Source: Methylobacterium sp. W2 (lineage in GTDB: Bacteria > Pseudomonadota > Alphaproteobacteria > Rhizobiales > Beijerinckiaceae). From it: DNA of 64,000 bases. The stretch spans positions 1-64,000 of the forward strand of contig NZ_VMOA01000003.1 of the NCBI RefSeq assembly GCF_020662345.1, in the 5' to 3' direction. Of the stretch, positions 1-64,000 are shown piece after piece. The first letter of the stretch is position 1. Each line of letters begins with the position of its first letter. Below the pieces are notes generated by a model. It was not told where the DNA came from. It was given only the letters and a program-made list of their open reading frames with translations, and did not search any database. The translations under genes and the position numbers were made by a program.

Positions 1-140
1 ACCGACACCGCGTCGATCATCTCCTGACGCACCGCGTCCGCCACAGCCTGAAGCTGGCTCTCGGGAAGCGCGCGCAGAGCCGACGTCTCGTCAAGCCCGT
101 CGAGGATCGAGGTTTCTATCCGTGACAATGGCTCACTCAC
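1..140 (-). CDS. dxs: 1-deoxy-D-xylulose-5-phosphate synthase, N-terminal fragment (window edge)
   Basis: Only the first 46 codons lie in the window, read leftwards from a GTG start at 140. The translation has the typical DXS N-terminus: a short variable lead, then ALRALPESQLQAVADAVRQE and MIDAVSV, matching the family pattern LRxLxxxQLxxxAxExRxxxIDAVS that precedes the thiamine-diphosphate-binding region. DXS makes DXP from pyruvate and glyceraldehyde-3-phosphate, the first step of the MEP isoprenoid pathway. The catalytic residues lie outside the window. The call rests on about 46 residues, so it is probable rather than certain. The gene is divergent from the secreted-protein pair to its right. 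Confidence 0.72.
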   Translation of the reverse strand, partial: MSEPLSRIETSILDGLDETSALRALPESQLQAVADAVRQEMIDAVS

Positions 141-427
141 TTCTTTGAATCGAACAACGGATCGACAGGGCGCCCCACCTGCCGCTATCGGCTTCGGGCC
201 AGGGGCCGACGATCCTGGTGATGACAACATTCCGCGCCGCGAGGTCATTACACCCGTTGCGCACTATAACGCCACTATCGGTCAATACCACGCCGACGTT
301 GCAGGTCCGCTGACCGCTTCCCAAGCTTTTGAGCGTTCGAATGACCACGGGAGGTAAGGATTTGCGGCCGATCGATCAATGTCGAAGAATGGCTTTTCCG
401 CCATCGATGACTTCGCCGCGAGCCGAG
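141..427. other. Divergent intergenic region dxs / secreted-nuclease pair
   Basis: About 290 bases between the divergent dxs start and the small secreted-protein gene. Open frames exist on both strands but have no recognisable product or ribosome-binding site. I see no clear promoter motif or repeat. It presumably carries both divergent promoters. Confidence 0.4.
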
Positions 428-706
428 ATGACCTGCTTTCGCCGCCTGTCCGCGCTGCTGTCGATGGGGCTTTCAGCCTGTGTGACGCTTTGTCCTGAAC
501 CTGCGTCGGCCTTGCCGCTCTCGATCCCGGCGCCCGTCCTCGAATTGAGGCTGCCCTGCGACAGGCTCGACGGCTGCCGGAATCCCGGCTCGGCGCAACA
601 ACCCGACCGCCGGGTCGAGCCATTCGGCGGCACCCTCGGCCGGCCCTGCGCCTATCGCTGGCGCCCGACGCCCTCGGGCACGCGCAAGGTACGGATCTGC
701 CATTGA
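428..706 (+). CDS. Small secreted protein coupled to the downstream nuclease
   Basis: A 92-residue protein with a signal-peptide-like N-terminus (MTCFRRL, hydrophobic stretch, cleavage near ASA-LPL), so probably periplasmic or secreted. The mature part is short, Pro/Arg-rich and has four cysteines (PCDRLDGC, GRPCAYRW, VRICH). Its TGA stop overlaps the TTG start of the endonuclease (703-706), which implies translational coupling. A longer in-frame start at 329 is possible, but the ATG at 428 places the signal peptide correctly. The family is not recognised. A role with the nuclease, for example as chaperone or inhibitor, is inference from position only. Confidence 0.5.
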   Translation: MTCFRRLSALLSMGLSACVTLCPEPASALPLSIPAPVLELRLPCDRLDGCRNPGSAQQPDRRVEPFGGTLGRPCAYRWRPTPSGTRKVRICH

Positions 707-1617
707 CCGTCCCGGTTCGGCGGAGCGGGCGGCGCACGGCTGCTGCATGCCTTCTTCTCGTCGGCGTCGCGTGGCCGGCGAGCGAGGGCAGGGCGGAGTT
801 TGCCTGCGCCTCGAGCTTCGCGAATGGACAGGCCCCGGCTCTCATCAACCGCAAGCTCGCCCGCGAGACGACGAGCCTCTGCTACGAGGCCTTCGCGGTG
901 CTGCATTCGGGCGTGTCGCGCACCCCCGTCTACGCCTCCGAACTCCTGACGCGGGCGAGCATCGCCAAGGCGCGCACCGTCGACCGGACGGATTCCTTCC
1001 ACGAGGAGGACCGTCTGCCGAAAGCGGTCCGCGCCCGGCTCGACGACTACGTCCGGAGCGGCTTCGACCGGGGCCACATGGCGCCGGCCGGAGATATGCC
1101 GAGCGCTGCGGCGCAAGCCGAGTCGTTCAGCCTCGCCAATGTCGTGCCCCAGGACCGCACCCTGAACCGGGGCCTGTGGGCGGCGATCGAGGAGAGCGTC
1201 CGCCGCCTCGCGGTCGCGCGGGAACGCCTCTTCGTCGTCACCGGGACGATCTACGCGGGCAGCACCATCGACTCCCTCGACGGCCGCGTCCTCGTGCCGA
1301 CATCCCTGTTCAAGGCGGTCTACGATCCCGGGCGTCGGGAAGCGGCGGCCTATCTCGTGGCGAACCGGGCCGATGCGGAATGGCGCTCGGTCCCCCTCGG
1401 CGAACTGACCACCCTGTCGGGCATCGACGTCTTTCCCGGCCTCGTGGCGACGGCGATGGACCTGCCCGAGCCGCGCACCTATTCCAGAGGCGACACGGCC
1501 GGCGAGCGTCCGAAGGGGCGCATGCGCGAAGAACCGAGCTTCGGCGAATGGGCGCTCGCCGCGCTTCACCGCATCGCGCGGCGCCTCCTCCGCGAGCTGC
1601 TGAGATCGATCTTCTGA
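703..1617 (+). CDS. Secreted DNA/RNA non-specific endonuclease (beta-beta-alpha Me superfamily)
   Basis: A 304-residue protein with an Arg-rich signal peptide (about residues 1-31, cleavage near EGRA). The core contains FDRGHMAPAGD, the NUC1/Serratia-nuclease signature in which the His of DRGH is the general base, followed downstream by NVVPQD, which supplies the Mg-ligand Asn region in this family. It therefore probably degrades DNA and RNA in the periplasm or outside the cell. The C-terminal ~50 residues are Arg-rich. The start is TTG and overlaps the upstream stop, so expression depends on the upstream gene. No immunity gene of the cytosolic NuiA type is recognisable nearby. Confidence 0.9.
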   Translation: MTVPVRRSGRRTAAACLLLVGVAWPASEGRAEFACASSFANGQAPALINRKLARETTSLCYEAFAVLHSGVSRTPVYASELLTRASIAKARTVDRTDSFHEEDRLPKAVRARLDDYVRSGFDRGHMAPAGDMPSAAAQAESFSLANVVPQDRTLNRGLWAAIEESVRRLAVARERLFVVTGTIYAGSTIDSLDGRVLVPTSLFKAVYDPGRREAAAYLVANRADAEWRSVPLGELTTLSGIDVFPGLVATAMDLPEPRTYSRGDTAGERPKGRMREEPSFGEWALAALHRIARRLLRELLRSIF

Positions 1618-1636
1618 TGATTCGGGGAAGACGGAC

Positions 1637-1921
1637 ATGAAGAAGACGGCCGAGACCGAGGCGCCCGCCCCGACCTTCACCCCCTTCGCGGACGACGCCA
1701 CCGTCGCGACCATCGGGGGGCTCGCCGTGGAGAACGGATCGGGGTCGATTGCCGTTCACGGCAGCCTCGACCTGCCGCGCGACAGGATGGGACTGGATCG
1801 CGCGCGCAAGCTCAAGGCGGTCGCCGACGCGATCGTGGCCGCGCTCGAAGCCAGCGACCTGCCGGACGAGGCGCCGCGCACGGCATCGAACTCCCGGACG
1901 GTCGAGAATCCCTTCGCGTGA
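1637..1921 (+). CDS. Conserved-looking hypothetical protein, 94 aa
   Basis: Begins 19 bases after the endonuclease stop, after a purine-rich stretch. The 94-residue product has an acidic, Pro/Ala-rich N-terminus, a middle with GGLAVENGSGSIAVHGSLDL, and a helical segment DRARKLKAVADAIVAALEAS. It has no signal peptide or membrane segment. Codon usage is normal for the neighbourhood and the frame is well bounded, so it is probably real. It may be co-transcribed with the nuclease. I do not recognise the family. Confidence 0.6.
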   Translation: MKKTAETEAPAPTFTPFADDATVATIGGLAVENGSGSIAVHGSLDLPRDRMGLDRARKLKAVADAIVAALEASDLPDEAPRTASNSRTVENPFA

Positions 1922-2222
1922 CCCGACGACGGGGCGGGCTTCGGAAAGACCGGCCGTCGCCCGCTCCTGCACCATACCCGTTCTTGCCGCTGACCCGCCG
2001 CCCTGATACTTCCAGCCATCGTCCGACGCGGTGCGGTTTCGAGGACGGCTCGCCGCCGTTCGACGCCGCCGCACGCGGGACGGACCGGGCAGACCGGAGC
2101 AACGCGCGCCGCTTTTCATGGCGCGCGACCTCCGCGGCAAGGCCCACCCACGCCATTTCCGGCGGCCGATCCAGCGCCCCCGCGCCAAGCCGCCAAGTAA
2201 CAATCAGGGATACCGGACGCTT
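1922..2222. other. Intergenic region upstream of ettA
   Basis: About 300 bases, GC-rich, with overlapping open frames on both strands. An in-frame extension of ettA to 2031 exists, but it lacks homology-like content and is Arg-rich, typical of out-of-frame GC-rich DNA. No clear hairpin or repeat was found. Confidence 0.4.
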
Positions 2223-3875
2223 ATGGCGCGCGAATTCATCTACCACATGAAGGGTCTGACCAAGACCTATACCGGCGGCAAGAAGATCTTAGACAACGTC
2301 AATCTGTCGTTCTATCCGGACGCCAAGATCGGCGTGCTCGGCATCAACGGCTCGGGCAAGTCGACCCTGCTCAAAATCATGGCCGGCATCGACACGGAAT
2401 GGACCGGCGAAGGCTTCGTCGCGCAGGGCGCCCGGGTCGGCTACCTGCCACAGGAGCCGCAGCTCGACCCGAACAAGTCGGTGCGCGAGAACGTGATGGA
2501 GGGCGTCGCCGAGAAGCAGGCGCTGCTCGACCGCTACAACGAACTCGCCATGAACTATTCCGAGGAAACGGCGGACGAGATGACCGCCCTCCAGGACCAG
2601 ATCGAGGCCAAGGACCTGTGGGAGCTCGATTCCAAGGTCAATCAGGCCATGGAGGCCTTGGGCTGCCCCAGCGACGAGCAGCCCGTCGCCACCCTGTCGG
2701 GCGGCGAGCGCCGCCGCGTGGCGCTCTGCAAGCTGCTGCTCTGGGAGCCGGAACTGCTCCTCCTCGACGAGCCCACCAACCATCTCGACGCCGAGACGGT
2801 GAACTGGCTCGAAGGCCATCTGAAGCAGTATCCCGGCGCGATCCTGATCGTGACCCACGATCGCTACTTCCTCGACAACGTCACCGGCTGGATCCTCGAG
2901 CTCGACCGCACCCGCGGCTACCCTTACGAAGGCAACTACTCGGCCTGGCTCATCCAGAAGCAGAAGCGCCTCGCCCAGGAAGGCCGTGAGGACATGGCCC
3001 GCCAGCGCGCCATCAACCGCGAGCAGGAATGGATCTCGGCCTCGCCCAAGGCGCGCCAGTCGAAGTCGAAGGCCCGCATCACCCGCTACGACGAACTGGT
3101 GGCGAAGCAGAACGACAAGATCGACGCTTCGGCCCAGATCGTCATCCCCATCGACGAGCGGCTCGGCAACAACGTCATCGAGTTCGACCACCTCAACAAG
3201 GCGTTCGGCGACCGGCTGCTGATCGAGGATCTGTCGTTCAAGCTGCCACCCGGCGGCATCGTCGGCGTCATCGGCCCCAACGGGGCCGGCAAGACGACTT
3301 TGTTCAAGATGATCACCGGCCAGGAGAAGCCCGACGGCGGAACCATCGCCGTCGGCGAGACCGTGCATCTCGGCTATGTCGACCAGTCGCGCGATGCCCT
3401 CGATCCCGGCGCCACGGTCTGGCAGGAAGTCTCGGGCGGCAACGACATCATCTATTTCAACAAGCGCGAGATCAATTCCCGCGCCTATTGCGCGGCCTTC
3501 GCCTTCAAGGGCTCCGACCAGCAGAAGAAGGTCGGCACCCTGTCGGGCGGTGAGCGCAACCGCGTGCATCTCGCCCGCACGCTCAAGGGCGGTGCCAACG
3601 TGCTGCTCCTCGACGAGCCCACCAACGACCTCGACATGGAGACCCTGCGGGCGCTCGAAGAGGCGCTGGAGGATTACGCCGGCTGCGCCGTCATCATCAG
3701 CCACGATCGCTGGTTCCTGAACCGTATCGCGACCCACATCCTCGCCTTCGAGGGCGAGAGCCACGTGGAATGGTTCGAGGGCAACTTCTCGGATTACGAG
3801 GAGGACAAGAAGCGCCGCCTCGGCGCCGATTCCCTGATGCCGAAGAAGATCAAGTACAAGAAGTTCTCGCGCTGA
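2223..3875 (+). CDS. ettA: Energy-dependent translational throttle protein, ABC-F
   Basis: A 550-residue soluble ABC-F protein without membrane domains, close to the ~555 residues of E. coli EttA. It has two ABC cassettes: Walker A GINGSGKST (about 40-48) with signature LSGGERRR and Walker B LLLLDEPTNHLD, then Walker A GPNGAGKTT (about 355) with LSGGERNR and LLLDEPTNDLD. Between them lie the arm/linker rich in Lys/Arg (EWISASPKARQSKSKARI) and the family start MAREFIYHM. It binds the ribosomal E site and gates entry into elongation according to ATP/ADP level. The ATG at 2223 was chosen over the upstream in-frame ATG at 2031 because it matches the family N-terminus. Confidence 0.95.
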   Translation: MAREFIYHMKGLTKTYTGGKKILDNVNLSFYPDAKIGVLGINGSGKSTLLKIMAGIDTEWTGEGFVAQGARVGYLPQEPQLDPNKSVRENVMEGVAEKQALLDRYNELAMNYSEETADEMTALQDQIEAKDLWELDSKVNQAMEALGCPSDEQPVATLSGGERRRVALCKLLLWEPELLLLDEPTNHLDAETVNWLEGHLKQYPGAILIVTHDRYFLDNVTGWILELDRTRGYPYEGNYSAWLIQKQKRLAQEGREDMARQRAINREQEWISASPKARQSKSKARITRYDELVAKQNDKIDASAQIVIPIDERLGNNVIEFDHLNKAFGDRLLIEDLSFKLPPGGIVGVIGPNGAGKTTLFKMITGQEKPDGGTIAVGETVHLGYVDQSRDALDPGATVWQEVSGGNDIIYFNKREINSRAYCAAFAFKGSDQQKKVGTLSGGERNRVHLARTLKGGANVLLLDEPTNDLDMETLRALEEALEDYAGCAVIISHDRWFLNRIATHILAFEGESHVEWFEGNFSDYEEDKKRRLGADSLMPKKIKYKKFSR

Positions 3876-3880
3876 CGACG

Positions 3881-3908
3881 CGGCCCGGCCCTAAAGCCGG
3901 GCCGTTTT
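3881..3908 (+). terminator. Rho-independent terminator of ettA
   Basis: A 9-bp GC-rich perfect stem, CGGCCCGGC / GCCGGGCCG, with a CCTAAA loop followed by TTTT, starting 5 bases after the ettA stop codon. Confidence 0.85.
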
Positions 3909-4267
3909 CGTAGGTCCGGCTCATGGGCCGGGCGGAAGGCCGAGCGGACGATGCCGCACCCTATCGAGTGAATGACGGCATCGTTTTTGCAACGGCTTAC
4001 GGAGACTTCGTCCGGTCTTCGCACCGACCGGCACGATCTCGCTAGAAGGCCCGACGTTGAAGCAAAGGTAATCGAAACGTTACCGATCTCGATGTCTTCG
4101 GCCTTTCGCCGTGCCGAACGAGATTTATGAAGGGCCGCGCTGCCGTTTCGATGGAGATCGGCCGATAGCAGGCGTTTCTACGTTAGGGTGTGGCTCGCGG
4201 GTCATAGGCGAGCCGTGGGGGAGGGGCTAATTTGACCTCAAGGTCAGCCCCCACGGACATCCTCATC
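3909..4267. other. Long upstream region of the outer-membrane protein gene
   Basis: About 360 bases between the ettA terminator and the porin-like gene. It is less GC-rich than the flanking genes, as expected for a promoter and 5' leader. No family-specific motif was recognised, and the open frames here have no plausible product. Confidence 0.4.
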
Positions 4268-5134
4268 ATGATCGCGAAGCTTCTTCTCGCCGGCACCGCC
4301 TCCGTACTTCTCGCCGGCGCCGCTTCGGCCGCGGATCTTCCGCGCCGCGTCGCCCCCCCGGCGGTGTTCTCGCCCATCCCGGTCTTCACCTGGACCGGCT
4401 TCTACCTTGGCACCCATAGCTCCTACGCCTGGAGCGACAACCAGACGATCCGCACCACCGGCAACGAATTCAACACGCGCGAGAACGTGCGCCTGGACCG
4501 TCGCCCCGGCACCTTCCGCTCCGAGCAGGACGGCATCGGCAATGTCGGCGGCGGCATCGGCTACAACTACCAGCTCACCCCCGGCTCGGGCTTCGTCCTC
4601 GGCGTCAATGCCGACGTGACCTGGACCGACATCAGCAAGAGCTACGCCTATTTCGGCCCCAGCAGCACTGTCGGCGGCCCCCTCAATCCCGCCAACCTGC
4701 GTCAGCGCCTCGACTATCTCGGCACCGTCCAGGGCCGTATCGGCTACGCCTTCGACACGGTCCTTGTCTACGGCACCGGCGGCTTCGCCTACGGTAACGT
4801 CAATTACGGCGCCAACTTCTTCAACGGCGCCGGCGCTCTGGCCTATGCCGGCCGCTACAACGACATGGAAACCGGCTACGCCTATGGCGGCGGCATCGAG
4901 TGGGCGATCCCCACCGACAGCTTCCTCAACCGCTTCAACTTCATCGGCAGCTTCATCGGCGCCAGCGCTATCACGCTGAAGGCCGAGTACCTGCATTACG
5001 ACCTCGGCAGCCGCAACGTGGTGGTGAACAACACCGGCCTCGGCGCTCCCTCCACCGGCTCCTACACCTCGCGCTTCAGCACCGAGGGCAACCTGATCAA
5101 GGCCGGCTTCAACTACAAGTTCGGCGGCCTCTGA
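4268..5134 (+). CDS. Outer-membrane beta-barrel protein (Omp25/Omp31-like)
   Basis: A 288-residue protein with a clear signal peptide (MIAKLLLAGTASVLLAGAAS, cleavage after ASA). It then has the alphaproteobacterial Omp25/31 pattern: AADLP start, WTGFYLG first strand, GGIGYNYQ, DVTWTD, GTVQGRIGYAFDTVLVYGTG, and a C-terminal strand AGFNYKFGGL. The alternating-hydrophobicity Gly/Tyr-rich repeats fit an eight-strand barrel. These are abundant surface proteins. The ATG at 4268 is preferred over the in-frame 4232 start because the signal peptide begins there. The gene is monocistronic, flanked by terminators on both sides. Confidence 0.88.
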   Translation: MIAKLLLAGTASVLLAGAASAADLPRRVAPPAVFSPIPVFTWTGFYLGTHSSYAWSDNQTIRTTGNEFNTRENVRLDRRPGTFRSEQDGIGNVGGGIGYNYQLTPGSGFVLGVNADVTWTDISKSYAYFGPSSTVGGPLNPANLRQRLDYLGTVQGRIGYAFDTVLVYGTGGFAYGNVNYGANFFNGAGALAYAGRYNDMETGYAYGGGIEWAIPTDSFLNRFNFIGSFIGASAITLKAEYLHYDLGSRNVVVNNTGLGAPSTGSYTSRFSTEGNLIKAGFNYKFGGL

Positions 5135-5194
5135 CATCGTCTCCTGCCGGAGCGGTTCTCGCTTCGGCAGCATGATGGCGGCGACGGCACTCAG

Positions 5195-5229
5195 ACGGCC
5201 CGGTCCCCAGGACCGGGCCGTTCGTGTTT
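5195..5229 (+). terminator. Terminator after the outer-membrane protein gene
   Basis: A perfect 12-bp stem, ACGGCCCGGTCC / GGACCGGGCCGT, with a 3-base loop, followed by TCGTGTTTA, 60 bases after the stop codon. It also lies ahead of the convergent formyltransferase gene end. Confidence 0.75.
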
Positions 5230-5264
5230 AAAGACGATCTCGCTGCGCCGGCCGGTCCGCGGGT

Positions 5265-6119
5265 TCAGGTCGCCGCGTTCACACTCAGCGCGGCACGCAA
5301 GTCGGCGCCATCGACGAGCTTTCGGCCTCGACCCGCGAGACCCGCCAGCAGGGCCCGATCGGGGAACGGGCAGTAGGGCAGGGTTTCGGCCACCACGCCT
5401 GCGCCGAGGGTACCGGAGGCGAGATCACCGAGCACCCGGTCGAGGAGGACCCGCCCCCTTTCGTGCAGCAGGATCGCGGCACGGGTGGCGGTGGTGCCGG
5501 ACGGTAGGTCCGATGCCTCTTGAGCGAGGATCGCCCCCGCGTCGATGGCGGGCGTCAGGCGATGGATCGTGACGCCGAAGGCGGGATTCTCGTCCGCCAG
5601 TGCGTGGATCGTCGGCACCGGCCCGCGATGGCGCGGCAGCAGGCCGGGATGGACGTTGAGTCCTCCGAGCGGCGCCAGCGACAGGGTCGCGGCCGAAAAA
5701 ATCTGATCGAAATGGAACGCGACGATGAGATCCGGCACATAGGTCGCGAAGGCCTGGGCGGCGTCCGGTCCGTTGACGTCGTCGATGCGCAGGGTCGGAA
5801 TGCCGAGTGTCCGGCATAACGCCTTGAGCGGCGTCGCCGTGGCCGCGTCTCCAGCCCCAGTCAGGCGCCGCAGCATCCCGGATGCCGGGGCCAGCAGATC
5901 GGGCAGGCCGAAATTCACCGCGAGATAGGGAAGGAATGCCGGGCCGGAACGGGCGAGGTGGCGCCGGACCTGACCGGTGAGACCGCCGGAACTCGGACGC
6001 TCCGCGTTCGACAAGCCGACGAAAGCGATCTCCCCAACGTGATCCTGCACGAACCGGCGCACCGCACGGGCATTCGGCAGGGCTTCCAGCACGAAGAGCG
6101 CGATGCGTGGACGGGTCAT
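5265..6119 (-). CDS. Formyltransferase-family protein (Fmt/PurN fold)
   Basis: A 284-residue protein with the formyltransferase active-site block: LNVHPGLLPRHRGPVPTIHA (the Asn and His of NxH) and, about 30 residues later, ITHRLTPAID-like GVTIHRLTPAIDAGAIL with the catalytic Asp. The N-terminal half is a Rossmann-like domain (RIALFVLEALPNARAVRRFV). It resembles methionyl-tRNA formyltransferase-like enzymes that formylate amino-sugars or other amines in surface polysaccharide synthesis more than housekeeping Fmt. It overlaps the upstream SDR gene by four bases (ATGA), so the two are co-translated. With the capsule genes next door, a sugar or lipid-linked substrate is a reasonable inference, not shown. 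Confidence 0.75.
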   Translation of the reverse strand: MTRPRIALFVLEALPNARAVRRFVQDHVGEIAFVGLSNAERPSSGGLTGQVRRHLARSGPAFLPYLAVNFGLPDLLAPASGMLRRLTGAGDAATATPLKALCRTLGIPTLRIDDVNGPDAAQAFATYVPDLIVAFHFDQIFSAATLSLAPLGGLNVHPGLLPRHRGPVPTIHALADENPAFGVTIHRLTPAIDAGAILAQEASDLPSGTTATRAAILLHERGRVLLDRVLGDLASGTLGAGVVAETLPYCPFPDRALLAGLAGRGRKLVDGADLRAALSVNAAT

Positions 6120-6886
6120 CGCTTGCTGCGTCCGACCTTGAACCGGAAGCCGCGCATGGAGCGGCGGCGCAAGCCTTCCGGCAGCAGGGCCGATCCGCGC
6201 GCCAGGGAGGCGAGGGGCTCGGGAAAGGCGATGATGTCGAGGTCACGCGCCAGGCCACGCGCGATGCGGGCAGCCGCCTCCTCGGCGCTCATCTCCATCG
6301 GGCGCCAGCCTTCGTAATCCCCGCCCATGGTGGTCTTCACATAGCCGGGCGTCACCACGTTCATCTTGACGCCGCGGGGGGCGAGCTTGGCGCGCAGCGC
6401 CAGTCCATGGGCGAGCAGAGCCGCCTTGGTGCCGCTATAGGCCGGCGCGTCGGGCAGCGGTGCGAAGGCGGCGAGCGACGAGATCAGGGCGATCTGGCCG
6501 CTCCCGCGCGCCAGCATCAGGGTGACGCAGGGCAGGGCGACGTTCAAGGCGCCGTTCAGATTCACGTCCACGGTCTCGAACGCCATCGCCTCGGTCTCGA
6601 TCTCACCGCCTGGATGGCCGCCATTGATGCCGGCATTGACGATGACGAGATCGAGGGGCGAGGCCGCGTGCGTCTCGCGCAGCCATTCGGCCACGGCCGG
6701 CCTGTCGCGCACGTCGAGGGAACGGGTCGCCACGGACGCGCCCCTTGCGCGGCACTCGAGGGCTACGGCGTCCAGCCGATCGATGCCGCGCGCATTGAGA
6801 ACGAGGTGCGTGCCGGGCGCGGCGTAATGCCGGGCAAGGGCCGCGCCGATACCGCTCGAGGCACCGGTGATGAGAATGACGGGCAT
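6116..6886 (-). CDS. Short-chain dehydrogenase/reductase
   Basis: A 256-residue classical SDR: nucleotide-binding TGASSGIG (residues 7-14), NAG motif (IVNAGING), catalytic Ser in LISSLAAF, and YxxxK as YSGTKAA, with NVVTPGYVKTTM following. It reduces a carbonyl or oxidises an alcohol with NAD(P)H. The basic C-terminal tail (RRRSMRGFRFKVGRSKR) could contact membranes, as seen in some lipid-acting SDRs. It is first gene of a two-gene unit with the formyltransferase (four-base overlap). The substrate is unknown. Confidence 0.85.
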   Translation of the reverse strand: MPVILITGASSGIGAALARHYAAPGTHLVLNARGIDRLDAVALECRARGASVATRSLDVRDRPAVAEWLRETHAASPLDLVIVNAGINGGHPGGEIETEAMAFETVDVNLNGALNVALPCVTLMLARGSGQIALISSLAAFAPLPDAPAYSGTKAALLAHGLALRAKLAPRGVKMNVVTPGYVKTTMGGDYEGWRPMEMSAEEAAARIARGLARDLDIIAFPEPLASLARGSALLPEGLRRRSMRGFRFKVGRSKR

Positions 6887-6895
6887 GGGGCCTGT

Positions 6896-6950
6896 TCTAG
6901 AGCATCATTCCGGCAAGCGGGAACCGGTTCTCGGAGGAGATCATGCCGGA
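6896..6950. repeat. Degenerate copy of a Rhizobiales dispersed palindromic repeat
   Basis: The segment reads AGAGCATCATTCCGGCAAGC, then GGGAACCGGTTCTCGGAGGA, then GATCATGCCGG. This matches the layout of the dispersed element (AGCATGATCC, GGAACCGGTTTTCGG, GATCATGC) frequent between genes in Bradyrhizobium, Methylobacterium and relatives. The outer arms are imperfectly complementary here, so this copy looks decayed. Recognition is from memory of the pattern. Confidence 0.5.
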
Positions 6951-7003
6951 CCGATAACGGGACGCAGCGGCCCGCCTGGAACGAACCGAGGCGCGGCGCC
7001 CGA

Positions 7004-8311
7004 TCAGTAGACGGGAGCGAGTTCCGGGGTTCTCGTCGAGCGTTCGCGGATCGCCTGAGCCGCGGCCAGGGCCGGGGCGGGAAGCCTGGATTCCATCCGC
7101 AGGACGCTGCCCGCCACAGCCCGGTCGATGGACGGGCGAGAGAAGAAACCGCCATTCACCTGGGTCCGGTGAAGGACGACGCGGCGAAAATCCGCCATCA
7201 GTGCCATGTCCGGAGCTTCGGGCTTCGTCCAGAACGTGTCGAGGCCGCCCTGATGGGTGAGGCCGGGCAGATTGTAGATCGCCTCGCCCGCAGCGGCGGT
7301 CGGGCGTCCGAGTTCGAGGGACAGCATCCCCACGGTGCTGTTCACAAGCACCACGCCCCGGCTGCCAGCGATGAGGTTGGGCAGGTCGCCGCCGTCGATG
7401 AAATCGAGCCGCTCGTCCACGCCGTGGCGCCGGGCCGAATTACGGGCATGCTTGCGCCAGTTCACCAGACCGCTGTCGAGCGGGTGGAGCTTGATCAGCA
7501 GCCTCGACGTAGCGGACGCATGGGCGGCAAAGGACGCGATGACACGATCCATGAACCCTTCCACCCCGAGGAAGGGCGAGTGGACGCGGATCTGATAATC
7601 GCTGTCGAGTTGCAGCGGCAGCAGGAAGTACTCCTCCTTGCGCGCCGCATAGATCTCGCTGAGTTCCCGTGCCTGGCGCCGTGTGCGGCTCCGGCCGGCG
7701 AACTTCTTGATCCAACCCACATATTCGGCCGCGACATGGATCGGTCGATGGCTGCGGAAATGCGGGAAGAAGTAGGGAAACCCGATATTGGCGATGTTGT
7801 AGGCCACGTCCCACAGGCTGCGGCGGGCCATGTCGCCGCTCGCCGGCATCGCGCGCCCGGCCCGCGGCAGGCGGCGGGCGATGGCGCGGATCTCGTCGGG
7901 GCTGCGAGGCAGCGAGGAATGGCCGTTGACGCCGCCGAGCTCACACGTAACCCAGTTCGGCCGCAGATAGCCCTCTTCGAACACGTGGATGCGGATGCCG
8001 AGGGGCTCGGCGGCTTCGCGCGCAGCCACATGATAGGGCCGGCAATCGCCGAACAGGACGATATCGGTCACGCCGTGGTCGACGATGTAGCCGGCGATGT
8101 AGGCGTCCCAGCCCTCGCGAGGGCCGCGATAATTGTCCGAGCCGAGTCGCCAGAACAACCAGTCACCCGAGGAGAAGTTGATACGTCGCACCTGATGGCC
8201 GCGCTTGAGCAGCGCCTGGCCCAGATCGGCGAAGAACGGCGAGGCGATCCCCTGCAGAAACAGGAAGGTCGCAGGCCTCTCGCGTGTGGTGTCTACGCGT
8301 GTCGGCAACAT
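7004..8311 (-). CDS. kpsS: Capsular polysaccharide export/beta-Kdo transferase, KpsS-like
   Basis: A 435-residue protein with many KpsS landmarks in order: FLQGIASPFFADLG at the N-terminus, LFGDCRPYH, FEEGYLRPNWVT, GGVNGHSSLPR, RVHSPF, IKLHPLD, VVLVNSTVGM, GLTHQGGLDTFW and a QVNGGFFS end. KpsS adds the first beta-Kdo residue to lyso-phosphatidylglycerol, building the lipid anchor of group 2/3 capsules at the inner face of the cytoplasmic membrane. The ATG at 8311 starts just before the conserved region. An in-frame ATG at 8398 would add 29 residues without similarity. The gene is divergent from the kpsC-like gene. Confidence 0.88.
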   Translation of the reverse strand: MLPTRVDTTRERPATFLFLQGIASPFFADLGQALLKRGHQVRRINFSSGDWLFWRLGSDNYRGPREGWDAYIAGYIVDHGVTDIVLFGDCRPYHVAAREAAEPLGIRIHVFEEGYLRPNWVTCELGGVNGHSSLPRSPDEIRAIARRLPRAGRAMPASGDMARRSLWDVAYNIANIGFPYFFPHFRSHRPIHVAAEYVGWIKKFAGRSRTRRQARELSEIYAARKEEYFLLPLQLDSDYQIRVHSPFLGVEGFMDRVIASFAAHASATSRLLIKLHPLDSGLVNWRKHARNSARRHGVDERLDFIDGGDLPNLIAGSRGVVLVNSTVGMLSLELGRPTAAAGEAIYNLPGLTHQGGLDTFWTKPEAPDMALMADFRRVVLHRTQVNGGFFSRPSIDRAVAGSVLRMESRLPAPALAAAQAIRERSTRTPELAPVY

Positions 8312-8576
8312 GCGGAAGTGCTTGCTCCTGCGCCCAGGAAGGGCGTGTCGAATGGGCACGTACACCGCCCTGATCGCACGGATGGTGCAACGCGGCAATT
8401 GCGTAGCACGGCCTTGTTAACGGAATTCCTGGGGGCGTGATGTGTCGGCAACAAGGCACCTTGTCGGTCCCTTCGAGATCGGGTCCCCATCGTCCGCCGG
8501 TGGACGAGATCGGATCGCCTGACGGCGCGGATCGTCGTATGGCTGCAGCCTCCCACACCCGGATCAGCGAGCTCCG

Positions 8577-10106
8577 TTGTCCATTCCTTCGACGCCATCT
8601 CCCTCGGCCGCATCGATCGCCACACGATCGCTGCTCGCCGCGAGCCGGCCCATCCAGGCCCTGCGAGCGGAAATCGAAGCCGTGACGGGCCTCGGCTTCG
8701 GCCGGGCGTGGAGGCCGGAGGCGATCGGCGTGGTCTGGGGGCGGGGCGGCCTGGCCGCATCGAGCCTGCGCCTGGCCGGTCGCGCGATCCTCGCCGTCGA
8801 ACCTGGGCCTCTGCTCAGCCCCTACGATTCGCCGGCGACGGGCCTGTCGACCCTGCGTCTCACCCTTGACGGCATTCCGTTCGGTGGGGAGGCCGGGATC
8901 CACGCCTTCGACCCGTGGACGCGGCGGCCGATTCCGTTCGAGGAATGCCGGGACAAGGTGGCATGGCTGGAGGGCCGGTTCCGGGACAACCACCGCCCCA
9001 CCGTCCTCGTCGGCATTTCCCGTTGGAAACGGCCGGCCCTCGATGTCTTCGTCAGCGGCCCGTCCGGCAAGCCCGTCCATGCCATGAACGCCGAGGATGC
9101 CGTGGCGAAGGCCAGGGCTGGAAATGCCCGCATCCTCGCCTGGGCGACGCGGATGCCTGAGCGACTGCCGGCGCTCTGCGCGGAACAGGGCCTTCCCCTC
9201 GCGCGGATCGAGGACGGGTTCCTGCGTTCGGTCGGCCTCGGAGCAAGCCTGCAGCCGGGCGCCTCCATCGTGGTGGACGACAGCGGCATCTATTACGACC
9301 CGCGCACCGAGAGCCGGCTCGCGCGCATTCTGAAGAACGAGGATTTCTCGCCCGAACTCCTGGCCCGGGCAGCGGCCCTGCGCCGGCTCGTGGTCGAACG
9401 GCGCCTGACGAAGTACAATGTCGGTCTCGCGGGAGACGCATCGGGTTGGCCCGAAAACCGGCGCATCGTGCTGGTGCCGGGCCAGGTCGAGGACGATGCC
9501 TCGGTACGGCACGGCTCACCGCATGTCCGCTCGAATCTCGAACTCCTGCGTGCGGCCCGCGCCCGCAATCCGAGGGCTTTCCTGCTCTACAAGCCGCATC
9601 CCGACGTGGAGGCCGGGTTCCGGCCCGGCGTGATCCCGGAGGCTGAGGTTCAGGCCCTGGCCGACCGGGTCGTGGCCGGCCTCTCCATCGTCGATCTCCT
9701 CGACCGGGCACACCATGTGGAGACGATGACGTCGCTCGCGGGGTTCGAGGCCCTGATCCGGGGCCTGAGCGTGACGGTCCATGGTCGCCCGTTCTATGCC
9801 GGCTGGGGGCTCACCGAGGATCTCGCACCCGGCGCCGACAGGGGCCGGCGGCTCGCCCTCGACGAACTCGTGGCCGGCGCGCTCCTCGTCTACCCGCTCT
9901 ATCTCGACCCCGTGGCGATGAAGCCGTGCACGCCCGAACAGCTTCTCGACCGGCTGAGCGAGAGCCGCGAGGCCGCGCCGCCCTCGAAGCTCGCCCTCAG
10001 CCGCCGGGCACAGATCGTCATGCGCCTGCGCTACGCCGTGCTGAATCCCATCGTCCGCCTGATCCGGGCGCGGCGGGGGATCGGCAGAGGCGGCGACAAG
10101 GCATGA
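8577..10106 (+). CDS. kpsC: KpsC-like beta-Kdo transferase, single GT99-type domain
   Basis: 509 residues from a TTG start. The C-terminal ~360 residues match the second catalytic half of KpsC: GISRWKRPALDVF, IEDGFLRSVGLG, IVVDDSGIYYDP, VLVPGQVEDDASVRHGS, LLYKPHPDVEAG, TMTSLAGFEALIRG and PFYAGWGLT. The N-terminal ~150 residues keep only a remnant of a first domain (WGRGGLAASS, FDPWTRRPIPFEE). Full-length KpsC has two GT99 domains and about 670 residues, so this version probably has one complete transferase site. With KpsS it would make a poly-beta-Kdo linker. The stop overlaps the next start (ATGA at 10103). Confidence 0.87.
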   Translation: MSIPSTPSPSAASIATRSLLAASRPIQALRAEIEAVTGLGFGRAWRPEAIGVVWGRGGLAASSLRLAGRAILAVEPGPLLSPYDSPATGLSTLRLTLDGIPFGGEAGIHAFDPWTRRPIPFEECRDKVAWLEGRFRDNHRPTVLVGISRWKRPALDVFVSGPSGKPVHAMNAEDAVAKARAGNARILAWATRMPERLPALCAEQGLPLARIEDGFLRSVGLGASLQPGASIVVDDSGIYYDPRTESRLARILKNEDFSPELLARAAALRRLVVERRLTKYNVGLAGDASGWPENRRIVLVPGQVEDDASVRHGSPHVRSNLELLRAARARNPRAFLLYKPHPDVEAGFRPGVIPEAEVQALADRVVAGLSIVDLLDRAHHVETMTSLAGFEALIRGLSVTVHGRPFYAGWGLTEDLAPGADRGRRLALDELVAGALLVYPLYLDPVAMKPCTPEQLLDRLSESREAAPPSKLALSRRAQIVMRLRYAVLNPIVRLIRARRGIGRGGDKA

Positions 10107-11596
10107 TCATCCTCGCCGCTCTCACCTTGGCGCTCGTCGGCTCCCTCGCCATCGAGGCGTGGGACGGTGCGGATCGCCGGCCCATCGGACGACGCCCTGC
10201 CGAGCTGGCCCTGCGCCTCACTGGCTATGCGCTGCTCACGGTTTTCTGGTTCTGCTTCTCGTGGCGCCCCTGGCTCGCGGCCTTCTCCTGCCTGCTCACC
10301 GTCGCGATCCTCGTCGTCGTCAGCCGGTTGAAACAGGCGGTGATCGGCGAGCCGCTGGTGTTCAGTGATTTCGCCCTGCTGCGGCAGGTGCCGCGCCATC
10401 CCGACCTCTATTACACGCGGCCCCTCACCGACCCGCGCGTGGCCATCCCCCTCGGGGCGAGTCTCGTCGTCGTCGCCCTCTGGTACTGGATCGAGCCCAG
10501 CGCGCTGCCCGAAGAGCCGAGCGTGGCCGTCGTCGCCGTGATCAGCCTGCCCTGCCTCCTCGTCGGGCTGGCCTCCGCCCTCACCAGCGGAAGTCCGGCG
10601 CCCTGGCTCGCGGCCCGGTTTCCCCGGCCCGATCTCGACGCGGATTGCGCGCGCTACGGGCTGCCGGCCACGATCATCGCCTATGCCCTGCGCTGGAGAC
10701 GCGAACCACCGCCGCCGGAGACCAGCGACGACGTCTCGCTCGGGCAATCCGGTGCAGCACCGGTTGTGGTGGTCGTTCAGCTCGAATCCTTCATCGACCC
10801 GACCCGGCTCGGCGGTCCGGACATTCCTTTGATGGAGATGATCCGGACCCGTGCCTCGCGCCACGGCCGGCTGACGGTCTCGGCGCACGGTGCCTACACG
10901 ATGCGGACGGAACATGCGGTGCTCACCGGGAGAGAGCCGGAAAGCCTCGGGTTCGGGCGCTACGATCCCTACCTCAGCAACGGCGGCGATGAGCCGGCAA
11001 GCATCGCCCGGCGGGCCATGGCTGCGGGATACGCCACCGTGTTCGTGCATCCCTTCCATCGCGACTTCTTCCATCGCGCCGAGGTGATGCGGCGGTTCGG
11101 CTTCACGCGCCTGGTGATGGAGGAGGATTTCGCCGGTGCCCCGCGCATCGGGCCGTATGTCGGCGACGAGGCCCTCGCGGCGCGCATCCTCGCGGAGGTC
11201 GAGGCGGCACCGACACCCGTCTTCGTCTTCGCGGTGACGATGGAGAACCATGGCCCGTGGAAGCCCGGCCGGCTCGACGGCATCGACGAGCCGCTGGCGC
11301 AGTATCTTCACCATGTCGCCCATACCGGCCGCGCCGTCGAACGCCTGATCGCCGGCCTCGAGGGGCGCGATGCGATCCTGTGCGTCTATGGCGATCACGC
11401 CCCGTCCCTGCCCAACTGCCGGCCGGGCTTCGGCGACACGGCCACGGACTATGCCGTCTTCGGGTTCGGGACTTTCAGGAACGATCCCCACCGGGCCGAT
11501 GCCGCCGCCCCCGAGCTCGGTCGTTTCCTCCGGTCAGTCATCGCGGGGTGCTCGGCAGAACTGCCAAGATCGGCTATCGGCTCACCATCGTGCTGA
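10103..11596 (+). CDS. LTA-synthase-like membrane sulfatase-fold transferase
   Basis: 497 residues. The N-terminal ~190 residues hold about five hydrophobic segments, followed by an alkaline-phosphatase/sulfatase-fold domain. That domain shows VQLESFID (first metal ligand Glu), GAYTMRTEHAVLTG (nucleophile Thr), FVHPFHRDFFHR, TMENHGPW and the metal-binding VYGDHAPSLP. The layout is that of LtaS/OpgB/EptA-type enzymes, which transfer phosphoglycerol or phosphoethanolamine to extracytoplasmic glycans. It is translationally coupled to the kpsC-like gene (4-base overlap), so its likely target is the capsule or its lipid anchor. Donor and acceptor cannot be read from sequence. Confidence 0.82.
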   Translation: MIILAALTLALVGSLAIEAWDGADRRPIGRRPAELALRLTGYALLTVFWFCFSWRPWLAAFSCLLTVAILVVVSRLKQAVIGEPLVFSDFALLRQVPRHPDLYYTRPLTDPRVAIPLGASLVVVALWYWIEPSALPEEPSVAVVAVISLPCLLVGLASALTSGSPAPWLAARFPRPDLDADCARYGLPATIIAYALRWRREPPPPETSDDVSLGQSGAAPVVVVVQLESFIDPTRLGGPDIPLMEMIRTRASRHGRLTVSAHGAYTMRTEHAVLTGREPESLGFGRYDPYLSNGGDEPASIARRAMAAGYATVFVHPFHRDFFHRAEVMRRFGFTRLVMEEDFAGAPRIGPYVGDEALAARILAEVEAAPTPVFVFAVTMENHGPWKPGRLDGIDEPLAQYLHHVAHTGRAVERLIAGLEGRDAILCVYGDHAPSLPNCRPGFGDTATDYAVFGFGTFRNDPHRADAAAPELGRFLRSVIAGCSAELPRSAIGSPSC

Positions 11597-11650
11597 CACG
11601 AACGTGACCGAGGCGACCCCGTGCAACGTTCCGACAATGCGATAGTGGAA

Positions 11651-11667
11651 CGATCGTTAAACGATCG
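11651..11667. promoter_or_regulatory. 17-bp perfect dyad, possible operator
   Basis: CGATCGTT-A-AACGATCG, a perfect inverted repeat with a one-base centre, lies 164 bases upstream of the export lipoprotein ATG and 55 bases after the sulfatase-like gene. The arms are too short and the tail lacks Ts, so it is not a terminator. It may bind a dimeric regulator of the polysaccharide-export gene. The regulator is unknown. Confidence 0.4.
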
Positions 11668-11830
11668 AAGAGATTTGGCGCTATCAAGGGTGGACCGTTC
11701 GTGACGACCGGCCTCGCACCGGCCGCCACGGCTGGCGACCGAGACCGGCGCTGACGGACGGTTCGTATCCGCCGACCGACACGTGATCCGACAAGACACT
11801 CGTCGTGGGGGCGGGTCTGAGGAGAGTTCG

Positions 11831-13000
11831 ATGTTTCCCAAAGCCACGCTGGCCATCGCCATCGCCGTTACGGTGTCCGGCTGCAACGCCTTCCTGCCCG
11901 CCGCCGGTCCGTCGACCTCGGCCGTGGTGGACGGGAGCGACCAGGCGACGAGCGAGGGGACCTTCGCCCGCTATGAGTTCATCGAGGTGAATTCCGCCGT
12001 GGTCGAGGCCCTGCGCGGCCGTCCCCTCGACAGCCTGCTTTCATCCTTCGGCGATGGGCGCATGCCCGCCGAGCCGGTGATCGGCATCGGCGACGCCGTC
12101 GCCGTCTCCGTGTTCGAGGCGGGCTCAGGCGGTCTCTACTCAGGACCGCTCACGGTCAATTCGATGTCGGCGGGCTCGAAAGCCGCACAACTGCCCGAGC
12201 AGGTCGTCTCGCGCGATGGCGCCATCTCGGTGCCCTATGCCGGCCGGGTCAAGGTCGCGGGACGGCGTGCCCAGGATGTGCAGGCGCTGATCGAGACCGA
12301 ACTCTCCGGCAAGGCGATCCAGCCCCAGGTCATCGTTACGGTGACCCGGCCGGTCTCCCAATCCGTCTCCGTGGGCGGGGAAGCGGTGGGCGGCGCCCGC
12401 GTTCCCCTCGGCACCCAGGGCGATCGCATCCTCGACGTTATCGCCACCGCAGGTGGATTGCGGGCCCCGGTCAGCGAGACCTTCGTGCGCCTGTCGCGCA
12501 ACGGCAGGACGGCGACGGTGCCGCTGACGACCGTGGTGTCGAACCCCAAAGAGAACATCTACCTGCGCCCCAACGACAACCTCACCCTGGTGCGCGATCC
12601 CCAGACCTTCCTGGCCATCGGCGCGCTGGGCACCTCCAACGAGATTCCGTTCCAGGCCGAGGGCATCACCCTGGCGCAGGCGCTCGCCAAGGCACGCGGG
12701 CAGAGCGACGCAGACGCCGATCCCACCGGCACGTTCCTGTTCCGCTTCGAGCCAGCCCCGGTGGTGCGCCGCCTGAAGCCGGGAAGCCCGCTCCTCGGCA
12801 CGCCGCTGGTACCGGTGGTCTATCGCTTCGACATGCGCGACCCCAACAGCCTGTTCCTCACCCAGGCGTTCCGCATGCGCAACCGCGACATGATCTATGT
12901 CTCGAATGCGCCGTTCACCGAGATCAAGAAAGTCCTCTCGGTCTTCGCCGCCGCGTCCCAGCCGATCACGACCGGCATCCGCGTGGGCGGCGCTTTCTGA
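11831..13000 (+). CDS. Polysaccharide export outer-membrane lipoprotein (KpsD/Wza/BexD family)
   Basis: 389 residues with a lipoprotein signal ending in VTVSGC (Cys 18). The Poly_export domain follows (EPVIGIGDAVAVSVFEAG, GAISVPYAGRVKVAGR, QALIETELSGKAIQPQVIV), then SLBB-type segments (VGGEAVGGARVPL with RILDVIATAGG; TFLAIGALGTSNEIPF with TLAQALAKARG). A ribosome-binding site (GAGGAGAG) precedes the ATG. It should form the outer-membrane translocon for the capsule whose anchor KpsS/KpsC builds. No KpsE/Wzc co-polymerase or KpsMT transporter is in the window, so the rest of the export machine must be elsewhere. Confidence 0.9.
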   Translation: MFPKATLAIAIAVTVSGCNAFLPAAGPSTSAVVDGSDQATSEGTFARYEFIEVNSAVVEALRGRPLDSLLSSFGDGRMPAEPVIGIGDAVAVSVFEAGSGGLYSGPLTVNSMSAGSKAAQLPEQVVSRDGAISVPYAGRVKVAGRRAQDVQALIETELSGKAIQPQVIVTVTRPVSQSVSVGGEAVGGARVPLGTQGDRILDVIATAGGLRAPVSETFVRLSRNGRTATVPLTTVVSNPKENIYLRPNDNLTLVRDPQTFLAIGALGTSNEIPFQAEGITLAQALAKARGQSDADADPTGTFLFRFEPAPVVRRLKPGSPLLGTPLVPVVYRFDMRDPNSLFLTQAFRMRNRDMIYVSNAPFTEIKKVLSVFAAASQPITTGIRVGGAF

Positions 13001-13163
13001 GGGCGGAGAGACGACCGGGGGCCTATCGCGGCAAGTCGGCGGATCGCCCCGATCGTCCAGCGCGGCCCCCGTGAGGCGGCGGCGTCGGCATCGCACTCAT
13101 CGCGGGCGATGCCGCGCCACCGGCTCGGCCGCGACGGCAGGATAATCTCAGGGCAAGGTGGTC

Positions 13164-14537
13164 TCAGGGCTTGCCGCGCTTGGCCATGAGCTGCTCGATC
13201 AACGAGCCGCCCTTCTCGATCTCGGCAAGTTCCTCGGCGACGGCCGCCACGGTCTCGCGGATCTGCTCGGGCGTGTGCTCGGAGGTGATGAAGAAGCGCA
13301 GGCGCGACGAGCGCTCCGGCACTGCCGGGTGGATGATCGGCTGAACGTTGATGCCGCGCTTGTACAGACGGTCCGACAGGGTCACCGATTTCAGCGAATC
13401 CCCGACGATGACGGGAATGACCGCGAGGCCGAGACTCGTGCCGGTATCGAGCCCGTGCTTCCTGGCGCAGGACAGGAACAGGTGACCGTTCTGGCGCAGG
13501 CGCTCGACCCGGTGCGGCTCAGCATGCATCAGGGCGAGCGAGGCTTCGGCGGCGGCGGCCAGCGGCGGGGACAGGCCGACGCTGTAAATGAAGCCGCCGG
13601 CCGTGCATTTCAGATACTCGATCAGCGCAGCCGGGCCGGCAATATAGCCGCCGCAGGACGACAGCGTCTTCGATAGCGTACCCATCCAGATGTCGACGAG
13701 GCGCGGATCGACGTCGCAATGCTCGGCGAGGCCGATCCCGGTCCGGCCGAGAACGCCGAGCCCGTGGGCGTCATCCACCATCAGCCAAGCATCGTAGCGC
13801 TGCTTCAGGGCGACGAGGCCGGCGAGATTCGGCGCGTCGCCGTCCATGCTGTAGAGGCCCTCCACAACGATCAGCGCGCGGCGGTGCTCATGCCGGGTGG
13901 CGCCGAGGAGGGTCTCCAGGGCGTCGAGGTCGTTATGGGCGAAGGAGCGGCGCTGGGCTCCCGAGAGCTGCGCCCCGGTGACGATGCTGTTGTGGCTCAG
14001 CGCATCGTGGAAGATCACGTCGCCGGGTTCGAGCAGGGCGCCGATCGTGGTGACGTTGGTGGCGTGCCCGCTCACCATCACCACGCAGGCTTCCGTCTCG
14101 TAATGGTCGGCCAGCGCCTGTTCGAGGCTGAGATGCCCGGGCCGCTCGCCCGCGACGATTCGGCTCGCCGAGGACGACGTCCCGTACTCGTCGATGGCGC
14201 GGCGCGCCGCCTCGCTCACGTCCGGGTGCCCGTTGAGGCCGAGATAATCGTAAGACGAGAAGTTGATGAAGCCCTTGCCGGCGATGCGCGTGGTGGCCCC
14301 GGCCCTGGTCTCGTGGACCCGGAAGAACGGATTGCCGAGGCCGATCAGGTCGGCGGCCGAACGCTGGAGCCGCAATTCCCGGTAGCCGGGAAGGGACTCG
14401 AACTTCTGGACCGAGGCGTCTGTCGCCTTCGCCTCCGGACGCTGGGCGGCCGGCCGGCTGGCGTTGCGGCCGAGACGATTGGTGACGAAGCCCGCGAGTG
14501 CCGCGCGGCCACCGTCGGGTCGGGGTGGGTTGGACAT
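13164..14537 (-). CDS. PKS-associated alpha-oxoamine synthase (PLP, BioF/SPT family)
   Basis: 457 residues, PLP fold type I. Key residues: His182 in DALSHNSI (stacks on PLP), the aspartate block VDDAHGLGVLG (about 255-263), and the Schiff-base Lys290 in GTLSKTLSSCGG, with GTSSSASRIVAGERPGH and SSYDYLGLNGHP typical of alpha-oxoamine synthases. These enzymes condense an amino acid with an acyl thioester, lose CO2 and give an alpha-amino ketone. It is ~60 residues longer at the N-terminus than BioF (NPFFRVHE lead), as in PKS-linked members. It starts 55 bases after the PKS stop on the same strand, and the PKS has no thioesterase, so off-loading the polyketide from the ACP is the likely job. The ATG at 14537 is preferred; an in-frame start at 14684 overlaps the PKS. 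Confidence 0.88.
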   Translation of the reverse strand: MSNPPRPDGGRAALAGFVTNRLGRNASRPAAQRPEAKATDASVQKFESLPGYRELRLQRSAADLIGLGNPFFRVHETRAGATTRIAGKGFINFSSYDYLGLNGHPDVSEAARRAIDEYGTSSSASRIVAGERPGHLSLEQALADHYETEACVVMVSGHATNVTTIGALLEPGDVIFHDALSHNSIVTGAQLSGAQRRSFAHNDLDALETLLGATRHEHRRALIVVEGLYSMDGDAPNLAGLVALKQRYDAWLMVDDAHGLGVLGRTGIGLAEHCDVDPRLVDIWMGTLSKTLSSCGGYIAGPAALIEYLKCTAGGFIYSVGLSPPLAAAAEASLALMHAEPHRVERLRQNGHLFLSCARKHGLDTGTSLGLAVIPVIVGDSLKSVTLSDRLYKRGINVQPIIHPAVPERSSRLRFFITSEHTPEQIRETVAAVAEELAEIEKGGSLIEQLMAKRGKP

Positions 14538-14592
14538 ACCGATAAAGTCTTCCGGTTGCGGATCACGAGGGCTGGTCAAAACCAGCCCTCCC

Positions 14593-17500
14593 TTACGGCA
14601 GGATCTCTTTGATCTGGAGGCTGTTCTGCTCGACGAGCTCGTGGAACGGCTCGAGTGTGCGCACGTCGACGCCCTCGCTGGCATGGCGCTGGGCCAGGCT
14701 CATCACCGCCGCCGACGCTTCGTCCACGGGCGCGGCCACGGACTGGATCAAGGTCTCCGCCAGTTCGACCACGGTCAATCCCGAGGAGATACCCGACGGC
14801 GGCGCGTCGAGGGCGAAGCGCTCCTGCAGGCTGGCGCCCAGTTCCACGCCCATCAGCGAATCGAGGCCGATCTCGGAGAGATGGCGCACGCGGCTGATAT
14901 CGTCCTTGGGCAGGCGCAGGATGCGGGCGATGTCCTCGACGATGGCGTCGGAGACGGTTTTCCGCACGGCATCGAGATCCTCGGTCTTGAGCAGGCCGCC
15001 GATGTCGATGGTGGCCACCGTGCCGGCTTCCGCCTGCTGGTCCGAACCGAGGTCGCCGTAGCTCGGGGAGCGCATGGTGGCGAGGCGCTCGCGCGCCTTG
15101 CCCCAGTGCATTGAGGCGATGGCGAGGACGGCGTTGTCGGGTGACGAGCCTTGTCCTTCCAGTGCCTCGGCCATGAGGTCGAGGGAGCGGCGGGCATCCA
15201 TCGGCGTCACGCCGACGCGGCCTGCCAGGGTCTCCATCACCGCGCGGTTGCGGGCGAGCACGCCGACATCGCCGATGGCGCCCCAGGCGACCGCAAGGGC
15301 GGGCAGTCCCAGCGCGCGGCGACGGCGGGCGAGGCCCTCCATGAAGCCGTTGGCGGCGACGTAGGCGCCCTGGCCTGGATTGCCGATGAAGGTCGTGGCC
15401 GAGGAGAACAGGACGAAGTAATCGAGCTGCCGCCCGCGGGTGGCGGCATCGAGATGCTCGGCCCCGACGACCTTCGGGCGGATCACCGCGTCGAGGGAGG
15501 CGGCGTCGAGATTGGCGATGAGGCCGTCTTGCAGCACCATCGCCCCGTGGATCACCCCGGCGAGCTTGCGGCCGCCGCTCTCGACCTCTTCGAGGAGGTC
15601 GTCCACCGCCTGGCGGCTGGTGATGTCGCAGGCCATCGCGGCGACGCTGACGCCGCGGACCGCGAGATCGGCCACCACCTGCTTGGCTTCCGGGCTCGAA
15701 GCGCCCTTTCGCCCGACGAGGACGAGGTGATGGGCTCCCCGGTCGGCGAGCCACCGGGCAGCCTCGATGCCGAAGCCGCCGAGCCCGCCGGTGATGACGT
15801 GCACGCCCTCCGCCGAGACCCGGAAATCGGACTTGCGCTCGACCACGATGCTGCCGGGCTTCGGCGGCGCGATGACGATCTTCCCAACATGTCCGGATTG
15901 CTGCATCAGCCGGAACGCGTCGGAGACCTCGTCGGCGGTGAAGGGCTGGAACGGCAAGGGCTTGAGGCCGCCCTCCGAGAACAGGGCCATCACTTCGCGG
16001 AACAGGCGTGCTCCATCCTCGCCCTGGTGCTGGAGCACCTGATCGAGATCGACGCCGAAATAAGAGAGGTTCCGGCGGAACGGCCGCAGGCCGATATGGG
16101 TGTTGGCGACGTAGTCGCGCTTGCCCAGTTCGATGAAGCGGCCGAACGGCTTCAGGCAGTTCAGGCTGCGCTCCATCGCCTCGCCGAACAGGCTGTTCAG
16201 CACCACGCCGACGCCGTCGCCGGTGATGCGGCGGACCTCGTCGACGAAGGCCAGCGAGCGCGAATCGAGGACGTGCTCGGCCCCCAGCGCCTTCACCAGC
16301 GCCCGCTTCTCGCGCGAGCCGGCGGTGGCGATGACGCGCGCGCCCTTCAGCTTGGCGATCTGCAGGGCGGCGAGCCCGACGCCGCCGGCGCCGCCATGGA
16401 CCAGCACCCATTCGCCGCGCCGCAGGCGGGCGCAGCTGACGAGGCTGTAATAGGCGGTAAGGAAGGCGACCGGCACCGTGGCCGCCGCCTGGGGATCGAG
16501 ACCGGGAGGGCTCGGCGCCACGACGAGTTCGGGCACGACGATGTGAGTCGAGAAGCCCGACTGAGCGAAGGCGACGACGCGATCGCCGACCTTGAACGCT
16601 GCGGCGCCGTTGCCCACCGAGACCACGCGGCCGGCGACCTCGAGGCCCAGGCGCGGCCCGGCAAAGCCATCCTCGAGGATCTCCTCGGGGAGCATGGACA
16701 GCGCCCAGAGCACGTCGCGGAAGTTGAGGCCGGTGGCCTCCACCGCGATCTCCACCTCCCCGCGTCCGGGCACGCGCCGCTCGGCCGGTCCCCAACGCAT
16801 GTCGTTGAGGCCCCCCGTGGCACTGCGCTCCAGCTGCGCGGCCGGCGCGGCCACGGCATCGACGGCCGGGCGGCGCGAGAGCTGTCCCGGCGCGAACCGG
16901 ATCACGCGGGTGGCATCGACGTCGAGGACGATTTCCGTCTCGGGGGTTCCCGACAGGATCACGTCGCGCAGGCGCTCGGAGGCAATCTTGGTCGGCATCG
17001 CCTCGGTGAGGTCGATGCGGCGGATGTCGAGATTGGCGACCTCGTTGGCGAGGGTGCGGGTGAAGGCCCAGAGACCGGCTTCCACCGCGCCCGCGCCGTC
17101 GTGGCGCGTCGCGCCGGGACAGACGACCCAGAGCCGGGTCTGGCGCGTCCCGAGATGCTCGACACAGCGCTTGAGGCCAAGGCAGCGCTCGCGCAGCCGG
17201 TCGGCGGCTTCACCGCCAGAGCCGAAAGCCCCGGCGAGGAACACGACCGTGTCGGGGGTCTCGCGTTCGAGTTCGAGCAGGGATTGCTCGGAATCGAGGA
17301 TGATCGAGACATGGACGCCGGCGGCGACGAGGAGCGTTGCCAGCGAGGAGGCGGTTTCGGCCGCGAAGGGATCCTGCGAGCCGATGATGAAGGTGAAGGT
17401 CTGGCCGGTGGAGGCCTTGGCCCGCACCGGCGCCTCGGCGAGGAAGAGAAGATCGTCGCCATTGGCCGAGGCGGCCCGGTCGACGGCAATGCGGACGAGG

Positions 17501-20500
17501 CCGGTATCGCTGAGCGAACGCTGCCAGCCGGTGATGTCGTCGAGGCGCCCCAGCGGCATCCCGTCCACGCTCTCGAACCAATCCGGCATCAGGCCGAAGA
17601 CGAGATCGCGGAACAGCGACGCGCCGGGCTCCACTGCCAGGAGAAAGCCGCCGGTGGCGAGGGCATCGGCGACCTTGCCGAGGAGTCCGCGCTCGGACCG
17701 GTGCAGGACGTTGCTCGCCAGGATCGCGTCGAAGCCGCCCTCCGTCAGGTCCGCCTCCTCCTCGATCACGGTGACGCCGCGGGGCAGGGCGAGGCGGGCG
17801 CGCTCGGCGAGGCGCCGATCGGTCTCGAACACGGTGAGCTGGGCGGCGATGCCGTCGGCGATGGCGGCGGCCTGCGCCGAGAGCGGCCCGAACCCGACCT
17901 GGAGGAGGCGCAGCGCGCGGTCCTTCGGCAGGTCCGCACGCGCTCCCTCGCAGATCGCCGCGATGACGTCGGACGATGCGCGGGCGGTGGCGCTACGCAG
18001 GACGAAGGCATCGAGGGCGTTCTGCGACAAGGTCGGCAGGGTCGCGAGGTCACCGGCCAGGAGGCGGGCGACGACGGCGCCGAGATCCGCCGTGAGCACC
18101 AGTTCGGCGGAGAGTTCGGGATGGTCGGCCGCGATCCAGCGCATGATCTCGTCGGGCGCGGGCAGGGTGACATCCTTGCGCAGGGTCCATCGCGTTCCGT
18201 CGAGGGTAGCGAGCCCGCTGCTCTCGAGGGCGTAGAGGGCGTTCAGCAGCCAGGGCCGCATGGCCTCCGGCACGCGCTCGTCAATGGCGACTTTGCCGGA
18301 GCGCTGCAGCCCCTCGGCCATGCGGTAGGCCAGCGAGGTGGCCCAGCCTTCGAGAAGCAGATGGCCCGGCGAGAGGGCCGCATCCGCCGGGGCGAGAGCC
18401 GCCTTGATGCCGGGGCGGACGGCATCGGCGATGCGGGCACGCCGGTCGAGGGGAATCGCGGTGGGTTCGGTGGCGAGTTCGGACCGCTGCGCGATGGCAT
18501 AGGCGGCGAGATCCTGACCGGACTTCGTGCGCAGGGCCTGGAAGCGGCCTTCGCGCAGGGTGGCGATCACCTCGCCCGCCTCGTCCACCAGGGTGAAGTC
18601 CGCCAGGATGCTGCGCTCGTTGCAGCGCCGGGTGCGGATCATCGCCCGCGCGATGACGGCGCCGGGACGGATCAGCCTGATCTCGCCGAAGCGCACCGGG
18701 ACGTAGGCCTTGGTCGAGCCCTCGCCCATCAGGTCGGCGAAGAGCAGGATCAGGCCATGGAAACAGGCGTCCAGCCGGGCCGGCACGAGGCCGAAGCGTG
18801 GGTCGGCCTCGGCCGGCTTCAATTGCGAGACGATGGTCGTCTCGTCGACGCGTGCACTGAGTGCGACCTGCCGGAAGCTCGGCCCGAAATCGAGGCCGGA
18901 AGCGGCGGCGAGGCGATAGAGCCCGGCCCCCTCCACGGCGTTCTCGGCCGGAATTTCGATGTCCTGTCGCGGACGGGCCGCGAAGGTGCCATCCACGACC
19001 TTGGCGGAGGCGTGCAGCTGCCAGCCCGCCTGGGTCAGGCGCGGGCGGCTCAGGATCTGGATCTGGTTGCCGCTGCCGGAGAGCCGGACGGCGACCTCGC
19101 GGAGGGCCTCCTCGGCGAAGACCATCGGAGACTGGATCTCGAACTCGGCCAGCACCACGTCGTCGCTGCGCATGGCTTCGCGGGCGACGCCCAGCGCCAT
19201 CTCGATGAAGGCCGCACCCGGCAGGATCGCCTGGCCGTCGATACGGTGATCGTCGAGGTCGGGCACCGTGGCGATGTCCACATGGCCGAGCCATTCGAGC
19301 CCGTCCGGCGACAGCCGCGAACCGTAGAGCGGGTGATAGGCACGGGCGGTCGCCGCGCCGACGCCCTCCGACGTCTCGGACAGGCGGAAAGGACGACGCT
19401 GCCAGGGATACGAGGGCAGGGCGACGTCGCCCATCGGATTCTCGCCGAAGACCACCGCCTCGTCGACGGCGGCACCGTGGACGAGGGCCGAGGCGAGGGC
19501 GCGGGCGAACGGGTCGGCACCGACGGGCTTGTTGGTGAGGACGCCCACCGTGGCGTTCTCGATGCCGAGGGGCTCGATGCAATCGCCGATATGCGGCAGC
19601 AGGGTCGCCCGCGGACCCACCTCGACGAAGATCCGGGCGCCCTTGCGGGTCGCTTCCTGGACCGCATCGGAGAAGCGCACCGGCTCGCGGATGTTGCGCC
19701 ACCAATAGCCGGCGTCGAACTCCCCGCCCGGCAGCACGGTGCCGGTCACGGTGGACACCATGGCGATGGCGCCGGGATGGGGCTTGAGCCCGGCGAGATC
19801 GCGCAGCAGCGGCTTCTCGGTTGGGTTCATCAGCCGACCGTGGAAGGGGTAGGCGAGGTCGAGCTTGCGGCCGCGGCGGCGCTTGCGCGCCAGCGCCTTC
19901 ATCGCCGCATCGATATCGGCGACGGGGCCCGCCACGGTGACGGCCTTCGGGCTGTTGTAGGCGGCGATGTCGAGGCTCGGATAATCCTTGAGGAAGATCT
20001 CGATCTCCTCGACCGGCGCCAGCAGCACCGCCATGGTGCCGAGGCCCCGCGTCGTCTCCTGGTGCTGGCTGCGGTAGAAGATGACCTTCACCGCCTGTTC
20101 CAGGCTCAGGATGCCGGCCCCCTCGGCGGCCGCGATCTCTCCGACGCTGTGGCCGAGGACGAAGGAGGGGACGAGGCCGGCGGCCTTCAGGGCCGTGGTC
20201 GAGGCGCTGGAGATCGCGAAGATCAGCGGCTGCGAGACCCGGGTGAGGACCATGCGCTCGGCGAGATCCTCGGCGAACAGGGCTTCCTTCAGCGACCAGC
20301 CGGAGATCGCGGCGAACAGGACGTCGATCCGGTCGAAGGCCGATTGGAACGCGGCGCTGCGCTCATACGCCTCGCGGCCCATCCCGACCCATTGGCTGCC
20401 ATTGCCGGAATAGACGAAGGCGACCTCCGCATTGCGGTCGACGGCAGTGCCGACCCGGGCAATGTCGGTCTCCTCGGCATCGGCGACCGCGCGCAAGGTC

Positions 20501-22068
20501 GCGGGCAGGTCGGCATCGAGGGGCATGGCGAGCCGGGTGGACAGTCGCTCGCGCCGATGAGCGGCGGCGGCGGCGATGCGCACGGTCTGGGCCTCATCGG
20601 CCTGCTCGAACCGCTCGGCGTAATCGAGGGCGAGTTCGTTGAGGGCAGCGCGGCTCTGGGCCGAGAGGAGCAGCAGTTCGGGAGCACGCCCGGCATCGCT
20701 CGCGGCGAGGGCCGGCATTCCGTCGGTGAGGACGATATGGGCGTTGGTGCCGCCAAAACCGAACGAGTTGACGCCGGCGAAACGCTCGCCGCGACCACGC
20801 GCGAGCGCCAGCGGTGCGGTGACCACCGAGAGATTGAGCTTGCTGAAGGGGATATCGGGATTGAGCACTTCCGCATGCAGCGAGGGCGGCAGCAGATCGT
20901 GCTCCAGGGCGAGACTCGCCTTAAGCAGGCCGGCGAGGCCCGAGACCGGCTCGGTATGGCCGATATTGCTCTTGATCGAGCCGATCGGCAGGGGCTCCTT
21001 GCGGGGCCGTCCGATCTTGCCGCCGATGGCGCTGGCCTCGATCGGATCCCCCACAGCCGTGCCGGTGCCGTGCGCCTCCACGAAGGCCACCGCGTCGAAA
21101 TCGATCTCGGCCTCGCGATAGACCTGTTCGAGCAGGGCGCCCTGCGCGTAGCCGGAGGGCAGGGAGATGCCGGTGGTCCGGCCGTCGGAATTCACGCCGC
21201 TCGCCGCGATGACGCCGCGTACGGTATCGCCGTCGCGGGCCGCTTGACGCGCCGATTTCAGTACGAGAACGACACCGCCCTCGGACCGGACATAGCCGTC
21301 GGCATTGGCCGAGAAGGCCTGGCAAAGCCCGGTGCGCGACAGCATCTGCGCGTTGGAGAAGCAGATGAAATTGAACGGGCTCGCGAGCAGGTTCACGCCC
21401 GCCACCACCGCGGTATCGATCCGGCCGCTGTCGATCGCCGCGACGGCGGCATCGAGCGCCACGAGAGAGGACGAGCAGGCGGTATCGACGGTGAAGCTCG
21501 GCCCCTTCAGGTCGTAGATGTAGGAGATCCGGTTGGACAGGATCGAGAGCGTGTTGCCGGTCGCGGCATAGGCATCGCCCGAGGACGTATCAAGGACGCG
21601 CAGGTTGCCGTAATCGAGGGACGAAGCGCCCACGAACACGCCAATCTGCGACCCGGCCACGGCGGAGGGACGCAGGCCCGCATCCTCCAGGGCCTCCCAG
21701 GTCAGTTCGAGGAGAAGCCGCTGCTGCGGGTCCATCTGCTCGGCCTCGCGTGGCGAGATGCCGAACACGCCGGGATCGAACGACCAGATGTCGTCGAGAA
21801 CGCCCGCCGACCAAGTGTAACTCTTGCCACGCTCCTGAGCGCGCGGGTGACCGAACCGTTCCAGCGACCAGCGATCTTCAGGGATGCGACCAACGGCGCA
21901 CCGTCCCTCGCTCAGAAGCTGCCAGAGGCCATCGACGCTGGCAGCGCCGGGTAACCGGCACGAACGGCCGACGATCGCTATGTCTGTACGCTTGATCACG
22001 TTCGATTCGCACACGCTCTTGATCGAGGAACCACCGTCCTGCAGCGAACGGGCGACCCTAAGATGCAT
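14593..22068 (-). CDS. Reducing type I polyketide synthase, KS-AT-DH-psiMT-ER-KR-ACP
   Basis: 2,491 residues in one frame. KS about 27-450 with triad Cys198 (DTACSSS), His333 (EAHGTGT), His371 (SNIGHTEP). AT about 548-850 with GHSVGE Ser641 and YPFH at 740-743, closer to the malonyl-type HAFH than to YASH (tentative). DH about 912-1180 with HRIDGQAILP (His941) and Asp1100 (LDACFH). A methyltransferase-like region (about 1380-1500) has LLQVGFGPLSA instead of a glycine-rich SAM loop, so probably dead. A structural KR half spans ~1555-1690. ER about 1755-2070 with HGGAGGVGLA. KR about 2085-2290 with GGLGGFG, Ser2222/2223, Tyr2236, Asn2240. ACP with phosphopantetheine Ser2404 (GLDSLMG). No thioesterase or reductase end. 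One complete module suggests an iterative enzyme making a reduced chain, handed to the adjacent alpha-oxoamine synthase. The start is uncertain: ATG 22068 or GTG 21999. Confidence 0.93.
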   Translation of the reverse strand: MHLRVARSLQDGGSSIKSVCESNVIKRTDIAIVGRSCRLPGAASVDGLWQLLSEGRCAVGRIPEDRWSLERFGHPRAQERGKSYTWSAGVLDDIWSFDPGVFGISPREAEQMDPQQRLLLELTWEALEDAGLRPSAVAGSQIGVFVGASSLDYGNLRVLDTSSGDAYAATGNTLSILSNRISYIYDLKGPSFTVDTACSSSLVALDAAVAAIDSGRIDTAVVAGVNLLASPFNFICFSNAQMLSRTGLCQAFSANADGYVRSEGGVVLVLKSARQAARDGDTVRGVIAASGVNSDGRTTGISLPSGYAQGALLEQVYREAEIDFDAVAFVEAHGTGTAVGDPIEASAIGGKIGRPRKEPLPIGSIKSNIGHTEPVSGLAGLLKASLALEHDLLPPSLHAEVLNPDIPFSKLNLSVVTAPLALARGRGERFAGVNSFGFGGTNAHIVLTDGMPALAASDAGRAPELLLLSAQSRAALNELALDYAERFEQADEAQTVRIAAAAAHRRERLSTRLAMPLDADLPATLRAVADAEETDIARVGTAVDRNAEVAFVYSGNGSQWVGMGREAYERSAAFQSAFDRIDVLFAAISGWSLKEALFAEDLAERMVLTRVSQPLIFAISSASTTALKAAGLVPSFVLGHSVGEIAAAEGAGILSLEQAVKVIFYRSQHQETTRGLGTMAVLLAPVEEIEIFLKDYPSLDIAAYNSPKAVTVAGPVADIDAAMKALARKRRRGRKLDLAYPFHGRLMNPTEKPLLRDLAGLKPHPGAIAMVSTVTGTVLPGGEFDAGYWWRNIREPVRFSDAVQEATRKGARIFVEVGPRATLLPHIGDCIEPLGIENATVGVLTNKPVGADPFARALASALVHGAAVDEAVVFGENPMGDVALPSYPWQRRPFRLSETSEGVGAATARAYHPLYGSRLSPDGLEWLGHVDIATVPDLDDHRIDGQAILPGAAFIEMALGVAREAMRSDDVVLAEFEIQSPMVFAEEALREVAVRLSGSGNQIQILSRPRLTQAGWQLHASAKVVDGTFAARPRQDIEIPAENAVEGAGLYRLAAASGLDFGPSFRQVALSARVDETTIVSQLKPAEADPRFGLVPARLDACFHGLILLFADLMGEGSTKAYVPVRFGEIRLIRPGAVIARAMIRTRRCNERSILADFTLVDEAGEVIATLREGRFQALRTKSGQDLAAYAIAQRSELATEPTAIPLDRRARIADAVRPGIKAALAPADAALSPGHLLLEGWATSLAYRMAEGLQRSGKVAIDERVPEAMRPWLLNALYALESSGLATLDGTRWTLRKDVTLPAPDEIMRWIAADHPELSAELVLTADLGAVVARLLAGDLATLPTLSQNALDAFVLRSATARASSDVIAAICEGARADLPKDRALRLLQVGFGPLSAQAAAIADGIAAQLTVFETDRRLAERARLALPRGVTVIEEEADLTEGGFDAILASNVLHRSERGLLGKVADALATGGFLLAVEPGASLFRDLVFGLMPDWFESVDGMPLGRLDDITGWQRSLSDTGLVRIAVDRAASANGDDLLFLAEAPVRAKASTGQTFTFIIGSQDPFAAETASSLATLLVAAGVHVSIILDSEQSLLELERETPDTVVFLAGAFGSGGEAADRLRERCLGLKRCVEHLGTRQTRLWVVCPGATRHDGAGAVEAGLWAFTRTLANEVANLDIRRIDLTEAMPTKIASERLRDVILSGTPETEIVLDVDATRVIRFAPGQLSRRPAVDAVAAPAAQLERSATGGLNDMRWGPAERRVPGRGEVEIAVEATGLNFRDVLWALSMLPEEILEDGFAGPRLGLEVAGRVVSVGNGAAAFKVGDRVVAFAQSGFSTHIVVPELVVAPSPPGLDPQAAATVPVAFLTAYYSLVSCARLRRGEWVLVHGGAGGVGLAALQIAKLKGARVIATAGSREKRALVKALGAEHVLDSRSLAFVDEVRRITGDGVGVVLNSLFGEAMERSLNCLKPFGRFIELGKRDYVANTHIGLRPFRRNLSYFGVDLDQVLQHQGEDGARLFREVMALFSEGGLKPLPFQPFTADEVSDAFRLMQQSGHVGKIVIAPPKPGSIVVERKSDFRVSAEGVHVITGGLGGFGIEAARWLADRGAHHLVLVGRKGASSPEAKQVVADLAVRGVSVAAMACDITSRQAVDDLLEEVESGGRKLAGVIHGAMVLQDGLIANLDAASLDAVIRPKVVGAEHLDAATRGRQLDYFVLFSSATTFIGNPGQGAYVAANGFMEGLARRRRALGLPALAVAWGAIGDVGVLARNRAVMETLAGRVGVTPMDARRSLDLMAEALEGQGSSPDNAVLAIASMHWGKARERLATMRSPSYGDLGSDQQAEAGTVATIDIGGLLKTEDLDAVRKTVSDAIVEDIARILRLPKDDISRVRHLSEIGLDSLMGVELGASLQERFALDAPPSGISSGLTVVELAETLIQSVAAPVDEASAAVMSLAQRHASEGVDVRTLEPFHELVEQNSLQIKEILP

Positions 22069-22076
22069 AGTATGCA
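22064..22076. promoter_or_regulatory. 13-bp dyad over the PKS start
   Basis: TGCATA-G-TATGCA, a perfect inverted repeat with a one-base centre, spans the putative PKS ATG (22066-22068). It could be an operator, or chance if translation begins at the downstream GTG. Confidence 0.25.
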
Positions 22077-22632
22077 GCCGGAACCGTGTCCAACCCGTGG
22101 CAGCTTTGCTGCAGCACGAAGACGGGCCGAGTTTCTCACCAATGGCAGTCCCGGATGCCGTCGCAATTCACAGCTGGCAAGCCAACACATACCCTGACCA
22201 CCCAATATCACTGCTTTTATTCATACACATCCAAGAATGATCTCAGAAATATTTTGTTCGATACAAATTTTTCACCAAAAGACCAGATATATCCCGCCAT
22301 CAGTTAACGCGTTTTATTCGAAAACAAAATTTCTGATTGATTTGTCTGCCATACTAAAGTCTACTCACATCACAATTTGTTAATATACTTATAATAACCC
22401 ATTATTATCTACAAAAATACATGGTATTTGACAATAATATTTGTAAATCGCATTGATCTATGCCCAAGAATAATTTTTATACTCTGTTTTCGAACCTTCA
22501 AGCCATCAGGCCCGGCTTCATCTTCCCACCGAGCCCGCCGCTTTTTGGCACTGCGTCGCTGCAGCGCAACATGGACGCCAGGACTAACAAGGGTTTGAGC
22601 GAACGGAACGCACGCTTTCCGACGAAAAGCCC
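22077..22632. other. AT-rich promoter island upstream of the PKS
   Basis: About 550 bases without a credible gene. Hand-counting 22261-22500 gives 70 G/C of 240, about 29%, in a window that is otherwise strongly GC-rich; the line 22381-22440 has only 11 G/C of 60. It lies between the PKS start and the tRNA-Val promoter. It holds runs such as ATTATTATCTACAAAAAT and several potential -35/-10 pairs. It is probably the PKS control region and a natural target for AT-binding nucleoid proteins or silencers. No transposase remnants or direct repeats were seen. Confidence 0.65.
22406..22434 (-). promoter_or_regulatory. Candidate PKS promoter
   Basis: On the reverse strand TTGTCA (22434-22429) is followed after 17 bases by TAGATA (22411-22406), with further AT-rich sequence (ATAAT) next to it. 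It faces the PKS, some 340 bases upstream of the start codon. In such AT-rich DNA alternatives are plausible. Confidence 0.35.
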
Positions 22633-22662
22633 TTGACGCCCGTTCAAGCCGAAAGCTATACG
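22633..22662 (+). promoter_or_regulatory. Promoter of tRNA-Val
   Basis: TTGACG, an 18-base spacer, then TATACG, ending 33 bases before the mature tRNA 5' end. Good housekeeping-type -35 and -10 matches. Confidence 0.6.
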
Positions 22663-22695
22663 CCGCTCCTCGCTGCAGCGGAAACGCTTCAGCCG

Positions 22696-22770
22696 GGGCG
22701 CGTAGCTCAGCGGGAGAGCACTACCTTGACATGGTAGGGGTCACAGGTTCGATCCCTGTCGCGCCCACCA
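22696..22770 (+). tRNA. tRNA-Val (GAC anticodon)
   Basis: A 75-base cloverleaf: acceptor GGGCGCG pairs with CGCGCCC, discriminator A, encoded CCA. The D arm is GCTC/GAGC, and the anticodon stem CTACC/GGTAG encloses loop TTGACAT with anticodon GAC. The T arm carries GGTTCGATCC. It reads Val GUC/GUU codons. Confidence 0.96.
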
Positions 22771-22800
22771 TTCTCCTTTCGGTAGAATGGATGAGAGAAC

Positions 22801-22828
22801 AAAGGCTCCGGAAACGGAGCCTTTTCTC
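22801..22828 (+). terminator. Terminator of tRNA-Val
   Basis: AAGGCTCCG / CGGAGCCTT perfect 9-bp stem with a GAAA tetraloop, then TTCTCGTT, about 30 bases after the tRNA. Confidence 0.85.
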
Positions 22829-23038
22829 GTTGTGGCAGACCCTCGGCTTTCGTGCACGGCTTGCTTGTTCAAGAGAGCCCCCTCGCCCAACGCCCCCTTA
22901 CCGGCGAATGGTCGCAGCCGTCTGCACGCCACCGTCACGCTTGCGTGAGCCACCGGCCCGGTCACAGAACCGCCTCAGACAGATCGTGTAAGACGAGCGC
23001 GTTCATTCGGCAGCGGGCATCTCGGCCAGCGGTCCCGA

Positions 23039-24508
23039 ATGCCGGAGATGATGATGAGCCGAAACTTGGCATTCTCGAATGCGGTCGGACGGTTCGGTCT
23101 CGGATGCGGCGCCATCGATCTACCGGCCGTCGACGATCCGCGGGGCTACGTTCGAGCACAACTCGACCTGCCGCTGACGGCGTTCGAGGCCAAACTGATG
23201 TCCAGCAGCGACCAGCTGCAGGCATTGATGCAACGCCGTCAGATCGCGCGGCAGCGTCGCGAGGCGATGGCGGATGCCGGATCCGGCGGCGCCAAGGTGA
23301 AGCAGGGCGGCGCGATGGAGGATGGCGCCATGGCCATGGCGCCCCGCGCTGAACCGTCGATGAGCGGCGGCATGATGGAGAACGAGGGCGAGAGCCAGGT
23401 GACGCTGGGTCCGGTCACGAAGAATCCCGACGAACTGATCGCCTGGCTGAGGCTGGCCGCGACGACGAAAGCCCCCTTGCAGGAGCGGCTATTTCTGCAT
23501 TGGAGCAACCACTTCACGGTATCGACCGGCAAAGGCAAGGGGAGCCTCACCGCCGGGGCATTCCAGCGCGAAGCGATCCGGCCGTTCATTCTTGGCCGCT
23601 TCCACGACATGGCCAAAGCGGCGATCCTGCACCCCTCGATGCTCTACTACCTGGACAACACGGCCTCGACGGGCCCCGAGTCCAGGGTCGGCCGCATCAA
23701 GAAATCCGGCCTCAACGAGAATCTCGGGCGCGAAGTCCTCGAACTTCACACCCTCGGCGTCGATGGCGGCTACCGTCAGGCCGACGTCACGGCGCTGGCC
23801 TCCGTCCTCACGGGCTGGACCGTCGATCTCAAGCCGCATTCCGACACCTTCGGCAAAGTGGTGTTCCGCGAACGCCAGCATCAGCCGGGGCCCAAGACCA
23901 TCCTCGGCAAGCGCTATGCCGAGGCGGGAGCCGATGAGTTCCTCGCCGTCCTGACCGACCTCGCCCGTCACCCATCCACGGCACGTTACGTGACACGGCG
24001 GATGGCACGCGCCTTCGTCTCGGAAAAGGCGTCGGACTCGCTGCAGAAGAGCCTCGCCAAGGCTTTCAAGGACAGTGACGGCGACCTGAAGGCTGTGACC
24101 GCCGCTCTGGTCCAGAGCGACGAGGCCTGGACCGCCGACCCCGTGAAGCTGCGCCCCCCGATGGAGTTCCTCGCAGCGACCGGCCGTATTCTGGGGCAGG
24201 CTCCGGTCAAGCCCTCGCCGAACGCCTCTCTCTTGGCGATGGGCCAGCCGTTTCTAGCCGCCCCGTCGCCGAAGGGGTGGGCCGAGGAGGACGATGCCTG
24301 GGTGACCTCGGACGGAATCAAGAGCCGGATCGACTGGGCCCAGCAATGCGCGACGCTCAACGGGGATCACGTCGACATCCGCAAGCTCGTGGACGACCGG
24401 ATCGGCAGTTATTTTTCGGACGAGACGCGGCGCGTGATCCGGCAGGGGGAAAGCCCCGAACAGGCCTTGGCCCTGCTGTTGCTCAGCCCGGAATTCCAGC
24501 GGCGCTAG
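23039..24508 (+). CDS. DUF1800 family protein
   Basis: 489 residues. The N-terminus carries the family start (NAVGRFGLGCG) and a Met/Gly/Ala-rich low-complexity linker at about 80-130 (repeated GGAMEDGAMAMAP-like sequence). The conserved DUF1800 core follows: LLQERLFLHWSNHFTVS, GAFQREAIRPFILGRF, MLYYLDN, GLNENLGREVLELHTLGVDGGY, ALASVLTGW and YVTRRMARAFVS. These genes are nearly always paired with DUF1501, as here, with 22 bases between. The biochemical role is not established. No signal peptide is obvious. An alternative start a few codons downstream (MMMSRN) cannot be excluded. Confidence 0.9.
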   Translation: MPEMMMSRNLAFSNAVGRFGLGCGAIDLPAVDDPRGYVRAQLDLPLTAFEAKLMSSSDQLQALMQRRQIARQRREAMADAGSGGAKVKQGGAMEDGAMAMAPRAEPSMSGGMMENEGESQVTLGPVTKNPDELIAWLRLAATTKAPLQERLFLHWSNHFTVSTGKGKGSLTAGAFQREAIRPFILGRFHDMAKAAILHPSMLYYLDNTASTGPESRVGRIKKSGLNENLGREVLELHTLGVDGGYRQADVTALASVLTGWTVDLKPHSDTFGKVVFRERQHQPGPKTILGKRYAEAGADEFLAVLTDLARHPSTARYVTRRMARAFVSEKASDSLQKSLAKAFKDSDGDLKAVTAALVQSDEAWTADPVKLRPPMEFLAATGRILGQAPVKPSPNASLLAMGQPFLAAPSPKGWAEEDDAWVTSDGIKSRIDWAQQCATLNGDHVDIRKLVDDRIGSYFSDETRRVIRQGESPEQALALLLLSPEFQRR

Positions 24509-24530
24509 CCGGTCGAGAGGCGATGACCCC

Positions 24531-25766
24531 ATGAACCCTCAGGAACACGCCCACCTGCCGACGCGCCGCAACCTGCTGCTCGGTGCCGGCGCCCTCTTCG
24601 CATGGCCCTATGTGCCCAAGGTCTGGGCCGCCTCCGGCCGCGACCCGCGCTTTCTCGTCGTGGTTTTGCGCGGCGGCCTCGACGGCCTCTCGGCGGTGAT
24701 GCCGGTGGGCGATCCGCAATTCGCCGCGATCCGCTCCGACTTCAAGCTATCCCCGACGCATACGCCGTTCCGGCTCGACCCGCTGTTCTCGCTCAACCCG
24801 GCGATGCCGAACCTGGCGGACCTCTATGCCAAGCGCGAGGCCACGCTGTTCCACGCCGTCGCCACTCCCTACCGCGCCCGCTCGCATTTCGACGCGCAGC
24901 AGGTTCTCGAGAACGGGATGGCGAGCGCCAGTTCCAGGATCGATACCGGCTGGCTCAATCGGGCGCTCTCCCTCATCCCCAAGGCCAAGGGCATCGAGTT
25001 GCGGCCGGCCAAGGCCCTGTCCGTCAGCGCGACGACGCCCCTGATCCTGCGTGGTCCGGCGCAGGTGGAGACATGGCAGCCGCAGACGTTGCCCTACGCG
25101 GCGGCCGATACGCTGATGCGCCTCCAGGCGCTCTACGACGACAAGGACCAGGCCCTGGCCAATGCCCTGCGCGAGGGCGTGCAGGTCGATGATTTCATCG
25201 CCTCCGATCCGAGCATGGCGGCGATGGGCAAACAGCCGTTGAGGGGCCCCAACAGCTTCGCCTCGGCCGCCCGCTCCGCGGCTTCGCTCATGGCCCCGGT
25301 GACCGGTCCCCGCATCGCCGTGATGAATTTCGACGGCTGGGACACCCACTCGTCCCAGGGCCCCTATGAGGGACGTCTCGCCAAGAACCTGGCCTCCCTC
25401 GATGCCGGTATGGCGGCGATCAAGGAGGGACTCGGCGCCTCCTGGGCACAGACCTCCGTTCTGATCGTCACGGAATTCGGCCGCACCGTGCATGTGAACG
25501 GCTCCTCCGGCACGGATCACGGCACGGCAACGGTGGCCTTCCTCGTCGGAGGAGCTGTGGCCGGGGGACGGGTGATTGCCGACTGGCCGAGCCTCAAGGA
25601 GAGCGCTCTGTTCGAAGGCCGCGACCTCGCGCCGACGCTGGATCTGCGCGCCGTGATGAAGGGGCTGCTGATCGACCAGTTCGGCTTCGAGGAGAAGGTC
25701 CTCTCCGAGAAGGTTTTCCCCGGCAGCGAAAAGGCGCCCGGCATGAGGGACCTGATCCGGGCCTGA
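24531..25766 (+). CDS. DUF1501 family secreted protein (sulfatase-like fold)
   Basis: 411 residues with a Tat-like signal (TRRNLLLGAGALFAWPYVPKV, cleavage near WAA). The DUF1501 core shows FLVVVLRGGLDGLSAVMP, ARSHFDAQQVLENG, NFDGWDTHSSQG, VLIVTEFGRTVHVNGSSGTDHGTA and FLVGGAVAGGRV, which place metal-binding Asp/His residues as in alkaline-phosphatase-fold proteins. It is the second gene of the DUF1800-DUF1501 pair and is likely exported folded. Substrate unknown. No clear terminator follows before the convergent PilZ gene. Confidence 0.9.
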   Translation: MNPQEHAHLPTRRNLLLGAGALFAWPYVPKVWAASGRDPRFLVVVLRGGLDGLSAVMPVGDPQFAAIRSDFKLSPTHTPFRLDPLFSLNPAMPNLADLYAKREATLFHAVATPYRARSHFDAQQVLENGMASASSRIDTGWLNRALSLIPKAKGIELRPAKALSVSATTPLILRGPAQVETWQPQTLPYAAADTLMRLQALYDDKDQALANALREGVQVDDFIASDPSMAAMGKQPLRGPNSFASAARSAASLMAPVTGPRIAVMNFDGWDTHSSQGPYEGRLAKNLASLDAGMAAIKEGLGASWAQTSVLIVTEFGRTVHVNGSSGTDHGTATVAFLVGGAVAGGRVIADWPSLKESALFEGRDLAPTLDLRAVMKGLLIDQFGFEEKVLSEKVFPGSEKAPGMRDLIRA

Positions 25767-25796
25767 CGCGATCACGGAGACCGCGTCGGTTCCATG

Positions 25797-26210
25797 TCAG
25801 AAGGGCGATGGTTTCCGCCTGCGCGAAGGAATACCGACGCCGCCTGACGCGTCGATCGTCTGCGGCTGGTCCAGGGAGGCTGCGACCGGCTGCGGCGCCG
25901 CGACCTGGACGCGCGGTGGCGCCACCTTGCCGACGCGCTCGATCCTGACGCCGGCATAGTTGCCGCGCCTCCAGGCGAGTTTCACCATGCAGACGAAGTC
26001 CCGGCCAATGATGCGGAGCAGGAACGAGTCGGGCAACGCGTGGTAGTCCGGGATACCGAGCTTGGCGCCGGATTTCGAGACGTCCTTTACGGTGCACGGG
26101 ATCTCTTGGCCATCGGGAAGCCGGATGTTGGCAATCCAGTTGGTCGAGTTCCGGTCCTCGCGCCGTGATACCGGCTCTGGTGCCTCATCAGTTTCTTTGT
26201 CCGACCGCAC
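25797..26210 (-). CDS. PilZ-domain protein
   Basis: 137 residues. About 15-95 fits a PilZ barrel: SRREDRNSTNWIANIRLPDG gives an RxxxR-like N-terminal patch (RREDR), then CTVKDVSKSGAKLGI corresponds to the D/NxSxxG c-di-GMP signature (DVSKSGAKL), with a following strand FLLRIIGRDFVCMVKLAWRRGNYAGVRI. The C-terminal ~40 residues are Pro/Ala-rich and probably disordered. It may be a c-di-GMP sensor or a degenerate PilZ. It is divergent from the type I secretion genes across a 417-base gap and convergent with DUF1501. Confidence 0.78.
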   Translation of the reverse strand: MRSDKETDEAPEPVSRREDRNSTNWIANIRLPDGQEIPCTVKDVSKSGAKLGIPDYHALPDSFLLRIIGRDFVCMVKLAWRRGNYAGVRIERVGKVAPPRVQVAAPQPVAASLDQPQTIDASGGVGIPSRRRKPSPF

Positions 26211-26627
26211 GTAAGATGCTCCGGTGCTTCACCGTTTCTCACACCGGCATAAGCCGAGAACGTTTACGGACCATGCTTGCTCAGGGTTTCTTCACGGGGA
26301 CTCAGCAGCCGCCCCACGCAGGCCAGTCATCGGCCACCCACCCGTGCCGACCGCATCAGTGTCCTATTCCGAATACGAACGCCCTGTCCCGGGCCGATGA
26401 AACGGTTCATCGCCCCCTCGAGGGCGCGAGAACCGGGGGCAACCGCACCGAGAGACGGACCCGTCGGACACGAGCGGCCATAATCCAACCGCAGCAGCGT
26501 GTTTTCGAGTTCTCGACTTCACGCTTTTCTTATAAAGGAGGCGAGTGTCGGGCCGCCGTTCCCAAACGGTATCGCAGACTACCATTCGAACTAAACTTGA
26601 CAATCGAACGCGACGGCGGGGGCGGCA
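26211..26627. other. Divergent intergenic region PilZ / type I secretion genes
   Basis: 417 bases. The right end contains an AT-enriched stretch with TTATAAAGGAGG at about 26530, resembling a -10 region or a strong Shine-Dalgarno without a good following start. An open frame spans it but reads as Arg/Thr-rich out-of-frame sequence. It likely carries two divergent promoters. Confidence 0.4.
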
Positions 26628-28388
26628 GTGGCTAAGGGGCGGGAATCGGCCGAGATCATTTCGGCATTGGCAAGTTGCCGAACGGCGTTCATTGGCGTCG
26701 CGGTGATGAGCGGGCTGGTGAACATCCTGTATCTGACCGGTTCATTCTTCATGCTAGAAGTCTACGACCGCGTCATTCCGAGCCGAAGCGTGCCGACACT
26801 GGTCGGCCTCGTCATCCTCGCCCTTGTCCTCTACGGATTTCAGGGCGTCCTTGAGACGATCCGCTCACGTATCCTCGCGCGCGTCGGCGCGTCGCTGGAC
26901 GAGGCCCTCTCTGCGCGGGTGTTCGACATCGTCGTGCGGGCTCCCCTGAAGGGCGCCACTCCGGGCGACGGGCTGCTGCCCCTGCGCGACCTCGACCAGT
27001 TGCGCGCCTTCCTCGGCGGCACGGGTCCCTCGGCCTTCTTCGATCTGCCGTGGATGCCGATCTATGTCTTCATCTGCTTCCTGTTCCACCCCCTCATCGG
27101 GATCGCGGCCCTCGTGGGCGCGGCGGTCCTGGCGGTCCTGGCGCTAACCACGGATCGGTCGACCCGCGCCCCGACCCAGACCGCGACCGCCCACGGCATG
27201 CGTCGCAACGGCCTGGCGGAAGCCGGGCGCCGCAACGCCGAGGTGCTGGCCGCCATGGGGATGCAGGGGCGCTTCGCCGATCGCTGGGGTGGTGCCAACC
27301 GCGATTACATGCAGTCCCAGATGACCGTCTCGGACGTCGCGGGCGGGTTCGGCGCAGGCTCGAAAGTGTTCCGCATGGCGCTGCAATCGGGCGTGCTCGC
27401 TCTCGGCGCCTGGCTCGTCATCAACAACCTCGCCTCGGCCGGCGTCATCATCGCCTCGTCGATCCTCGTCGCCCGGGCGCTGGCTCCGGCGGAACTCGCC
27501 ATCGCCAACTGGAAGGGATTCGTTCAGGCGCGCCAGAGCTGGGCACGGCTCTCGGAGCTGTTCGCCCGCCTGCCCGCCGTCGAACAGCCCCATGCTCTGC
27601 CCGCTCCCTCGCAGAGCCTCGTCGCCGAGAACGTCACCCTCGCACCGCCGGGAACCCAGCGCATCGTCGTGCAGGATGTCAGCCTGTCCCTGCAGCGGGG
27701 GCAGGGGCTCGGAATCATCGGACCGAGCGCCTCGGGCAAGTCGAGCCTCGTCCGCGCCATCGTCGGCGTCTGGCCGCCCGTGCGCGGCAAGGTCAGGATC
27801 GACGGCGCGGCCATCGACCAATGGTCGAGCGCCGATCTCGGGCCGCATATCGGCTTCCTGCCGCAGGAGGTGGAGCTGTTTGCCGGCACCATCGCCGAGA
27901 ACATCGCCCGGTTCGATCCCAATGCCCAGTCCGGCGCGGTCATCGCGGCCGCCAAGGCAGCGGGCATCCACGAGATGATCCTGCGCCTGGCGGAAGGCTA
28001 CGACACCCGGATCGGAGAGGGCGGGGCGGGCTTGTCGGCGGGTCAACGCCAGCGGGTCGGACTGGCAAGGGCGCTCTATGGCGACCCCTTCCTCGTGGTG
28101 CTCGACGAACCGAACTCGAATCTGGACGGGGAGGGCGAGAACGCCCTGACCCAGGCCATCGTCGGGGTGCGGCAGCGCGGCGGCATCTGCATCGTCGTGG
28201 CGCACCGCCCCAGCGCTCTGGCGGCCGTCGACATGATCCTGATGATGGCCGACGGGCGTGCCCAGGCCTTCGGCCCCAAGGACGAGGTGCTCAAGCGCGT
28301 CCTCCGGTCGACGCCGGCTCCCGCCGCCGAGCCCGTCGCCGCACAACGAACCGGCGCGAACGTCGCCACCCTGCAGGAGAGCGCGTGA
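26628..28388 (+). CDS. Type I secretion ABC transporter (PrtD/HlyB-like)
   Basis: 586 residues from GTG. The membrane domain occupies about 15-310 (GLVNILYLTGSFFMLEVYDRVIPSRS is the PrtD-family first transmembrane signature; others near 55, 135, 150, 255, 275). The ABC domain at ~330-570 has Walker A GPSASGKSS (about 365), ABC signature LSAGQRQRVGLARALYG (about 468) and Walker B FLVVLDEPNSNLD, the NSNLD form typical of PrtD/LapB-like exporters. It exports an unfolded substrate with its partner HlyD protein and an outer-membrane TolC. The stop overlaps the adaptor start by one base. No RTX substrate or TolC gene is in the window. Confidence 0.92.
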   Translation: MAKGRESAEIISALASCRTAFIGVAVMSGLVNILYLTGSFFMLEVYDRVIPSRSVPTLVGLVILALVLYGFQGVLETIRSRILARVGASLDEALSARVFDIVVRAPLKGATPGDGLLPLRDLDQLRAFLGGTGPSAFFDLPWMPIYVFICFLFHPLIGIAALVGAAVLAVLALTTDRSTRAPTQTATAHGMRRNGLAEAGRRNAEVLAAMGMQGRFADRWGGANRDYMQSQMTVSDVAGGFGAGSKVFRMALQSGVLALGAWLVINNLASAGVIIASSILVARALAPAELAIANWKGFVQARQSWARLSELFARLPAVEQPHALPAPSQSLVAENVTLAPPGTQRIVVQDVSLSLQRGQGLGIIGPSASGKSSLVRAIVGVWPPVRGKVRIDGAAIDQWSSADLGPHIGFLPQEVELFAGTIAENIARFDPNAQSGAVIAAAKAAGIHEMILRLAEGYDTRIGEGGAGLSAGQRQRVGLARALYGDPFLVVLDEPNSNLDGEGENALTQAIVGVRQRGGICIVVAHRPSALAAVDMILMMADGRAQAFGPKDEVLKRVLRSTPAPAAEPVAAQRTGANVATLQESA

Positions 28389-29731
28389 TGGCCATCGCAC
28401 TGTCGCCCACCGGACTCCCCGCGGCTCAAATCCGCCCCACCGCCAACGGGTCGATCCGCCGTCATCTCGCCGCGGCGATCGGAGTCGGCGCCGTCCTCGT
28501 CATCGGGGTTGGCGGCTGGGCCACCTTCACGATGATTTCGGGGGCCGTGATCGCGCCGGGCCAGCTCATGGTCGAATCGGACGTAAAGAAGGTCCAGCAC
28601 CCCACCGGCGGAGTCGTCGGCGAGTTGCGGGTGAAGGAAGGCGCGCGGGTGAAAGCCGGCGACATCCTGATTCGCCTGGACGAGACCCAGACCCGCGCCA
28701 ATCTCGACATCATCCTGAAGGCGCTCGATGAGTTCGCGGCCCGTCGGGCGCGTGACGAGGCCGAGCGCGACGGCGCGTCCGAGATCACGTTCCCGCCGGA
28801 TCTCCTGGCCCGCAAGGCACAGGATCCGTCCGTCGCCCATCTGGTCGAGAGCGAAACCCGCCTGTTCCAAGCCCGCGTCGCCGGCCGCGAGGGCCAGAAG
28901 GCGCAGCTGCGCGAGCGCGTCTCCCAGCTCGGCGAGGAGATCAAGGGTCTCACCGAACAGGCCGCCGCCAAGGAGCGGGAAACGGCCCTGATCGGAACCG
29001 AGCTGAAGGGCGTGCGCGAGCTCTACGGCAAGAACCTGGTGCCGCTCTCGCGCGTCACTGCCCTGGAACGGGACGGCGCCCGGCTGCAGGGCGAGCGCGG
29101 GCAGCTCATTGCCTCCACCGCATCGGCCAAGGGCAAGATCACCGAGATCGAGCTGCAGATCTTCCAGATCGACCAGGACATGCGCACCGAGACCGGCAAG
29201 GAGCTCGCTGAGATCCGTGGCCGCTGGTCGGAGTATGTGGAGAAGCGCATCGCCGCCGAGGATCAGCTCAAGCGGATCGACATGCGCTCGCCCCAGAACG
29301 GTACGGTCCACCAGTTGACGGTGCATACGATCGGCGGCCTGGTGGTTCCCAGCGAGCCGGCGATGCTCATCGTGCCCGATGCGGACAAGCTGATCGTCGA
29401 GGTCAGGATCCAGCCGCAGGACATCGACAACGTGCGTGTGGATCAGCGCGCCGTCCTGCGCTTCCCGGCCTTCAACCAGCGGGTGACGCCCGAGATCGAC
29501 GGGATCGTGAGCCGGGTTTCGGCGGACGTGTCCCAGGATCCCAAGAGCGGCATGACCTACTACACCGCGCGCATCCGCATGACGGAGGATCAGGTGGAGC
29601 GCCTCGGCAAAGTCCAGCTCGTGCCCGGCATGCCCGTGGAGGCGTACATGCAGCTCGGGGACCGCTCGGTCCTCTCCTACCTGACGAAGCCCCTGACGGA
29701 CCAGATCGCCAAGGCCTGGCGCGAACGCTGA
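28388..29731 (+). CDS. HlyD-family membrane fusion protein of the type I secretion system
   Basis: 447 residues: a short cytoplasmic lead, one membrane segment (about 28-50, AAIGVGAVLVIGVGGWATFTMI), a biotinyl-lipoyl-like hammerhead (VQHPTGGVVGELRVKEGARVKAGD), a long coiled-coil hairpin (about 100-290, heavy in Glu/Lys/Gln), and the returning half-domain (MRSPQNGTVHQLTVHTIGGLVVP, LIVEVRIQPQDIDNVRVDQ). The PrtE-like C-terminus ends with YLTKPLTDQIAKAWRER. It bridges the ABC transporter to an outer-membrane TolC. The ATG overlaps the exporter stop, giving tight co-translation. Confidence 0.92.
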   Translation: MAIALSPTGLPAAQIRPTANGSIRRHLAAAIGVGAVLVIGVGGWATFTMISGAVIAPGQLMVESDVKKVQHPTGGVVGELRVKEGARVKAGDILIRLDETQTRANLDIILKALDEFAARRARDEAERDGASEITFPPDLLARKAQDPSVAHLVESETRLFQARVAGREGQKAQLRERVSQLGEEIKGLTEQAAAKERETALIGTELKGVRELYGKNLVPLSRVTALERDGARLQGERGQLIASTASAKGKITEIELQIFQIDQDMRTETGKELAEIRGRWSEYVEKRIAAEDQLKRIDMRSPQNGTVHQLTVHTIGGLVVPSEPAMLIVPDADKLIVEVRIQPQDIDNVRVDQRAVLRFPAFNQRVTPEIDGIVSRVSADVSQDPKSGMTYYTARIRMTEDQVERLGKVQLVPGMPVEAYMQLGDRSVLSYLTKPLTDQIAKAWRER

Positions 29732-29755
29732 GGGCTTCGAACGGCGGACGACAAG

Positions 29756-29776
29756 GCCCCGGCCATGCGCCGGGGC
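29756..29776 (+). terminator. Weak stem-loop after the secretion operon
   Basis: GCCCCGGC / GCCGGGGC, 8 bp with a CATGC loop, 25 bases after the adaptor stop. The tail (GGGAGTTTG) is a poor T-run, so termination may be partial. Confidence 0.4.
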
Positions 29777-29809
29777 GGGAGTTTGAAGAATCCGCATCCC
29801 TGGCAGGTC

Positions 29810-29852
29810 GGTTGCACCTTGCCTTCAGGCGCTCAAGCCTGATATGGCAACC
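29810..29852 (+). promoter_or_regulatory. Nested inverted repeats upstream of rpmJ
   Basis: An outer pair GGTTGC / GCAACC encloses an inner pair TCAGGC / GCCTGA with loop GCTCAA. The element starts about 150 bases before rpmJ. A TTGCCT-N16-GATATG promoter-like pair (29819-29846) overlaps it. It could be a leader structure, an operator, or part of transcription termination of the operon before. Confidence 0.3.
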
Positions 29853-29962
29853 GCCTTTCCGCGATGCGTGAACTGCCATCGCCGAGGACGCCTTTCCAAG
29901 GTGCCTCGTCCCCGAGACCCTATGGACAGGCGGCGGGCTCAAACCCGGCCGACGTGAGACCG

Positions 29963-30088
29963 ATGAAGATTCGCAACTCCCTCAAGTCCCTCCGTGGCCG
30001 TCACCGCGACAACCAGCTCGTGCGCCGCAAGGGCCGCGTCTACGTCATCAACAAGACGCAGAAGCGCTTCAAGGCCCGCCAGGGCTGA
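29963..30088 (+). CDS. rpmJ: 50S ribosomal protein L36
   Basis: 41 residues, [20 protein letters not shown] then [21 protein letters not shown]. This is the longer Cys-free form of L36 that lacks the zinc-binding CxxC/CxxxxH set, as is usual in alphaproteobacteria. It binds 23S rRNA in the large subunit. The ATG at 29963 is the family start. An in-frame extension upstream is spurious. Confidence 0.96.
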
Positions 30089-30095
30089 GATTGCG

Positions 30096-30118
30096 GGCTG
30101 CCCGGAACACGGGCAGCC
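30096..30118 (+). terminator. Stem-loop after rpmJ
   Basis: GGCTGCCCG / CGGGCAGCC, a 9-bp stem with loop GAACA, 8 bases after the stop. There is no T-run, so it may stabilise the mRNA end or act with Rho. Confidence 0.5.
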
Positions 30119-30170
30119 GCGTCAAGCCTGCCTGTTGACGGCGGCATGAAGGGCGAGGAAGCTCGCTATC

Positions 30171-30797
30171 ATGACGCTGTCCCGGCACCTCGGCATTCTG
30201 TTCAACGCTGCGCTCCTGAGCGCGGCGGTTTTTTCGTTTGGGGTGTCGTCAGCCGACGCCCTGCCGCCCCCGAGCCAGGGCGGGGAAAACGGCAAGGATG
30301 CACCCAAGAAGGTGCAGGCGCCGAGCCTCGAGGATCTCTATGCGAGGCTGAAGGCGTCCGAGGACGATGCCGAGGCCAAGGGCATCTCCCGCCTGATCGA
30401 GCAGCGCCTCGGCCGCTCCGGCAGCGCCACGGCGGATCTCCTCACCGAACGTGCCCGTCAGGCGATGTCGGGCCGCGACTATGCCCTCGCCGTCGAGCTG
30501 ATGGACCGCGCCACCCATCTCGAACCGCAATGGGCGGAGGGATGGAACCGTCGGGCTACGGTGTTCTGGCTGCTCACCGACCAGACCAACGCCGTCGCCG
30601 ATCTGCAGCGGACGCTGGTGCTGGAACCACGACATTACGAGGCCTGGGCCGCGCTGGGGCGGATCTACCTGTCCATGGATGACAAGCGTCGCGCGCTGGA
30701 CGCCTTCCGCCGCGCCTCCGCCATCTATCCGCGCATGGAGAAGCTTCAGAGCGCCATCGATCGGCTGGCGCCGGAGATCGACGGGCGGGATCTCTAG
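30171..30797 (+). CDS. Periplasmic TPR-repeat protein
   Basis: 208 residues with a signal peptide (about 1-29, LLSAAVFSFGVSSADA) and at least three TPR-like helical pairs: AMSGRDYALAVELMDRATHLEPQWAEGWN, NAVADLQRTLVLEPRHYEAWAALGRIY and DKRRALDAFRRASAIYPRM. These carry the TPR pattern W/L-x-G/A-Y-A-P. It probably acts as a periplasmic scaffold. It lies 82 bases after rpmJ and 6 bases before the hydrolase gene, so it is likely co-transcribed with the latter. Confidence 0.85.
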   Translation: MTLSRHLGILFNAALLSAAVFSFGVSSADALPPPSQGGENGKDAPKKVQAPSLEDLYARLKASEDDAEAKGISRLIEQRLGRSGSATADLLTERARQAMSGRDYALAVELMDRATHLEPQWAEGWNRRATVFWLLTDQTNAVADLQRTLVLEPRHYEAWAALGRIYLSMDDKRRALDAFRRASAIYPRMEKLQSAIDRLAPEIDGRDL

Positions 30798-30803
30798 CCG
30801 GAC

Positions 30804-31817
30804 ATGATAATTCTGCATTGGCTAGGACTGATCGCGGGCGCGATGCTCGGGTTGATCGTCAGCGTGCTCGCAGCCGGAGCCCTCGTGACCCTGATCGTCA
30901 CTTTGCGGGTCAGCACCCGGTTCCCACCGCAAGGGCCTTTCATCGAGGTGGACGGCGGACAGCTCGCCACCATTGAGGCGGGCCCGGAGACGTCGCCGAA
31001 GGGGACCGTCGTGCTCCTGCACGGAGCCTCCGCCAACGCGGCCGACCCGATGGAAGGCGTCGGCCGCAGGCTCGCCGAGAACGGCTTTCGCGTCATCGCC
31101 TTCGACAGGCCCGGATACGGCTGGAGCGACCGCCTCGGCGGCCGTGATGGGGCGAGCCCGGCGGCGCAGGGCCACGTGATCGCGCAGGCGATCGCGCGGA
31201 TGGGGACCGGCCCCGTGATCCTGCTCGGCCATTCCTGGTCCGGCGCCCTGGCCAGTGCCATCGCCCTCGACCATCCGGAGGTGGTCTCGGGCTTGGTGCT
31301 GGTGGCGCCGGTGGCGATGCCGTTTCCCGCCATGGCGCCTCTGCCATGGTACTACCGTGTCGCGCTGAAGCCCCCGGTCGCATGGCTGCTCAGCCGCACC
31401 GTCGCGACGCCGATCGGCCTCTACTATCTGGAACGCGCGGGCCGTGCGGCCTTCCGGCCGCAGGAAATCCCCGGGGACTATCTCGAGCGGAGCCGCTCAG
31501 CCCTGGTGCTGCGCCCTTCGACGATGCTTGCGAATCTCGAAGACCTGATCGGCCTGCCCGCCGCCCTGGCGGCTCAGGCTCTGCGCTACGGGACGATCGC
31601 CACGCCGACGGTGATCGTCTCCGGCGATGCGGATGCCGCCGTTCCGGCAACGCGTCACGCGATCCCCCTCGCGAAAGCCATTCCCGGCGCCAGCCTCGTC
31701 CTCCTGCCCGGCATCGGCCACATGGTGCCCTACATGGCGACGGACGCGCTGGTGGATGCCGTCGAGGGCCTCGCCAGCCGGATCGACGCGACAGGACATG
31801 AGCCCGTCGCGCCCTGA
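30804..31817 (+). CDS. Membrane-anchored alpha/beta hydrolase
   Basis: 337 residues. An N-terminal membrane segment (about 5-33) is followed by an alpha/beta-hydrolase fold: oxyanion region VVLLHGASANA, FDRPGYGWSDR, nucleophile elbow GHSWSG (Ser in GxSxG), VLVAPVAMP, acid region VIVSGDADAAVP and catalytic His in LPGIGHMVPY. The lid region (about 180-250) is Pro/Arg-rich. It could be an esterase, lipase or haloperoxidase-like enzyme facing the periplasm. It starts 6 bases after the TPR gene. A short CCTGAC/GTCAGG stem spans its stop, next to the convergent pyruvate kinase gene end. Confidence 0.85.
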   Translation: MIILHWLGLIAGAMLGLIVSVLAAGALVTLIVTLRVSTRFPPQGPFIEVDGGQLATIEAGPETSPKGTVVLLHGASANAADPMEGVGRRLAENGFRVIAFDRPGYGWSDRLGGRDGASPAAQGHVIAQAIARMGTGPVILLGHSWSGALASAIALDHPEVVSGLVLVAPVAMPFPAMAPLPWYYRVALKPPVAWLLSRTVATPIGLYYLERAGRAAFRPQEIPGDYLERSRSALVLRPSTMLANLEDLIGLPAALAAQALRYGTIATPTVIVSGDADAAVPATRHAIPLAKAIPGASLVLLPGIGHMVPYMATDALVDAVEGLASRIDATGHEPVAP

Positions 31818-31824
31818 CGGTCGG

Positions 31825-33261
31825 TCAGGCTCTCGCGGCGTGATCGCGGGTGACGAAGGCGATCCGCACGAGGTTGGTGGCTCCCGGTGTCCCGAACGGC
31901 ACGCCGGCCACCACGATGACGCGATCACCGATCTCGGCGAAGCGCTCGCGCACGGCGAATTTCGCCGCGCGGAAGGCCATGTCGTCCACATCGCTGGCGT
32001 CGTTGGTGACGATCGGGTGCGTGCCCCAGCACATCGCCAGGCGCCGGGCGGTCTCGCGCTTCGGGGTCAGCGCGATGATCGTGGCGTTGGGCCGCGAGCG
32101 GGCGAGCCGCAGGGCCGTCGATCCCGAATGCGTCCAGGCCATGATGGCGGTGAGGCCGAGGGCGTCGACCATCTGATGGGCGGCCGCCGCGATGGCGTCC
32201 GATGCGGTGGCGTCGGGCTCCGAACGCTGCGCCGTGAGGATCGTCCAGTACAGGGCGTCGCGCTCCACCTGCTCGGCGATGCGGCTCATCATCGAGATCG
32301 CCTCGATCGGGAAGGCGCCGGACGCGCTCTCGGCCGACAGCATCACCGCATCGGCGCCCTCGTAGACGGCGGTCGCCACGTCCGAGACCTCGGCGCGCGT
32401 CGGGACCGGTGCGGTGATCATCGATTCGAGCATCTGCGTCGCGACGACGACGGGCTTGCCGAGACGCCGGGCACCACGGGTGATCCGCTTCTGCACGCCG
32501 GGCACCTGCTCCAGCGGCATCTCCACGCCGAGATCGCCACGCGCGACCATGATCCCGTCGGAGATCTCGATGATCTCGTCGAGGCGGGTGAGGGCCTGCG
32601 GCTTCTCGATCTTGGCCATGACCAGGGCGCGGCCGGCGGCGACTTTCTTCACCTCGGCCACGTCCTCGGGGCGCTGGACGAAGGAGACCGCGATCCAGTC
32701 CGCCCCGGCATTCAATCCGGCTTCGAGATCGCCGCGATCCTTCTCGGTCATCGCCGCCACCGGGATCACGGTGTCGGGTAGGGACACGCCCTTGCGGTTG
32801 GAAATCCTGCCGCCGATGACGACCTCGGTCACCGCGCGTCCTTCGGAGACATCGGTCACGACGAGGCGCAGCTTTCCGTCATCGATGATGACGACGTGGC
32901 CGGGCTCCAGCGCGGAGAGAATCTCGGGATGCGGCAGGTAGACACGATGGCTGTCGCCCGGCGTCGGATCCGAATCGAGGACGAAGGAGGCGCCGTTCTC
33001 GAGGATGGCGCTGCCCTCGGCAAAGGCGGCGACCCGCAATTTCGGCCCCTGGAGATCCACCAGGACCGCGATGGGCCGGCGCAACTCACGCTCGATGGTG
33101 CGGATCACCTCGATCTTCTCGGGCAATTTCTCGCGCGGAAGGTGGCTCATGTTGAGCCGGAACACGTCCGCACCGGCGCGGAACAGCTTCTCGATCATCT
33201 CCGGCGTGTCGGAAGCCGGACCGAGGGTGGCAATGATCTTCGTGCGGCGCGAGCGTTTCAC
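31825..33261 (-). CDS. pyk: Pyruvate kinase
   Basis: 478 residues. N-terminus RRTKIIATLGPASDTPEMI then GADVFRLNMSH (phosphate/Mg site), DLQGPKLRV, the catalytic segment VMAKIEKPQALTRLDEII with the Lys/Glu of the PYK active site, ISDGIMVARGDLGVEMP, VPGVQKRI, and VATQMLESMI with the allosteric C-terminal domain beyond 350. It converts PEP and ADP to pyruvate and ATP. The GTG at 33261 follows a GGAG sequence at good spacing and matches the family start; the in-frame ATG at 33348 would add an unrelated 29 residues. Confidence 0.95.
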   Translation of the reverse strand: MKRSRRTKIIATLGPASDTPEMIEKLFRAGADVFRLNMSHLPREKLPEKIEVIRTIERELRRPIAVLVDLQGPKLRVAAFAEGSAILENGASFVLDSDPTPGDSHRVYLPHPEILSALEPGHVVIIDDGKLRLVVTDVSEGRAVTEVVIGGRISNRKGVSLPDTVIPVAAMTEKDRGDLEAGLNAGADWIAVSFVQRPEDVAEVKKVAAGRALVMAKIEKPQALTRLDEIIEISDGIMVARGDLGVEMPLEQVPGVQKRITRGARRLGKPVVVATQMLESMITAPVPTRAEVSDVATAVYEGADAVMLSAESASGAFPIEAISMMSRIAEQVERDALYWTILTAQRSEPDATASDAIAAAAHQMVDALGLTAIMAWTHSGSTALRLARSRPNATIIALTPKRETARRLAMCWGTHPIVTNDASDVDDMAFRAAKFAVRERFAEIGDRVIVVAGVPFGTPGATNLVRIAFVTRDHAARA

Positions 33262-33620
33262 TCCGGTCTCCAGTTTTTCCGAGGATACCCGTCGGATTCG
33301 AACGGCCGATTGTGGGTAGGGGGCCAGAAGCACTGCGACGGCATACACGTCAAGCTGCTGAGACTTGTTCTCTCAGGCCCAACCGAGGGGGTGGTTGCCG
33401 CCTATGAAGCCAATGTGAGTGAAGGGCACGGTCGCCAGCTTCGCAAGCTGGGAGACGATACCCAGGAATCATGAGCTCCACACTCGAATCTTGCCAACGC
33501 AAAATCACCTGCTGCGCGAAGGTGTTCGGGGTTACAGAATTGTCCGGCATGCTGTACCTCGCATGTGCGAGGCCGGTCGCCCGATCGGGTTTGGGTCGAG
33601 ATTTGACAGGAGTGAGTTCG
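33262..33620. other. Region between pyk and the lower-GC insert
   Basis: About 360 bases without a credible gene. GC content falls towards the right. It must contain the reverse-strand pyk promoter and the forward promoter for the small ORF. Open frames on both strands lack codon bias and ribosome-binding sites. Confidence 0.4.
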
Positions 33621-33776
33621 ATGAACGAGCAGCATACCCCTCCTCGTTCGGAAAAAGCCCAAATGAAGCGCCAGGCCCGCATAAAGGTGCGCAAGGACTC
33701 TCACATTGAGACTCGGAAGGCGGAACGGAAACAGAAGCGTATTGCTAGCCGCACATCAGATGCAGGAAAATCCTGA
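33621..33776 (+). CDS. Small very basic protein, 51 aa
   Basis: 51 residues, rich in Lys/Arg (KAQMKRQARIKVRKDSHIET then RKAERKQKRIASRT), with no membrane segment, resembling nucleic-acid-binding small proteins. An AGGAG sits 8 bases ahead of the ATG at 33621. It belongs to the lower-GC segment with the glycosyltransferase 44 bases downstream. A longer in-frame frame to 33471 is open but has no ribosome-binding site. Family not recognised. Confidence 0.5.
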   Translation: MNEQHTPPRSEKAQMKRQARIKVRKDSHIETRKAERKQKRIASRTSDAGKS

Positions 33777-33820
33777 ATTTCCTCGGCTAAACCTTCGGTT
33801 AAGAACAGGATTAGTGATCA

Positions 33821-35314
33821 GTGCTATTTGGCGCCCCTTCCACACTTATTAGCCGCGCACGAGATGCAGTAAGGATCTGCCGCGAAGAGGCGGCAGCCAA
33901 TCGCTGGGAACAAGTAATAGCGATTACTGACAATTCCGAACTGATCACACAACAACCGCAGCTGCTTCTTCAACGCTTGCAGGCTGCTTTCATCCTTGCC
34001 GACGACGATATTATCGGCTGCATGTTAAAAGATCTTCCCAACTCAGCGCTTCCGCAAGCGGTAAAGTTTGCGACTGCGAGGCAACTTGCTGTTAACAAGC
34101 GCGCACATCTGGCGGCCCGCCTGCTCATGGACACGCCATCCCTTCACGATACGACACGTTTCCTCAAGTCGACTGGCCTCGTTTTTAAGCACCTGCGTGA
34201 CGCCACGCTCAAACGCGAGCTTCTTGATCTGGTTGCGAAGGTGAGTGGAGGCGGGTCGTCGATAAAACCAACGGTATCCGAACTGACTTTCGCTCCTCAG
34301 CCCGTTCAGGAAGTTTTCGGCAGCGTCAAGCTCGTTGCTTCATCCAACACTGATGCGCATCACCTCAAGGGCTTGAAACGCGAAGTTGCAGTATTCATTC
34401 GACTCATTGCACGCCCCCTGAAACCCACAGTTTCCGAGTACAAGAACGTTTTTACCCATCCATCCGGGCAAATTTGGACCGAGAATAAAGCGATCGTCGT
34501 CTCGAAGGGGTTCCCCCTCGATGTCACCGACAGGACCCAGACGGAGAACATACCGCTCGCGCTTGGTCTCAATCGTGGAAGCCGCGGAATATATCATTGG
34601 CTCATTGATTATCTTCCGAGACTAGCATGGCTCAAAAGCAGTGGTTTGATCGAAAATGAGGGGTGCAAGATCCTTCTTAACGCTGCGCGGTCCGGCTTCG
34701 AGCAAGATACTCTTGAGATGCTCGATATTGGAAATGCAGTTCAAAAGCTAGACAGATCGGTCTTCGTCGAACGCCTGTTGGTCGCGCGGGTCGGTTTCCG
34801 TGGCATGTCAGGATGGCGCCATCTAGATAGCATCTACGAAGAACTTGGTGAACGCGCGAGCACCTTGGCCGCAAGCAACAACGCTGAACTACCAGATCGT
34901 GTCTACGTGACACGACGAGACGCCGCCCGGCGTGTGATGAAGAATGAAGCCGATGTGGAAGCCGTAGCAAGAAAGCTCGGATTCACAGTGATGGAGTTCT
35001 CCAAGATCCCTCTCTGGCACCAATTCGCTATCGCCCGGCATGCCTCGGTCATCATGTCCCCTCACGGCGCTGGACTATCTCACATCATTGTCGCGAAACC
35101 CGGCCTTCAAGTGATCGAAATCCTTCCAATCATGGATGGGACGTACCAACTGCGTTTCAATTACGCTCGACTTTCGATCGTCAAGGGCCATCGATATTCT
35201 GCGTGGCTCGAACCCCAACATCCTGGCTTCGATGCATGGACAGTCGATATGCCGGCCTTCACGACGTTCCTCAAGAAGACTCTCAAGGCCCCGCAGGCTG
35301 GCTCGGGTCGGTGA
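33821..35314 (+). CDS. GT61-type (DUF563) glycosyltransferase
   Basis: 497 residues from GTG. The C-terminal ~270 residues match the GT61/DUF563 pattern: YHWLIDYLPRLAWLK, DRVYVTRRDAARR, EADVEAVARKLGFTVMEFSKIPLWHQFAIARHASVIMSPHGAGLSHIIVAKPG (HGAGL with the H of the signature) and VIEILP. The N-terminal ~200 residues are unrelated and helical (possible acceptor or partner domain). It probably builds a surface glycan. Base composition is visibly lower in GC than neighbours, with more varied codons, a sign of horizontal acquisition. Its end overlaps the convergent DUF1036 gene end by 32 bases. Confidence 0.82.
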   Translation: MLFGAPSTLISRARDAVRICREEAAANRWEQVIAITDNSELITQQPQLLLQRLQAAFILADDDIIGCMLKDLPNSALPQAVKFATARQLAVNKRAHLAARLLMDTPSLHDTTRFLKSTGLVFKHLRDATLKRELLDLVAKVSGGGSSIKPTVSELTFAPQPVQEVFGSVKLVASSNTDAHHLKGLKREVAVFIRLIARPLKPTVSEYKNVFTHPSGQIWTENKAIVVSKGFPLDVTDRTQTENIPLALGLNRGSRGIYHWLIDYLPRLAWLKSSGLIENEGCKILLNAARSGFEQDTLEMLDIGNAVQKLDRSVFVERLLVARVGFRGMSGWRHLDSIYEELGERASTLAASNNAELPDRVYVTRRDAARRVMKNEADVEAVARKLGFTVMEFSKIPLWHQFAIARHASVIMSPHGAGLSHIIVAKPGLQVIEILPIMDGTYQLRFNYARLSIVKGHRYSAWLEPQHPGFDAWTVDMPAFTTFLKKTLKAPQAGSGR

Positions 35315-35750
35315 GCTGGATCGTCCAGCTCTTCTGCTCGCCGGTATCGACCTCGTAGAAGCCGTTGCGGTCGTAGCCTCGCGCGAGACAATCCTCGACG
35401 CCGCGAATCGTGAATTCGGTGTCGCGGGTGCACATCAGCGAGCGGCCGTTCCACTCGCCGCCGCGGGTATAGTCGACCGCGTAGACATAATAGAACCGCG
35501 CCGCCAGGGCGCCGCGCAACAGGGTTTCGCAGCCTTTGGGCGCCACGTCCCACCACCCTTCCGTCACCCAGCCCTGCGTATCGCGATATCCCAGCGAGAT
35601 GCCGACCTTGCTTGCGGTCTGGTTGCACATCCGCAGATCGGCGTGGGCGGGCGAGGCGGTGAGAAAGAGGGCGACCAGCGGGGAGGCGAGCCAGAGAACC
35701 TTCCCCCTCCCCGCGCGCAGCGGGGAGGGGGCCGTACGGTGACGGATCAC
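35283..35750 (-). CDS. DUF1036 secreted protein
   Basis: 155 residues from GTG. A signal peptide (about 18-38: VLWLASPLVALFLTASPAHA) precedes DLRMCNQTASKVGISLGYRD and the DUF1036 core: WVTEGWWDVAPKGCETLL, RFYYVYAVDYTRGGEW, MCTRDTEFTI, DCLARGYDRNGFYEVDTGEQ. Three or four Cys probably form disulfides in the periplasm. The function of DUF1036 is not established. The first ~17 codons lie over a GC-rich inverted repeat (see repeat entry), so the true start may be unusual. It begins 4 bases after gckA ends and is likely co-transcribed with it. Confidence 0.82.
   Translation of the reverse strand: MIRHRTAPSPLRAGRGKVLWLASPLVALFLTASPAHADLRMCNQTASKVGISLGYRDTQGWVTEGWWDVAPKGCETLLRGALAARFYYVYAVDYTRGGEWNGRSLMCTRDTEFTIRGVEDCLARGYDRNGFYEVDTGEQKSWTIQLTDPSQPAGP
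35703..35731. repeat. GC-rich palindrome inside the DUF1036 5' end
   Basis: CCCCCTCCCC / GGGGAGGGGG, a 10-bp perfect inverted repeat with a 9-base loop GCGCGCAGC. It resembles the small 'cccctcccc...ggggagggg' mobile palindromes scattered in Rhizobiales genomes. Here it is translated as part of the DUF1036 N-terminus (PSPLRAGRGK). Confidence 0.5.
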
Positions 35751-35754
35751 GCCG

Positions 35755-37083
35755 TTAACCGACGAGGATGATGCGGCAATCGTTGACATTGGTGCGCGTG
35801 GGACCCGGCTGGACGAGATCGCCGATCGTGGCGAAGAACTTCGTCGAATCATTGTCCGCGAGCATCGCAGCGGGATCGAGGCCGGCGGCACGGGCACGCG
35901 CCAGCGTCGTCGGATCGACGAGACCGCCGGCCGGATCGGTGGCCTCGCCGCGTCCGCCATCGGTGCCGTCGGTATCGGCGGCGATGCCGAGGATGCCGGA
36001 TTCGCCGTCGAGACCGATGGCGAGAGCGAGGGCGTATTCCTGGTTCGGACCGCCATGGCCCTCGCCGACGATGGTGACGGTGAGCTCGCCGCCCGAGATG
36101 ATCGCCACCTTGCGGCCGGCCGCCTTCATCTCCTTGGCGAGAGCGGCGTGTTCCGCGGCCACCTCGCGGGCCTCGCCCTCCACGTCGGGGCCGAGCATCA
36201 CGACCTCGTAGCCGGCGCGCTTGGCCGCTTCGGACGCCGCGTTCAGGGCGTCGATCGGACGGGCGATGATGCGGTACTCGGCGCGGGCGAAGGAGGGGTC
36301 GCCCGCCTTCGGGGTCTCGTTGGCCGGATCGTTGAGGAGCGCCTTGGCGGCCTCCGGCAGGGGAATGTTGCGGCGCTCGCAGATCTCGCGCGCGTCGGCG
36401 AGCGTCGAGGGATCGGGCACAGTGGGGCCGGACGCGATCACCGCCGGATCGTCGTGCGGCACGTCAGAGATGGCCAGCGTCAGGATCGAGCGGGCGTTGC
36501 GGGCCATCATGGCGAGACGTCCGCCCTTGATCCGGGAGAGGTGCTTGCGCACCGCATTGATCTCGTTGATCGGCGCGCCCGAGCGCAGCAGCGCCTTGGT
36601 GACCGCCTGTTTCTCGGTGAGGGTGAGGTCGCCGGCGGGCGCGATCCAGTTGGCCGAGCCGCCGCCCGACAGAAGCACCAGCACGTCGTCCTCCGGACCG
36701 GCATCGGCCGCGATCTTCAGGGCGTCGATGGTGGCGTCGATGCCGGCCTGGTCTGGCACCGGGTGCCCGGCCTCGACCATGCGGATCATCGGGGCATCCT
36801 CGCCGTAGCCGTGGCGGGCCACCGCCAGGCCGACGATGCGGCTCTCATCGACACCGTGCTGCTCCCGGTAGAACCGGCTCGCCACGGCGGCCATGCTGCC
36901 GCCGGCCTTGCCGGCACCGAGGATAATCAGCCGTCCGGTTCCGGGGGCGGGCAGGTGTGGCACCAGACAGCGGGACGGATGCGCGGCGGCGATCGCCTCG
37001 TCGAGGAAACCGAGAAGAAGGCCGCGAGCGGCATCGTGGGACGAAGGAGAAGAATCGGGCGAGGCGTGTGAAGGCGCGGTCAT
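35755..37083 (-). CDS. gckA: Glycerate 2-kinase (MOFRL family)
   Basis: 442 residues. The GckA/TtuD-type fold shows LIILGAGKAGGSMAAVASRFY, GHPVPDQAG, VLVLLSGGGSANW, VRKHLSRIKGGRLA, ILTLAISDVPHDDPAVIASGPTVPD and the MOFRL tail AIISGGELTVTIVGEGHGGPNQEYALALA with AADTDGTDG. It phosphorylates glycerate to 2-phosphoglycerate, the step that returns carbon to the serine cycle of methylotrophic alphaproteobacteria. The ATG at 37083 is chosen; another in-frame ATG lies at 37101. DUF1036 follows 4 bases after its stop. The hydroxypyruvate-reductase label sometimes given to this family is less likely. Confidence 0.9.
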   Translation of the reverse strand: MTAPSHASPDSSPSSHDAARGLLLGFLDEAIAAAHPSRCLVPHLPAPGTGRLIILGAGKAGGSMAAVASRFYREQHGVDESRIVGLAVARHGYGEDAPMIRMVEAGHPVPDQAGIDATIDALKIAADAGPEDDVLVLLSGGGSANWIAPAGDLTLTEKQAVTKALLRSGAPINEINAVRKHLSRIKGGRLAMMARNARSILTLAISDVPHDDPAVIASGPTVPDPSTLADAREICERRNIPLPEAAKALLNDPANETPKAGDPSFARAEYRIIARPIDALNAASEAAKRAGYEVVMLGPDVEGEAREVAAEHAALAKEMKAAGRKVAIISGGELTVTIVGEGHGGPNQEYALALAIGLDGESGILGIAADTDGTDGGRGEATDPAGGLVDPTTLARARAAGLDPAAMLADNDSTKFFATIGDLVQPGPTRTNVNDCRIILVG

Positions 37084-37288
37084 GGCGTGTCCGTGTCTCA
37101 TCAAGGTCCGATCGCGCGGGCCGGATTGCTTGTCCGCCGGATTATTGCCGTGGCGGCGCGATCGCCTATACGTGCTGTGCCCGAGCCCTGCCGCCTCGGC
37201 AAGCGTGCGATGACGCGACCGGCGGCGTGTTTCCTGCCTGCCCAGGGGGATTGTCTCCCCATCGGCCCCGAAGGACCGTGCCCGCCTC

Positions 37289-38035
37289 ATGTTTCCGCCG
37301 CATCCCGTCGAGACGATCCCAGGCGATCCCGCCTCCGGACTCCTCCTCATCTGCGAGCACGCCTCGAATCACGTCCCGGAGGATCTGGCACAGCTCGGGG
37401 TGCCCGAGCGGGAATTCGCGCGGCACATCGCCTACGATATCGGCGCGGCCGAAGTGACGCGACGTCTGGCGGCGCATCTCGGCGCGCCGGCCATCCTCAC
37501 GCGGTTCTCGCGCCTCGTCATCGATCCCAACCGGGGGCGCGAGGACCCGACCCTGGTCATGCGCCTGTCGGATGGCGCCGTGGTGCCGGGCAACGCCCGC
37601 ATCGACGAGGCCGGCAAGGACGAGCGCATCCGCCGATTCTACGTGCCGTTCGACGAGGCGGTGAATGCGGCCGTCGCGCAGGCCACGGAGGCGGGCGCAC
37701 CGCCCATCATCGTCACCATGCACAGCTTCACCGCGTCGTGGCGCGGCTACCTGCGGCCCTGGCACGTGGGCATCCTGTGGGACGGCGACGACCGGATGAG
37801 CGCGCCGCTCATCGCCGGCTTGCGCGCCGATCCCGCCGGGCTGACGGTGGGCGACAACGAACCCTATGGCGGCGGCCTGCCGGGCGATACGATCGACCGC
37901 CACGCCATCGCGCGCGGCCTGCCCAACGCCCTCGTGGAGATCCGGCAGGACCTCATCGCCCTGGAGCCGGGCCAGATCGAATGGGCTGCACGCTTCGCCA
38001 AGCTGCTTCGGCCGTTGATACCGATACGCGGCTGA
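37289..38035 (+). CDS. N-formylglutamate amidohydrolase family protein
   Basis: 248 residues. FGase-family motifs: LLLICEHASNHVPEDL (His metal ligand), HIAYDIGAAEVTRRLA, RFSRLVIDPNRG, IIVTMHSFTASWRG, GLPNALVEIRQDLI. These amidohydrolases cleave N-formyl-glutamate in histidine degradation. No other hut gene is in the window, so the substrate may be a different N-formyl amino acid. It is divergent from gckA with 205 bases between. Confidence 0.88.
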   Translation: MFPPHPVETIPGDPASGLLLICEHASNHVPEDLAQLGVPEREFARHIAYDIGAAEVTRRLAAHLGAPAILTRFSRLVIDPNRGREDPTLVMRLSDGAVVPGNARIDEAGKDERIRRFYVPFDEAVNAAVAQATEAGAPPIIVTMHSFTASWRGYLRPWHVGILWDGDDRMSAPLIAGLRADPAGLTVGDNEPYGGGLPGDTIDRHAIARGLPNALVEIRQDLIALEPGQIEWAARFAKLLRPLIPIRG

Positions 38036-38069
38036 CCTTCGTCGGGAAGCGACAGGGACCACAAACGAA

Positions 38070-38097
38070 AGCGGCGGAGCTCACGCCCCGCCGCCTT
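38070..38097. terminator. Stem-loop between convergent genes
   Basis: GCGGCGG / CCGCCGC with a 10-base loop, preceded by AAA and followed by C-TTCG, between the FGase gene and the convergent small secreted protein. It could act as a terminator for one or both. Confidence 0.5.
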
Positions 38098-38119
38098 CGT
38101 CATCGCCGTGGTGCCGGGT

Positions 38120-38392
38120 CTAGCGGGGGCCGCCCGAGGTGCGGCCGTACTGCCAGACCGGGAAGCTGTTCTGCTCGGCATTGCCTTCCCGAGCGGAGTC
38201 GCTGTCGCGCCGGGCGACGATCGAGCCCGTGGTCAGATCGTCGTCCACGACGGTCTGCCGACCCGCATAGCCGGGAGCCGCATGGGCCGAGATACCGGCA
38301 GGCGCCGTGTAGCTCTGGGCAAGAGCGGGAGAAGCAACGGCAGCCGCACTCAAAACGACGGCAGCGACGGCGGAAGCAAGACGGGTGTTCAT
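38120..38392 (-). CDS. Small secreted hypothetical protein, 90 aa
   Basis: 90 residues with a textbook signal peptide (MNTRLASAVAAVVLSAAAVA, cleavage after ALA-QS). The mature protein of ~65 residues is hydrophilic, with QTVVDDDLTTGSIVARRDSDSARE, NSFPVWQYGRTSGGPR at the end, and no cysteines. Small periplasmic proteins of this kind are common in Methylobacterium. No function recognised. Confidence 0.72.
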   Translation of the reverse strand: MNTRLASAVAAVVLSAAAVASPALAQSYTAPAGISAHAAPGYAGRQTVVDDDLTTGSIVARRDSDSAREGNAEQNSFPVWQYGRTSGGPR

Positions 38393-38748
38393 GACTGAGT
38401 CCTATTAGGTTTCGCGGTCTCCGTCATAGGGCGGTGGGCCGTGAGTTCTTGTGTAGGCCTGATGTAGGACGACCACCGTCGCAATGTCGTGCGGTTTGGC
38501 ACCCCCATGCACGAGGCGACTGGCCAGCACCTATGAGACGCCTCGCCCTGCACGGAATGCACGCAGCGTCGACCGGGACCGCCGTGGCCATCGACGGCAG
38601 GCGTTTGACGCGGGTGATGGCGCCGTTCTGCCGGCCCGAGGGCCACGATCGCCACCGGACGAAAACGGGACCGCAGATGAGCGATGGTGTAGTCTGCAGC
38701 GGACGCGGCGGTGCCTCACCGCCAGCCCCATGAAGAGGATCCCCCCCT
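38393..38748. other. Intergenic region upstream of DUF1244
   Basis: About 355 bases. Open frames exist on both strands, for example one reading MRRLALHGMHAASTGTAVAI near 38533 on the + strand. None has a convincing ribosome-binding site or recognisable product, so I leave it unannotated. Confidence 0.35.
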
Positions 38749-39057
38749 ATGTCCGAGATCGACCCCGCCACCCGGACCGAACTCGAAGCAGCGGTCTTCC
38801 GCCGCCTGGTGGCGCATCTGCAGAACCGCGGCGACGTGCAGAACATCGACCTCATGAACATGGCCGGCTTCTGCCGCAACTGCCTGTCGAACTGGATGAA
38901 GGACGCCGCCGACGAGCGCGGCCTCGGCCTCACCAAGGACGAGAGCCGCGAACGCGTCTACGGAATGCCCTATGAGGAGTGGAAGCGGCTGAACCAGGCC
39001 GAGGCCACGCCAGAGCAACAGGCGGCGTTCTCGAAAGCGCAAGCCGAGCCGCACTAA
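38749..39057 (+). CDS. DUF1244 family protein
   Basis: 102 residues. Core LEAAVFRRLVAHLQNRGDVQNIDLMNMAGFCRNCLSNWM with the invariant FCRNCLxxW and an acidic/helical C-terminus (GMPYEEWKRLNQAEATPEQ) fit DUF1244 (PF06844), a small conserved proteobacterial family. The CxxC pair in FCRNC could bind metal. Function unknown. A ribosome-binding site (GAAGAGG) precedes the start. gapR follows 82 bases downstream on the same strand. Confidence 0.93.
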   Translation: MSEIDPATRTELEAAVFRRLVAHLQNRGDVQNIDLMNMAGFCRNCLSNWMKDAADERGLGLTKDESRERVYGMPYEEWKRLNQAEATPEQQAAFSKAQAEPH

Positions 39058-39139
39058 GCTTCCGGTAAGCGTGATCGCTTAACCAGCCTCCTCCGGCGCA
39101 TCCGACCCGATGCGCGTCAGATCAGGAATTGAGACGCTC

Positions 39140-39406
39140 ATGGCCGCTTCCGCCGCACCCGCCGTCGATGCCTCCTCGGTTGCCGCCGACCAGCTCAAGA
39201 GCTTCATCGAGCGCATCGAGCGCCTGGAGGAGGAGAAGGCCGGCCTCGCCGGCGACATCAAGGACGTCTATGCCGAGGCCAAGGGCACCGGCTTCGACGT
39301 GAAGGCCCTGCGCAAGATCATTTCCCTGCGCAAGAAGGACCATGCCGAGCGCCAGGAGGAAGAGGCGATCCTGGAGCTCTACATGCAGGCCCTCGGCATG
39401 GTGTAG
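39140..39406 (+). CDS. gapR: GapR nucleoid-associated protein (DUF2312)
   Basis: 88 residues: a short Ala/Ser-rich lead, then the DUF2312 core [40 protein letters not shown] and [20 protein letters not shown] ending in [11 protein letters not shown]. GapR forms tetramers that encircle overtwisted DNA ahead of forks and transcribing polymerase and stimulates gyrase and topoisomerase IV, as shown in Caulobacter. Length agrees with the ~89 residues of Caulobacter GapR. The ATG at 39140 matches the family start; the in-frame 39110 start adds unrelated residues. Confidence 0.94.
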
Positions 39407-39430
39407 GCCGACATCGCGACCTGCCGGCCC

Positions 39431-39709
39431 ATGCGCTCGAGCATAGGGCAGGGCGATAGCGACGATGCCTCAGCCCCTCGAGACGCCCTCGCTCGCCGGT
39501 ACGACGCAGCGCCGGCCCTGGCCATCGACGGGCACGGCAACGCCAGCAACCCCTCCGTCTCGGCCCCGAACACCGGGACCGTATCGGGCGGCCCTGCCCA
39601 TCGCGACGCCCCGCGCGTGCAGGAATCGAAGGAGGTTGGGCGTGACGGGAAGCCGCTGCATTCCGACAAGGACGGCCACGCACACGGCCATAGCCACGAC
39701 AAGAAATAG
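39431..39709 (+). CDS. Possible small His-rich hypothetical protein
   Basis: 92 residues, hydrophilic, without a signal peptide. The C-terminus is HSDKDGHAHGHSHDKK, a potential metal-binding tail with five His. It starts 24 bases after gapR without a clear ribosome-binding site, and an equally long open frame with a hydrophobic stretch runs on the other strand. The hydrophilic composition and the His tail favour this frame only modestly. Confidence 0.38.
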   Translation: MRSSIGQGDSDDASAPRDALARRYDAAPALAIDGHGNASNPSVSAPNTGTVSGGPAHRDAPRVQESKEVGRDGKPLHSDKDGHAHGHSHDKK

Positions 39710-39746
39710 CAATCGGGCGGGAGGTGCGAGGCCGCCTTCCGCCGCT

Positions 39747-41087
39747 TCAACGCCGGGTCCGCGCCTCACGCAGGGTGGAACCCGGCTCGACGGCGCCGCC
39801 CTTCGAGACGGCGATGCGCTGCGACAGGTAGATGCCGTGATGGCCCGAACAGGCATAGGCGGCAAAGCAAGCGACCGCCATGGCGACACCATGCGTCGCC
39901 CCGAACAGCTCGATTCCCATCAGCGTGCAGGCGAGCGGCGTGTTGGCCGCTCCCGCGAAAACCGCCACGAAACCGAGAGCCGCCATCAGGTCGAGGGGCG
40001 CGCCCATCAGACCGCCAAGGGCATTGCCGAGGGCGGCGCCGATGAAGAACAGCGGTGTCACCTCGCCGCCCTTGAAGCCCGAGGCCAGGGTGACGACGGT
40101 GAAGAGGATCTTCCAGGTCCAGGACCAGGGATGGACCTCCGGGCCAAAGAAGCTCGCGATGCTCAAGCCTGCCGCGTCCGGCGCGGTGACGCCGAGGCCG
40201 AGATAGTCACGGGTGCCCAGCGCATAGACGAGGCCGATCACCGCCAAGCCGCCGAGGAAAGGGCGCAGGGGAGGGTAGGGAACCAGGCGCTTCAACCACC
40301 CGCCGAGGATGTGGTTGGCCTCGGCGAAGACGAGGGCCACGAGCCCGAAGGCGATGCCGGCGACGGCGACTTTCGCCAGCAGGATCGGATCGAGGGCGAT
40401 GGGACCGGTCGCATCCGCCAGATAGGCAATGCGGAACAGCGAATGGTGGATGCCCCAGGCTTGGCAGGCCCAATCGCCGATGACGGCCGCGAGCAGGCAG
40501 GGGATCAGAGCGGCATATTCCACCCGACCGATGGCCAGGACTTCGAGGGCGAAGACGGCCCCGGCGATGGGCGTGCCGAACACCGCCCCGAACCCCGCCG
40601 CCACACCCGCCATCAGCACGATGCGCGTACCTGCCGGATCGAGCCTGGCCAGGCGCCCGATGGCGCTGGCGAGGCTGGCGCCGAGCTGCACCGCCGTGCC
40701 TTCACGGCCGGCGGAGCCGCCGAAGAGATGGGTCACCACGGTGCCGAGGAAGATCAGGGGCGCCATGCGCAGGGGAACGCCGCCGCCGGGCTCGTGGATC
40801 TGATCGACGACGAGGTTGTTGCCGCCCTCCACGCCGCGCCCGACACGGTGGTAGAGCAGGCCGATGGCAAAGCCGCCCGCCGGCAGCAGGAACAGCAGCC
40901 AGGGATGCGCGAAGCGGGCGTTCGTGGCGACGTCGAGGCACCAGAGAAAGGCCGCGCAGAGAGAGCCCACCACGGCCGCCATCGGCACGAGGATCACCGC
41001 CCAGCGGGCGAACGCGATCGCTGAGGCCACGCGGACCATCGTGGCGCGCTTCAGGTGGGCGATCCGGTTCTTGAGAGAGACAGGCAT
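39747..41087 (-). CDS. CLC-family fluoride/proton antiporter (CLC-F type)
   Basis: 446 residues with about ten hydrophobic helices. In place of the chloride-type GSGIP the first anion-site segment is [14 protein letters not shown] (about 87-100), and the second is [16 protein letters not shown] (123-138; GREGT rather than GREGP). Further on come [16 protein letters not shown] and [13 protein letters not shown]. The GNNL and GREGT forms mark the fluoride-selective CLC-F subgroup, which expels F- in exchange for H+. A fluoride riboswitch lies directly upstream, which supports the assignment independently. The ATG at 41087 is downstream of the riboswitch; the longer in-frame ORF to 41249 would translate the aptamer and is rejected. 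Confidence 0.9.
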
Positions 41088-41115
41088 CGTTCCACCGTCT
41101 TGCTGCGTGGCAAAA

Positions 41116-41174
41116 GGGTAGGAATCATCAGCCCTTATGGCGGTTCGGCTTTGCGCCCGGCAGAATCCATTGCC
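41116..41174 (-). promoter_or_regulatory. Fluoride riboswitch (crcB motif)
   Basis: Read on the reverse strand from 41174: GGCAATGGATTCTGCC, a variable loop, then GAACCGCCATAA, then GGGCTGATGATTCCTACCC ending at 41116. This follows the crcB/fluoride aptamer: pseudoknot GGCA/TGCC, P1 GGATTC/GATTCC (one T-T mismatch), the AACCGCC segment, P3 GCC/GGC and the conserved CTGATG...CCTAC end. The aptamer ends 28 bases before the ATG of the CLC-F gene, leaving a short expression platform around the GGTGGA ribosome-binding site. Translation control is the likely mode. Matched by eye to the known Thermotoga petrophila aptamer. Confidence 0.85.
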
Positions 41175-41306
41175 GCAGCCTTCGTGTCGCGTGGCGGGCA
41201 ACGCGTCAAGCCCGTGGCAAAAGCTCGTGTCCGACGATACCCAACCCATTGCCGCCGCCGTGGCGTCGGCCTCGACGCATGTCGAAGACCATCACATGAG
41301 TGAGGG

Positions 41307-42902
41307 TCAGCGCCCGGCAGCCACCGCGCGGGTGGACGAGCCGGTGAAGCGCGCGGCGGTGAGGTCGTCGCCGGGGCTGCGTCCCGAGAACCGGCTGCGC
41401 ACGCCGCTCTCCGCCTGGGCGACGAAGCCGGCCGGCGCGGCATCGGCGCGGGCGCGGGCCGGGGCGACGTGAACGGGTGAGGCGCGGCTTGCCGGCGCGG
41501 TCTCCGCGGCGGCGACCTCGAACAGGGCGCGCAGCTGCGTGCGTGCATCGGCATCCGCGGCGACGGGCCGGGCGAAGCGGGTGGGCGTCGCGGTGACGGG
41601 CGGCGTCGCGGCCATTCCGGTGGGACCGAGGCTCGCCACCTGAATGGCGGGACGCGGCGGCGGCAGCGGCATGGTGAGGGCGGCGGCGACGGCGGCGAAT
41701 TCCGATGGCCGGCGCGGCGGCAGCGGCACGTCGATCGAACTCGATTCCGCCTCGGCGGCGATCGCCGGCTTGGCAATGTCCGGGGTCTTGGATACGTCCT
41801 GGGTCAGGAGGCTCTGGGCATCGCGTCCGTCACGGCGCAGGAGAGCGCCCTTGAGGGCATCGGACGCGGCCGGCGCCGCATAGGCCAGGGCCTCGCGGGT
41901 GCCGGACTGGTCGTCCGGATCGGCGCTGGCCACGAGAACGGTGGGCTTTGCCCGGGCGCGGGCCGGAGCTTCCGGCTGAGCCGCGGGCGCCTTCGCGCCG
42001 CCGCCGAAGAGACTGGCGAAGAAGCCCTTGATGCTCGGGCCGTCATCCTCGTCCATCATCGCGACCTGGGTCACGCCGAGCACGGTGCCGCCACGGGCGA
42101 GCACCTCCGCGCGGGCGAGCTCGTAGCCAGGCAAGGGGCGGTTGTCGGCGGGCAGATGCACGGTCTTGCCGTCGGGAAACAGGCGGGCCAGCTGGTCGTG
42201 GCTCATGCGCGGCCAGGAGCGGACGGAGCCGACATCGAGATGGACGAAGGGCGACCCGGCATGGGGATACCAGCCGACGCCGCCGCGCTGCATCCGCATG
42301 CCGACCGCGCGCAGCTGATCGATGGAGACATCCGGCAGGTAGAAATCCATCGCCTTGCCGAGCATGTGCTGGCTGTACTCGGCCACCGCGCGCGACCGGC
42401 GGCGCAGCATGGCGTTGGTGCCGGGCGAACGATAGGCCGAGACCACGGTGATCGGCTCCTGCGAGCCCACCGACCGGTAGGCCTCCCACACCGTATCGAA
42501 CAGGCGGGGGTCCATCTTGGTGGGCTCGTCCATGCGCCAGTCGCGCAGCATCCAGTTGAGCTGCTCCAGCGCCGCCCGGTCGTAGCGCCCGTCACGCTTG
42601 AACGTGATCGTGGCGCTCTCCTTCGTATGGGTATGGTAGATCGAGAGAGTGCGGGTATCGCCATTGGCGATCGCGTCCTGCGTCCCTCGCGTGCCCGCGC
42701 CGAGCGCCAGGGCGATGCCCGACGCCACGACGATCGAACGGCGCAGGCGGGGATGGGAGAAGGCGTCGCGGAGATAGCCCCGAAGGCGGGAGACCGGCTG
42801 GATGGATCGGTCGGCCGGCTGGGCCTCTTCACGCAGCGGAATGCCCACGATCGTCCTCACCTCTGCCAGACCACGCGTTGTCGCGCGGATCATGGTGAAC
42901 AC
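41307..42902 (-). CDS. DUF882 murein endopeptidase (MepK-like) with long disordered tail
   Basis: 531 residues. One membrane segment near 56-72 (IVVASGIALALGAG) acts as signal anchor. The DUF882/peptidase M15-like domain spans ~83-260: RTLSIYHTHTKES, VSAYRSPGTNAML, YSQHMLGKAMDFYLPD (His179, Asp186) and SPFVHLDVGSVRSW (His221, Asp223), giving the H-x6-D...H zinc site of MepK-type enzymes, which cut 3-3 or 4-3 crosslinks. The C-terminal ~270 residues are Ala/Pro/Arg-rich and probably disordered. The tandem L,D-transpeptidase upstream on the same strand suggests linked handling of 3-3 crosslinks. Confidence 0.87.
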   Translation of the reverse strand: MFTMIRATTRGLAEVRTIVGIPLREEAQPADRSIQPVSRLRGYLRDAFSHPRLRRSIVVASGIALALGAGTRGTQDAIANGDTRTLSIYHTHTKESATITFKRDGRYDRAALEQLNWMLRDWRMDEPTKMDPRLFDTVWEAYRSVGSQEPITVVSAYRSPGTNAMLRRRSRAVAEYSQHMLGKAMDFYLPDVSIDQLRAVGMRMQRGGVGWYPHAGSPFVHLDVGSVRSWPRMSHDQLARLFPDGKTVHLPADNRPLPGYELARAEVLARGGTVLGVTQVAMMDEDDGPSIKGFFASLFGGGAKAPAAQPEAPARARAKPTVLVASADPDDQSGTREALAYAAPAASDALKGALLRRDGRDAQSLLTQDVSKTPDIAKPAIAAEAESSSIDVPLPPRRPSEFAAVAAALTMPLPPPRPAIQVASLGPTGMAATPPVTATPTRFARPVAADADARTQLRALFEVAAAETAPASRASPVHVAPARARADAAPAGFVAQAESGVRSRFSGRSPGDDLTAARFTGSSTRAVAAGR

Positions 42903-43083
42903 AAGGTTACCGAAAACCGTAAACGAAAGGTTCTCGGATCCTCAGCCATTCGCCGGTCGACACAACGGCTAGGTTTCAACCGTGGCGAAATCGTGCCGGC
43001 GCGCCGGCATGATTGGGCATCGGCAAGAGCGGTGTCGCACATTCCCCGCCGCGTGACATTTGCGCCACGTCAACGGCTGCGCG

Positions 43084-45165
43084 CTACCACCAGCCGCGGG
43101 AGACCGGGGCTGGGGCCGGTGCCGGCCCCCAGGGATCGACGGGGGCCGCCTCGGCGGATCTGGCGGCCGGTGCCCTGACCGCCCGCACGGGATTGGCGCC
43201 GGGAGCGGCGGGGTGCGACGCGGCGCGGCGAATCTGAGACGAAGGCCCGGCCACGCTCGGCGCCGTTGTCGCCGGCCGTGCCGCGACCTTGGCCGGCGCT
43301 TTCACCGGCGCCTTGGCGACGAGCAGGCTGCCTGGTACGAGGCCGAGGGCGATCTTCATCCGCGCATCGTGACCGTAGAGATCCGGATGCGAGCGCAGGG
43401 ACCCGCGCTCGTCCGCATCGAGGGTGAAATAGGCCAGATGCACCGGCAGCTTTTCGGGCAGGCGGATCGTGCGCTCTCCCTTGCCGATGAGCTTCTTCAG
43501 CCGCTCGCTCGACCATGCTTCGGGCAGGACCGAATCGGCGAACCGGAACGGGTCGTCCACGCGCACGCAACCATGGCTCATCGCCCGCTGGGACGCGGAG
43601 AACAGGGAGCGGTTGGGCGTGTCGTGCAGATAGACGGCATGGTTGTTGGGGAACAGGAACTTGATGAATCCGAGCGCATTCCGCTCCCCCGGCGGCTGGC
43701 GCACCGAGATGTTGCCGTTGCGATAGACGACCTCGTAGCCGCGACGGGCCGCGTAGTTCGGGTCGCGGGCCAGGGCGGGCAGGAACTCGTTCTTGAGGAT
43801 CGAGGGCGGCACGTTCCAGGACGGGTTGACGACGGCGTATTCCATCATCCCCGAAAAGACCGGCGTCGGCGTCTCGGCCTTGCCGACGATGACGCGGGTC
43901 TCGTCGCGCTGAATGCCGTTACGGACCACGCGCAGGCGGAATTCGGGGATGTTGACCAGGACGTAGTCACGACCGAGATCGCTCGGCAGCCAGCGCCAGC
44001 GCTCCATGTTGACGAGGACGGTCGCCTCCTCGTCGCCGACGCGCGAGGAGGCCTCGGTCCGACCCAGGGCGGCGACGGTCTGCGGCGTGAGCGTGCCGGT
44101 GGCCGGCAGGCCGCGGCCGCGCTGGAACTTCGCCACGGCCGCGGACACGTTCGCATCGAACGCATCCGGCTCACCGGAGGCGGCGTCGAGGGTGCCGGCG
44201 GTCCGGGTCGGCAAGCCGAAATGACGGCGTAGCGCGGGGACGCGGGGGTCGTGCATGCCGACCTGGAGCACCGGCCCGGCGGGAATCGTGACGGGCGATA
44301 CCGCCATGGGCGCGCCGTGGAGATTGCGCAGGCTGGCGAGCCGCGCCTTCAGAGCGAGGTAGCCGGCCTGCGCCGGGTTGTAGCCCTGCAGCACGGTACC
44401 GGCTTGCGGCCCGGCGCTGGCGACGCGCGTCAGGACGGCATCCGCGCCGGGAATGTCGAGGGTGGGCGTGATCAGGCGGGATATGGCGGACAGGTTGATG
44501 CGCCCCCCGCGTGCATCCTTGGCGTAGAGCACGATGGCCGCCGAGAGTTTCAGCTCGATCTCGGCGGTCTGGGCCTCAGTCAGTCCCTGCGTGCCGATGA
44601 CGGGCACCGGATAGGCCTGGACGTTGAGGCCGTCCTCGGCCGCGAGGGACAGACGGGACGCGGCGGCCTTGGCGGCAGCCGTGAAGGCGCCATCGACCAC
44701 CCAGACCGGCTTGAAGGCGCCGAGCCCGTAGAAGGCTTGCATCGCCTCCCGGTCCCGGGTGCTCAGGCGCGCGAGGAGAGGCGCCGGATCGGCAAGGCGG
44801 GCGGCGAGTGCCGCCCCCATCGGATCGGTCGGCATCGGAGCGGCGGCCACAGCTCCGGCGGGTTCGGAGCCGGCCTCGGCGTTCGTAGTCTCCGCCTTGC
44901 CTGTCTCGGGTGGGCTCGCAGGGGCTTGGACGGCCTCTCCCGCTGCAGCGGGCTTCACCGGGTCCGGGGAGGGTGATACCGACGCAGAGATCGCCCCGGT
45001 CGCCACCGTGTCGCCTTGACCCTGCTCGGGCGAGACCGACGGTGCGGCAGTGCTCTGCACCACGGACGGAGCCGGATCGAGCCGGGGCTCGGCATTTACC
45101 GCATAGCCGACACACCCCGCCATCAGGGCAGCCAGTGCGACGGAGGCGGAGCGCGAAGCGCCCAT
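43084..45165 (-). CDS. L,D-transpeptidase, YcbB/LdtD type
   Basis: 693 residues. The N-terminal signal ends in LMAGC, a lipobox-like site, followed by a long Pro/Ala/Glu-rich spacer (about 25-130). A scaffold domain (RLSTRDREAMQAFYG, MHDPRVPALRRHFGL) leads to a peptidoglycan-binding repeat (about 335-360, AAVAKFQRGRGLPATGTLTP) and a YkuD domain with catalytic Cys in MSHGCVRVDD (about 530) and His in NNHAVYLHDTP. It makes 3-3 (mDap-mDap) crosslinks or attaches proteins to peptidoglycan. The ATG at 45165 has GGGAG 9 bases upstream and is preferred over an in-frame start at 45210. Confidence 0.9.
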   Translation of the reverse strand: MGASRSASVALAALMAGCVGYAVNAEPRLDPAPSVVQSTAAPSVSPEQGQGDTVATGAISASVSPSPDPVKPAAAGEAVQAPASPPETGKAETTNAEAGSEPAGAVAAAPMPTDPMGAALAARLADPAPLLARLSTRDREAMQAFYGLGAFKPVWVVDGAFTAAAKAAASRLSLAAEDGLNVQAYPVPVIGTQGLTEAQTAEIELKLSAAIVLYAKDARGGRINLSAISRLITPTLDIPGADAVLTRVASAGPQAGTVLQGYNPAQAGYLALKARLASLRNLHGAPMAVSPVTIPAGPVLQVGMHDPRVPALRRHFGLPTRTAGTLDAASGEPDAFDANVSAAVAKFQRGRGLPATGTLTPQTVAALGRTEASSRVGDEEATVLVNMERWRWLPSDLGRDYVLVNIPEFRLRVVRNGIQRDETRVIVGKAETPTPVFSGMMEYAVVNPSWNVPPSILKNEFLPALARDPNYAARRGYEVVYRNGNISVRQPPGERNALGFIKFLFPNNHAVYLHDTPNRSLFSASQRAMSHGCVRVDDPFRFADSVLPEAWSSERLKKLIGKGERTIRLPEKLPVHLAYFTLDADERGSLRSHPDLYGHDARMKIALGLVPGSLLVAKAPVKAPAKVAARPATTAPSVAGPSSQIRRAASHPAAPGANPVRAVRAPAARSAEAAPVDPWGPAPAPAPVSRGWW

Positions 45166-45345
45166 GATGAAACTCCCGGAACCGGCCATCACGGCCGTGT
45201 TTGAGCTCAAAACAATCGCTGCTCACACCACCGCTTGCAACGGCGTAGGGGCAACAGTGAGGGCCCGGCATGCGCCGGAAGCTGGAAACGCAGTGCCGTG
45301 GCGCACACCCCAATCAGCGCGAAGCCAAAGGGACGGTCGCGTGTC

Positions 45346-46839
45346 TCAGGCCGCGGCTTCGTCGCCTTTTTCGTCGCCGTCGAGACCGAGGTCCTTCAGC
45401 TTGCGGTAGAGGGTCGAGCGGCCGATGCCGAGGCGCCTCGACACTTCGGACATGCGACCCCGGTAGTATTGAAGGGCGAAGCGGATGATCTCCGCCTCGA
45501 GCTCGTCCATCGGTTTCATCTCGCCGGATTCCTCGGTGACGAGGGTCATAGCGTGGGGGTCGCGGACCTCCACGCGGACGATCTCGCGTACCGGCTCCGG
45601 GGTCCCGGCATGGACCATGGGCTGGACCGGGGCGGCCGGAATGCGCACGTCGAACCCTTCGACCTGGGCGGCGATCTGCGGGAACTCGGCCACCGTGAGC
45701 TCGTCGCTATCGGCGAGCACCACCGCGCGGAACAGGGCGTTTTCGAGCTGGCGGACATTGCCGGGCCAGCCGTAGCGGCTGAGCAGGGACATCGCCTCCG
45801 GCGTGATCGCGCGGACGCGCTTGCCTTCCTCGGCCGCAAAGCGCGCACAGAACGAACGCACCAGATCCGGGATATCCTCTCGGCGCGCCCGCAGGGGGGG
45901 CAGGGTCATCGGGAAGACGTTGAGGCGGTAATACAGGTCTTCGCGGAAGCGGCCCTGCTTCACGAGGTCGAGGAGCGACCGGTTCGTGGCCGAGATGAGC
46001 CGGATGTCAATTCGGACACTGCGCTTGGCGCCCACCGGATCGACTTCCCCCTCCTGCAGGGCGCGCAGGAGCTTCACCTGGGCGTCGAGGGGCAGTTCGC
46101 CGATCTCGTCGAGGAACAGCGTACCGCCCGACGCCTCGACGAACTTGCCCACATGGCGCTCGGTGGCGCCGGTGAAGGCGCCCTTCTCGTGCCCGAACAG
46201 GGTCGATTCGACGAGGTTGTCGGGAATCGCCCCGCAATTGACCGTGACGAAGGCCTTGCCGCGCCGGTCGCCCGACCCTTGGATCGCGCGCGCCAGCACC
46301 TCCTTGCCGACACCGGACTCGCCTTCGATCAATACCGGGATGTTGGACTTGGCCGAACGCTCGGCCAGCCGGATCACGCGCTCCATGTCGGGGCTGCGCG
46401 AGGACAGGTCCTTGAAGGTCAGCGAGCCGGAGGCCCGCCGCCGCATGCGCCGGACTTCCTCCTCGAGCTGGTCGACCTTGAGGGCGTTCTTGATGGACAC
46501 CTGGAGCCGTTCGGCACCGGCGGGCTTCACCACGAAATCGGTGGCGCCGGCCCGCATGGCGTTGACCACGGCATCGATGGAGCCGTTGGACGTCTGGACG
46601 ATGACGGGGGTGTCGAGACCCGACTGGCGCATCTGCGCCATGACGGCGAGACCGTCGAGGCCGCCGGGCATCACCAGATCGAGGAGCACGACGTCGATGG
46701 GTTCGCCCGAACGCAGCACGGACAATCCGTCCTCGCCGCTCTCGGCGACCTTCACTTCGAAGCCGAGACGACGCACCATCGCTTCGGCGAGCCGGCGCTG
46801 GACGGGATCGTCGTCGACGATGAGGATCGTTGTCGACAT
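45346..46839 (-). CDS. Sigma-54-dependent response regulator (NtrC family)
   Basis: 497 residues: receiver domain (1-120) with phospho-acceptor Asp54 in VVLLDLVMPGG; AAA+ domain about 150-380 with Walker A GESGVGKEVLA, sigma-54 contact GAFTGA (EKGAFTGATER) and Walker B GGTLFLDEIG; and a Fis-type HTH at the C-terminus (FALQYYRGRMSEVSRRLGIG, RSTLYRKLKDLGL). It activates sigma-54 promoters after phosphorylation. No partner sensor kinase is adjacent. The ATG at 46839 gives the family N-terminus STTILIVDDD; the longer in-frame ORF is not credible. Confidence 0.93.
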   Translation of the reverse strand: MSTTILIVDDDPVQRRLAEAMVRRLGFEVKVAESGEDGLSVLRSGEPIDVVLLDLVMPGGLDGLAVMAQMRQSGLDTPVIVQTSNGSIDAVVNAMRAGATDFVVKPAGAERLQVSIKNALKVDQLEEEVRRMRRRASGSLTFKDLSSRSPDMERVIRLAERSAKSNIPVLIEGESGVGKEVLARAIQGSGDRRGKAFVTVNCGAIPDNLVESTLFGHEKGAFTGATERHVGKFVEASGGTLFLDEIGELPLDAQVKLLRALQEGEVDPVGAKRSVRIDIRLISATNRSLLDLVKQGRFREDLYYRLNVFPMTLPPLRARREDIPDLVRSFCARFAAEEGKRVRAITPEAMSLLSRYGWPGNVRQLENALFRAVVLADSDELTVAEFPQIAAQVEGFDVRIPAAPVQPMVHAGTPEPVREIVRVEVRDPHAMTLVTEESGEMKPMDELEAEIIRFALQYYRGRMSEVSRRLGIGRSTLYRKLKDLGLDGDEKGDEAAA

Positions 46840-47121
46840 GCGGAGTGCCTCGACCGTGTGCTGAGAAAGGCGATTGTCCCAGGGATAGTGTCCGCGAGTC
46901 GGCCGCCGGTGTTTCGTTTCGATCCGTAAGGTGAGCGAAGAGCGTAAAGCTGCTCTTAACGACGATCCCACTTTCTTCCCTGATGGTCCACTCCCGGGGC
47001 GAACGAGGGCCATGCCGGAGATTCGTTGCGGCGGAATGGGCCGAATCGGTTGATCACGGGGCCTCACCGCTCGATATCAGCGGAAACGGCGGGGAAACGC
47101 CGGTTCAGGATCAAAGACATC
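46840..47121. other. Divergent intergenic region response regulator / pepF
   Basis: 282 bases between divergent starts. The segment GAGCGTAAAGCTGCTCTTAA (near 46935) is slightly AT-richer and contains the imperfect pair GAGCGTAAAGCTGCTC. It probably holds both promoters. No match to a sigma-54 element (GG-N10-GC) was found. Confidence 0.35.
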
Positions 47122-49011
47122 ATGTCGAGTCGTGCCGTCGTCCATGCCAGCCTCTCAAGCGCCGCCCGGATGCCGGCCGGGCAACGATCGGAAGGGACGA
47201 ACGTCGCGCGGGCAGCCGCTCTCGCCCTCGACCTCGGCTCGCTTCCCGAATGGGATTTGAGCGACCTCTATTCCGGGATCGACTCGCCGGACTTCCGCGC
47301 CGACCTGATCCGGGCGGAAGGCGAATGCAGTGCGTTCTCAGAGCGCTACGGCGGCGTCATTGCCGAGATCGCCGGCGGACCCGACGCGTCCGCTCGCCTC
47401 GCCGAGGCGGTGGCGGCCTATGAGGCGATCGAGGATCGGCTCGGCCGTCTGATGTCCTTCGCCGGTCTCGTCTATTCCGGCGACACCACGGACGAGCGGC
47501 GCCAGAAGTTCTACGGCGACACCCAGGAACGCCTGACCACGGCCTCGGGCCACCTGCTATTCTTCGCCCTCGAGATCAATCGGGTCGACGACGCCGTGAT
47601 GGACGCCGCCATGGCGGAGGGCCCCCTCGCGCATTACCGCCCCTGGATCGAGGATCTGCGCCGGGAGAAGCCGTTCCAGCTCGACGACCGCACCGAGAAG
47701 CTGTTCCTCGAGAAGTCGGTGACCGGGCGTTCCGCCTGGAACCGGCTGTTCGACGGCACGATCGCGTCCCTGCGTTTCCCGCTCCAGGGCGAGATGCTCA
47801 CCTTGGAACCGACGCTCAACAAGCTGCAGGACCCGGACGGGGCGGTTCGCAAGGAAGCGGCCGGGGCCCTGGGCGACGTGTTCCGCGCCAATCTGCGGAC
47901 CTTCGCCCTCATCACCAACACCCTGGCCAAGGACAAGGAGATTTCCGACCGCTGGCGCGGCTTCAAGGACGTCGCCGACGATCGGCACCTCTCCAACCGG
48001 GTCGAGCCCGAGGTGGTGGCGGCCCTGGTGGACGCCGTGCAGGCCGCCTATCCGCGCCTGTCGCACCGCTACTACAAACTGAAGGCCAAGTGGTTCGGGG
48101 TCGACGTCCTGCCCTATTGGGACCGCAACGCGCCGCTGCCGCGAGTCGAGCAGCGCACCATTCCCTGGACGGAGGCGCGCGACATGGTGCTCGACGCCTA
48201 TGGCGCGTTCTCGCCGCGCATGGCCGACATCGCCAAGACGTTCTTCGACCGCCGTTGGATCGATGCGCCGACGCGGCCCGGCAAGGCGCCGGGCGCGTTC
48301 GCCCATCCCACCGTGCCCTCGGCGCATCCCTATGTGCTGGTGAACTACCAGGGCAAGCCGCGCGACGTGATGACCCTCGCGCACGAACTCGGCCACGGGG
48401 TCCATCAGGTTCTCGCCTCGCATAACGGTGCGCTGATGGCGCCGACGCCCCTGACGCTGGCCGAGACCGCGAGCGTGTTTGGCGAGATGCTCACGTTCCG
48501 GCGCCTGCTCGCCGCCACCACCGATACGGTTCAGCGCCGGGCGATGCTGGCCGCCAAGGTCGAGGACATGATCAACACGGTGGTGCGCCAGATCGCGTTC
48601 TACCTGTTCGAGCGGAAGGTCCATCTCGCTCGGGCCAAGGGCGAGCTCACCGCCGAGCAGATCAACGGCCTCTGGATGTCGGTGCAGGCGGAGAGCTTCG
48701 GCCCGGCGATCTCGCTCGACGCCGGCTACGAGCCGTTCTGGGCCTATATCCCGCACTTCATCCACTCTCCGTTCTACGTCTACGCCTATGCGTTCGGCGA
48801 CTGCCTCGTGAACTCGCTCTACGGCGTCTATGCCAATGCCGAAGAGGGTTTCGTCGACCGCTACTTCGCCCTGCTCTCGGCAGGCGGGGCCAAGCCCTAC
48901 GGCGAACTCCTCGCCCCCTTCGGCCTCAATGCCAGCGACCCCGCCTTCTGGCAGATCGGCCTCAACATGATCGAGGGGATGATCGTCGAACTGGAGGCGA
49001 TGGAGGGGTAG
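47122..49011 (+). CDS. pepF: Oligoendopeptidase F (M3 family)
   Basis: 629 residues. N-terminal LPEWDLSDLYSGIDSPDF is typical of bacterial PepF (WDL..LY). The zinc motif HELGHGVHQ is present in MTLAHELGHGVHQ, with downstream Glu in ETASVFGEM as third ligand, and the substrate-binding segment PFWAYIPHFIHSPFYVYAYAFG. A cytosolic metallopeptidase that cuts medium-length peptides. The ATG at 47122 is chosen; a frame to 47026 lacks similarity. Confidence 0.93.
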   Translation: MSSRAVVHASLSSAARMPAGQRSEGTNVARAAALALDLGSLPEWDLSDLYSGIDSPDFRADLIRAEGECSAFSERYGGVIAEIAGGPDASARLAEAVAAYEAIEDRLGRLMSFAGLVYSGDTTDERRQKFYGDTQERLTTASGHLLFFALEINRVDDAVMDAAMAEGPLAHYRPWIEDLRREKPFQLDDRTEKLFLEKSVTGRSAWNRLFDGTIASLRFPLQGEMLTLEPTLNKLQDPDGAVRKEAAGALGDVFRANLRTFALITNTLAKDKEISDRWRGFKDVADDRHLSNRVEPEVVAALVDAVQAAYPRLSHRYYKLKAKWFGVDVLPYWDRNAPLPRVEQRTIPWTEARDMVLDAYGAFSPRMADIAKTFFDRRWIDAPTRPGKAPGAFAHPTVPSAHPYVLVNYQGKPRDVMTLAHELGHGVHQVLASHNGALMAPTPLTLAETASVFGEMLTFRRLLAATTDTVQRRAMLAAKVEDMINTVVRQIAFYLFERKVHLARAKGELTAEQINGLWMSVQAESFGPAISLDAGYEPFWAYIPHFIHSPFYVYAYAFGDCLVNSLYGVYANAEEGFVDRYFALLSAGGAKPYGELLAPFGLNASDPAFWQIGLNMIEGMIVELEAMEG

Positions 49012-49027
49012 ACCTCCTTTGCGCCGG

Positions 49028-49064
49028 CGGCCTTTCGTTGTACATAACGTACAACGAAAGGCCG
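49028..49064. promoter_or_regulatory. 16-bp perfect palindrome over the toxin-antitoxin promoter/RBS
   Basis: Arms CGGCCTTTCGTTGTAC and GTACAACGAAAGGCCG are exact reverse complements, with a 5-base centre ATAAC. The right arm includes the GAAAGG ribosome-binding site and ends 7 bases before the antitoxin ATG. A protein dimer bound here, or the RNA hairpin itself, would block initiation. It is the expected place for an AbrB/Doc autoregulatory operator. There is no T-run, so it is not a simple terminator of pepF. Confidence 0.75.
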
Positions 49065-49071
49065 GACCGTC

Positions 49072-49296
49072 ATGAAGCTCGAAGTCAAGAAGATCGGCAA
49101 TTCCACCGGGCTCATCCTGCCGCGGGAACTGCTGGGTAAGCTGAACCTCTCACAGGGTGATTGGCTTTCGGTGACGGAGAACGCGGATGGCTCGGTGCGG
49201 CTTTCGCCCCTCGATCCGACTTTCGAGAAGGGGATGGAAATCGCCGAGAAGGCGATGAAGACCTACCGCAACGCGCTTTCCGAACTCGCGAAATGA
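49072..49296 (+). CDS. AbrB/MazE-type antitoxin
   Basis: 74 residues. The N-terminal swapped-hairpin AbrB fold reads KLEVKKIGNSTGLILPRELL then GKLNLSQGDWLSVTENADGSVRLSPLD. The C-terminal ~25 residues (FEKGMEIAEKAMKTYRNALS) form a helix that should wrap the toxin. It binds DNA through the AbrB domain, most likely at the palindrome just upstream, and its stop overlaps the toxin start (ATGA). Confidence 0.92.
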   Translation: MKLEVKKIGNSTGLILPRELLGKLNLSQGDWLSVTENADGSVRLSPLDPTFEKGMEIAEKAMKTYRNALSELAK

Positions 49297-49679
49297 CGAC
49301 GGTCGTCTGGCTGACGAACGATCTCGTCCAGGCCATCCATGCCCGTCAGCTCAAGTTGTTCGGGGGCCCGCCAGGGTTGCGGGACGAAGGAGCGCTCGAA
49401 TCGGCTCTCGGCCGGCCCATGAACCGGGCAGCCTACGGCGAGGTGGATTTGGCCGAATTGGCTGCTGCCTACGCCTTTGGCATCGCGAAGAACCATCCCT
49501 TCATCGACGGAAACAAGCGTGCGGCACTGCTCGCGCTCGTAACGTTCCTGGGTCTCAACGGGATCGATTTCCTCGCGGACGAGGCAGAAGCCGTCGTCAT
49601 GATCCGGAACCTCGCCGCGAGCGAGATCGACGAGGACGGCCTCACGCGCTGGATCCGCGACAACTGGCCGGCGGCGTAA
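49293..49679 (+). CDS. Doc-type Fic-fold toxin
   Basis: 128 residues. The active-site loop HPFIDGNKRAA (Fic/Doc HxFxxGNK; the kinase-like Doc form with Asp and GNKR) sits around residues 65-75, flanked by LHARQLKLFGGPPGLRDEGALESAL of Doc-family proteins. Doc phosphorylates EF-Tu and stops translation. It is co-translated with the AbrB antitoxin (4-base overlap). No frameshift or missing catalytic residue is seen, so it is probably active. Confidence 0.92.
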   Translation: MTTVVWLTNDLVQAIHARQLKLFGGPPGLRDEGALESALGRPMNRAAYGEVDLAELAAAYAFGIAKNHPFIDGNKRAALLALVTFLGLNGIDFLADEAEAVVMIRNLAASEIDEDGLTRWIRDNWPAA

Positions 49680-49800
49680 CCCCTTCCGCTGCGCAAGTTC
49701 CGCGAGCCAAGTTCCGCGACCCATGGGCCCATGGCCCTGGTACCCTCGGGGAAGGCGCCTATCTCGTGATGATACCTCTTCGTCGCGCAGAATGGACCCG

Positions 49801-51165
49801 ATGGCCGATTACGACAACGAAGCCAACCGCTTCTCGGCACGCGCCAGCCGCTATGCCCGTGTCGGCGCCAATGTCGGAGGAGTCGCCGCGCGGATGGCCG
49901 GCGCCAAGCTGTTCGGAAAGGGAGAAGCGCCCACCAACGCGGCCGCTCTGGCCCAGGCGCTCGGCGGGCTGAAAGGCCCGATCATGAAGGTGGCGCAGCT
50001 CCTCGCCACCGTGCCGGACCTGCTGCCGCCGGAATACGCGACCGAACTGCAGAAACTCCAGGCCGACGCCCCGCCGATGGGTGCGGCCTTCGTCAAGCGC
50101 CGGATGATGGCCGAACTCGGCCCCGACTGGCAGAAGCGGTTCGGCTCCTTCGATCTCAAGCCCGCCGCTGCCGCTTCCCTCGGCCAGGTCCATCGTGCGA
50201 CCGGCCTCGACGGAACGCCCTTCGCCTGCAAGCTCCAGTATCCCGACATGCAATCGGCCGTGGAGGCCGACCTGAAGCAGCTCGAAATCGCTTTCGCCCT
50301 GCACCGTCGCCTCAGTTCCTGGCTCGACACCCGCGAGATCGCCAAGGAGATCGGCGCCCGCGTGCGCGAGGAGCTCGACTACGAGCGCGAGGCCAAGCAC
50401 GCCGCCCTCTACGGGGCCGTCCTGCAGGACATCGCCGAGGTGAGGGTGCCCGCCATCCATACCGACCTTTCCACCAAGCGTCTCCTCACCCTCGGGTGGC
50501 TCGAAGGCGACAGGATCCTCAGCTTCTCGGACCAGCCCCTCGAGGTCCGCAATCGGCTGGCGCGGGCGATGTTCAAGGCGTGGTGGCACCCGTTCAGCCG
50601 AGCCGCCGTGATCCACGGCGATCCGCATCTCGGCAACTACACGGTCTTCTCCGAGGACGGCGAGGCGCGCGGGATCAACCTGCTCGATTACGGCTGCGTC
50701 CGCATCTTCCACCCCCGCTTCGTCGGCGGCGTGGTCGATCTCTATCGTGGTCTCCTAGAGAACGACCACGCCCGGATCGTCCACGCCTACGAGGTGTGGG
50801 GATTCAAGAACCTGAACAAGGAGCTGATCGAGATCCTCAACATCTGGGCCCGCTTCATCTACGGCCCGATCCTGGAGGACCGCACGAGGACGGTGGCGGA
50901 TGGCGTCAAGCCCGGCGAATACGGCCGGCGCCAGGCCTTCGAGGTGCATCAGGCCCTCAAGCAGCGCGGGCCCGTGACCGTGCCGCAGGAATTCGTCTTC
51001 ATGGACCGCGCGGCCGTGGGGCTCGGCGCGGTGTTCCTGCACCTGCGCTCCGAGCTGAACTACCATCGCCTGTTCGAGGCGGAAATCGAGCGCTTCTCCC
51101 TCGAGACTCTGACCGAACGGCAGGGCGCGGCGCTGGCCGCGGCGGGACTTCCCTCTCCCGAGTAA
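49801..51165 (+). CDS. ABC1/UbiB-family atypical kinase
   Basis: 454 residues. The family landmarks appear in order: LKGPIMKVAQLLATVPDLLPPEYATEL (the KxGQ motif reads KVAQ at 63-66), AAAASLGQVHRA (Ala-rich nucleotide loop), Lys in CKLQYP, EELDYEREAKHA, catalytic HGDPHLGNY (about 271-279), and DYG in LLDYGCVR (about 294). UbiB-like proteins are linked to ubiquinone or lipid homeostasis, and ATPase rather than protein-kinase activity is expected. The KxAQ and DYG changes define a divergent subgroup. The start at 49801 is preferred; ATG at 49792 is possible. No ubiquinone genes flank it. Confidence 0.88.
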   Translation: MADYDNEANRFSARASRYARVGANVGGVAARMAGAKLFGKGEAPTNAAALAQALGGLKGPIMKVAQLLATVPDLLPPEYATELQKLQADAPPMGAAFVKRRMMAELGPDWQKRFGSFDLKPAAAASLGQVHRATGLDGTPFACKLQYPDMQSAVEADLKQLEIAFALHRRLSSWLDTREIAKEIGARVREELDYEREAKHAALYGAVLQDIAEVRVPAIHTDLSTKRLLTLGWLEGDRILSFSDQPLEVRNRLARAMFKAWWHPFSRAAVIHGDPHLGNYTVFSEDGEARGINLLDYGCVRIFHPRFVGGVVDLYRGLLENDHARIVHAYEVWGFKNLNKELIEILNIWARFIYGPILEDRTRTVADGVKPGEYGRRQAFEVHQALKQRGPVTVPQEFVFMDRAAVGLGAVFLHLRSELNYHRLFEAEIERFSLETLTERQGAALAAAGLPSPE

Positions 51166-51335
51166 TCGGGGGGATTCCCCGCCTGTGCATGACAAGCGGG
51201 GATCGACTGTCATTCTCCGGGTTAAAACCGGCTTTCCATATTTTCGCGAGTCGGTATCTCGATTGCGGGTGACAGAGGCATGCGCTAAATCCGCTTGGAA
51301 CCAATCAAGATGATACCCAAGGGGACGACGACAAG

Positions 51336-51629
51336 ATGGCCGATGCGAAGACCGTGACCGGCGTACGTTACAGCCCGGCGATGGACGAGAAGACCCATGA
51401 ACAGACCTACCGTGGGTTTGTACGGTTCGTGGAAATCGGCACCTTCGTAGTGATCTGTTGGGTGCTCGCGTTGGCCGTGGGTGGCATTCGCGAGGCTTGG
51501 CTGACCGCGATCTTCGGCGTCCTGCTGTCGGGCGTGGCGGGCACGGTGGGCGCGCTGTCGCCGGTCGTCGGCTGGAAAGCGCCCGCTGCGGTCGCCGTTC
51601 TTCTGCTTCTGTACCTCTTCTTCGCGTGA
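51336..51629 (+). CDS. COX IV-like (aa3-type subunit IV) small membrane protein
   Basis: 97 residues. The bacterial COX subunit IV pattern MDEKTHEQTYRGFVRFVEIG opens the domain, followed by one or two membrane helices (about 36-58 and 66-95). It is not next to cox genes but directly precedes the transhydrogenase genes, an arrangement frequent in alphaproteobacteria. An AAGGGGA sequence lies upstream. A role in transhydrogenase or membrane assembly is inference. Confidence 0.75.
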   Translation: MADAKTVTGVRYSPAMDEKTHEQTYRGFVRFVEIGTFVVICWVLALAVGGIREAWLTAIFGVLLSGVAGTVGALSPVVGWKAPAAVAVLLLLYLFFA

Positions 51630-51723
51630 CGTAGCCACGGACCGCTGGCATACCAGGGGTCCGGGCTCTATATTCCTGCTAAGCTACGGCGATCGTGAAC
51701 GATCGCCGAGGGGGATCTCCTGA

Positions 51724-52866
51724 ATGCGCATCGCTGTATTGACAGAGTCGGACCCCGCCGAGCCGCGGGTGGCGGCGGTGCCCGAGACGATCAAGAAATT
51801 CAAAGGCCTCGGGGTCGACGTGACGATCCAGTCCGGGGCCGGCCTGAAGGCCGGCGTTCCCGATGCGGATTACGAGGCGGCGGGCGCCGCCATCGCCGCC
51901 ACGGCGGCGGAGGCCGCAACGGAGGCCGACCTCGTCCTCAAGGTTCGCCGTCCCAACGAGGACGAGCTCAAGCTCCTGAAGTCCGGCGCCACCGTCGTCG
52001 CCATCATGGATCCCTACGGCAACGAGACCGCGCTGAAGGCCATGGCCGATGCGGGGATCAGCGCCTTCTCCATGGAGCTGATGCCGCGCATCACCCGCGC
52101 CCAGGTCATGGACGTACTGTCCTCCCAGGCCAACCTCGCCGGCTACCGCGCCGTGATCGACGGCGCTGCCGAATATGGCCGCGCCATGCCGATGATGATG
52201 ACGGCCGCCGGCACCGTACCCGCCGCCCGCGTCTTCGTGATGGGCGTCGGCGTCGCCGGCCTCCAGGCCATCGCCACCGCCCGCCGCATGGGCGCCGTGG
52301 TGACCGCCACCGACGTGCGCCCCGCCACCAAGGAACAGGTCGAATCCCTCGGCGCCAAGTTCGTGGCGGTGGAAGACGACGAGTTCAAGCAGGCCGAGAC
52401 CTCCGGCGGCTATGCCAAGGAAATGTCGGCGGAATACCAGAAGAAGCAGGCCGATCTGGTGGCGACGCACATCGCCAAGCAGGACATCGTCATCACCACG
52501 GCGCTCATCCCCGGCCGCCCGGCTCCGAAGCTCGTCTCGGAGGCGATGGTCGCCTCGATGAAGCCCGGCTCGGTGCTCATCGATCTCGCGGTCGAGCGCG
52601 GCGGCAACGTCGCCGGCGCCAAGGCCGGCGAGATCGTCGCCACCGAGAACGGGGTCAAGATCGTCGGCCACGTCAATGTCGCCGGCCGCCTCGCGGCAAC
52701 CGCGTCGAGCCTCTACGCCCGCAACCTGTTCGCCTTTGTCGAGACCCTGATCGACAAGGAGTCCAAGGCCCTCGCCGTCAAGTGGGACGACGAACTGGTG
52801 AAGGCGACGAACCTGACGCGGGACGGACAGGTGGTCCACCCGTCCTTCCAGTCCACAGCAGCCTGA
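51724..52866 (+). CDS. pntAA: NAD(P) transhydrogenase subunit alpha part 1
   Basis: 380 residues. NAD(H)-binding domain [26 protein letters not shown]; the mobile loop and NAD-binding segment [59 protein letters not shown]. With PntAB and PntB it moves hydride from NADH to NADP+ driven by the proton gradient. First gene of a three-gene operon, with 17 bases to pntAB. Confidence 0.96.
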
Positions 52867-52883
52867 TCGCGACGGAGAGACAG

Positions 52884-53324
52884 ATGGCAACCCTTCCTCC
52901 CGAACAGGCCGCCGAACAGGCGCGCGCCGCCGCCGCGACCGCGCGCACCGCCGCCGAACAGGCGCAGAGCCTCGCCGACAGCCTCGGTCAAGGCATCAGC
53001 CACGGCATCGCCGCCGCCACCCACGGCGCGGTCGACCCCACCGTCTTCCAGCTCGCGATCTTCGTGCTCGCGATCTTCGTCGGGTACTACGTGGTGTGGT
53101 CGGTGACCCCGGCGCTCCACACCCCCCTGATGTCCGTCACCAACGCGATCTCCTCCGTCATCATCGTCGGCGCGCTCCTCGCCGCCGGCGTCCCACTGAT
53201 CGAGAAGGGCACCGGCTGGGCGCGCTTCTTCGGCTTCGTCGGCATCGTCCTCGCCAGCGTCAACATCTTCGGCGGCTTCCTCGTTACCCAGCGCATGCTC
53301 GGCATGTACAAGAAGAAGGCCTGA
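52884..53324 (+). CDS. pntAB: NAD(P) transhydrogenase subunit alpha part 2
   Basis: 146 residues. An Ala/Gln-rich N-terminal ~45 residues (unusually long for the family) precedes the membrane domain: [46 protein letters not shown] and [31 protein letters not shown], which is the standard PntAB signature with the proton-path region. The ATG at 52884 has GGAGAGACAG upstream. Confidence 0.95.
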
Positions 53325-53328
53325 GACG

Positions 53329-54726
<1,398 letters not shown>

Positions 54727-54763
54727 GACTCGGGGCCTTCCATCCTCGACGACGCTCACAAGG

Positions 54764-54797
54764 AAGGGGCCGGCGCATCACGCGCCGGCCCCTTCTT
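54764..54797 (+). terminator. Terminator of the pnt operon
   Basis: GGGGCCGGCGC / GCGCCGGCCCC, an 11-bp perfect stem with ATCAC loop, extendable by AA/TT, followed by TTCTTCGTT, about 40 bases after pntB. Confidence 0.88.
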
Positions 54798-54979
54798 CGT
54801 TCGGTACGACCGAACCTCGTGTCGTCACGTCCCGGTCGCGGCTTCCAGCCGGTACGACAGGCGCGCGGAGCCATCCCCGCAGCCGCATGTGGCACTCTCC
54901 GCGATCCGGCGTCATAAAGGCACGATGCGTCTTCGCGAGGGATCGTTCGTGCCGGTTGGCACGGTTCAGGGAGAGGGCA

Positions 54980-55771
54980 ATGAGCGAGACCGGTCGTTTC
55001 GTCTGGTACGATCTGATGACCACGGATCTTCCCGCCGCACGGACTTTCTACGGTCATGTCACCGGCTGGGCCATCGCGGAGGCCGGCATGCCGGGGACCG
55101 ACTACTCCCTGGCCCGCCTCGGCCAGGTACCGGTGGGCGGGATGATGACGCTCCCCGAGGAGGTCCGTGCCCAGGGGGGCCGCGCCGGCTGGATGGGTTA
55201 CGTCGCCGTGGCCGATGTCGACGCCGCCTCGGCGGAGGTCAGCGAGGCCGGCGGCACGATCCACCGGGCACCTGCCGACAATCCGGGGATCGGCCGCTTC
55301 TGCGTCGCCGCCGATCCGCAGGGCGCGGTGTTCGTGCTTTTCCGTGGCGACGGGCCACTGCCGCCGGCACCCCCGCCCAATACGCCCGGGCATTTCGGCT
55401 GGCACGAATTGCACGCCCGCGACTGGGAGGAGGCCTTCGTTTTCTACGCGTCCCTCTTCGGCTGGGTGAAGACCGAAGTGGTGGATATGGGCCCCATGGG
55501 AACCTACCAGCTTTTCGGCGCCCCGGGCCCCGATGCCGGCTGCTCTGGAATTCATACCGGCGGCATGATGACGAACCCGCAGGTGCCGGCCCCGTTCTGG
55601 CTCTACTACGTCACTGTCGAGGACATCGACGCTGCGGGATCGAGGATCATTGCGGGCGGCGGCCGGATCGTCTCCGGCCCGCATCAGGTGCCCGGCGGCG
55701 CCTGGACCATCCAGGCCCTCGACCCGCAAGGTGCACTGTTCGCCCTCGTCGGTCCGCGGGCGAGCGCGTAA
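54980..55771 (+). CDS. Two-domain VOC (glyoxalase-fold) protein
   Basis: 263 residues built of two VOC repeats: FVWYDLMTTDLPAARTFYGHVTGW...GGTIHRAPADNPGIGRFCVAADPQGAVFVLF and FGWHELHARDWEEAFVFYASLFGW...GGRIVSGPHQVPGGAWTIQALDPQGALFAL. This is the 'VOC family, glyoxalase/bleomycin' type found as stress or detoxification proteins. The metal-binding residues are not clear, and the substrate cannot be named. The ATG at 54980 follows a GGGAGAGGG sequence. Confidence 0.88.
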   Translation: MSETGRFVWYDLMTTDLPAARTFYGHVTGWAIAEAGMPGTDYSLARLGQVPVGGMMTLPEEVRAQGGRAGWMGYVAVADVDAASAEVSEAGGTIHRAPADNPGIGRFCVAADPQGAVFVLFRGDGPLPPAPPPNTPGHFGWHELHARDWEEAFVFYASLFGWVKTEVVDMGPMGTYQLFGAPGPDAGCSGIHTGGMMTNPQVPAPFWLYYVTVEDIDAAGSRIIAGGGRIVSGPHQVPGGAWTIQALDPQGALFALVGPRASA

Positions 55772-55812
55772 CGCGGTAGCGTCGGACGGCCGGGAGCGGG
55801 TAGACTGGCCAG

Positions 55813-57612
55813 GTGTCAGCCGCCCCGATCCTTGCCCCATCCCGCGCCTTCCTCGGCGTCACCCGGTCCGTCATAGGGCGGCCCTGGCGTGACCGCTGCG
55901 GCGACCCCGCCGCCCAGGCCTATGCCGCGACGATGGTGCAGGCCCATGGCCTGCCCGATCTTCTTTCCCGCGTCCTCGCCTCACGCGGCGTCCGTCCGGA
56001 CGAGGCGGCGGCCTATCTCGAACCGCGCCTGCGCGACCTGATGCCGGATCCGTCCCGCCTCGTGGACATGGAGGCGGCGGCCGAACGGCTCGCCCATGCC
56101 GTCGAGACCGGCGAACGCGTCGCCGTGTTCGGGGATTACGATGTCGACGGCGCTGCGAGCGCGGCGTTGATGGCCGGCTACCTGCGAGCTCTCGGCCTGA
56201 CGGTCGACATCCACATCCCGGACCGGATCACGGAAGGCTACGGACCCAACGTGGCGGCGGTGACGGCCCTCGCGGAGGGCGGGGCGAAGCTCCTCGTCTG
56301 CGTCGATTGCGGCACGAGCGGCCATGAGCCCCTGGCGGCTGCGGCCGAGCGCGGGCTCGCCGTGATCGTCCTCGACCATCACGGCGCACCGGAGATCCTG
56401 CCTTCGGTCGCGGCACTGGTGAACCCGAACCGGCTCGACGACATCTCCGGCCTCGGTCATCTCTGCGCGGCGGGTGTCGTCTTCCTCACCCTCGTGGCCC
56501 TCAATCGCCGCCTGAGGCGGGGAGGGCGGGAGGATCTGCCGGATCTCGCCGAAGCCCTCGATCTGGTGGCCCTGGCGACGGTGGCCGACGTGGTGCCGCT
56601 GACCGGCCTCAACCGCGCCTTCGTCGTCCAGGGATTGAAGGTCATGCGGGGCCGGGGCCGGATCGGTCTCGCCGCCCTGTTCGACGCGGCATCCCTGAGC
56701 GAGCCGCCGGAATCCTGGCATCTCGGCTATCTCCTCGGTCCGCGCATCAATGCCGGCGGGCGCATCGGCCATGCGGGGCTCGGCGCGGCCCTGCTCACCA
56801 GCGCAGATCCGGCGGAGGCGACCCGCATCGCCACCGAACTCGACCTCCTCAACCGTGAGCGTCAGGGCATCGAGGCACAGGCGGTGCTCGAAGCCGAAGC
56901 CGAGATGGATCGTGCGCTGACGCTCGCCCCCGACACCCCGATCCTGGTGACCGCCTCCGCCTCCTGGCATCCGGGAGTGGTCGGCCTCGTAGCGGCGCGG
57001 CTGAAGGAGCGTTTCGGCCGGCCGGCTTTCGCCTTCGCCCTGCGCCCGGACGGGACCGCCACCGGGTCGGGCCGCTCCGTCGCGGGGGTGGATCTCGGCC
57101 ATGCGGTGCGCGAGGCTGTGGATGCCGGCCTCCTCGTCAAGGGCGGCGGACACGCCATGGCGGCCGGCGCCACGCTGCCGAGCCACGATCCCACGCCTCT
57201 GAGCGACTTCCTGGCGGCCGCCCTCGCCTCGGCGGTATCGGAGGCGAGGGCGGTGGAGGCCTTGCTCATCGACGGCACCGTGAATGCGGGCGGCGCCACG
57301 GCGGAGGTGGTTCGTCTCGTCCAGCGTGCCGGGCCGTTCGGCGCCGGAGCACCGGAACCGGTCTTCGCCCTGCCGTATCACCGGCTGGTCGATGCGGCGA
57401 TCGTCGGCAACGGCCATATCCGCGCGCGCTTCAGGAGCCGGGACGGCCAAGCCATCGGCGCCATCGCCTTCCGCTCCGCTCAAGGGCCGCTGGGGCAGGC
57501 GCTGCTGGGCGGGATCGGGCAGGAATTCCATGTGGCCGGAACCCTCGCCATCGATACCTGGCGCGGCGGCGAGCGGGTGCAATTGCGCGTCGGCGATCTC
57601 GCGACACCCTGA
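55813..57612 (+). CDS. recJ: Single-stranded-DNA exonuclease RecJ
   Basis: 599 residues from GTG. DHH core: motif I VAVFGDYDVDGAASAAL, motif II LLVCVDCGTSG, motif III VIVLDHHGAPEILP, then VADVVPLTGLNRAFVVQGL and LGPRINAGGRIG; the DHHA1 domain carries GLVAARLKERFGRPAFAFA, GSGRSVAGVDLGHAV and GGHAMAAGATLP. Acts 5'->3' on single strands in recombination and mismatch repair. A slightly longer N-terminal lead of ~40 residues precedes the family start (LPDLLSRVLASRGV). Confidence 0.95.
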   Translation: MSAAPILAPSRAFLGVTRSVIGRPWRDRCGDPAAQAYAATMVQAHGLPDLLSRVLASRGVRPDEAAAYLEPRLRDLMPDPSRLVDMEAAAERLAHAVETGERVAVFGDYDVDGAASAALMAGYLRALGLTVDIHIPDRITEGYGPNVAAVTALAEGGAKLLVCVDCGTSGHEPLAAAAERGLAVIVLDHHGAPEILPSVAALVNPNRLDDISGLGHLCAAGVVFLTLVALNRRLRRGGREDLPDLAEALDLVALATVADVVPLTGLNRAFVVQGLKVMRGRGRIGLAALFDAASLSEPPESWHLGYLLGPRINAGGRIGHAGLGAALLTSADPAEATRIATELDLLNRERQGIEAQAVLEAEAEMDRALTLAPDTPILVTASASWHPGVVGLVAARLKERFGRPAFAFALRPDGTATGSGRSVAGVDLGHAVREAVDAGLLVKGGGHAMAAGATLPSHDPTPLSDFLAAALASAVSEARAVEALLIDGTVNAGGATAEVVRLVQRAGPFGAGAPEPVFALPYHRLVDAAIVGNGHIRARFRSRDGQAIGAIAFRSAQGPLGQALLGGIGQEFHVAGTLAIDTWRGGERVQLRVGDLATP

Positions 57613-57641
57613 ACTTTGCGCGAGTGCCTGCACGGGACGTG

Positions 57642-57670
57642 TTGACACCCGCGCAAGCCCTCACCATAAG
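57642..57670 (+). promoter_or_regulatory. Promoter of tRNA-Tyr
   Basis: Exact TTGACA, a 17-base spacer, then CATAAG, ending 30 bases before tRNA-Tyr. A strong -35 with a moderate -10. Confidence 0.6.
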
Positions 57671-57700
57671 GGCCCGCGCGCTGCCGAAAGGCGGTGGTTT

Positions 57701-57784
57701 GGGGGAATGTCCCGAGCGGCAAAGGGGGCGGACTGTAAATCCGCTGCGTAAGCTTCGTAGGTTCGAGTCCTACTTCCCCCACCA
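57701..57784 (+). tRNA. tRNA-Tyr (GTA anticodon)
   Basis: 84 bases, class II with a long variable arm. Acceptor GGGGGAA / TTCCCCC, discriminator A, encoded CCA. The anticodon stem GCGGA/TCCGC encloses CTGTAAA with anticodon GTA. The T arm has GGTTCGAGTCC. Confidence 0.96.
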
Positions 57785-57866
57785 ATCCATACCGACACGC
57801 TGGCAACACGGCCGATGAGGGGATCACCTTCTCAAAACCGCGTCGCCATGCTATCGGGCGCCATAT

Positions 57867-57940
57867 GCGGGTGTAGCTCAATGGTAGAGCAGCAGCCTTC
57901 CAAGCTGAATACCCGGGTTCGATTCCCGGTACCCGCTCCA
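57867..57940 (+). tRNA. tRNA-Gly (TCC anticodon)
   Basis: 74 bases. Acceptor GCGGGTG pairs with TACCCGC (one G-U), discriminator T, encoded CCA. Anticodon loop CTTCCAA with anticodon TCC, T arm GGGTTCGATTCCC. It lies 82 bases after tRNA-Tyr and may be processed from the same transcript. Confidence 0.95.
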
Positions 57941-58060
57941 CTCTCTGTTCCCGACCGATGCGGATTCAGCTGCGGTCCCGGCTAGGCGACATCGTTCAGC
58001 CTCGACGTCCGTGAATGACCCGGCCTTGGGGCCAGTCGACGGGCGGGACCAAAAGCCCCT

Positions 58061-59470
58061 TCACTCTGCCGCGCTGGCCTCCGACGACGTCGTGCGCCCC
58101 GCCAGACCAGAAGAGTCGGGGGCGTATTGCCCGGCCGCGATCGTGCGTTTGACCGTCGACCGGGCGGCATCGATCGCGATGGCGGCGGCCGACATGGTCC
58201 TGGCCTCCGTCGGCCGTTCCAAGGCGTGCTTGGCAATCTCACCGGCGAGATCGTCGATTTCGCGGGCGAGATGTTCCAGGCGAGGCGGAGCGGCGCTGCC
58301 TTGCGCTTCCTGGCGAATCTGCAAGAGGCGGTCGGTGGCCTCCTCGATCCGCTCGCGCCGCAGGCGTGACAGACGCTGGCCGATCCAGACCACCCCCGAG
58401 CCGATGCCGCCGCCGAGGAAGGCGACGAGATAGATCCAGGTTTCGTAGCGCTCGATGAAGCCCTGCTGCTCGCGCTCGAAGAAATCGACGGCGCCGGGGT
58501 GGATCGGCAACCGCGCGCTGGTGGCCCCCGCCGTGCTGTCGTAGCTCGGCGCCTGCATGTAATCGGCGGCGGCGGTCACGTTGGCCATGCCGCTGCGCAG
58601 TTCGAACAGATGCTGGGTCACGTCCGCCGCGACGGGACGGGACAGGCCCGCCCGCGCCATCAGGCGATAGGACGCTCCCACCGTGTGAACATCCTCGGCC
58701 GGGATCTTGGGACTGCCGCCGAAGGTCTCGGCCGGCATGGTGACGGATTGCAGGCGCGGCATGCGGGCGACGATGGCATCCGCGTTCTCGACCGTGACGA
58801 AGGTGACCTTTCGCGTCCTGCTGGCCGCTTGAACGATGCCGACGATGCGCTGCGCCGTCGGCGCGGTCGGAGAAATGACCGAGACCACCGCATCGACCCG
58901 CTTTCTGGCAAGGGCCGCGGGAAGCTCGGCTTCCGACATTTCCACGAGGGCGACGTGGCGCGGCGGCAGCGGCCCTTCCGGGTCCTTGTCGAGGAGGGTG
59001 AGGCCGTAATGCCCGACCATCGCCTTGATCAGCGCCTGATCGGCATCGCGATGCGCGAGGATCGCGAGACGTTTCCGGTCGAGCTCGGGAAAACTCGTCA
59101 ATCCGGACGGCTCGGGAGAGGCAATGATCATGGCCTGGTCGCGCAGGATCGCCAGGGTCAGTCCATTGTCGGGCAGGTCGACGTCGGGGCGGACCACGGC
59201 GAGATCAGCGCGGCCTTCCTGGAGCGCGGCGGCACTGTCCCGCACGTCGTCGAAGGCGATGACCTGCAGGCGAATTTCCTTATGCCGCCGGGCCAGAGCA
59301 TCGGCATAGGCCTGGATCAGCGCCGGCTCGGTCCCGTCCTTCGGGGCAACGGCGATCGTCAGAACGGTCGCCCGTGAGATCCAGTATGCCGTGGCGGCCC
59401 CGAGCCCGAGGCATACGGCAAGCAGAAGAAACACGAACTCGCGGCGGACGAGGAGGCCGGCGAACTTCAT
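58061..59470 (-). CDS. TAXI-type substrate-binding protein with two membrane anchors
   Basis: 469 residues. An N-terminal membrane segment (about 10-30, FVFLLLAVCLGLGAATAYW) leads to a TAXI/periplasmic binding fold (LTIAVAPKDGTEPALIQAYADALARR, ADLAVVRPDVDLP, ARKRVDAVVSVISP). A second membrane helix lies at ~350-370 (ETWIYLVAFLGGGIGSGVVW), followed by ~95 residues of Arg/Glu-rich, coiled-coil-like sequence (RLSRLRRERIEEATDRLLQI, PPRLEHLAREIDDLAGEIAK). Ordinary TAXI proteins are soluble and feed TRAP transporters. This layout, without adjacent dctM genes, looks more like a sensor or stand-alone binding protein. Confidence 0.78.
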   Translation of the reverse strand: MKFAGLLVRREFVFLLLAVCLGLGAATAYWISRATVLTIAVAPKDGTEPALIQAYADALARRHKEIRLQVIAFDDVRDSAAALQEGRADLAVVRPDVDLPDNGLTLAILRDQAMIIASPEPSGLTSFPELDRKRLAILAHRDADQALIKAMVGHYGLTLLDKDPEGPLPPRHVALVEMSEAELPAALARKRVDAVVSVISPTAPTAQRIVGIVQAASRTRKVTFVTVENADAIVARMPRLQSVTMPAETFGGSPKIPAEDVHTVGASYRLMARAGLSRPVAADVTQHLFELRSGMANVTAAADYMQAPSYDSTAGATSARLPIHPGAVDFFEREQQGFIERYETWIYLVAFLGGGIGSGVVWIGQRLSRLRRERIEEATDRLLQIRQEAQGSAAPPRLEHLAREIDDLAGEIAKHALERPTEARTMSAAAIAIDAARSTVKRTIAAGQYAPDSSGLAGRTTSSEASAAE

Positions 59471-59618
59471 GGATCGAACGTCCGCTCCCCGCCATGCCGA
59501 ATACCGACCTTATTGGCGTCGACACGCTGTATCACGCCCCTGCCGCAAGGTGACATCGTTGGGGCCGCCCCCGTCGGTAACGGTCACCTCCCTCGCGACG
59601 GGGCCGGATGAACGCTCG

Positions 59619-59723
59619 TCAGCGGGGCCGGCGGGGCGGGGCTGCACCCCGGCCGCTGAGGCGGCGTCCGACATAGGCAACGATTTTGGGGAGCACGAAC
59701 AAGGTCAGGAGTTTGCGAATCAT
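59619..59723 (-). CDS. Tiny basic membrane-associated ORF, 34 aa
   Basis: 34 residues: MIRKLLTLFVLPKIVAYVGR then RLSGRGAAPPRRPR. A short hydrophobic segment with basic flanks suggests a membrane-surface peptide. GGAG sits 7-8 bases before the ATG at 59723, the reading frame ends in a TGA, and it lies 24 bases after the preceding small-gene stop on the same strand. No homolog can be named. Confidence 0.5.
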   Translation of the reverse strand: MIRKLLTLFVLPKIVAYVGRRLSGRGAAPPRRPR

Positions 59724-59747
59724 CGAAGGTCTCCGGATGACGGGGGA

Positions 59748-60131
59748 TCAGCGCTTGGGACGGGCGAGCCAGCCCACCGCGAAGGCCACGGCGGCGAGGC
59801 CGAGCAGGGCAGATGCACGGTTGTCGTCAGCGTAGCGGACGGCCTGGCGGCCATAGGTCGTGCCGCGTTTGGCGGCATGGCGGGCGACGTCTCGACCGTC
59901 CTCGATCAGGTTGCCGGCGCGGTCCCGGACTTCGCCGACGAGATAGCGGCCATCCTGGGCCAAATCCTCGGCACGGTCGCGGGCGCGGCCATAGGCATAT
60001 TGCGCACCGCCGGCGACTTGATTGACGGCGCCGCGCACCTGACGGGCCGGATCGCCGGTGACACCGCCGAGGGCGGATTGGGCACGTCCCTTCAGATGCC
60101 GGGACGCGCCGCGAAACTGATCGCGATTCAT
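59748..60131 (-). CDS. Small DUF883/CsbD-like envelope-stress protein
   Basis: 127 residues. The N-terminal half (MNRDQFRGASRHLKGRAQSA, LGGVTGDPARQVRGAVNQVA) echoes CsbD repeats; the middle is a charged amphipathic helix (ARDRAEDLAQDGRYLVGEVR, DRAGNLIEDGRDVARHAAKR). The end is a membrane segment (SALLGLAAVAFAVGWLARPKR), the layout of DUF883/ElaB-type tail-anchored proteins. The ATG at 60131 is preferred over the longer frame to 60230, which overlaps the CsbD gene. Part of a run of six small reverse-strand genes. Confidence 0.72.
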   Translation of the reverse strand: MNRDQFRGASRHLKGRAQSALGGVTGDPARQVRGAVNQVAGGAQYAYGRARDRAEDLAQDGRYLVGEVRDRAGNLIEDGRDVARHAAKRGTTYGRQAVRYADDNRASALLGLAAVAFAVGWLARPKR

Positions 60132-60189
60132 GGAAGTCTCCTGCATGTCAAAGCGGAGGGAGAGGCGGAACTCTCCCTCCGGGGCAAGA

Positions 60190-60393
60190 TCACCGCTTGC
60201 CGGTGACCTTGTCGACGACCGACGCCACACCGTCCTTGGCCTCGCCGACGGTGCGCTGGGCCTCGCCCTTGAGTTCCTGGGCCTTGCCCTCGGCGACGAG
60301 CTTGTCGTTCCCGGTGACCTTGCCGACGCCTTCCTTGAGATTGCCGACGGCCTCGTTGGCGAGGCCCTTCAGCTTGTCCGTAGTGCTGCTCAT
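60190..60393 (-). CDS. CsbD family stress protein
   Basis: 67 residues: [20 protein letters not shown] and [20 protein letters not shown] then [16 protein letters not shown], the standard CsbD pattern (NxxxGxxKExxGKxTGNxxLxxEGKxQQxxGxxQ). CsbD-like proteins are induced by general stress; molecular activity unknown. 58 bases upstream of the DUF883-like gene on the same strand. Confidence 0.92.
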
Positions 60394-60456
60394 GGGGGTG
60401 CTCTTTCGTGACGAGAGGGAACTTGGCCGGTCGGGGCGACCGGCCGAGGTGACGGC

Positions 60457-61374
60457 TCAAACGCGACGTGCGTCGTAGCGATCGGTGAGGGTGGCGAGGG
60501 TCGGAGCACCGAGGCGACCGCCGAAGAAACCGGCCAAGGCACCGAGGATCAGGGCGAGCGCGCCGTAGAAGGCGCCCTGGGTGGCGGCGGATTTCGCCGC
60601 GACGGCAGCGGCCTCGGCCTTCTGCTTGGCGGTGGCGACGGTCTCTTCGTACTGCTTCTTATAGTCCTGGATCTGGGTCTTGGCCTGATCGACCGGGATG
60701 CCCTGGGCCTTGGCAAGGGCATCGGCGGCGCGGTTCTCGGCCTGGGCCTTCTGGGCCGGGTCACCCGTGAACAGGGCGCGGATGGCGGCGACAGCCGCAT
60801 CCTTGGCGGCCTGCGGGTCCTGGCCGGCCGCCTGCTGACGGACGCTCTGCTCGATGCCGTCCAGCGGGTTACTGATCTTGGACAGCGACGGGGCTGCGGC
60901 CTGCGCGGCGGTCTGCACGGTACCGCCGACCAGGGCGCCGGCGCCGCCCAGGGTGCTGGTCACGCCGGAGAAGGCGCCGCCGATGAGGCCGCCGGCCGCA
61001 GAGGTGATCAGGTACAGGACGACGAGGGTGGTCACCGCCCAGGAGACCAGGCCATGCAGGCCGGCTGCGCCCGTCACGGGCTTACCCGAAAGGCGCCCGG
61101 CGATGAAGCCGCCCACCAGTGCGGCGACGATGCCCGAGACGATGAACCAGACACCGGCGCTGAGCGACAGGGTCGAGGCGGCCGGATTGTCGGCAGCGAC
61201 GGGGCCGACACTGGACAGGCCGATGCCGACGCCGACCATGTTGAGGATGACCTGGGTCACCAGCGCGGTGACGGCGCCGGCGAAGATGGCGCCCCACGAG
61301 ACCTGGTTCAGCAGAACGGTACGGGTATCGCCGGCGACGATCGGCGACGTCGGGATGCTGGAGGAAGAAGACAC
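60457..61374 (-). CDS. PhnA-like/YrzE-type multi-pass membrane protein
   Basis: 305 residues. Four or five membrane segments: about 25-50 (WGAIFAGAVTALVTQVILNMVGVG), 70-92, 105-130 and 275-295 (GAFYGALALILGALAGFFGG). Between 150 and 270 lies a soluble Ala/Gln/Lys-rich helical part (KDAAVAAIRALFTGDP, DALAKAQGIPVDQAKTQI, KQYEETVATAKQKAEAAAVA). Rhizobiales annotate this type as 'PhnA-like', which does not imply phosphonate metabolism. It sits between two CsbD genes and is probably part of an envelope-stress regulon. Confidence 0.75.
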   Translation of the reverse strand: MSSSSSIPTSPIVAGDTRTVLLNQVSWGAIFAGAVTALVTQVILNMVGVGIGLSSVGPVAADNPAASTLSLSAGVWFIVSGIVAALVGGFIAGRLSGKPVTGAAGLHGLVSWAVTTLVVLYLITSAAGGLIGGAFSGVTSTLGGAGALVGGTVQTAAQAAAPSLSKISNPLDGIEQSVRQQAAGQDPQAAKDAAVAAIRALFTGDPAQKAQAENRAADALAKAQGIPVDQAKTQIQDYKKQYEETVATAKQKAEAAAVAAKSAATQGAFYGALALILGALAGFFGGRLGAPTLATLTDRYDARRV

Positions 61375-61481
61375 GTGACAAGGCTCCGGGGTCGTCGGTA
61401 GTCCGAAGAATTCGGTCGTCCGAGCAGGGAAAGACGTAGGGGAGGGGTTAAGCGCGGCGGACGTTCAGTCGCGGCCGTGGA

Positions 61482-61991
61482 TCAGTCGCGGCGGTGAATG
61501 AGCAGACCGATGCCGTAGCCGAGGAGGCCAGCCACGAGCAGGGCGGCGACGGGGTGCTCGGCGACTTGGTGAGTCACTTCGCGGCCACCCTGGCGCAGAT
61601 AGTTGCCACCGTTCTCGTAGGCGTCTTCGGCGTAGTCGTAAGCTTCGCGGCCGGCATTGCGGACGGATCGCTCGGCGCGCTCATAGGTGTCCCCGGCGGC
61701 GTCCTGCGCCTGGCGCGCGCGGGCCTTGATTTCGCGTCCGTCGGACCCGGCGACATCGTCGACAGCGTCGCGGATGCGGCCACCGGCATCGCGGGCAGCG
61801 TCAGCGGCGTGTTCTGCAGCCTCGCCGACCGCGTCCTTTGCCTGACCATAGAGGTTCTCGGCCGTGCCCTGGACTTCGCGCGCCCGGCCCTCGACCGAGT
61901 TGCGGTTCGAACCGGTGAGGTCGCCGACCGCGCCCTGGACCTTGCCGCCGAGTTCCTTCGCGGCCCCGGTGATCCGATTGGTATCGACCAT
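61482..61991 (-). CDS. CsbD-DUF883 fusion-like protein
   Basis: 169 residues. Residues 1-55 are CsbD-like (TNRITGAAKELGGKVQGAVG, DLTGSNRNSVEGRAREVQGT), 55-145 a long charged amphipathic region with repeated RDAxxRxRDAxD patterns (DDVAGSDGREIKARARQAQD, AERSVRNAGREAYDYAEDAY), and the C-terminus a membrane anchor (HPVAALLVAGLLGYGIGLLI HRRD). The ATG at 61991 has GGAG 8 bases upstream and is preferred over the GTG at 62000. Confidence 0.85.
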   Translation of the reverse strand: MVDTNRITGAAKELGGKVQGAVGDLTGSNRNSVEGRAREVQGTAENLYGQAKDAVGEAAEHAADAARDAGGRIRDAVDDVAGSDGREIKARARQAQDAAGDTYERAERSVRNAGREAYDYAEDAYENGGNYLRQGGREVTHQVAEHPVAALLVAGLLGYGIGLLIHRRD

Positions 61992-62053
61992 GCTGTTCAC
62001 TCCTGTATCTTTTAAATCTCGACGGGACGATGTCCGGCGTCGTCAAGCACACC

Positions 62054-62251
62054 CTACGTCTCGAAAACGTCTTTTGGTTTCACTTCGGACTTCGGTAATT
62101 TCTGCTGAGCTCTTCCTTCGTCCACCACATTCTGATCACCGATCAGCTTGCCGATGGCTTCCTTCACCGAGCCCTTGAGCGTTTCAGCCGTGATCGCGGA
62201 CTTGGATTCGCTTATGGATCGATCCGAATACCTGGTTGGCCGGACCCGCAT
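62054..62251 (-). CDS. Short CsbD-like protein
   Basis: 65 residues. The middle (AETLKGSVKEAIGKLIGDQN, VVDEGRAQQK) is a recognisable CsbD half with N/D-Q and EGxAQQ landmarks, but the leader (MRVRPTRYSDRSISES) and the tail (LPKSEVKPKDVFET) do not match. It might be a decayed or truncated member. No clear ribosome-binding site was found, so the start is uncertain. Confidence 0.5.
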   Translation of the reverse strand: MRVRPTRYSDRSISESKSAITAETLKGSVKEAIGKLIGDQNVVDEGRAQQKLPKSEVKPKDVFET

Positions 62252-62329
62252 CTCGTACGGCTCAGCATCCCAGGTGGCGCGTGCCGACGGCCGATCAATG
62301 ATGCATCCGTACTGGTAGAGCGATTTTAT

Positions 62330-63811
62330 TTAACCGGCCGAGCCCGCGGGAAACCCGTTGTCACGCCCCCAGACGATGGCCTCGGAACGCTTGTGCACGC
62401 CCAGTTTGCGGTAGAGGGCAGCGGCATGATTTCGGACCGTGTTGCGCGACAGGGTCAGGCGCTTGGCGATGGCATCGTCACCGAGCCCCGAGCAGATGAG
62501 ATCGAGGATCTGCCGTTCACGGACCGTCATGTTCGGGGCCGCGGCGCCCTGGTGCTCGCCGCCCGGCCGACGCAGGTTGGCGAGCTTGTCGATGAGCCCC
62601 CGGCTGAACCAGGAGGTATCGGCCATGACGGTCTCGATGGCCTCGAACAGGTCGCGCTCGCCACGCTTGCGCTCGGTGATGTCCTGCAGGACGAGGAGCG
62701 CGTAGATGTCGTCGCCGATCTCGACCCGTTCGGCGGAGACGAGACAATCGAGGCTGGCCCCATCCTCGTGCTGCAGGCAGACTTCGAGCCCGAGGACGTA
62801 TCCGGTCATGGCCACGGCACTCTCGAACCTCTCGCGGGCCGCATCGTGGACCCAGAGCCCGAGTTCCGCCGGTGAGCGCCCGGCAACCGTCTCGGCGGAA
62901 TGGCCGAAGACCCGGGTGAAGGCCTCGTTCACCCCGGTAATGGCGAAGGTATCCGCCCGTGCGAGCACCGTCGGCACGGGGGTGAGGCGGAAGGCCTTGG
63001 CGAAGCGCTCCTCGCTCTGACGCAAGGCCATCTCGGCCTTCCGGCGCAATTCGAGATCGGCGAAGGTGAAGAGCATGCACGGCTCCTCACCGAGCTCCAT
63101 CGGCTGGCCGGCGACGATGACGTGCCGCGTGCCGCCATCGGGCAGGTCGAGACAGGCCTCCATCTGCGGGATGGTGCCGCCCTCGTTCAGGCGCGAGATG
63201 GCCAGATCCCGGCTCCGGGCACCCGCCAGCACATCGACTTCGTAGACGCTGCGGCCGATGACGGCATCGCGGGTGTAACCCGTCATCTCGAGGAAGCCGA
63301 GATTCACCTTGACGTGTCGCAGGTCCGCGAGCCGGCAGATCACCGCTGGGGCCGGATTCGCGTTGAACGTCTTCTCAAAGCGGTCCTCGGCCTCGAATTG
63401 ATCGGAGACGTCCTTGAGGATCAGCGCCAGGCAACTGGGATTGCCGTCGCGATCGGTGGCCACGAGGCTGCGCAGGGAATGGACGAAGGTGGCGTCCGGC
63501 TTGTCGGTGCGCCTCACCTCCACGACCACGTCGTGGAACGTCTCACCGGAGACGACGCGCTCGATCGGATACTGATTGGGCGTGCGGTTGTTCCGGTAGC
63601 GCAGGGAGAAGCGCTCGCGATAGGCGTCGACGGTCTCTCCGAGCTCGCTCACCGACTCCACGCCATGCATCGCCAGGGCCGCCTCGTTGGCATAGGCGAT
63701 GGTCTGGTCCGGCTCGACCAGGATCACGCCCTCGCTGAGGCCGGCGATGATCTGCCGGAGTTCGTACCTGTCGACGCCGAATGTCACTGTGGCTCCAATC
63801 GCATCATACAC
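62330..63811 (-). CDS. Multi-PAS sensor with LuxR-type DNA-binding domain
   Basis: 493 residues. Three PAS-like domains: ~13-135 (QIIAGLSEGVILVEPDQTIAYANEAALAMHG), ~143-265 (FEKTFNANPAPAVICRLADL) and ~270-390 (FAKAFRLTPVPTVLARADTFAITGVNEAFTRVFGHSAETVAG, ending in LVLQDITERKRGE). The C-terminal LuxR HTH (about 430-485) reads MTVRERQILDLICSGLGDDA, IAKRLTLSRNTVRNHAAALY, RKLGVHKRSEAIVW. It is a one-component-type regulator that may sense redox or a ligand directly, since no kinase core is present. It may control the envelope-stress genes beside it; that is inference from position. Confidence 0.88.
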   Translation of the reverse strand: MYDAIGATVTFGVDRYELRQIIAGLSEGVILVEPDQTIAYANEAALAMHGVESVSELGETVDAYRERFSLRYRNNRTPNQYPIERVVSGETFHDVVVEVRRTDKPDATFVHSLRSLVATDRDGNPSCLALILKDVSDQFEAEDRFEKTFNANPAPAVICRLADLRHVKVNLGFLEMTGYTRDAVIGRSVYEVDVLAGARSRDLAISRLNEGGTIPQMEACLDLPDGGTRHVIVAGQPMELGEEPCMLFTFADLELRRKAEMALRQSEERFAKAFRLTPVPTVLARADTFAITGVNEAFTRVFGHSAETVAGRSPAELGLWVHDAARERFESAVAMTGYVLGLEVCLQHEDGASLDCLVSAERVEIGDDIYALLVLQDITERKRGERDLFEAIETVMADTSWFSRGLIDKLANLRRPGGEHQGAAAPNMTVRERQILDLICSGLGDDAIAKRLTLSRNTVRNHAAALYRKLGVHKRSEAIVWGRDNGFPAGSAG

Positions 63812-64000
63812 CGGGCCACGGCCCAGCCTTCAACCGATGCATGGCCGGTCAGTTCCAGGTTCGCTTGGGAAGTGCCTGGTATATCTGAGTGATCCACAGA
63901 ATCGCCATCGGCCGGGACATGGAAGTACCCGTGCAAGGGCTACCCTTCGTGCGCCGGAGGCGTGTCTACTCTTATAAAAACCAACGCCCTTATCTTCGTG
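63812..64000. other. Right-hand edge region
   Basis: 190 bases upstream of the PAS-LuxR gene, running to the window edge. A TATAAAAA-like stretch near 63974 could be a promoter element. No complete gene is seen. Confidence 0.3.

Follow-up and report, generated by a model that had tools for sequence, protein, structure and literature searches.

The polyketide synthase (PKS) and alpha-oxoamine synthase (AOS) genes at positions 13164-22068 of the window, by which we mean the whole 64,000-nucleotide stretch of Methylobacterium DNA that was analysed, are very probably the Methylobacterium version of rkpA-rkpG in a capsule-lipid gene set of the rkp-1/wcb type. We make this assignment because the gene complement of the region matches that of the Sinorhizobium meliloti locus, and because AOS genes of the RkpG type co-occur with the Capsule_synth family. 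The PKS lies beside an RkpG-type AOS, and genes for a short-chain dehydrogenase (SDR), an RkpI-type membrane enzyme, a KpsS-type protein and polysaccharide export are found with them. The analysis establishes orthology, neighbourhood, intact catalytic residues and co-occurrence. The available excerpts of four papers place rkpA-rkpG in the Sinorhizobium rkp-1 region for capsular polysaccharide synthesis (PMC3908369, PMC7902896, PMC4245539, PMC3557214), so that the pair, which the initial annotation did not recognise as a described pathway, does belong to a known locus. According to the excerpt of one of them, rkpA is said to make a lipophilic molecule, which rkpGHIJ are said to modify and move, and which is a possible carrier or anchor of the polysaccharide (PMC3557214). 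The gene order is given, again in excerpt, as rkpABCDEFGHIJ with rkpU upstream (PMC7902896).

The PKS gene (14593..22068, minus strand; open reading frame 22068-14593) encodes 2491 residues and is an orthologue of RkpA, the S. meliloti protein being 39.5% identical across an alignment of 2534 columns. Its start is uncertain: in one relative the open frame begins at a GTG some 18 codons further downstream. Pfam identifies KS, AT, DH, ER (ADH_N and ADH_zinc_N), KR and ACP domains, forming one reducing module. The motifs TACSS, EAHGTGT and NIGHT are found in the KS, GHSVGE with YPFH in the AT, HxxxGxxxxP and DACFH in the DH, YVAAN in the KR and GLDSL in the ACP; we take these motifs, and those given below for the AOS, to be the catalytic signatures of their domains. 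Pfam and motifs agree with the initial annotation, which had described a single reducing module with intact KS, AT, DH, KR and ACP residues, and no thioesterase is present among the 15 Pfam families matched, again as described. The methyltransferase-like domain that it listed does exist as a stretch between DH and ER, but this is degenerate, and a functional methyltransferase domain was rejected since all the matches are below the Pfam threshold (best E 0.0013). On the upstream side of the PKS, on the opposite strand, there is a DUF1800-DUF1501 gene pair (23039-25766).

The AOS gene (13164..14537, minus strand; open reading frame 14537-13164, 457 residues; PF00155) follows the PKS on the same strand after a gap of 55 bases. 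Its frame opens at 14684, and the start at 14537 aligns with the start in relatives. It is 54% identical to its S. meliloti counterpart. The motifs LSK, DDAH and SHNS are intact, so that the spacing, the lysine and the DDAH are all as first reported. Residues K290, H182, D255 and H258 are invariant in 38/38 aligned relatives, which places the protein in the AOS family; we take K290 to be the PLP lysine, H182 the stacking histidine, and D255 and H258 the cofactor-site aspartate and histidine. Within the family, however, it is under the cut-off of all 12 NCBIfam models that it matches, bioF included. The best match is bioF (TIGR00858) with 359 bits against a cut-off of 426, and the serine palmitoyltransferase (SPT) models NF047599 and NF047600, with cut-offs of 500 and 640 bits, give 269 and 299 bits. 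Among solved structures its closest relatives are an enzyme of the AONS/KBL type together with serine palmitoyltransferases, and SPT, which belongs to the same fold family, can be aligned with the window AOS across the whole enzyme. A hallmark of SPT is the motif PATP, present in 4/4 SPT rows of the alignment, whereas 3/3 RkpG-type rows have P[AS]VP; the window AOS has PAVP at this site, and a serine where 5-aminolevulinate synthase (ALAS) has a threonine. The phylogenetic tree puts the AOS in an RkpG clade of 22 rows with support of 100/100, separate from SPT, ALAS, KBL and BioF. Assignment as SPT was rejected on the sub-cut-off scores, the separate clade and the absent PATP motif.

The same genome contains three additional AOS-family genes, one of bioF type and two for 5-aminolevulinate synthases, none of which reaches an SPT or KBL cut-off. 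Both 5-aminolevulinate synthases exceed their own cut-off. A bioA relative is 1.9 kb away from the bioF-type gene, whose scanned part gives 402 bits, which is also below the cut-off of 426. In the tree this bioF-type gene forms a long branch next to the RkpG clade, at a weakly supported node (83/72); the two bioF rows come out apart from each other.

The initial annotation had treated the pair as a stand-alone two-gene locus, with no dedicated transporter or tailoring genes nearby beyond the SDR and a formyltransferase. This does not hold: partners of the pair occupy 5265-13000, including four capsule-type genes at 7004-13000. Nearest to the AOS is a polysaccharide export protein (11783..13000, plus strand; Poly_export PF02563, with SLBB) in the RkpU position, which shares 34% identity with the gene that precedes the PKS in S. 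meliloti. It is preceded by the RkpI-type membrane enzyme (10103..11596, plus strand; PF00884), identified by profile as a relative of the phosphoglycerol transferases GacH and LtaS, and 33% identical to the S. meliloti gene in the interval between SDR and capsule gene; its start was placed from the overlap with the gene before it. That gene encodes a KpsC-like protein (8577..10106, plus strand) with one Capsule_synth module (PF05159), which matches the solved KpsC structure 6mgd at 9e-66. A KpsS-like protein (7004..8398, minus strand; PF05159) is in the RkpJ position and is 42% identical to the S. meliloti capsule gene. It covers positions 15-389 of 390 in model NF050054 with E 4e-75, and we call it KpsS-like rather than KpsS because its score, 254 bits, is below the cut-off of 600; a single-sequence PDB search with it gave no match. 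These two genes are the sole Capsule_synth matches in the whole genome. The SDR (6116..6886, minus strand; PF00106), in the RkpH position, is 43% identical to a Paraburkholderia SDR and weakly similar (29%) to the S. meliloti SDR that adjoins the AOS. The formyltransferase gene (5265..6119, minus strand; PF00551) overlaps that of the SDR by 4 bases.

All six protein types of rkp-1 (RkpU, RkpA, RkpG, RkpH, RkpI and RkpJ) are therefore found in the window. The rkp names are assigned by gene order, because the S. meliloti record used here (L025, CP090106.1) carries none. Unlike S. meliloti rkp-1, the window has its genes on both strands, and has a KpsC-like gene and a formyltransferase in addition. 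It is worth adding that L025 is a 3.7 Mb record titled pSymB, yet has secD and the rkp-1 genes, and is perhaps a mislabelled chromosome; the literature, in the excerpt available, puts rkp-1 on the S. meliloti chromosome (PMC3557214). The Burkholderia wcb cluster (WcbR) is called orthologous to rkp in an excerpted description (PMC3908369), and on that description it has in common with the window a one-module PKS together with capsule genes. Related Paraburkholderia and Burkholderia loci differ from the window in having an extra LpxC-type deacetylase and a GNAT. The deacetylase gene lies between PKS and AOS in Burkholderiales (L028:12926-13840, L032:12940-13866, L081 and L087). Group 2 capsule assembly in E. 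coli uses KpsS and KpsC, for which the window has like proteins. The E. coli pathway starts on (lyso)phosphatidylglycerol, described in excerpt as the KpsS acceptor (PMC10148158), whereas the window has a dedicated PKS-AOS lipid route.

Relatives of the RkpI-type enzyme are annotated as 'LTA synthase family' (L028, L029, L032) or 'alkaline phosphatase family' (L027). A profile search of the PDB ranked GacH first (7e-37), ahead of LTA primase, LtaS and an uncharacterised protein; a single-sequence PDB search gave no match. The NCBIfam LtaS model is unmatched by the RkpI of both the window and S. meliloti, and three relatives match it at 21-24 bits, where the cut-off is 970. The nucleophile position is threonine in 29/29 relatives, and E228, H383 and GDH 430-432 are invariant in 23/23 aligned rows; presumably the threonine is the nucleophile, and the glutamate, histidine and Asp-His pair are metal ligands, as in GacH/LtaS. 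The relationship to GacH/LtaS is a distant one, consisting of these shared residues and the profile match. A formylglycine sulfatase was considered and rejected, given the threonine at the nucleophile position and the absence of sulfatases among the eight PDB matches. The protein has about five membrane segments. Loops 1 and 3 have the larger number of K/R in 23/23 rows but are also longer, and for this reason the charge count was not used for topology. Since KpsS works inside the cytoplasm but LtaS and GacH outside, the topology of RkpI is the weak point of the model set out below.

The distribution of the pair was examined by scanning species genomes with an alignment of nine PKS-linked AOS proteins. 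The conserved gene pair that the initial annotation suggested looking for is indeed there: in 78 of the best 80 of at least 589 relatives, the AOS is accompanied by a PKS match scoring 400 bits or more, a fraction that is not unbiased because the query was itself PKS-linked. In Planktothrix (L030, plasmid p3) and one Streptomyces (L031) the two are a single protein, whose AOS part is inside the 100/100 RkpG clade; in the Streptomyces fusion KS, AT and ACP are present and the reducing domains are absent. Two of the 80 loci, L102 and L076 (the latter short), have no PKS in the available DNA, which counts against the model. Their RkpG-type AOS genes (L102:10001-11212 and L076:1234-2445) are from Hyphomicrobiales MAGs, and the one in L102 adjoins a urocanase gene. 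Outside Methylobacteriaceae, at least one capsule-type gene occurs in 44/62 of these best 80 loci and, where at least 19 kb is covered, in 41/48, leaving seven in which none was seen. Within Methylobacteriaceae the figure is 9/18, many of these loci being short or unlinked. The PKS-linked query biases these fractions too.

Co-occurrence was assessed in 299 proteobacterial genomes, drawn evenly. An RkpG-type AOS is present in 15 of them, using a limit of 560 bits that was chosen after the scores were seen (the next value being 485). Capsule_synth is found in 14/15 genomes with this AOS and 54/284 without it, one of the 14 (G325) being scored positive on a weak partial match of 66 bits; with the six genomes of the same genus left out, the count is 8/9. 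A small sample of the order outside the genus gave 2/3 with and 3/21 without (p 0.10), and all Fisher values are descriptive because the genomes are not independent. RkpI at 450 bits or more, a limit likewise chosen with the scores in view (next value 325), occurs in 11/15 RkpG genomes and 0/284 others; the four RkpG genomes in which it is absent are G210, G272, G270 and G072. The last of these, from the same family, has two PKS-AOS pairs (L141, L142) and no Capsule_synth match, which is a point against the model, and one of its pairs is near genes for an ABC-2 transporter, a Wzz-like protein and a GDP-mannose dehydratase.

The AOS is 98% identical in M. bullatum, where the remaining genes of the block are 89-98% identical, and is 77-98% identical in 36/36 other sampled genomes of the genus Methylobacterium; beyond the family, 3/24 genomes of the same order have relatives at 57-60%. 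AOS and Capsule_synth are both present in 37/37 Methylobacterium genomes. They are within 20 kb of each other in 14, more than 600 kb apart on one contig in 5, and on separate contigs in 18, so that in 23/37 the pair and KpsS are not within 20 kb, against the model. In five of the unlinked genomes (L130-L134) the SDR, KpsS-like, KpsC-like, RkpI, export and formyltransferase genes are nevertheless still clustered. Also against the model, RkpI was not found at E 1e-60 in 25/109 Methylobacterium genomes. Two of these 25 were examined (L137, L139), and both retain KpsS, KpsC, SDR, formyltransferase and the export gene. A PhyH-type dioxygenase gene is present in the capsule cluster of one of them (L139:12870-13937), and another in the capsule cluster of a Pseudomonas plasmid that does have RkpI (L029:15243-16286).

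Weaker RkpI-like genes occur in genomes that have no RkpG. In G304 (320 bits) and G328 (325 bits) they adjoin KpsS, and in G318 (288 bits) the gene is one gene away (L143-L145); all three retain the threonine. Two further RkpI-like genes, in G237 (272 bits) and G200 (270 bits), were left out, these genomes being without Capsule_synth. Each of G304, G328 and G318 has an SPT over the cut-off, and SPT occurs in only 4/54 Capsule_synth genomes without RkpG, namely these three and G058. The association (Fisher p 1.6e-4) rests on small numbers and is descriptive only; the expectation about SPT was formed after the RkpI counts and before the SPT counts.

Amine-acylating genes provide a clue to the AOS product. 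The formyltransferase adjoins the SDR in 13/13 Methylobacterium loci with an SDR match (the window's own, L026, L047, L048, L130-L134 and L137-L140). In the gammaproteobacteria Cocleimonas (L103), Marinobacterium (L109) and Thiothrix (L101), formyltransferase matches lie 49-294 bases after the AOS match, and a GNAT directly follows the AOS in L028, L081, L087 and G325. The presence of two unrelated amine-acylating types beside one type of AOS suggests that the AOS product keeps a primary amine. In most of the best 80 of at least 589 loci neither gene was found, and the nearest solved relatives of the formyltransferase are sugar-nucleotide and tRNA enzymes, which speaks against a role in capping a lipid.

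We propose that an amino-ketone may be an intermediate in synthesis of the capsule anchor, because the AOS family, the SDR and the nearby amine-acylating genes fit this. The PKS, presumably acting iteratively, would make a reduced acyl-ACP and, being without a thioesterase, would be unloaded by the AOS. In this step a decarboxylative condensation between the acyl thioester and an amino acid would yield a long-chain 2-amino-3-ketone, as the chemistry of the family and the PKS-AOS fusions lead us to infer. In fungal fumonisin biosynthesis, a secondary metabolite pathway, a PKS chain is released by an AOS; this release step resembles the one proposed here in its working. Reduction of the 2-amino-3-ketone by the SDR would then give a sphingoid-like amino alcohol, the formyltransferase (in some other lineages GNAT) would cap the amine, and RkpI would add phosphoglycerol. 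Such a head group would make the lipid resemble lyso-phosphatidylglycerol, the usual acceptor of KpsS. In other bacteria the KpsS and KpsC families build a beta-Kdo linker for capsule, and by analogy they would do so on this lipid, with the capsule made on the linker and exported. Taken as a whole, the chain from acyl-ACP through amino-ketone, amino alcohol, N-formyl and phosphoglycerol forms to Kdo linker and capsule has in our judgement slightly less than an even chance of being right in every step. In the open-licence literature we found nothing linking rkpG with 'oxoamine synthase' or rkpI with rkpH in this sense, nor anything tying KpsS to sphingo-lipids.

Two other readings keep the capsule connection. 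An older label of rkpG is acyltransferase, and the AOS might be just that, the anchor then being another acyl lipid made with no amino-ketone. The AOS being below the cut-off for every named subfamily agrees with this, as does the wording of the literature, which in the excerpt available names just 'a lipophilic molecule' (PMC3557214). We nevertheless consider it improbable, since all 38 aligned relatives keep the PLP lysine, histidine and aspartate found in decarboxylating AOS enzymes and amine-acylating genes adjoin the AOS in several lineages. It is also possible, if unlikely, that the PKS-AOS-SDR lipid is the anchor but that RkpI and the formyltransferase act on the polysaccharide, placing phosphoglycerol or N-formyl groups on its sugars. 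GacH, the best PDB relative of RkpI, modifies a cell-surface polysaccharide, enzymes of the GacH/LtaS type are probably extracytoplasmic, and the formyltransferase has its nearest solved relatives among enzymes that use sugar nucleotides. On this reading one would not look for the pattern observed, in which 0/54 Capsule_synth genomes without RkpG have an RkpI reaching 450 bits, the weaker RkpI-like genes beside KpsS accompany SPT, and a formyltransferase or GNAT directly follows the AOS in several lineages.

The remaining readings take the pair away from the capsule. On the view that the initial annotation favoured, the two genes form a pathway whose end product is a free secondary metabolite, either an amino-ketone or a sphingoid. 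This could be defended from the seven of 48 well-covered loci outside Methylobacteriaceae with no capsule gene near the pair, and from G072, where the pair occurs without Capsule_synth. However, capsule genes adjoin the pair in the window and in the other 41, the locus is syntenic with rkp-1, co-occurrence with Capsule_synth extends genome-wide, and even in G072 one pair has polysaccharide-type neighbours (those named above). A stand-alone natural-product pathway was rejected on the neighbouring capsule genes and the rkp-1 synteny, and a free metabolite is very unlikely; what survives of the coupling first suggested is the conserved pair and the amino-ketone as a proposed intermediate, not as end product. 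That the AOS is BioF of the biotin pathway, with the PKS supplying a pimeloyl-like chain, can practically be discounted: bioF is its best NCBIfam match, but at 359 bits against 426, the genome has another bioF-type gene near a bioA relative, and the RkpG clade is separate.

Returning to the capsule-anchor proposal, it may extend well beyond Methylobacterium. Rather than lyso-phosphatidylglycerol, many proteobacterial capsules could have as their anchor a sphingoid-like phosphoglycerol lipid of polyketide origin, N-capped and produced by RkpA-RkpG-RkpH-RkpI, and genomes with ordinary sphingolipids could use SPT with an RkpI relative for a similar anchor, so that RkpI would mark 'sphingo-PG' anchors. 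We put this forward tentatively, and think it more doubtful than the chain of steps in the window. Capsule-lipid loci of the rkp/wcb kind were already known; what is new is the Methylobacterium member and a concrete proposal for the rkp lipid. If the proposal is true, there would be a second kind of capsule anchor, sphingoid-like in its chemistry and PKS-made, whose enzymes could be assayed singly, and Methylobacterium would lend itself well to the search for the capsule lipid. The proposal would also be relevant to legume symbiosis, through rkp, and to the way in which many Proteobacteria assemble capsules.
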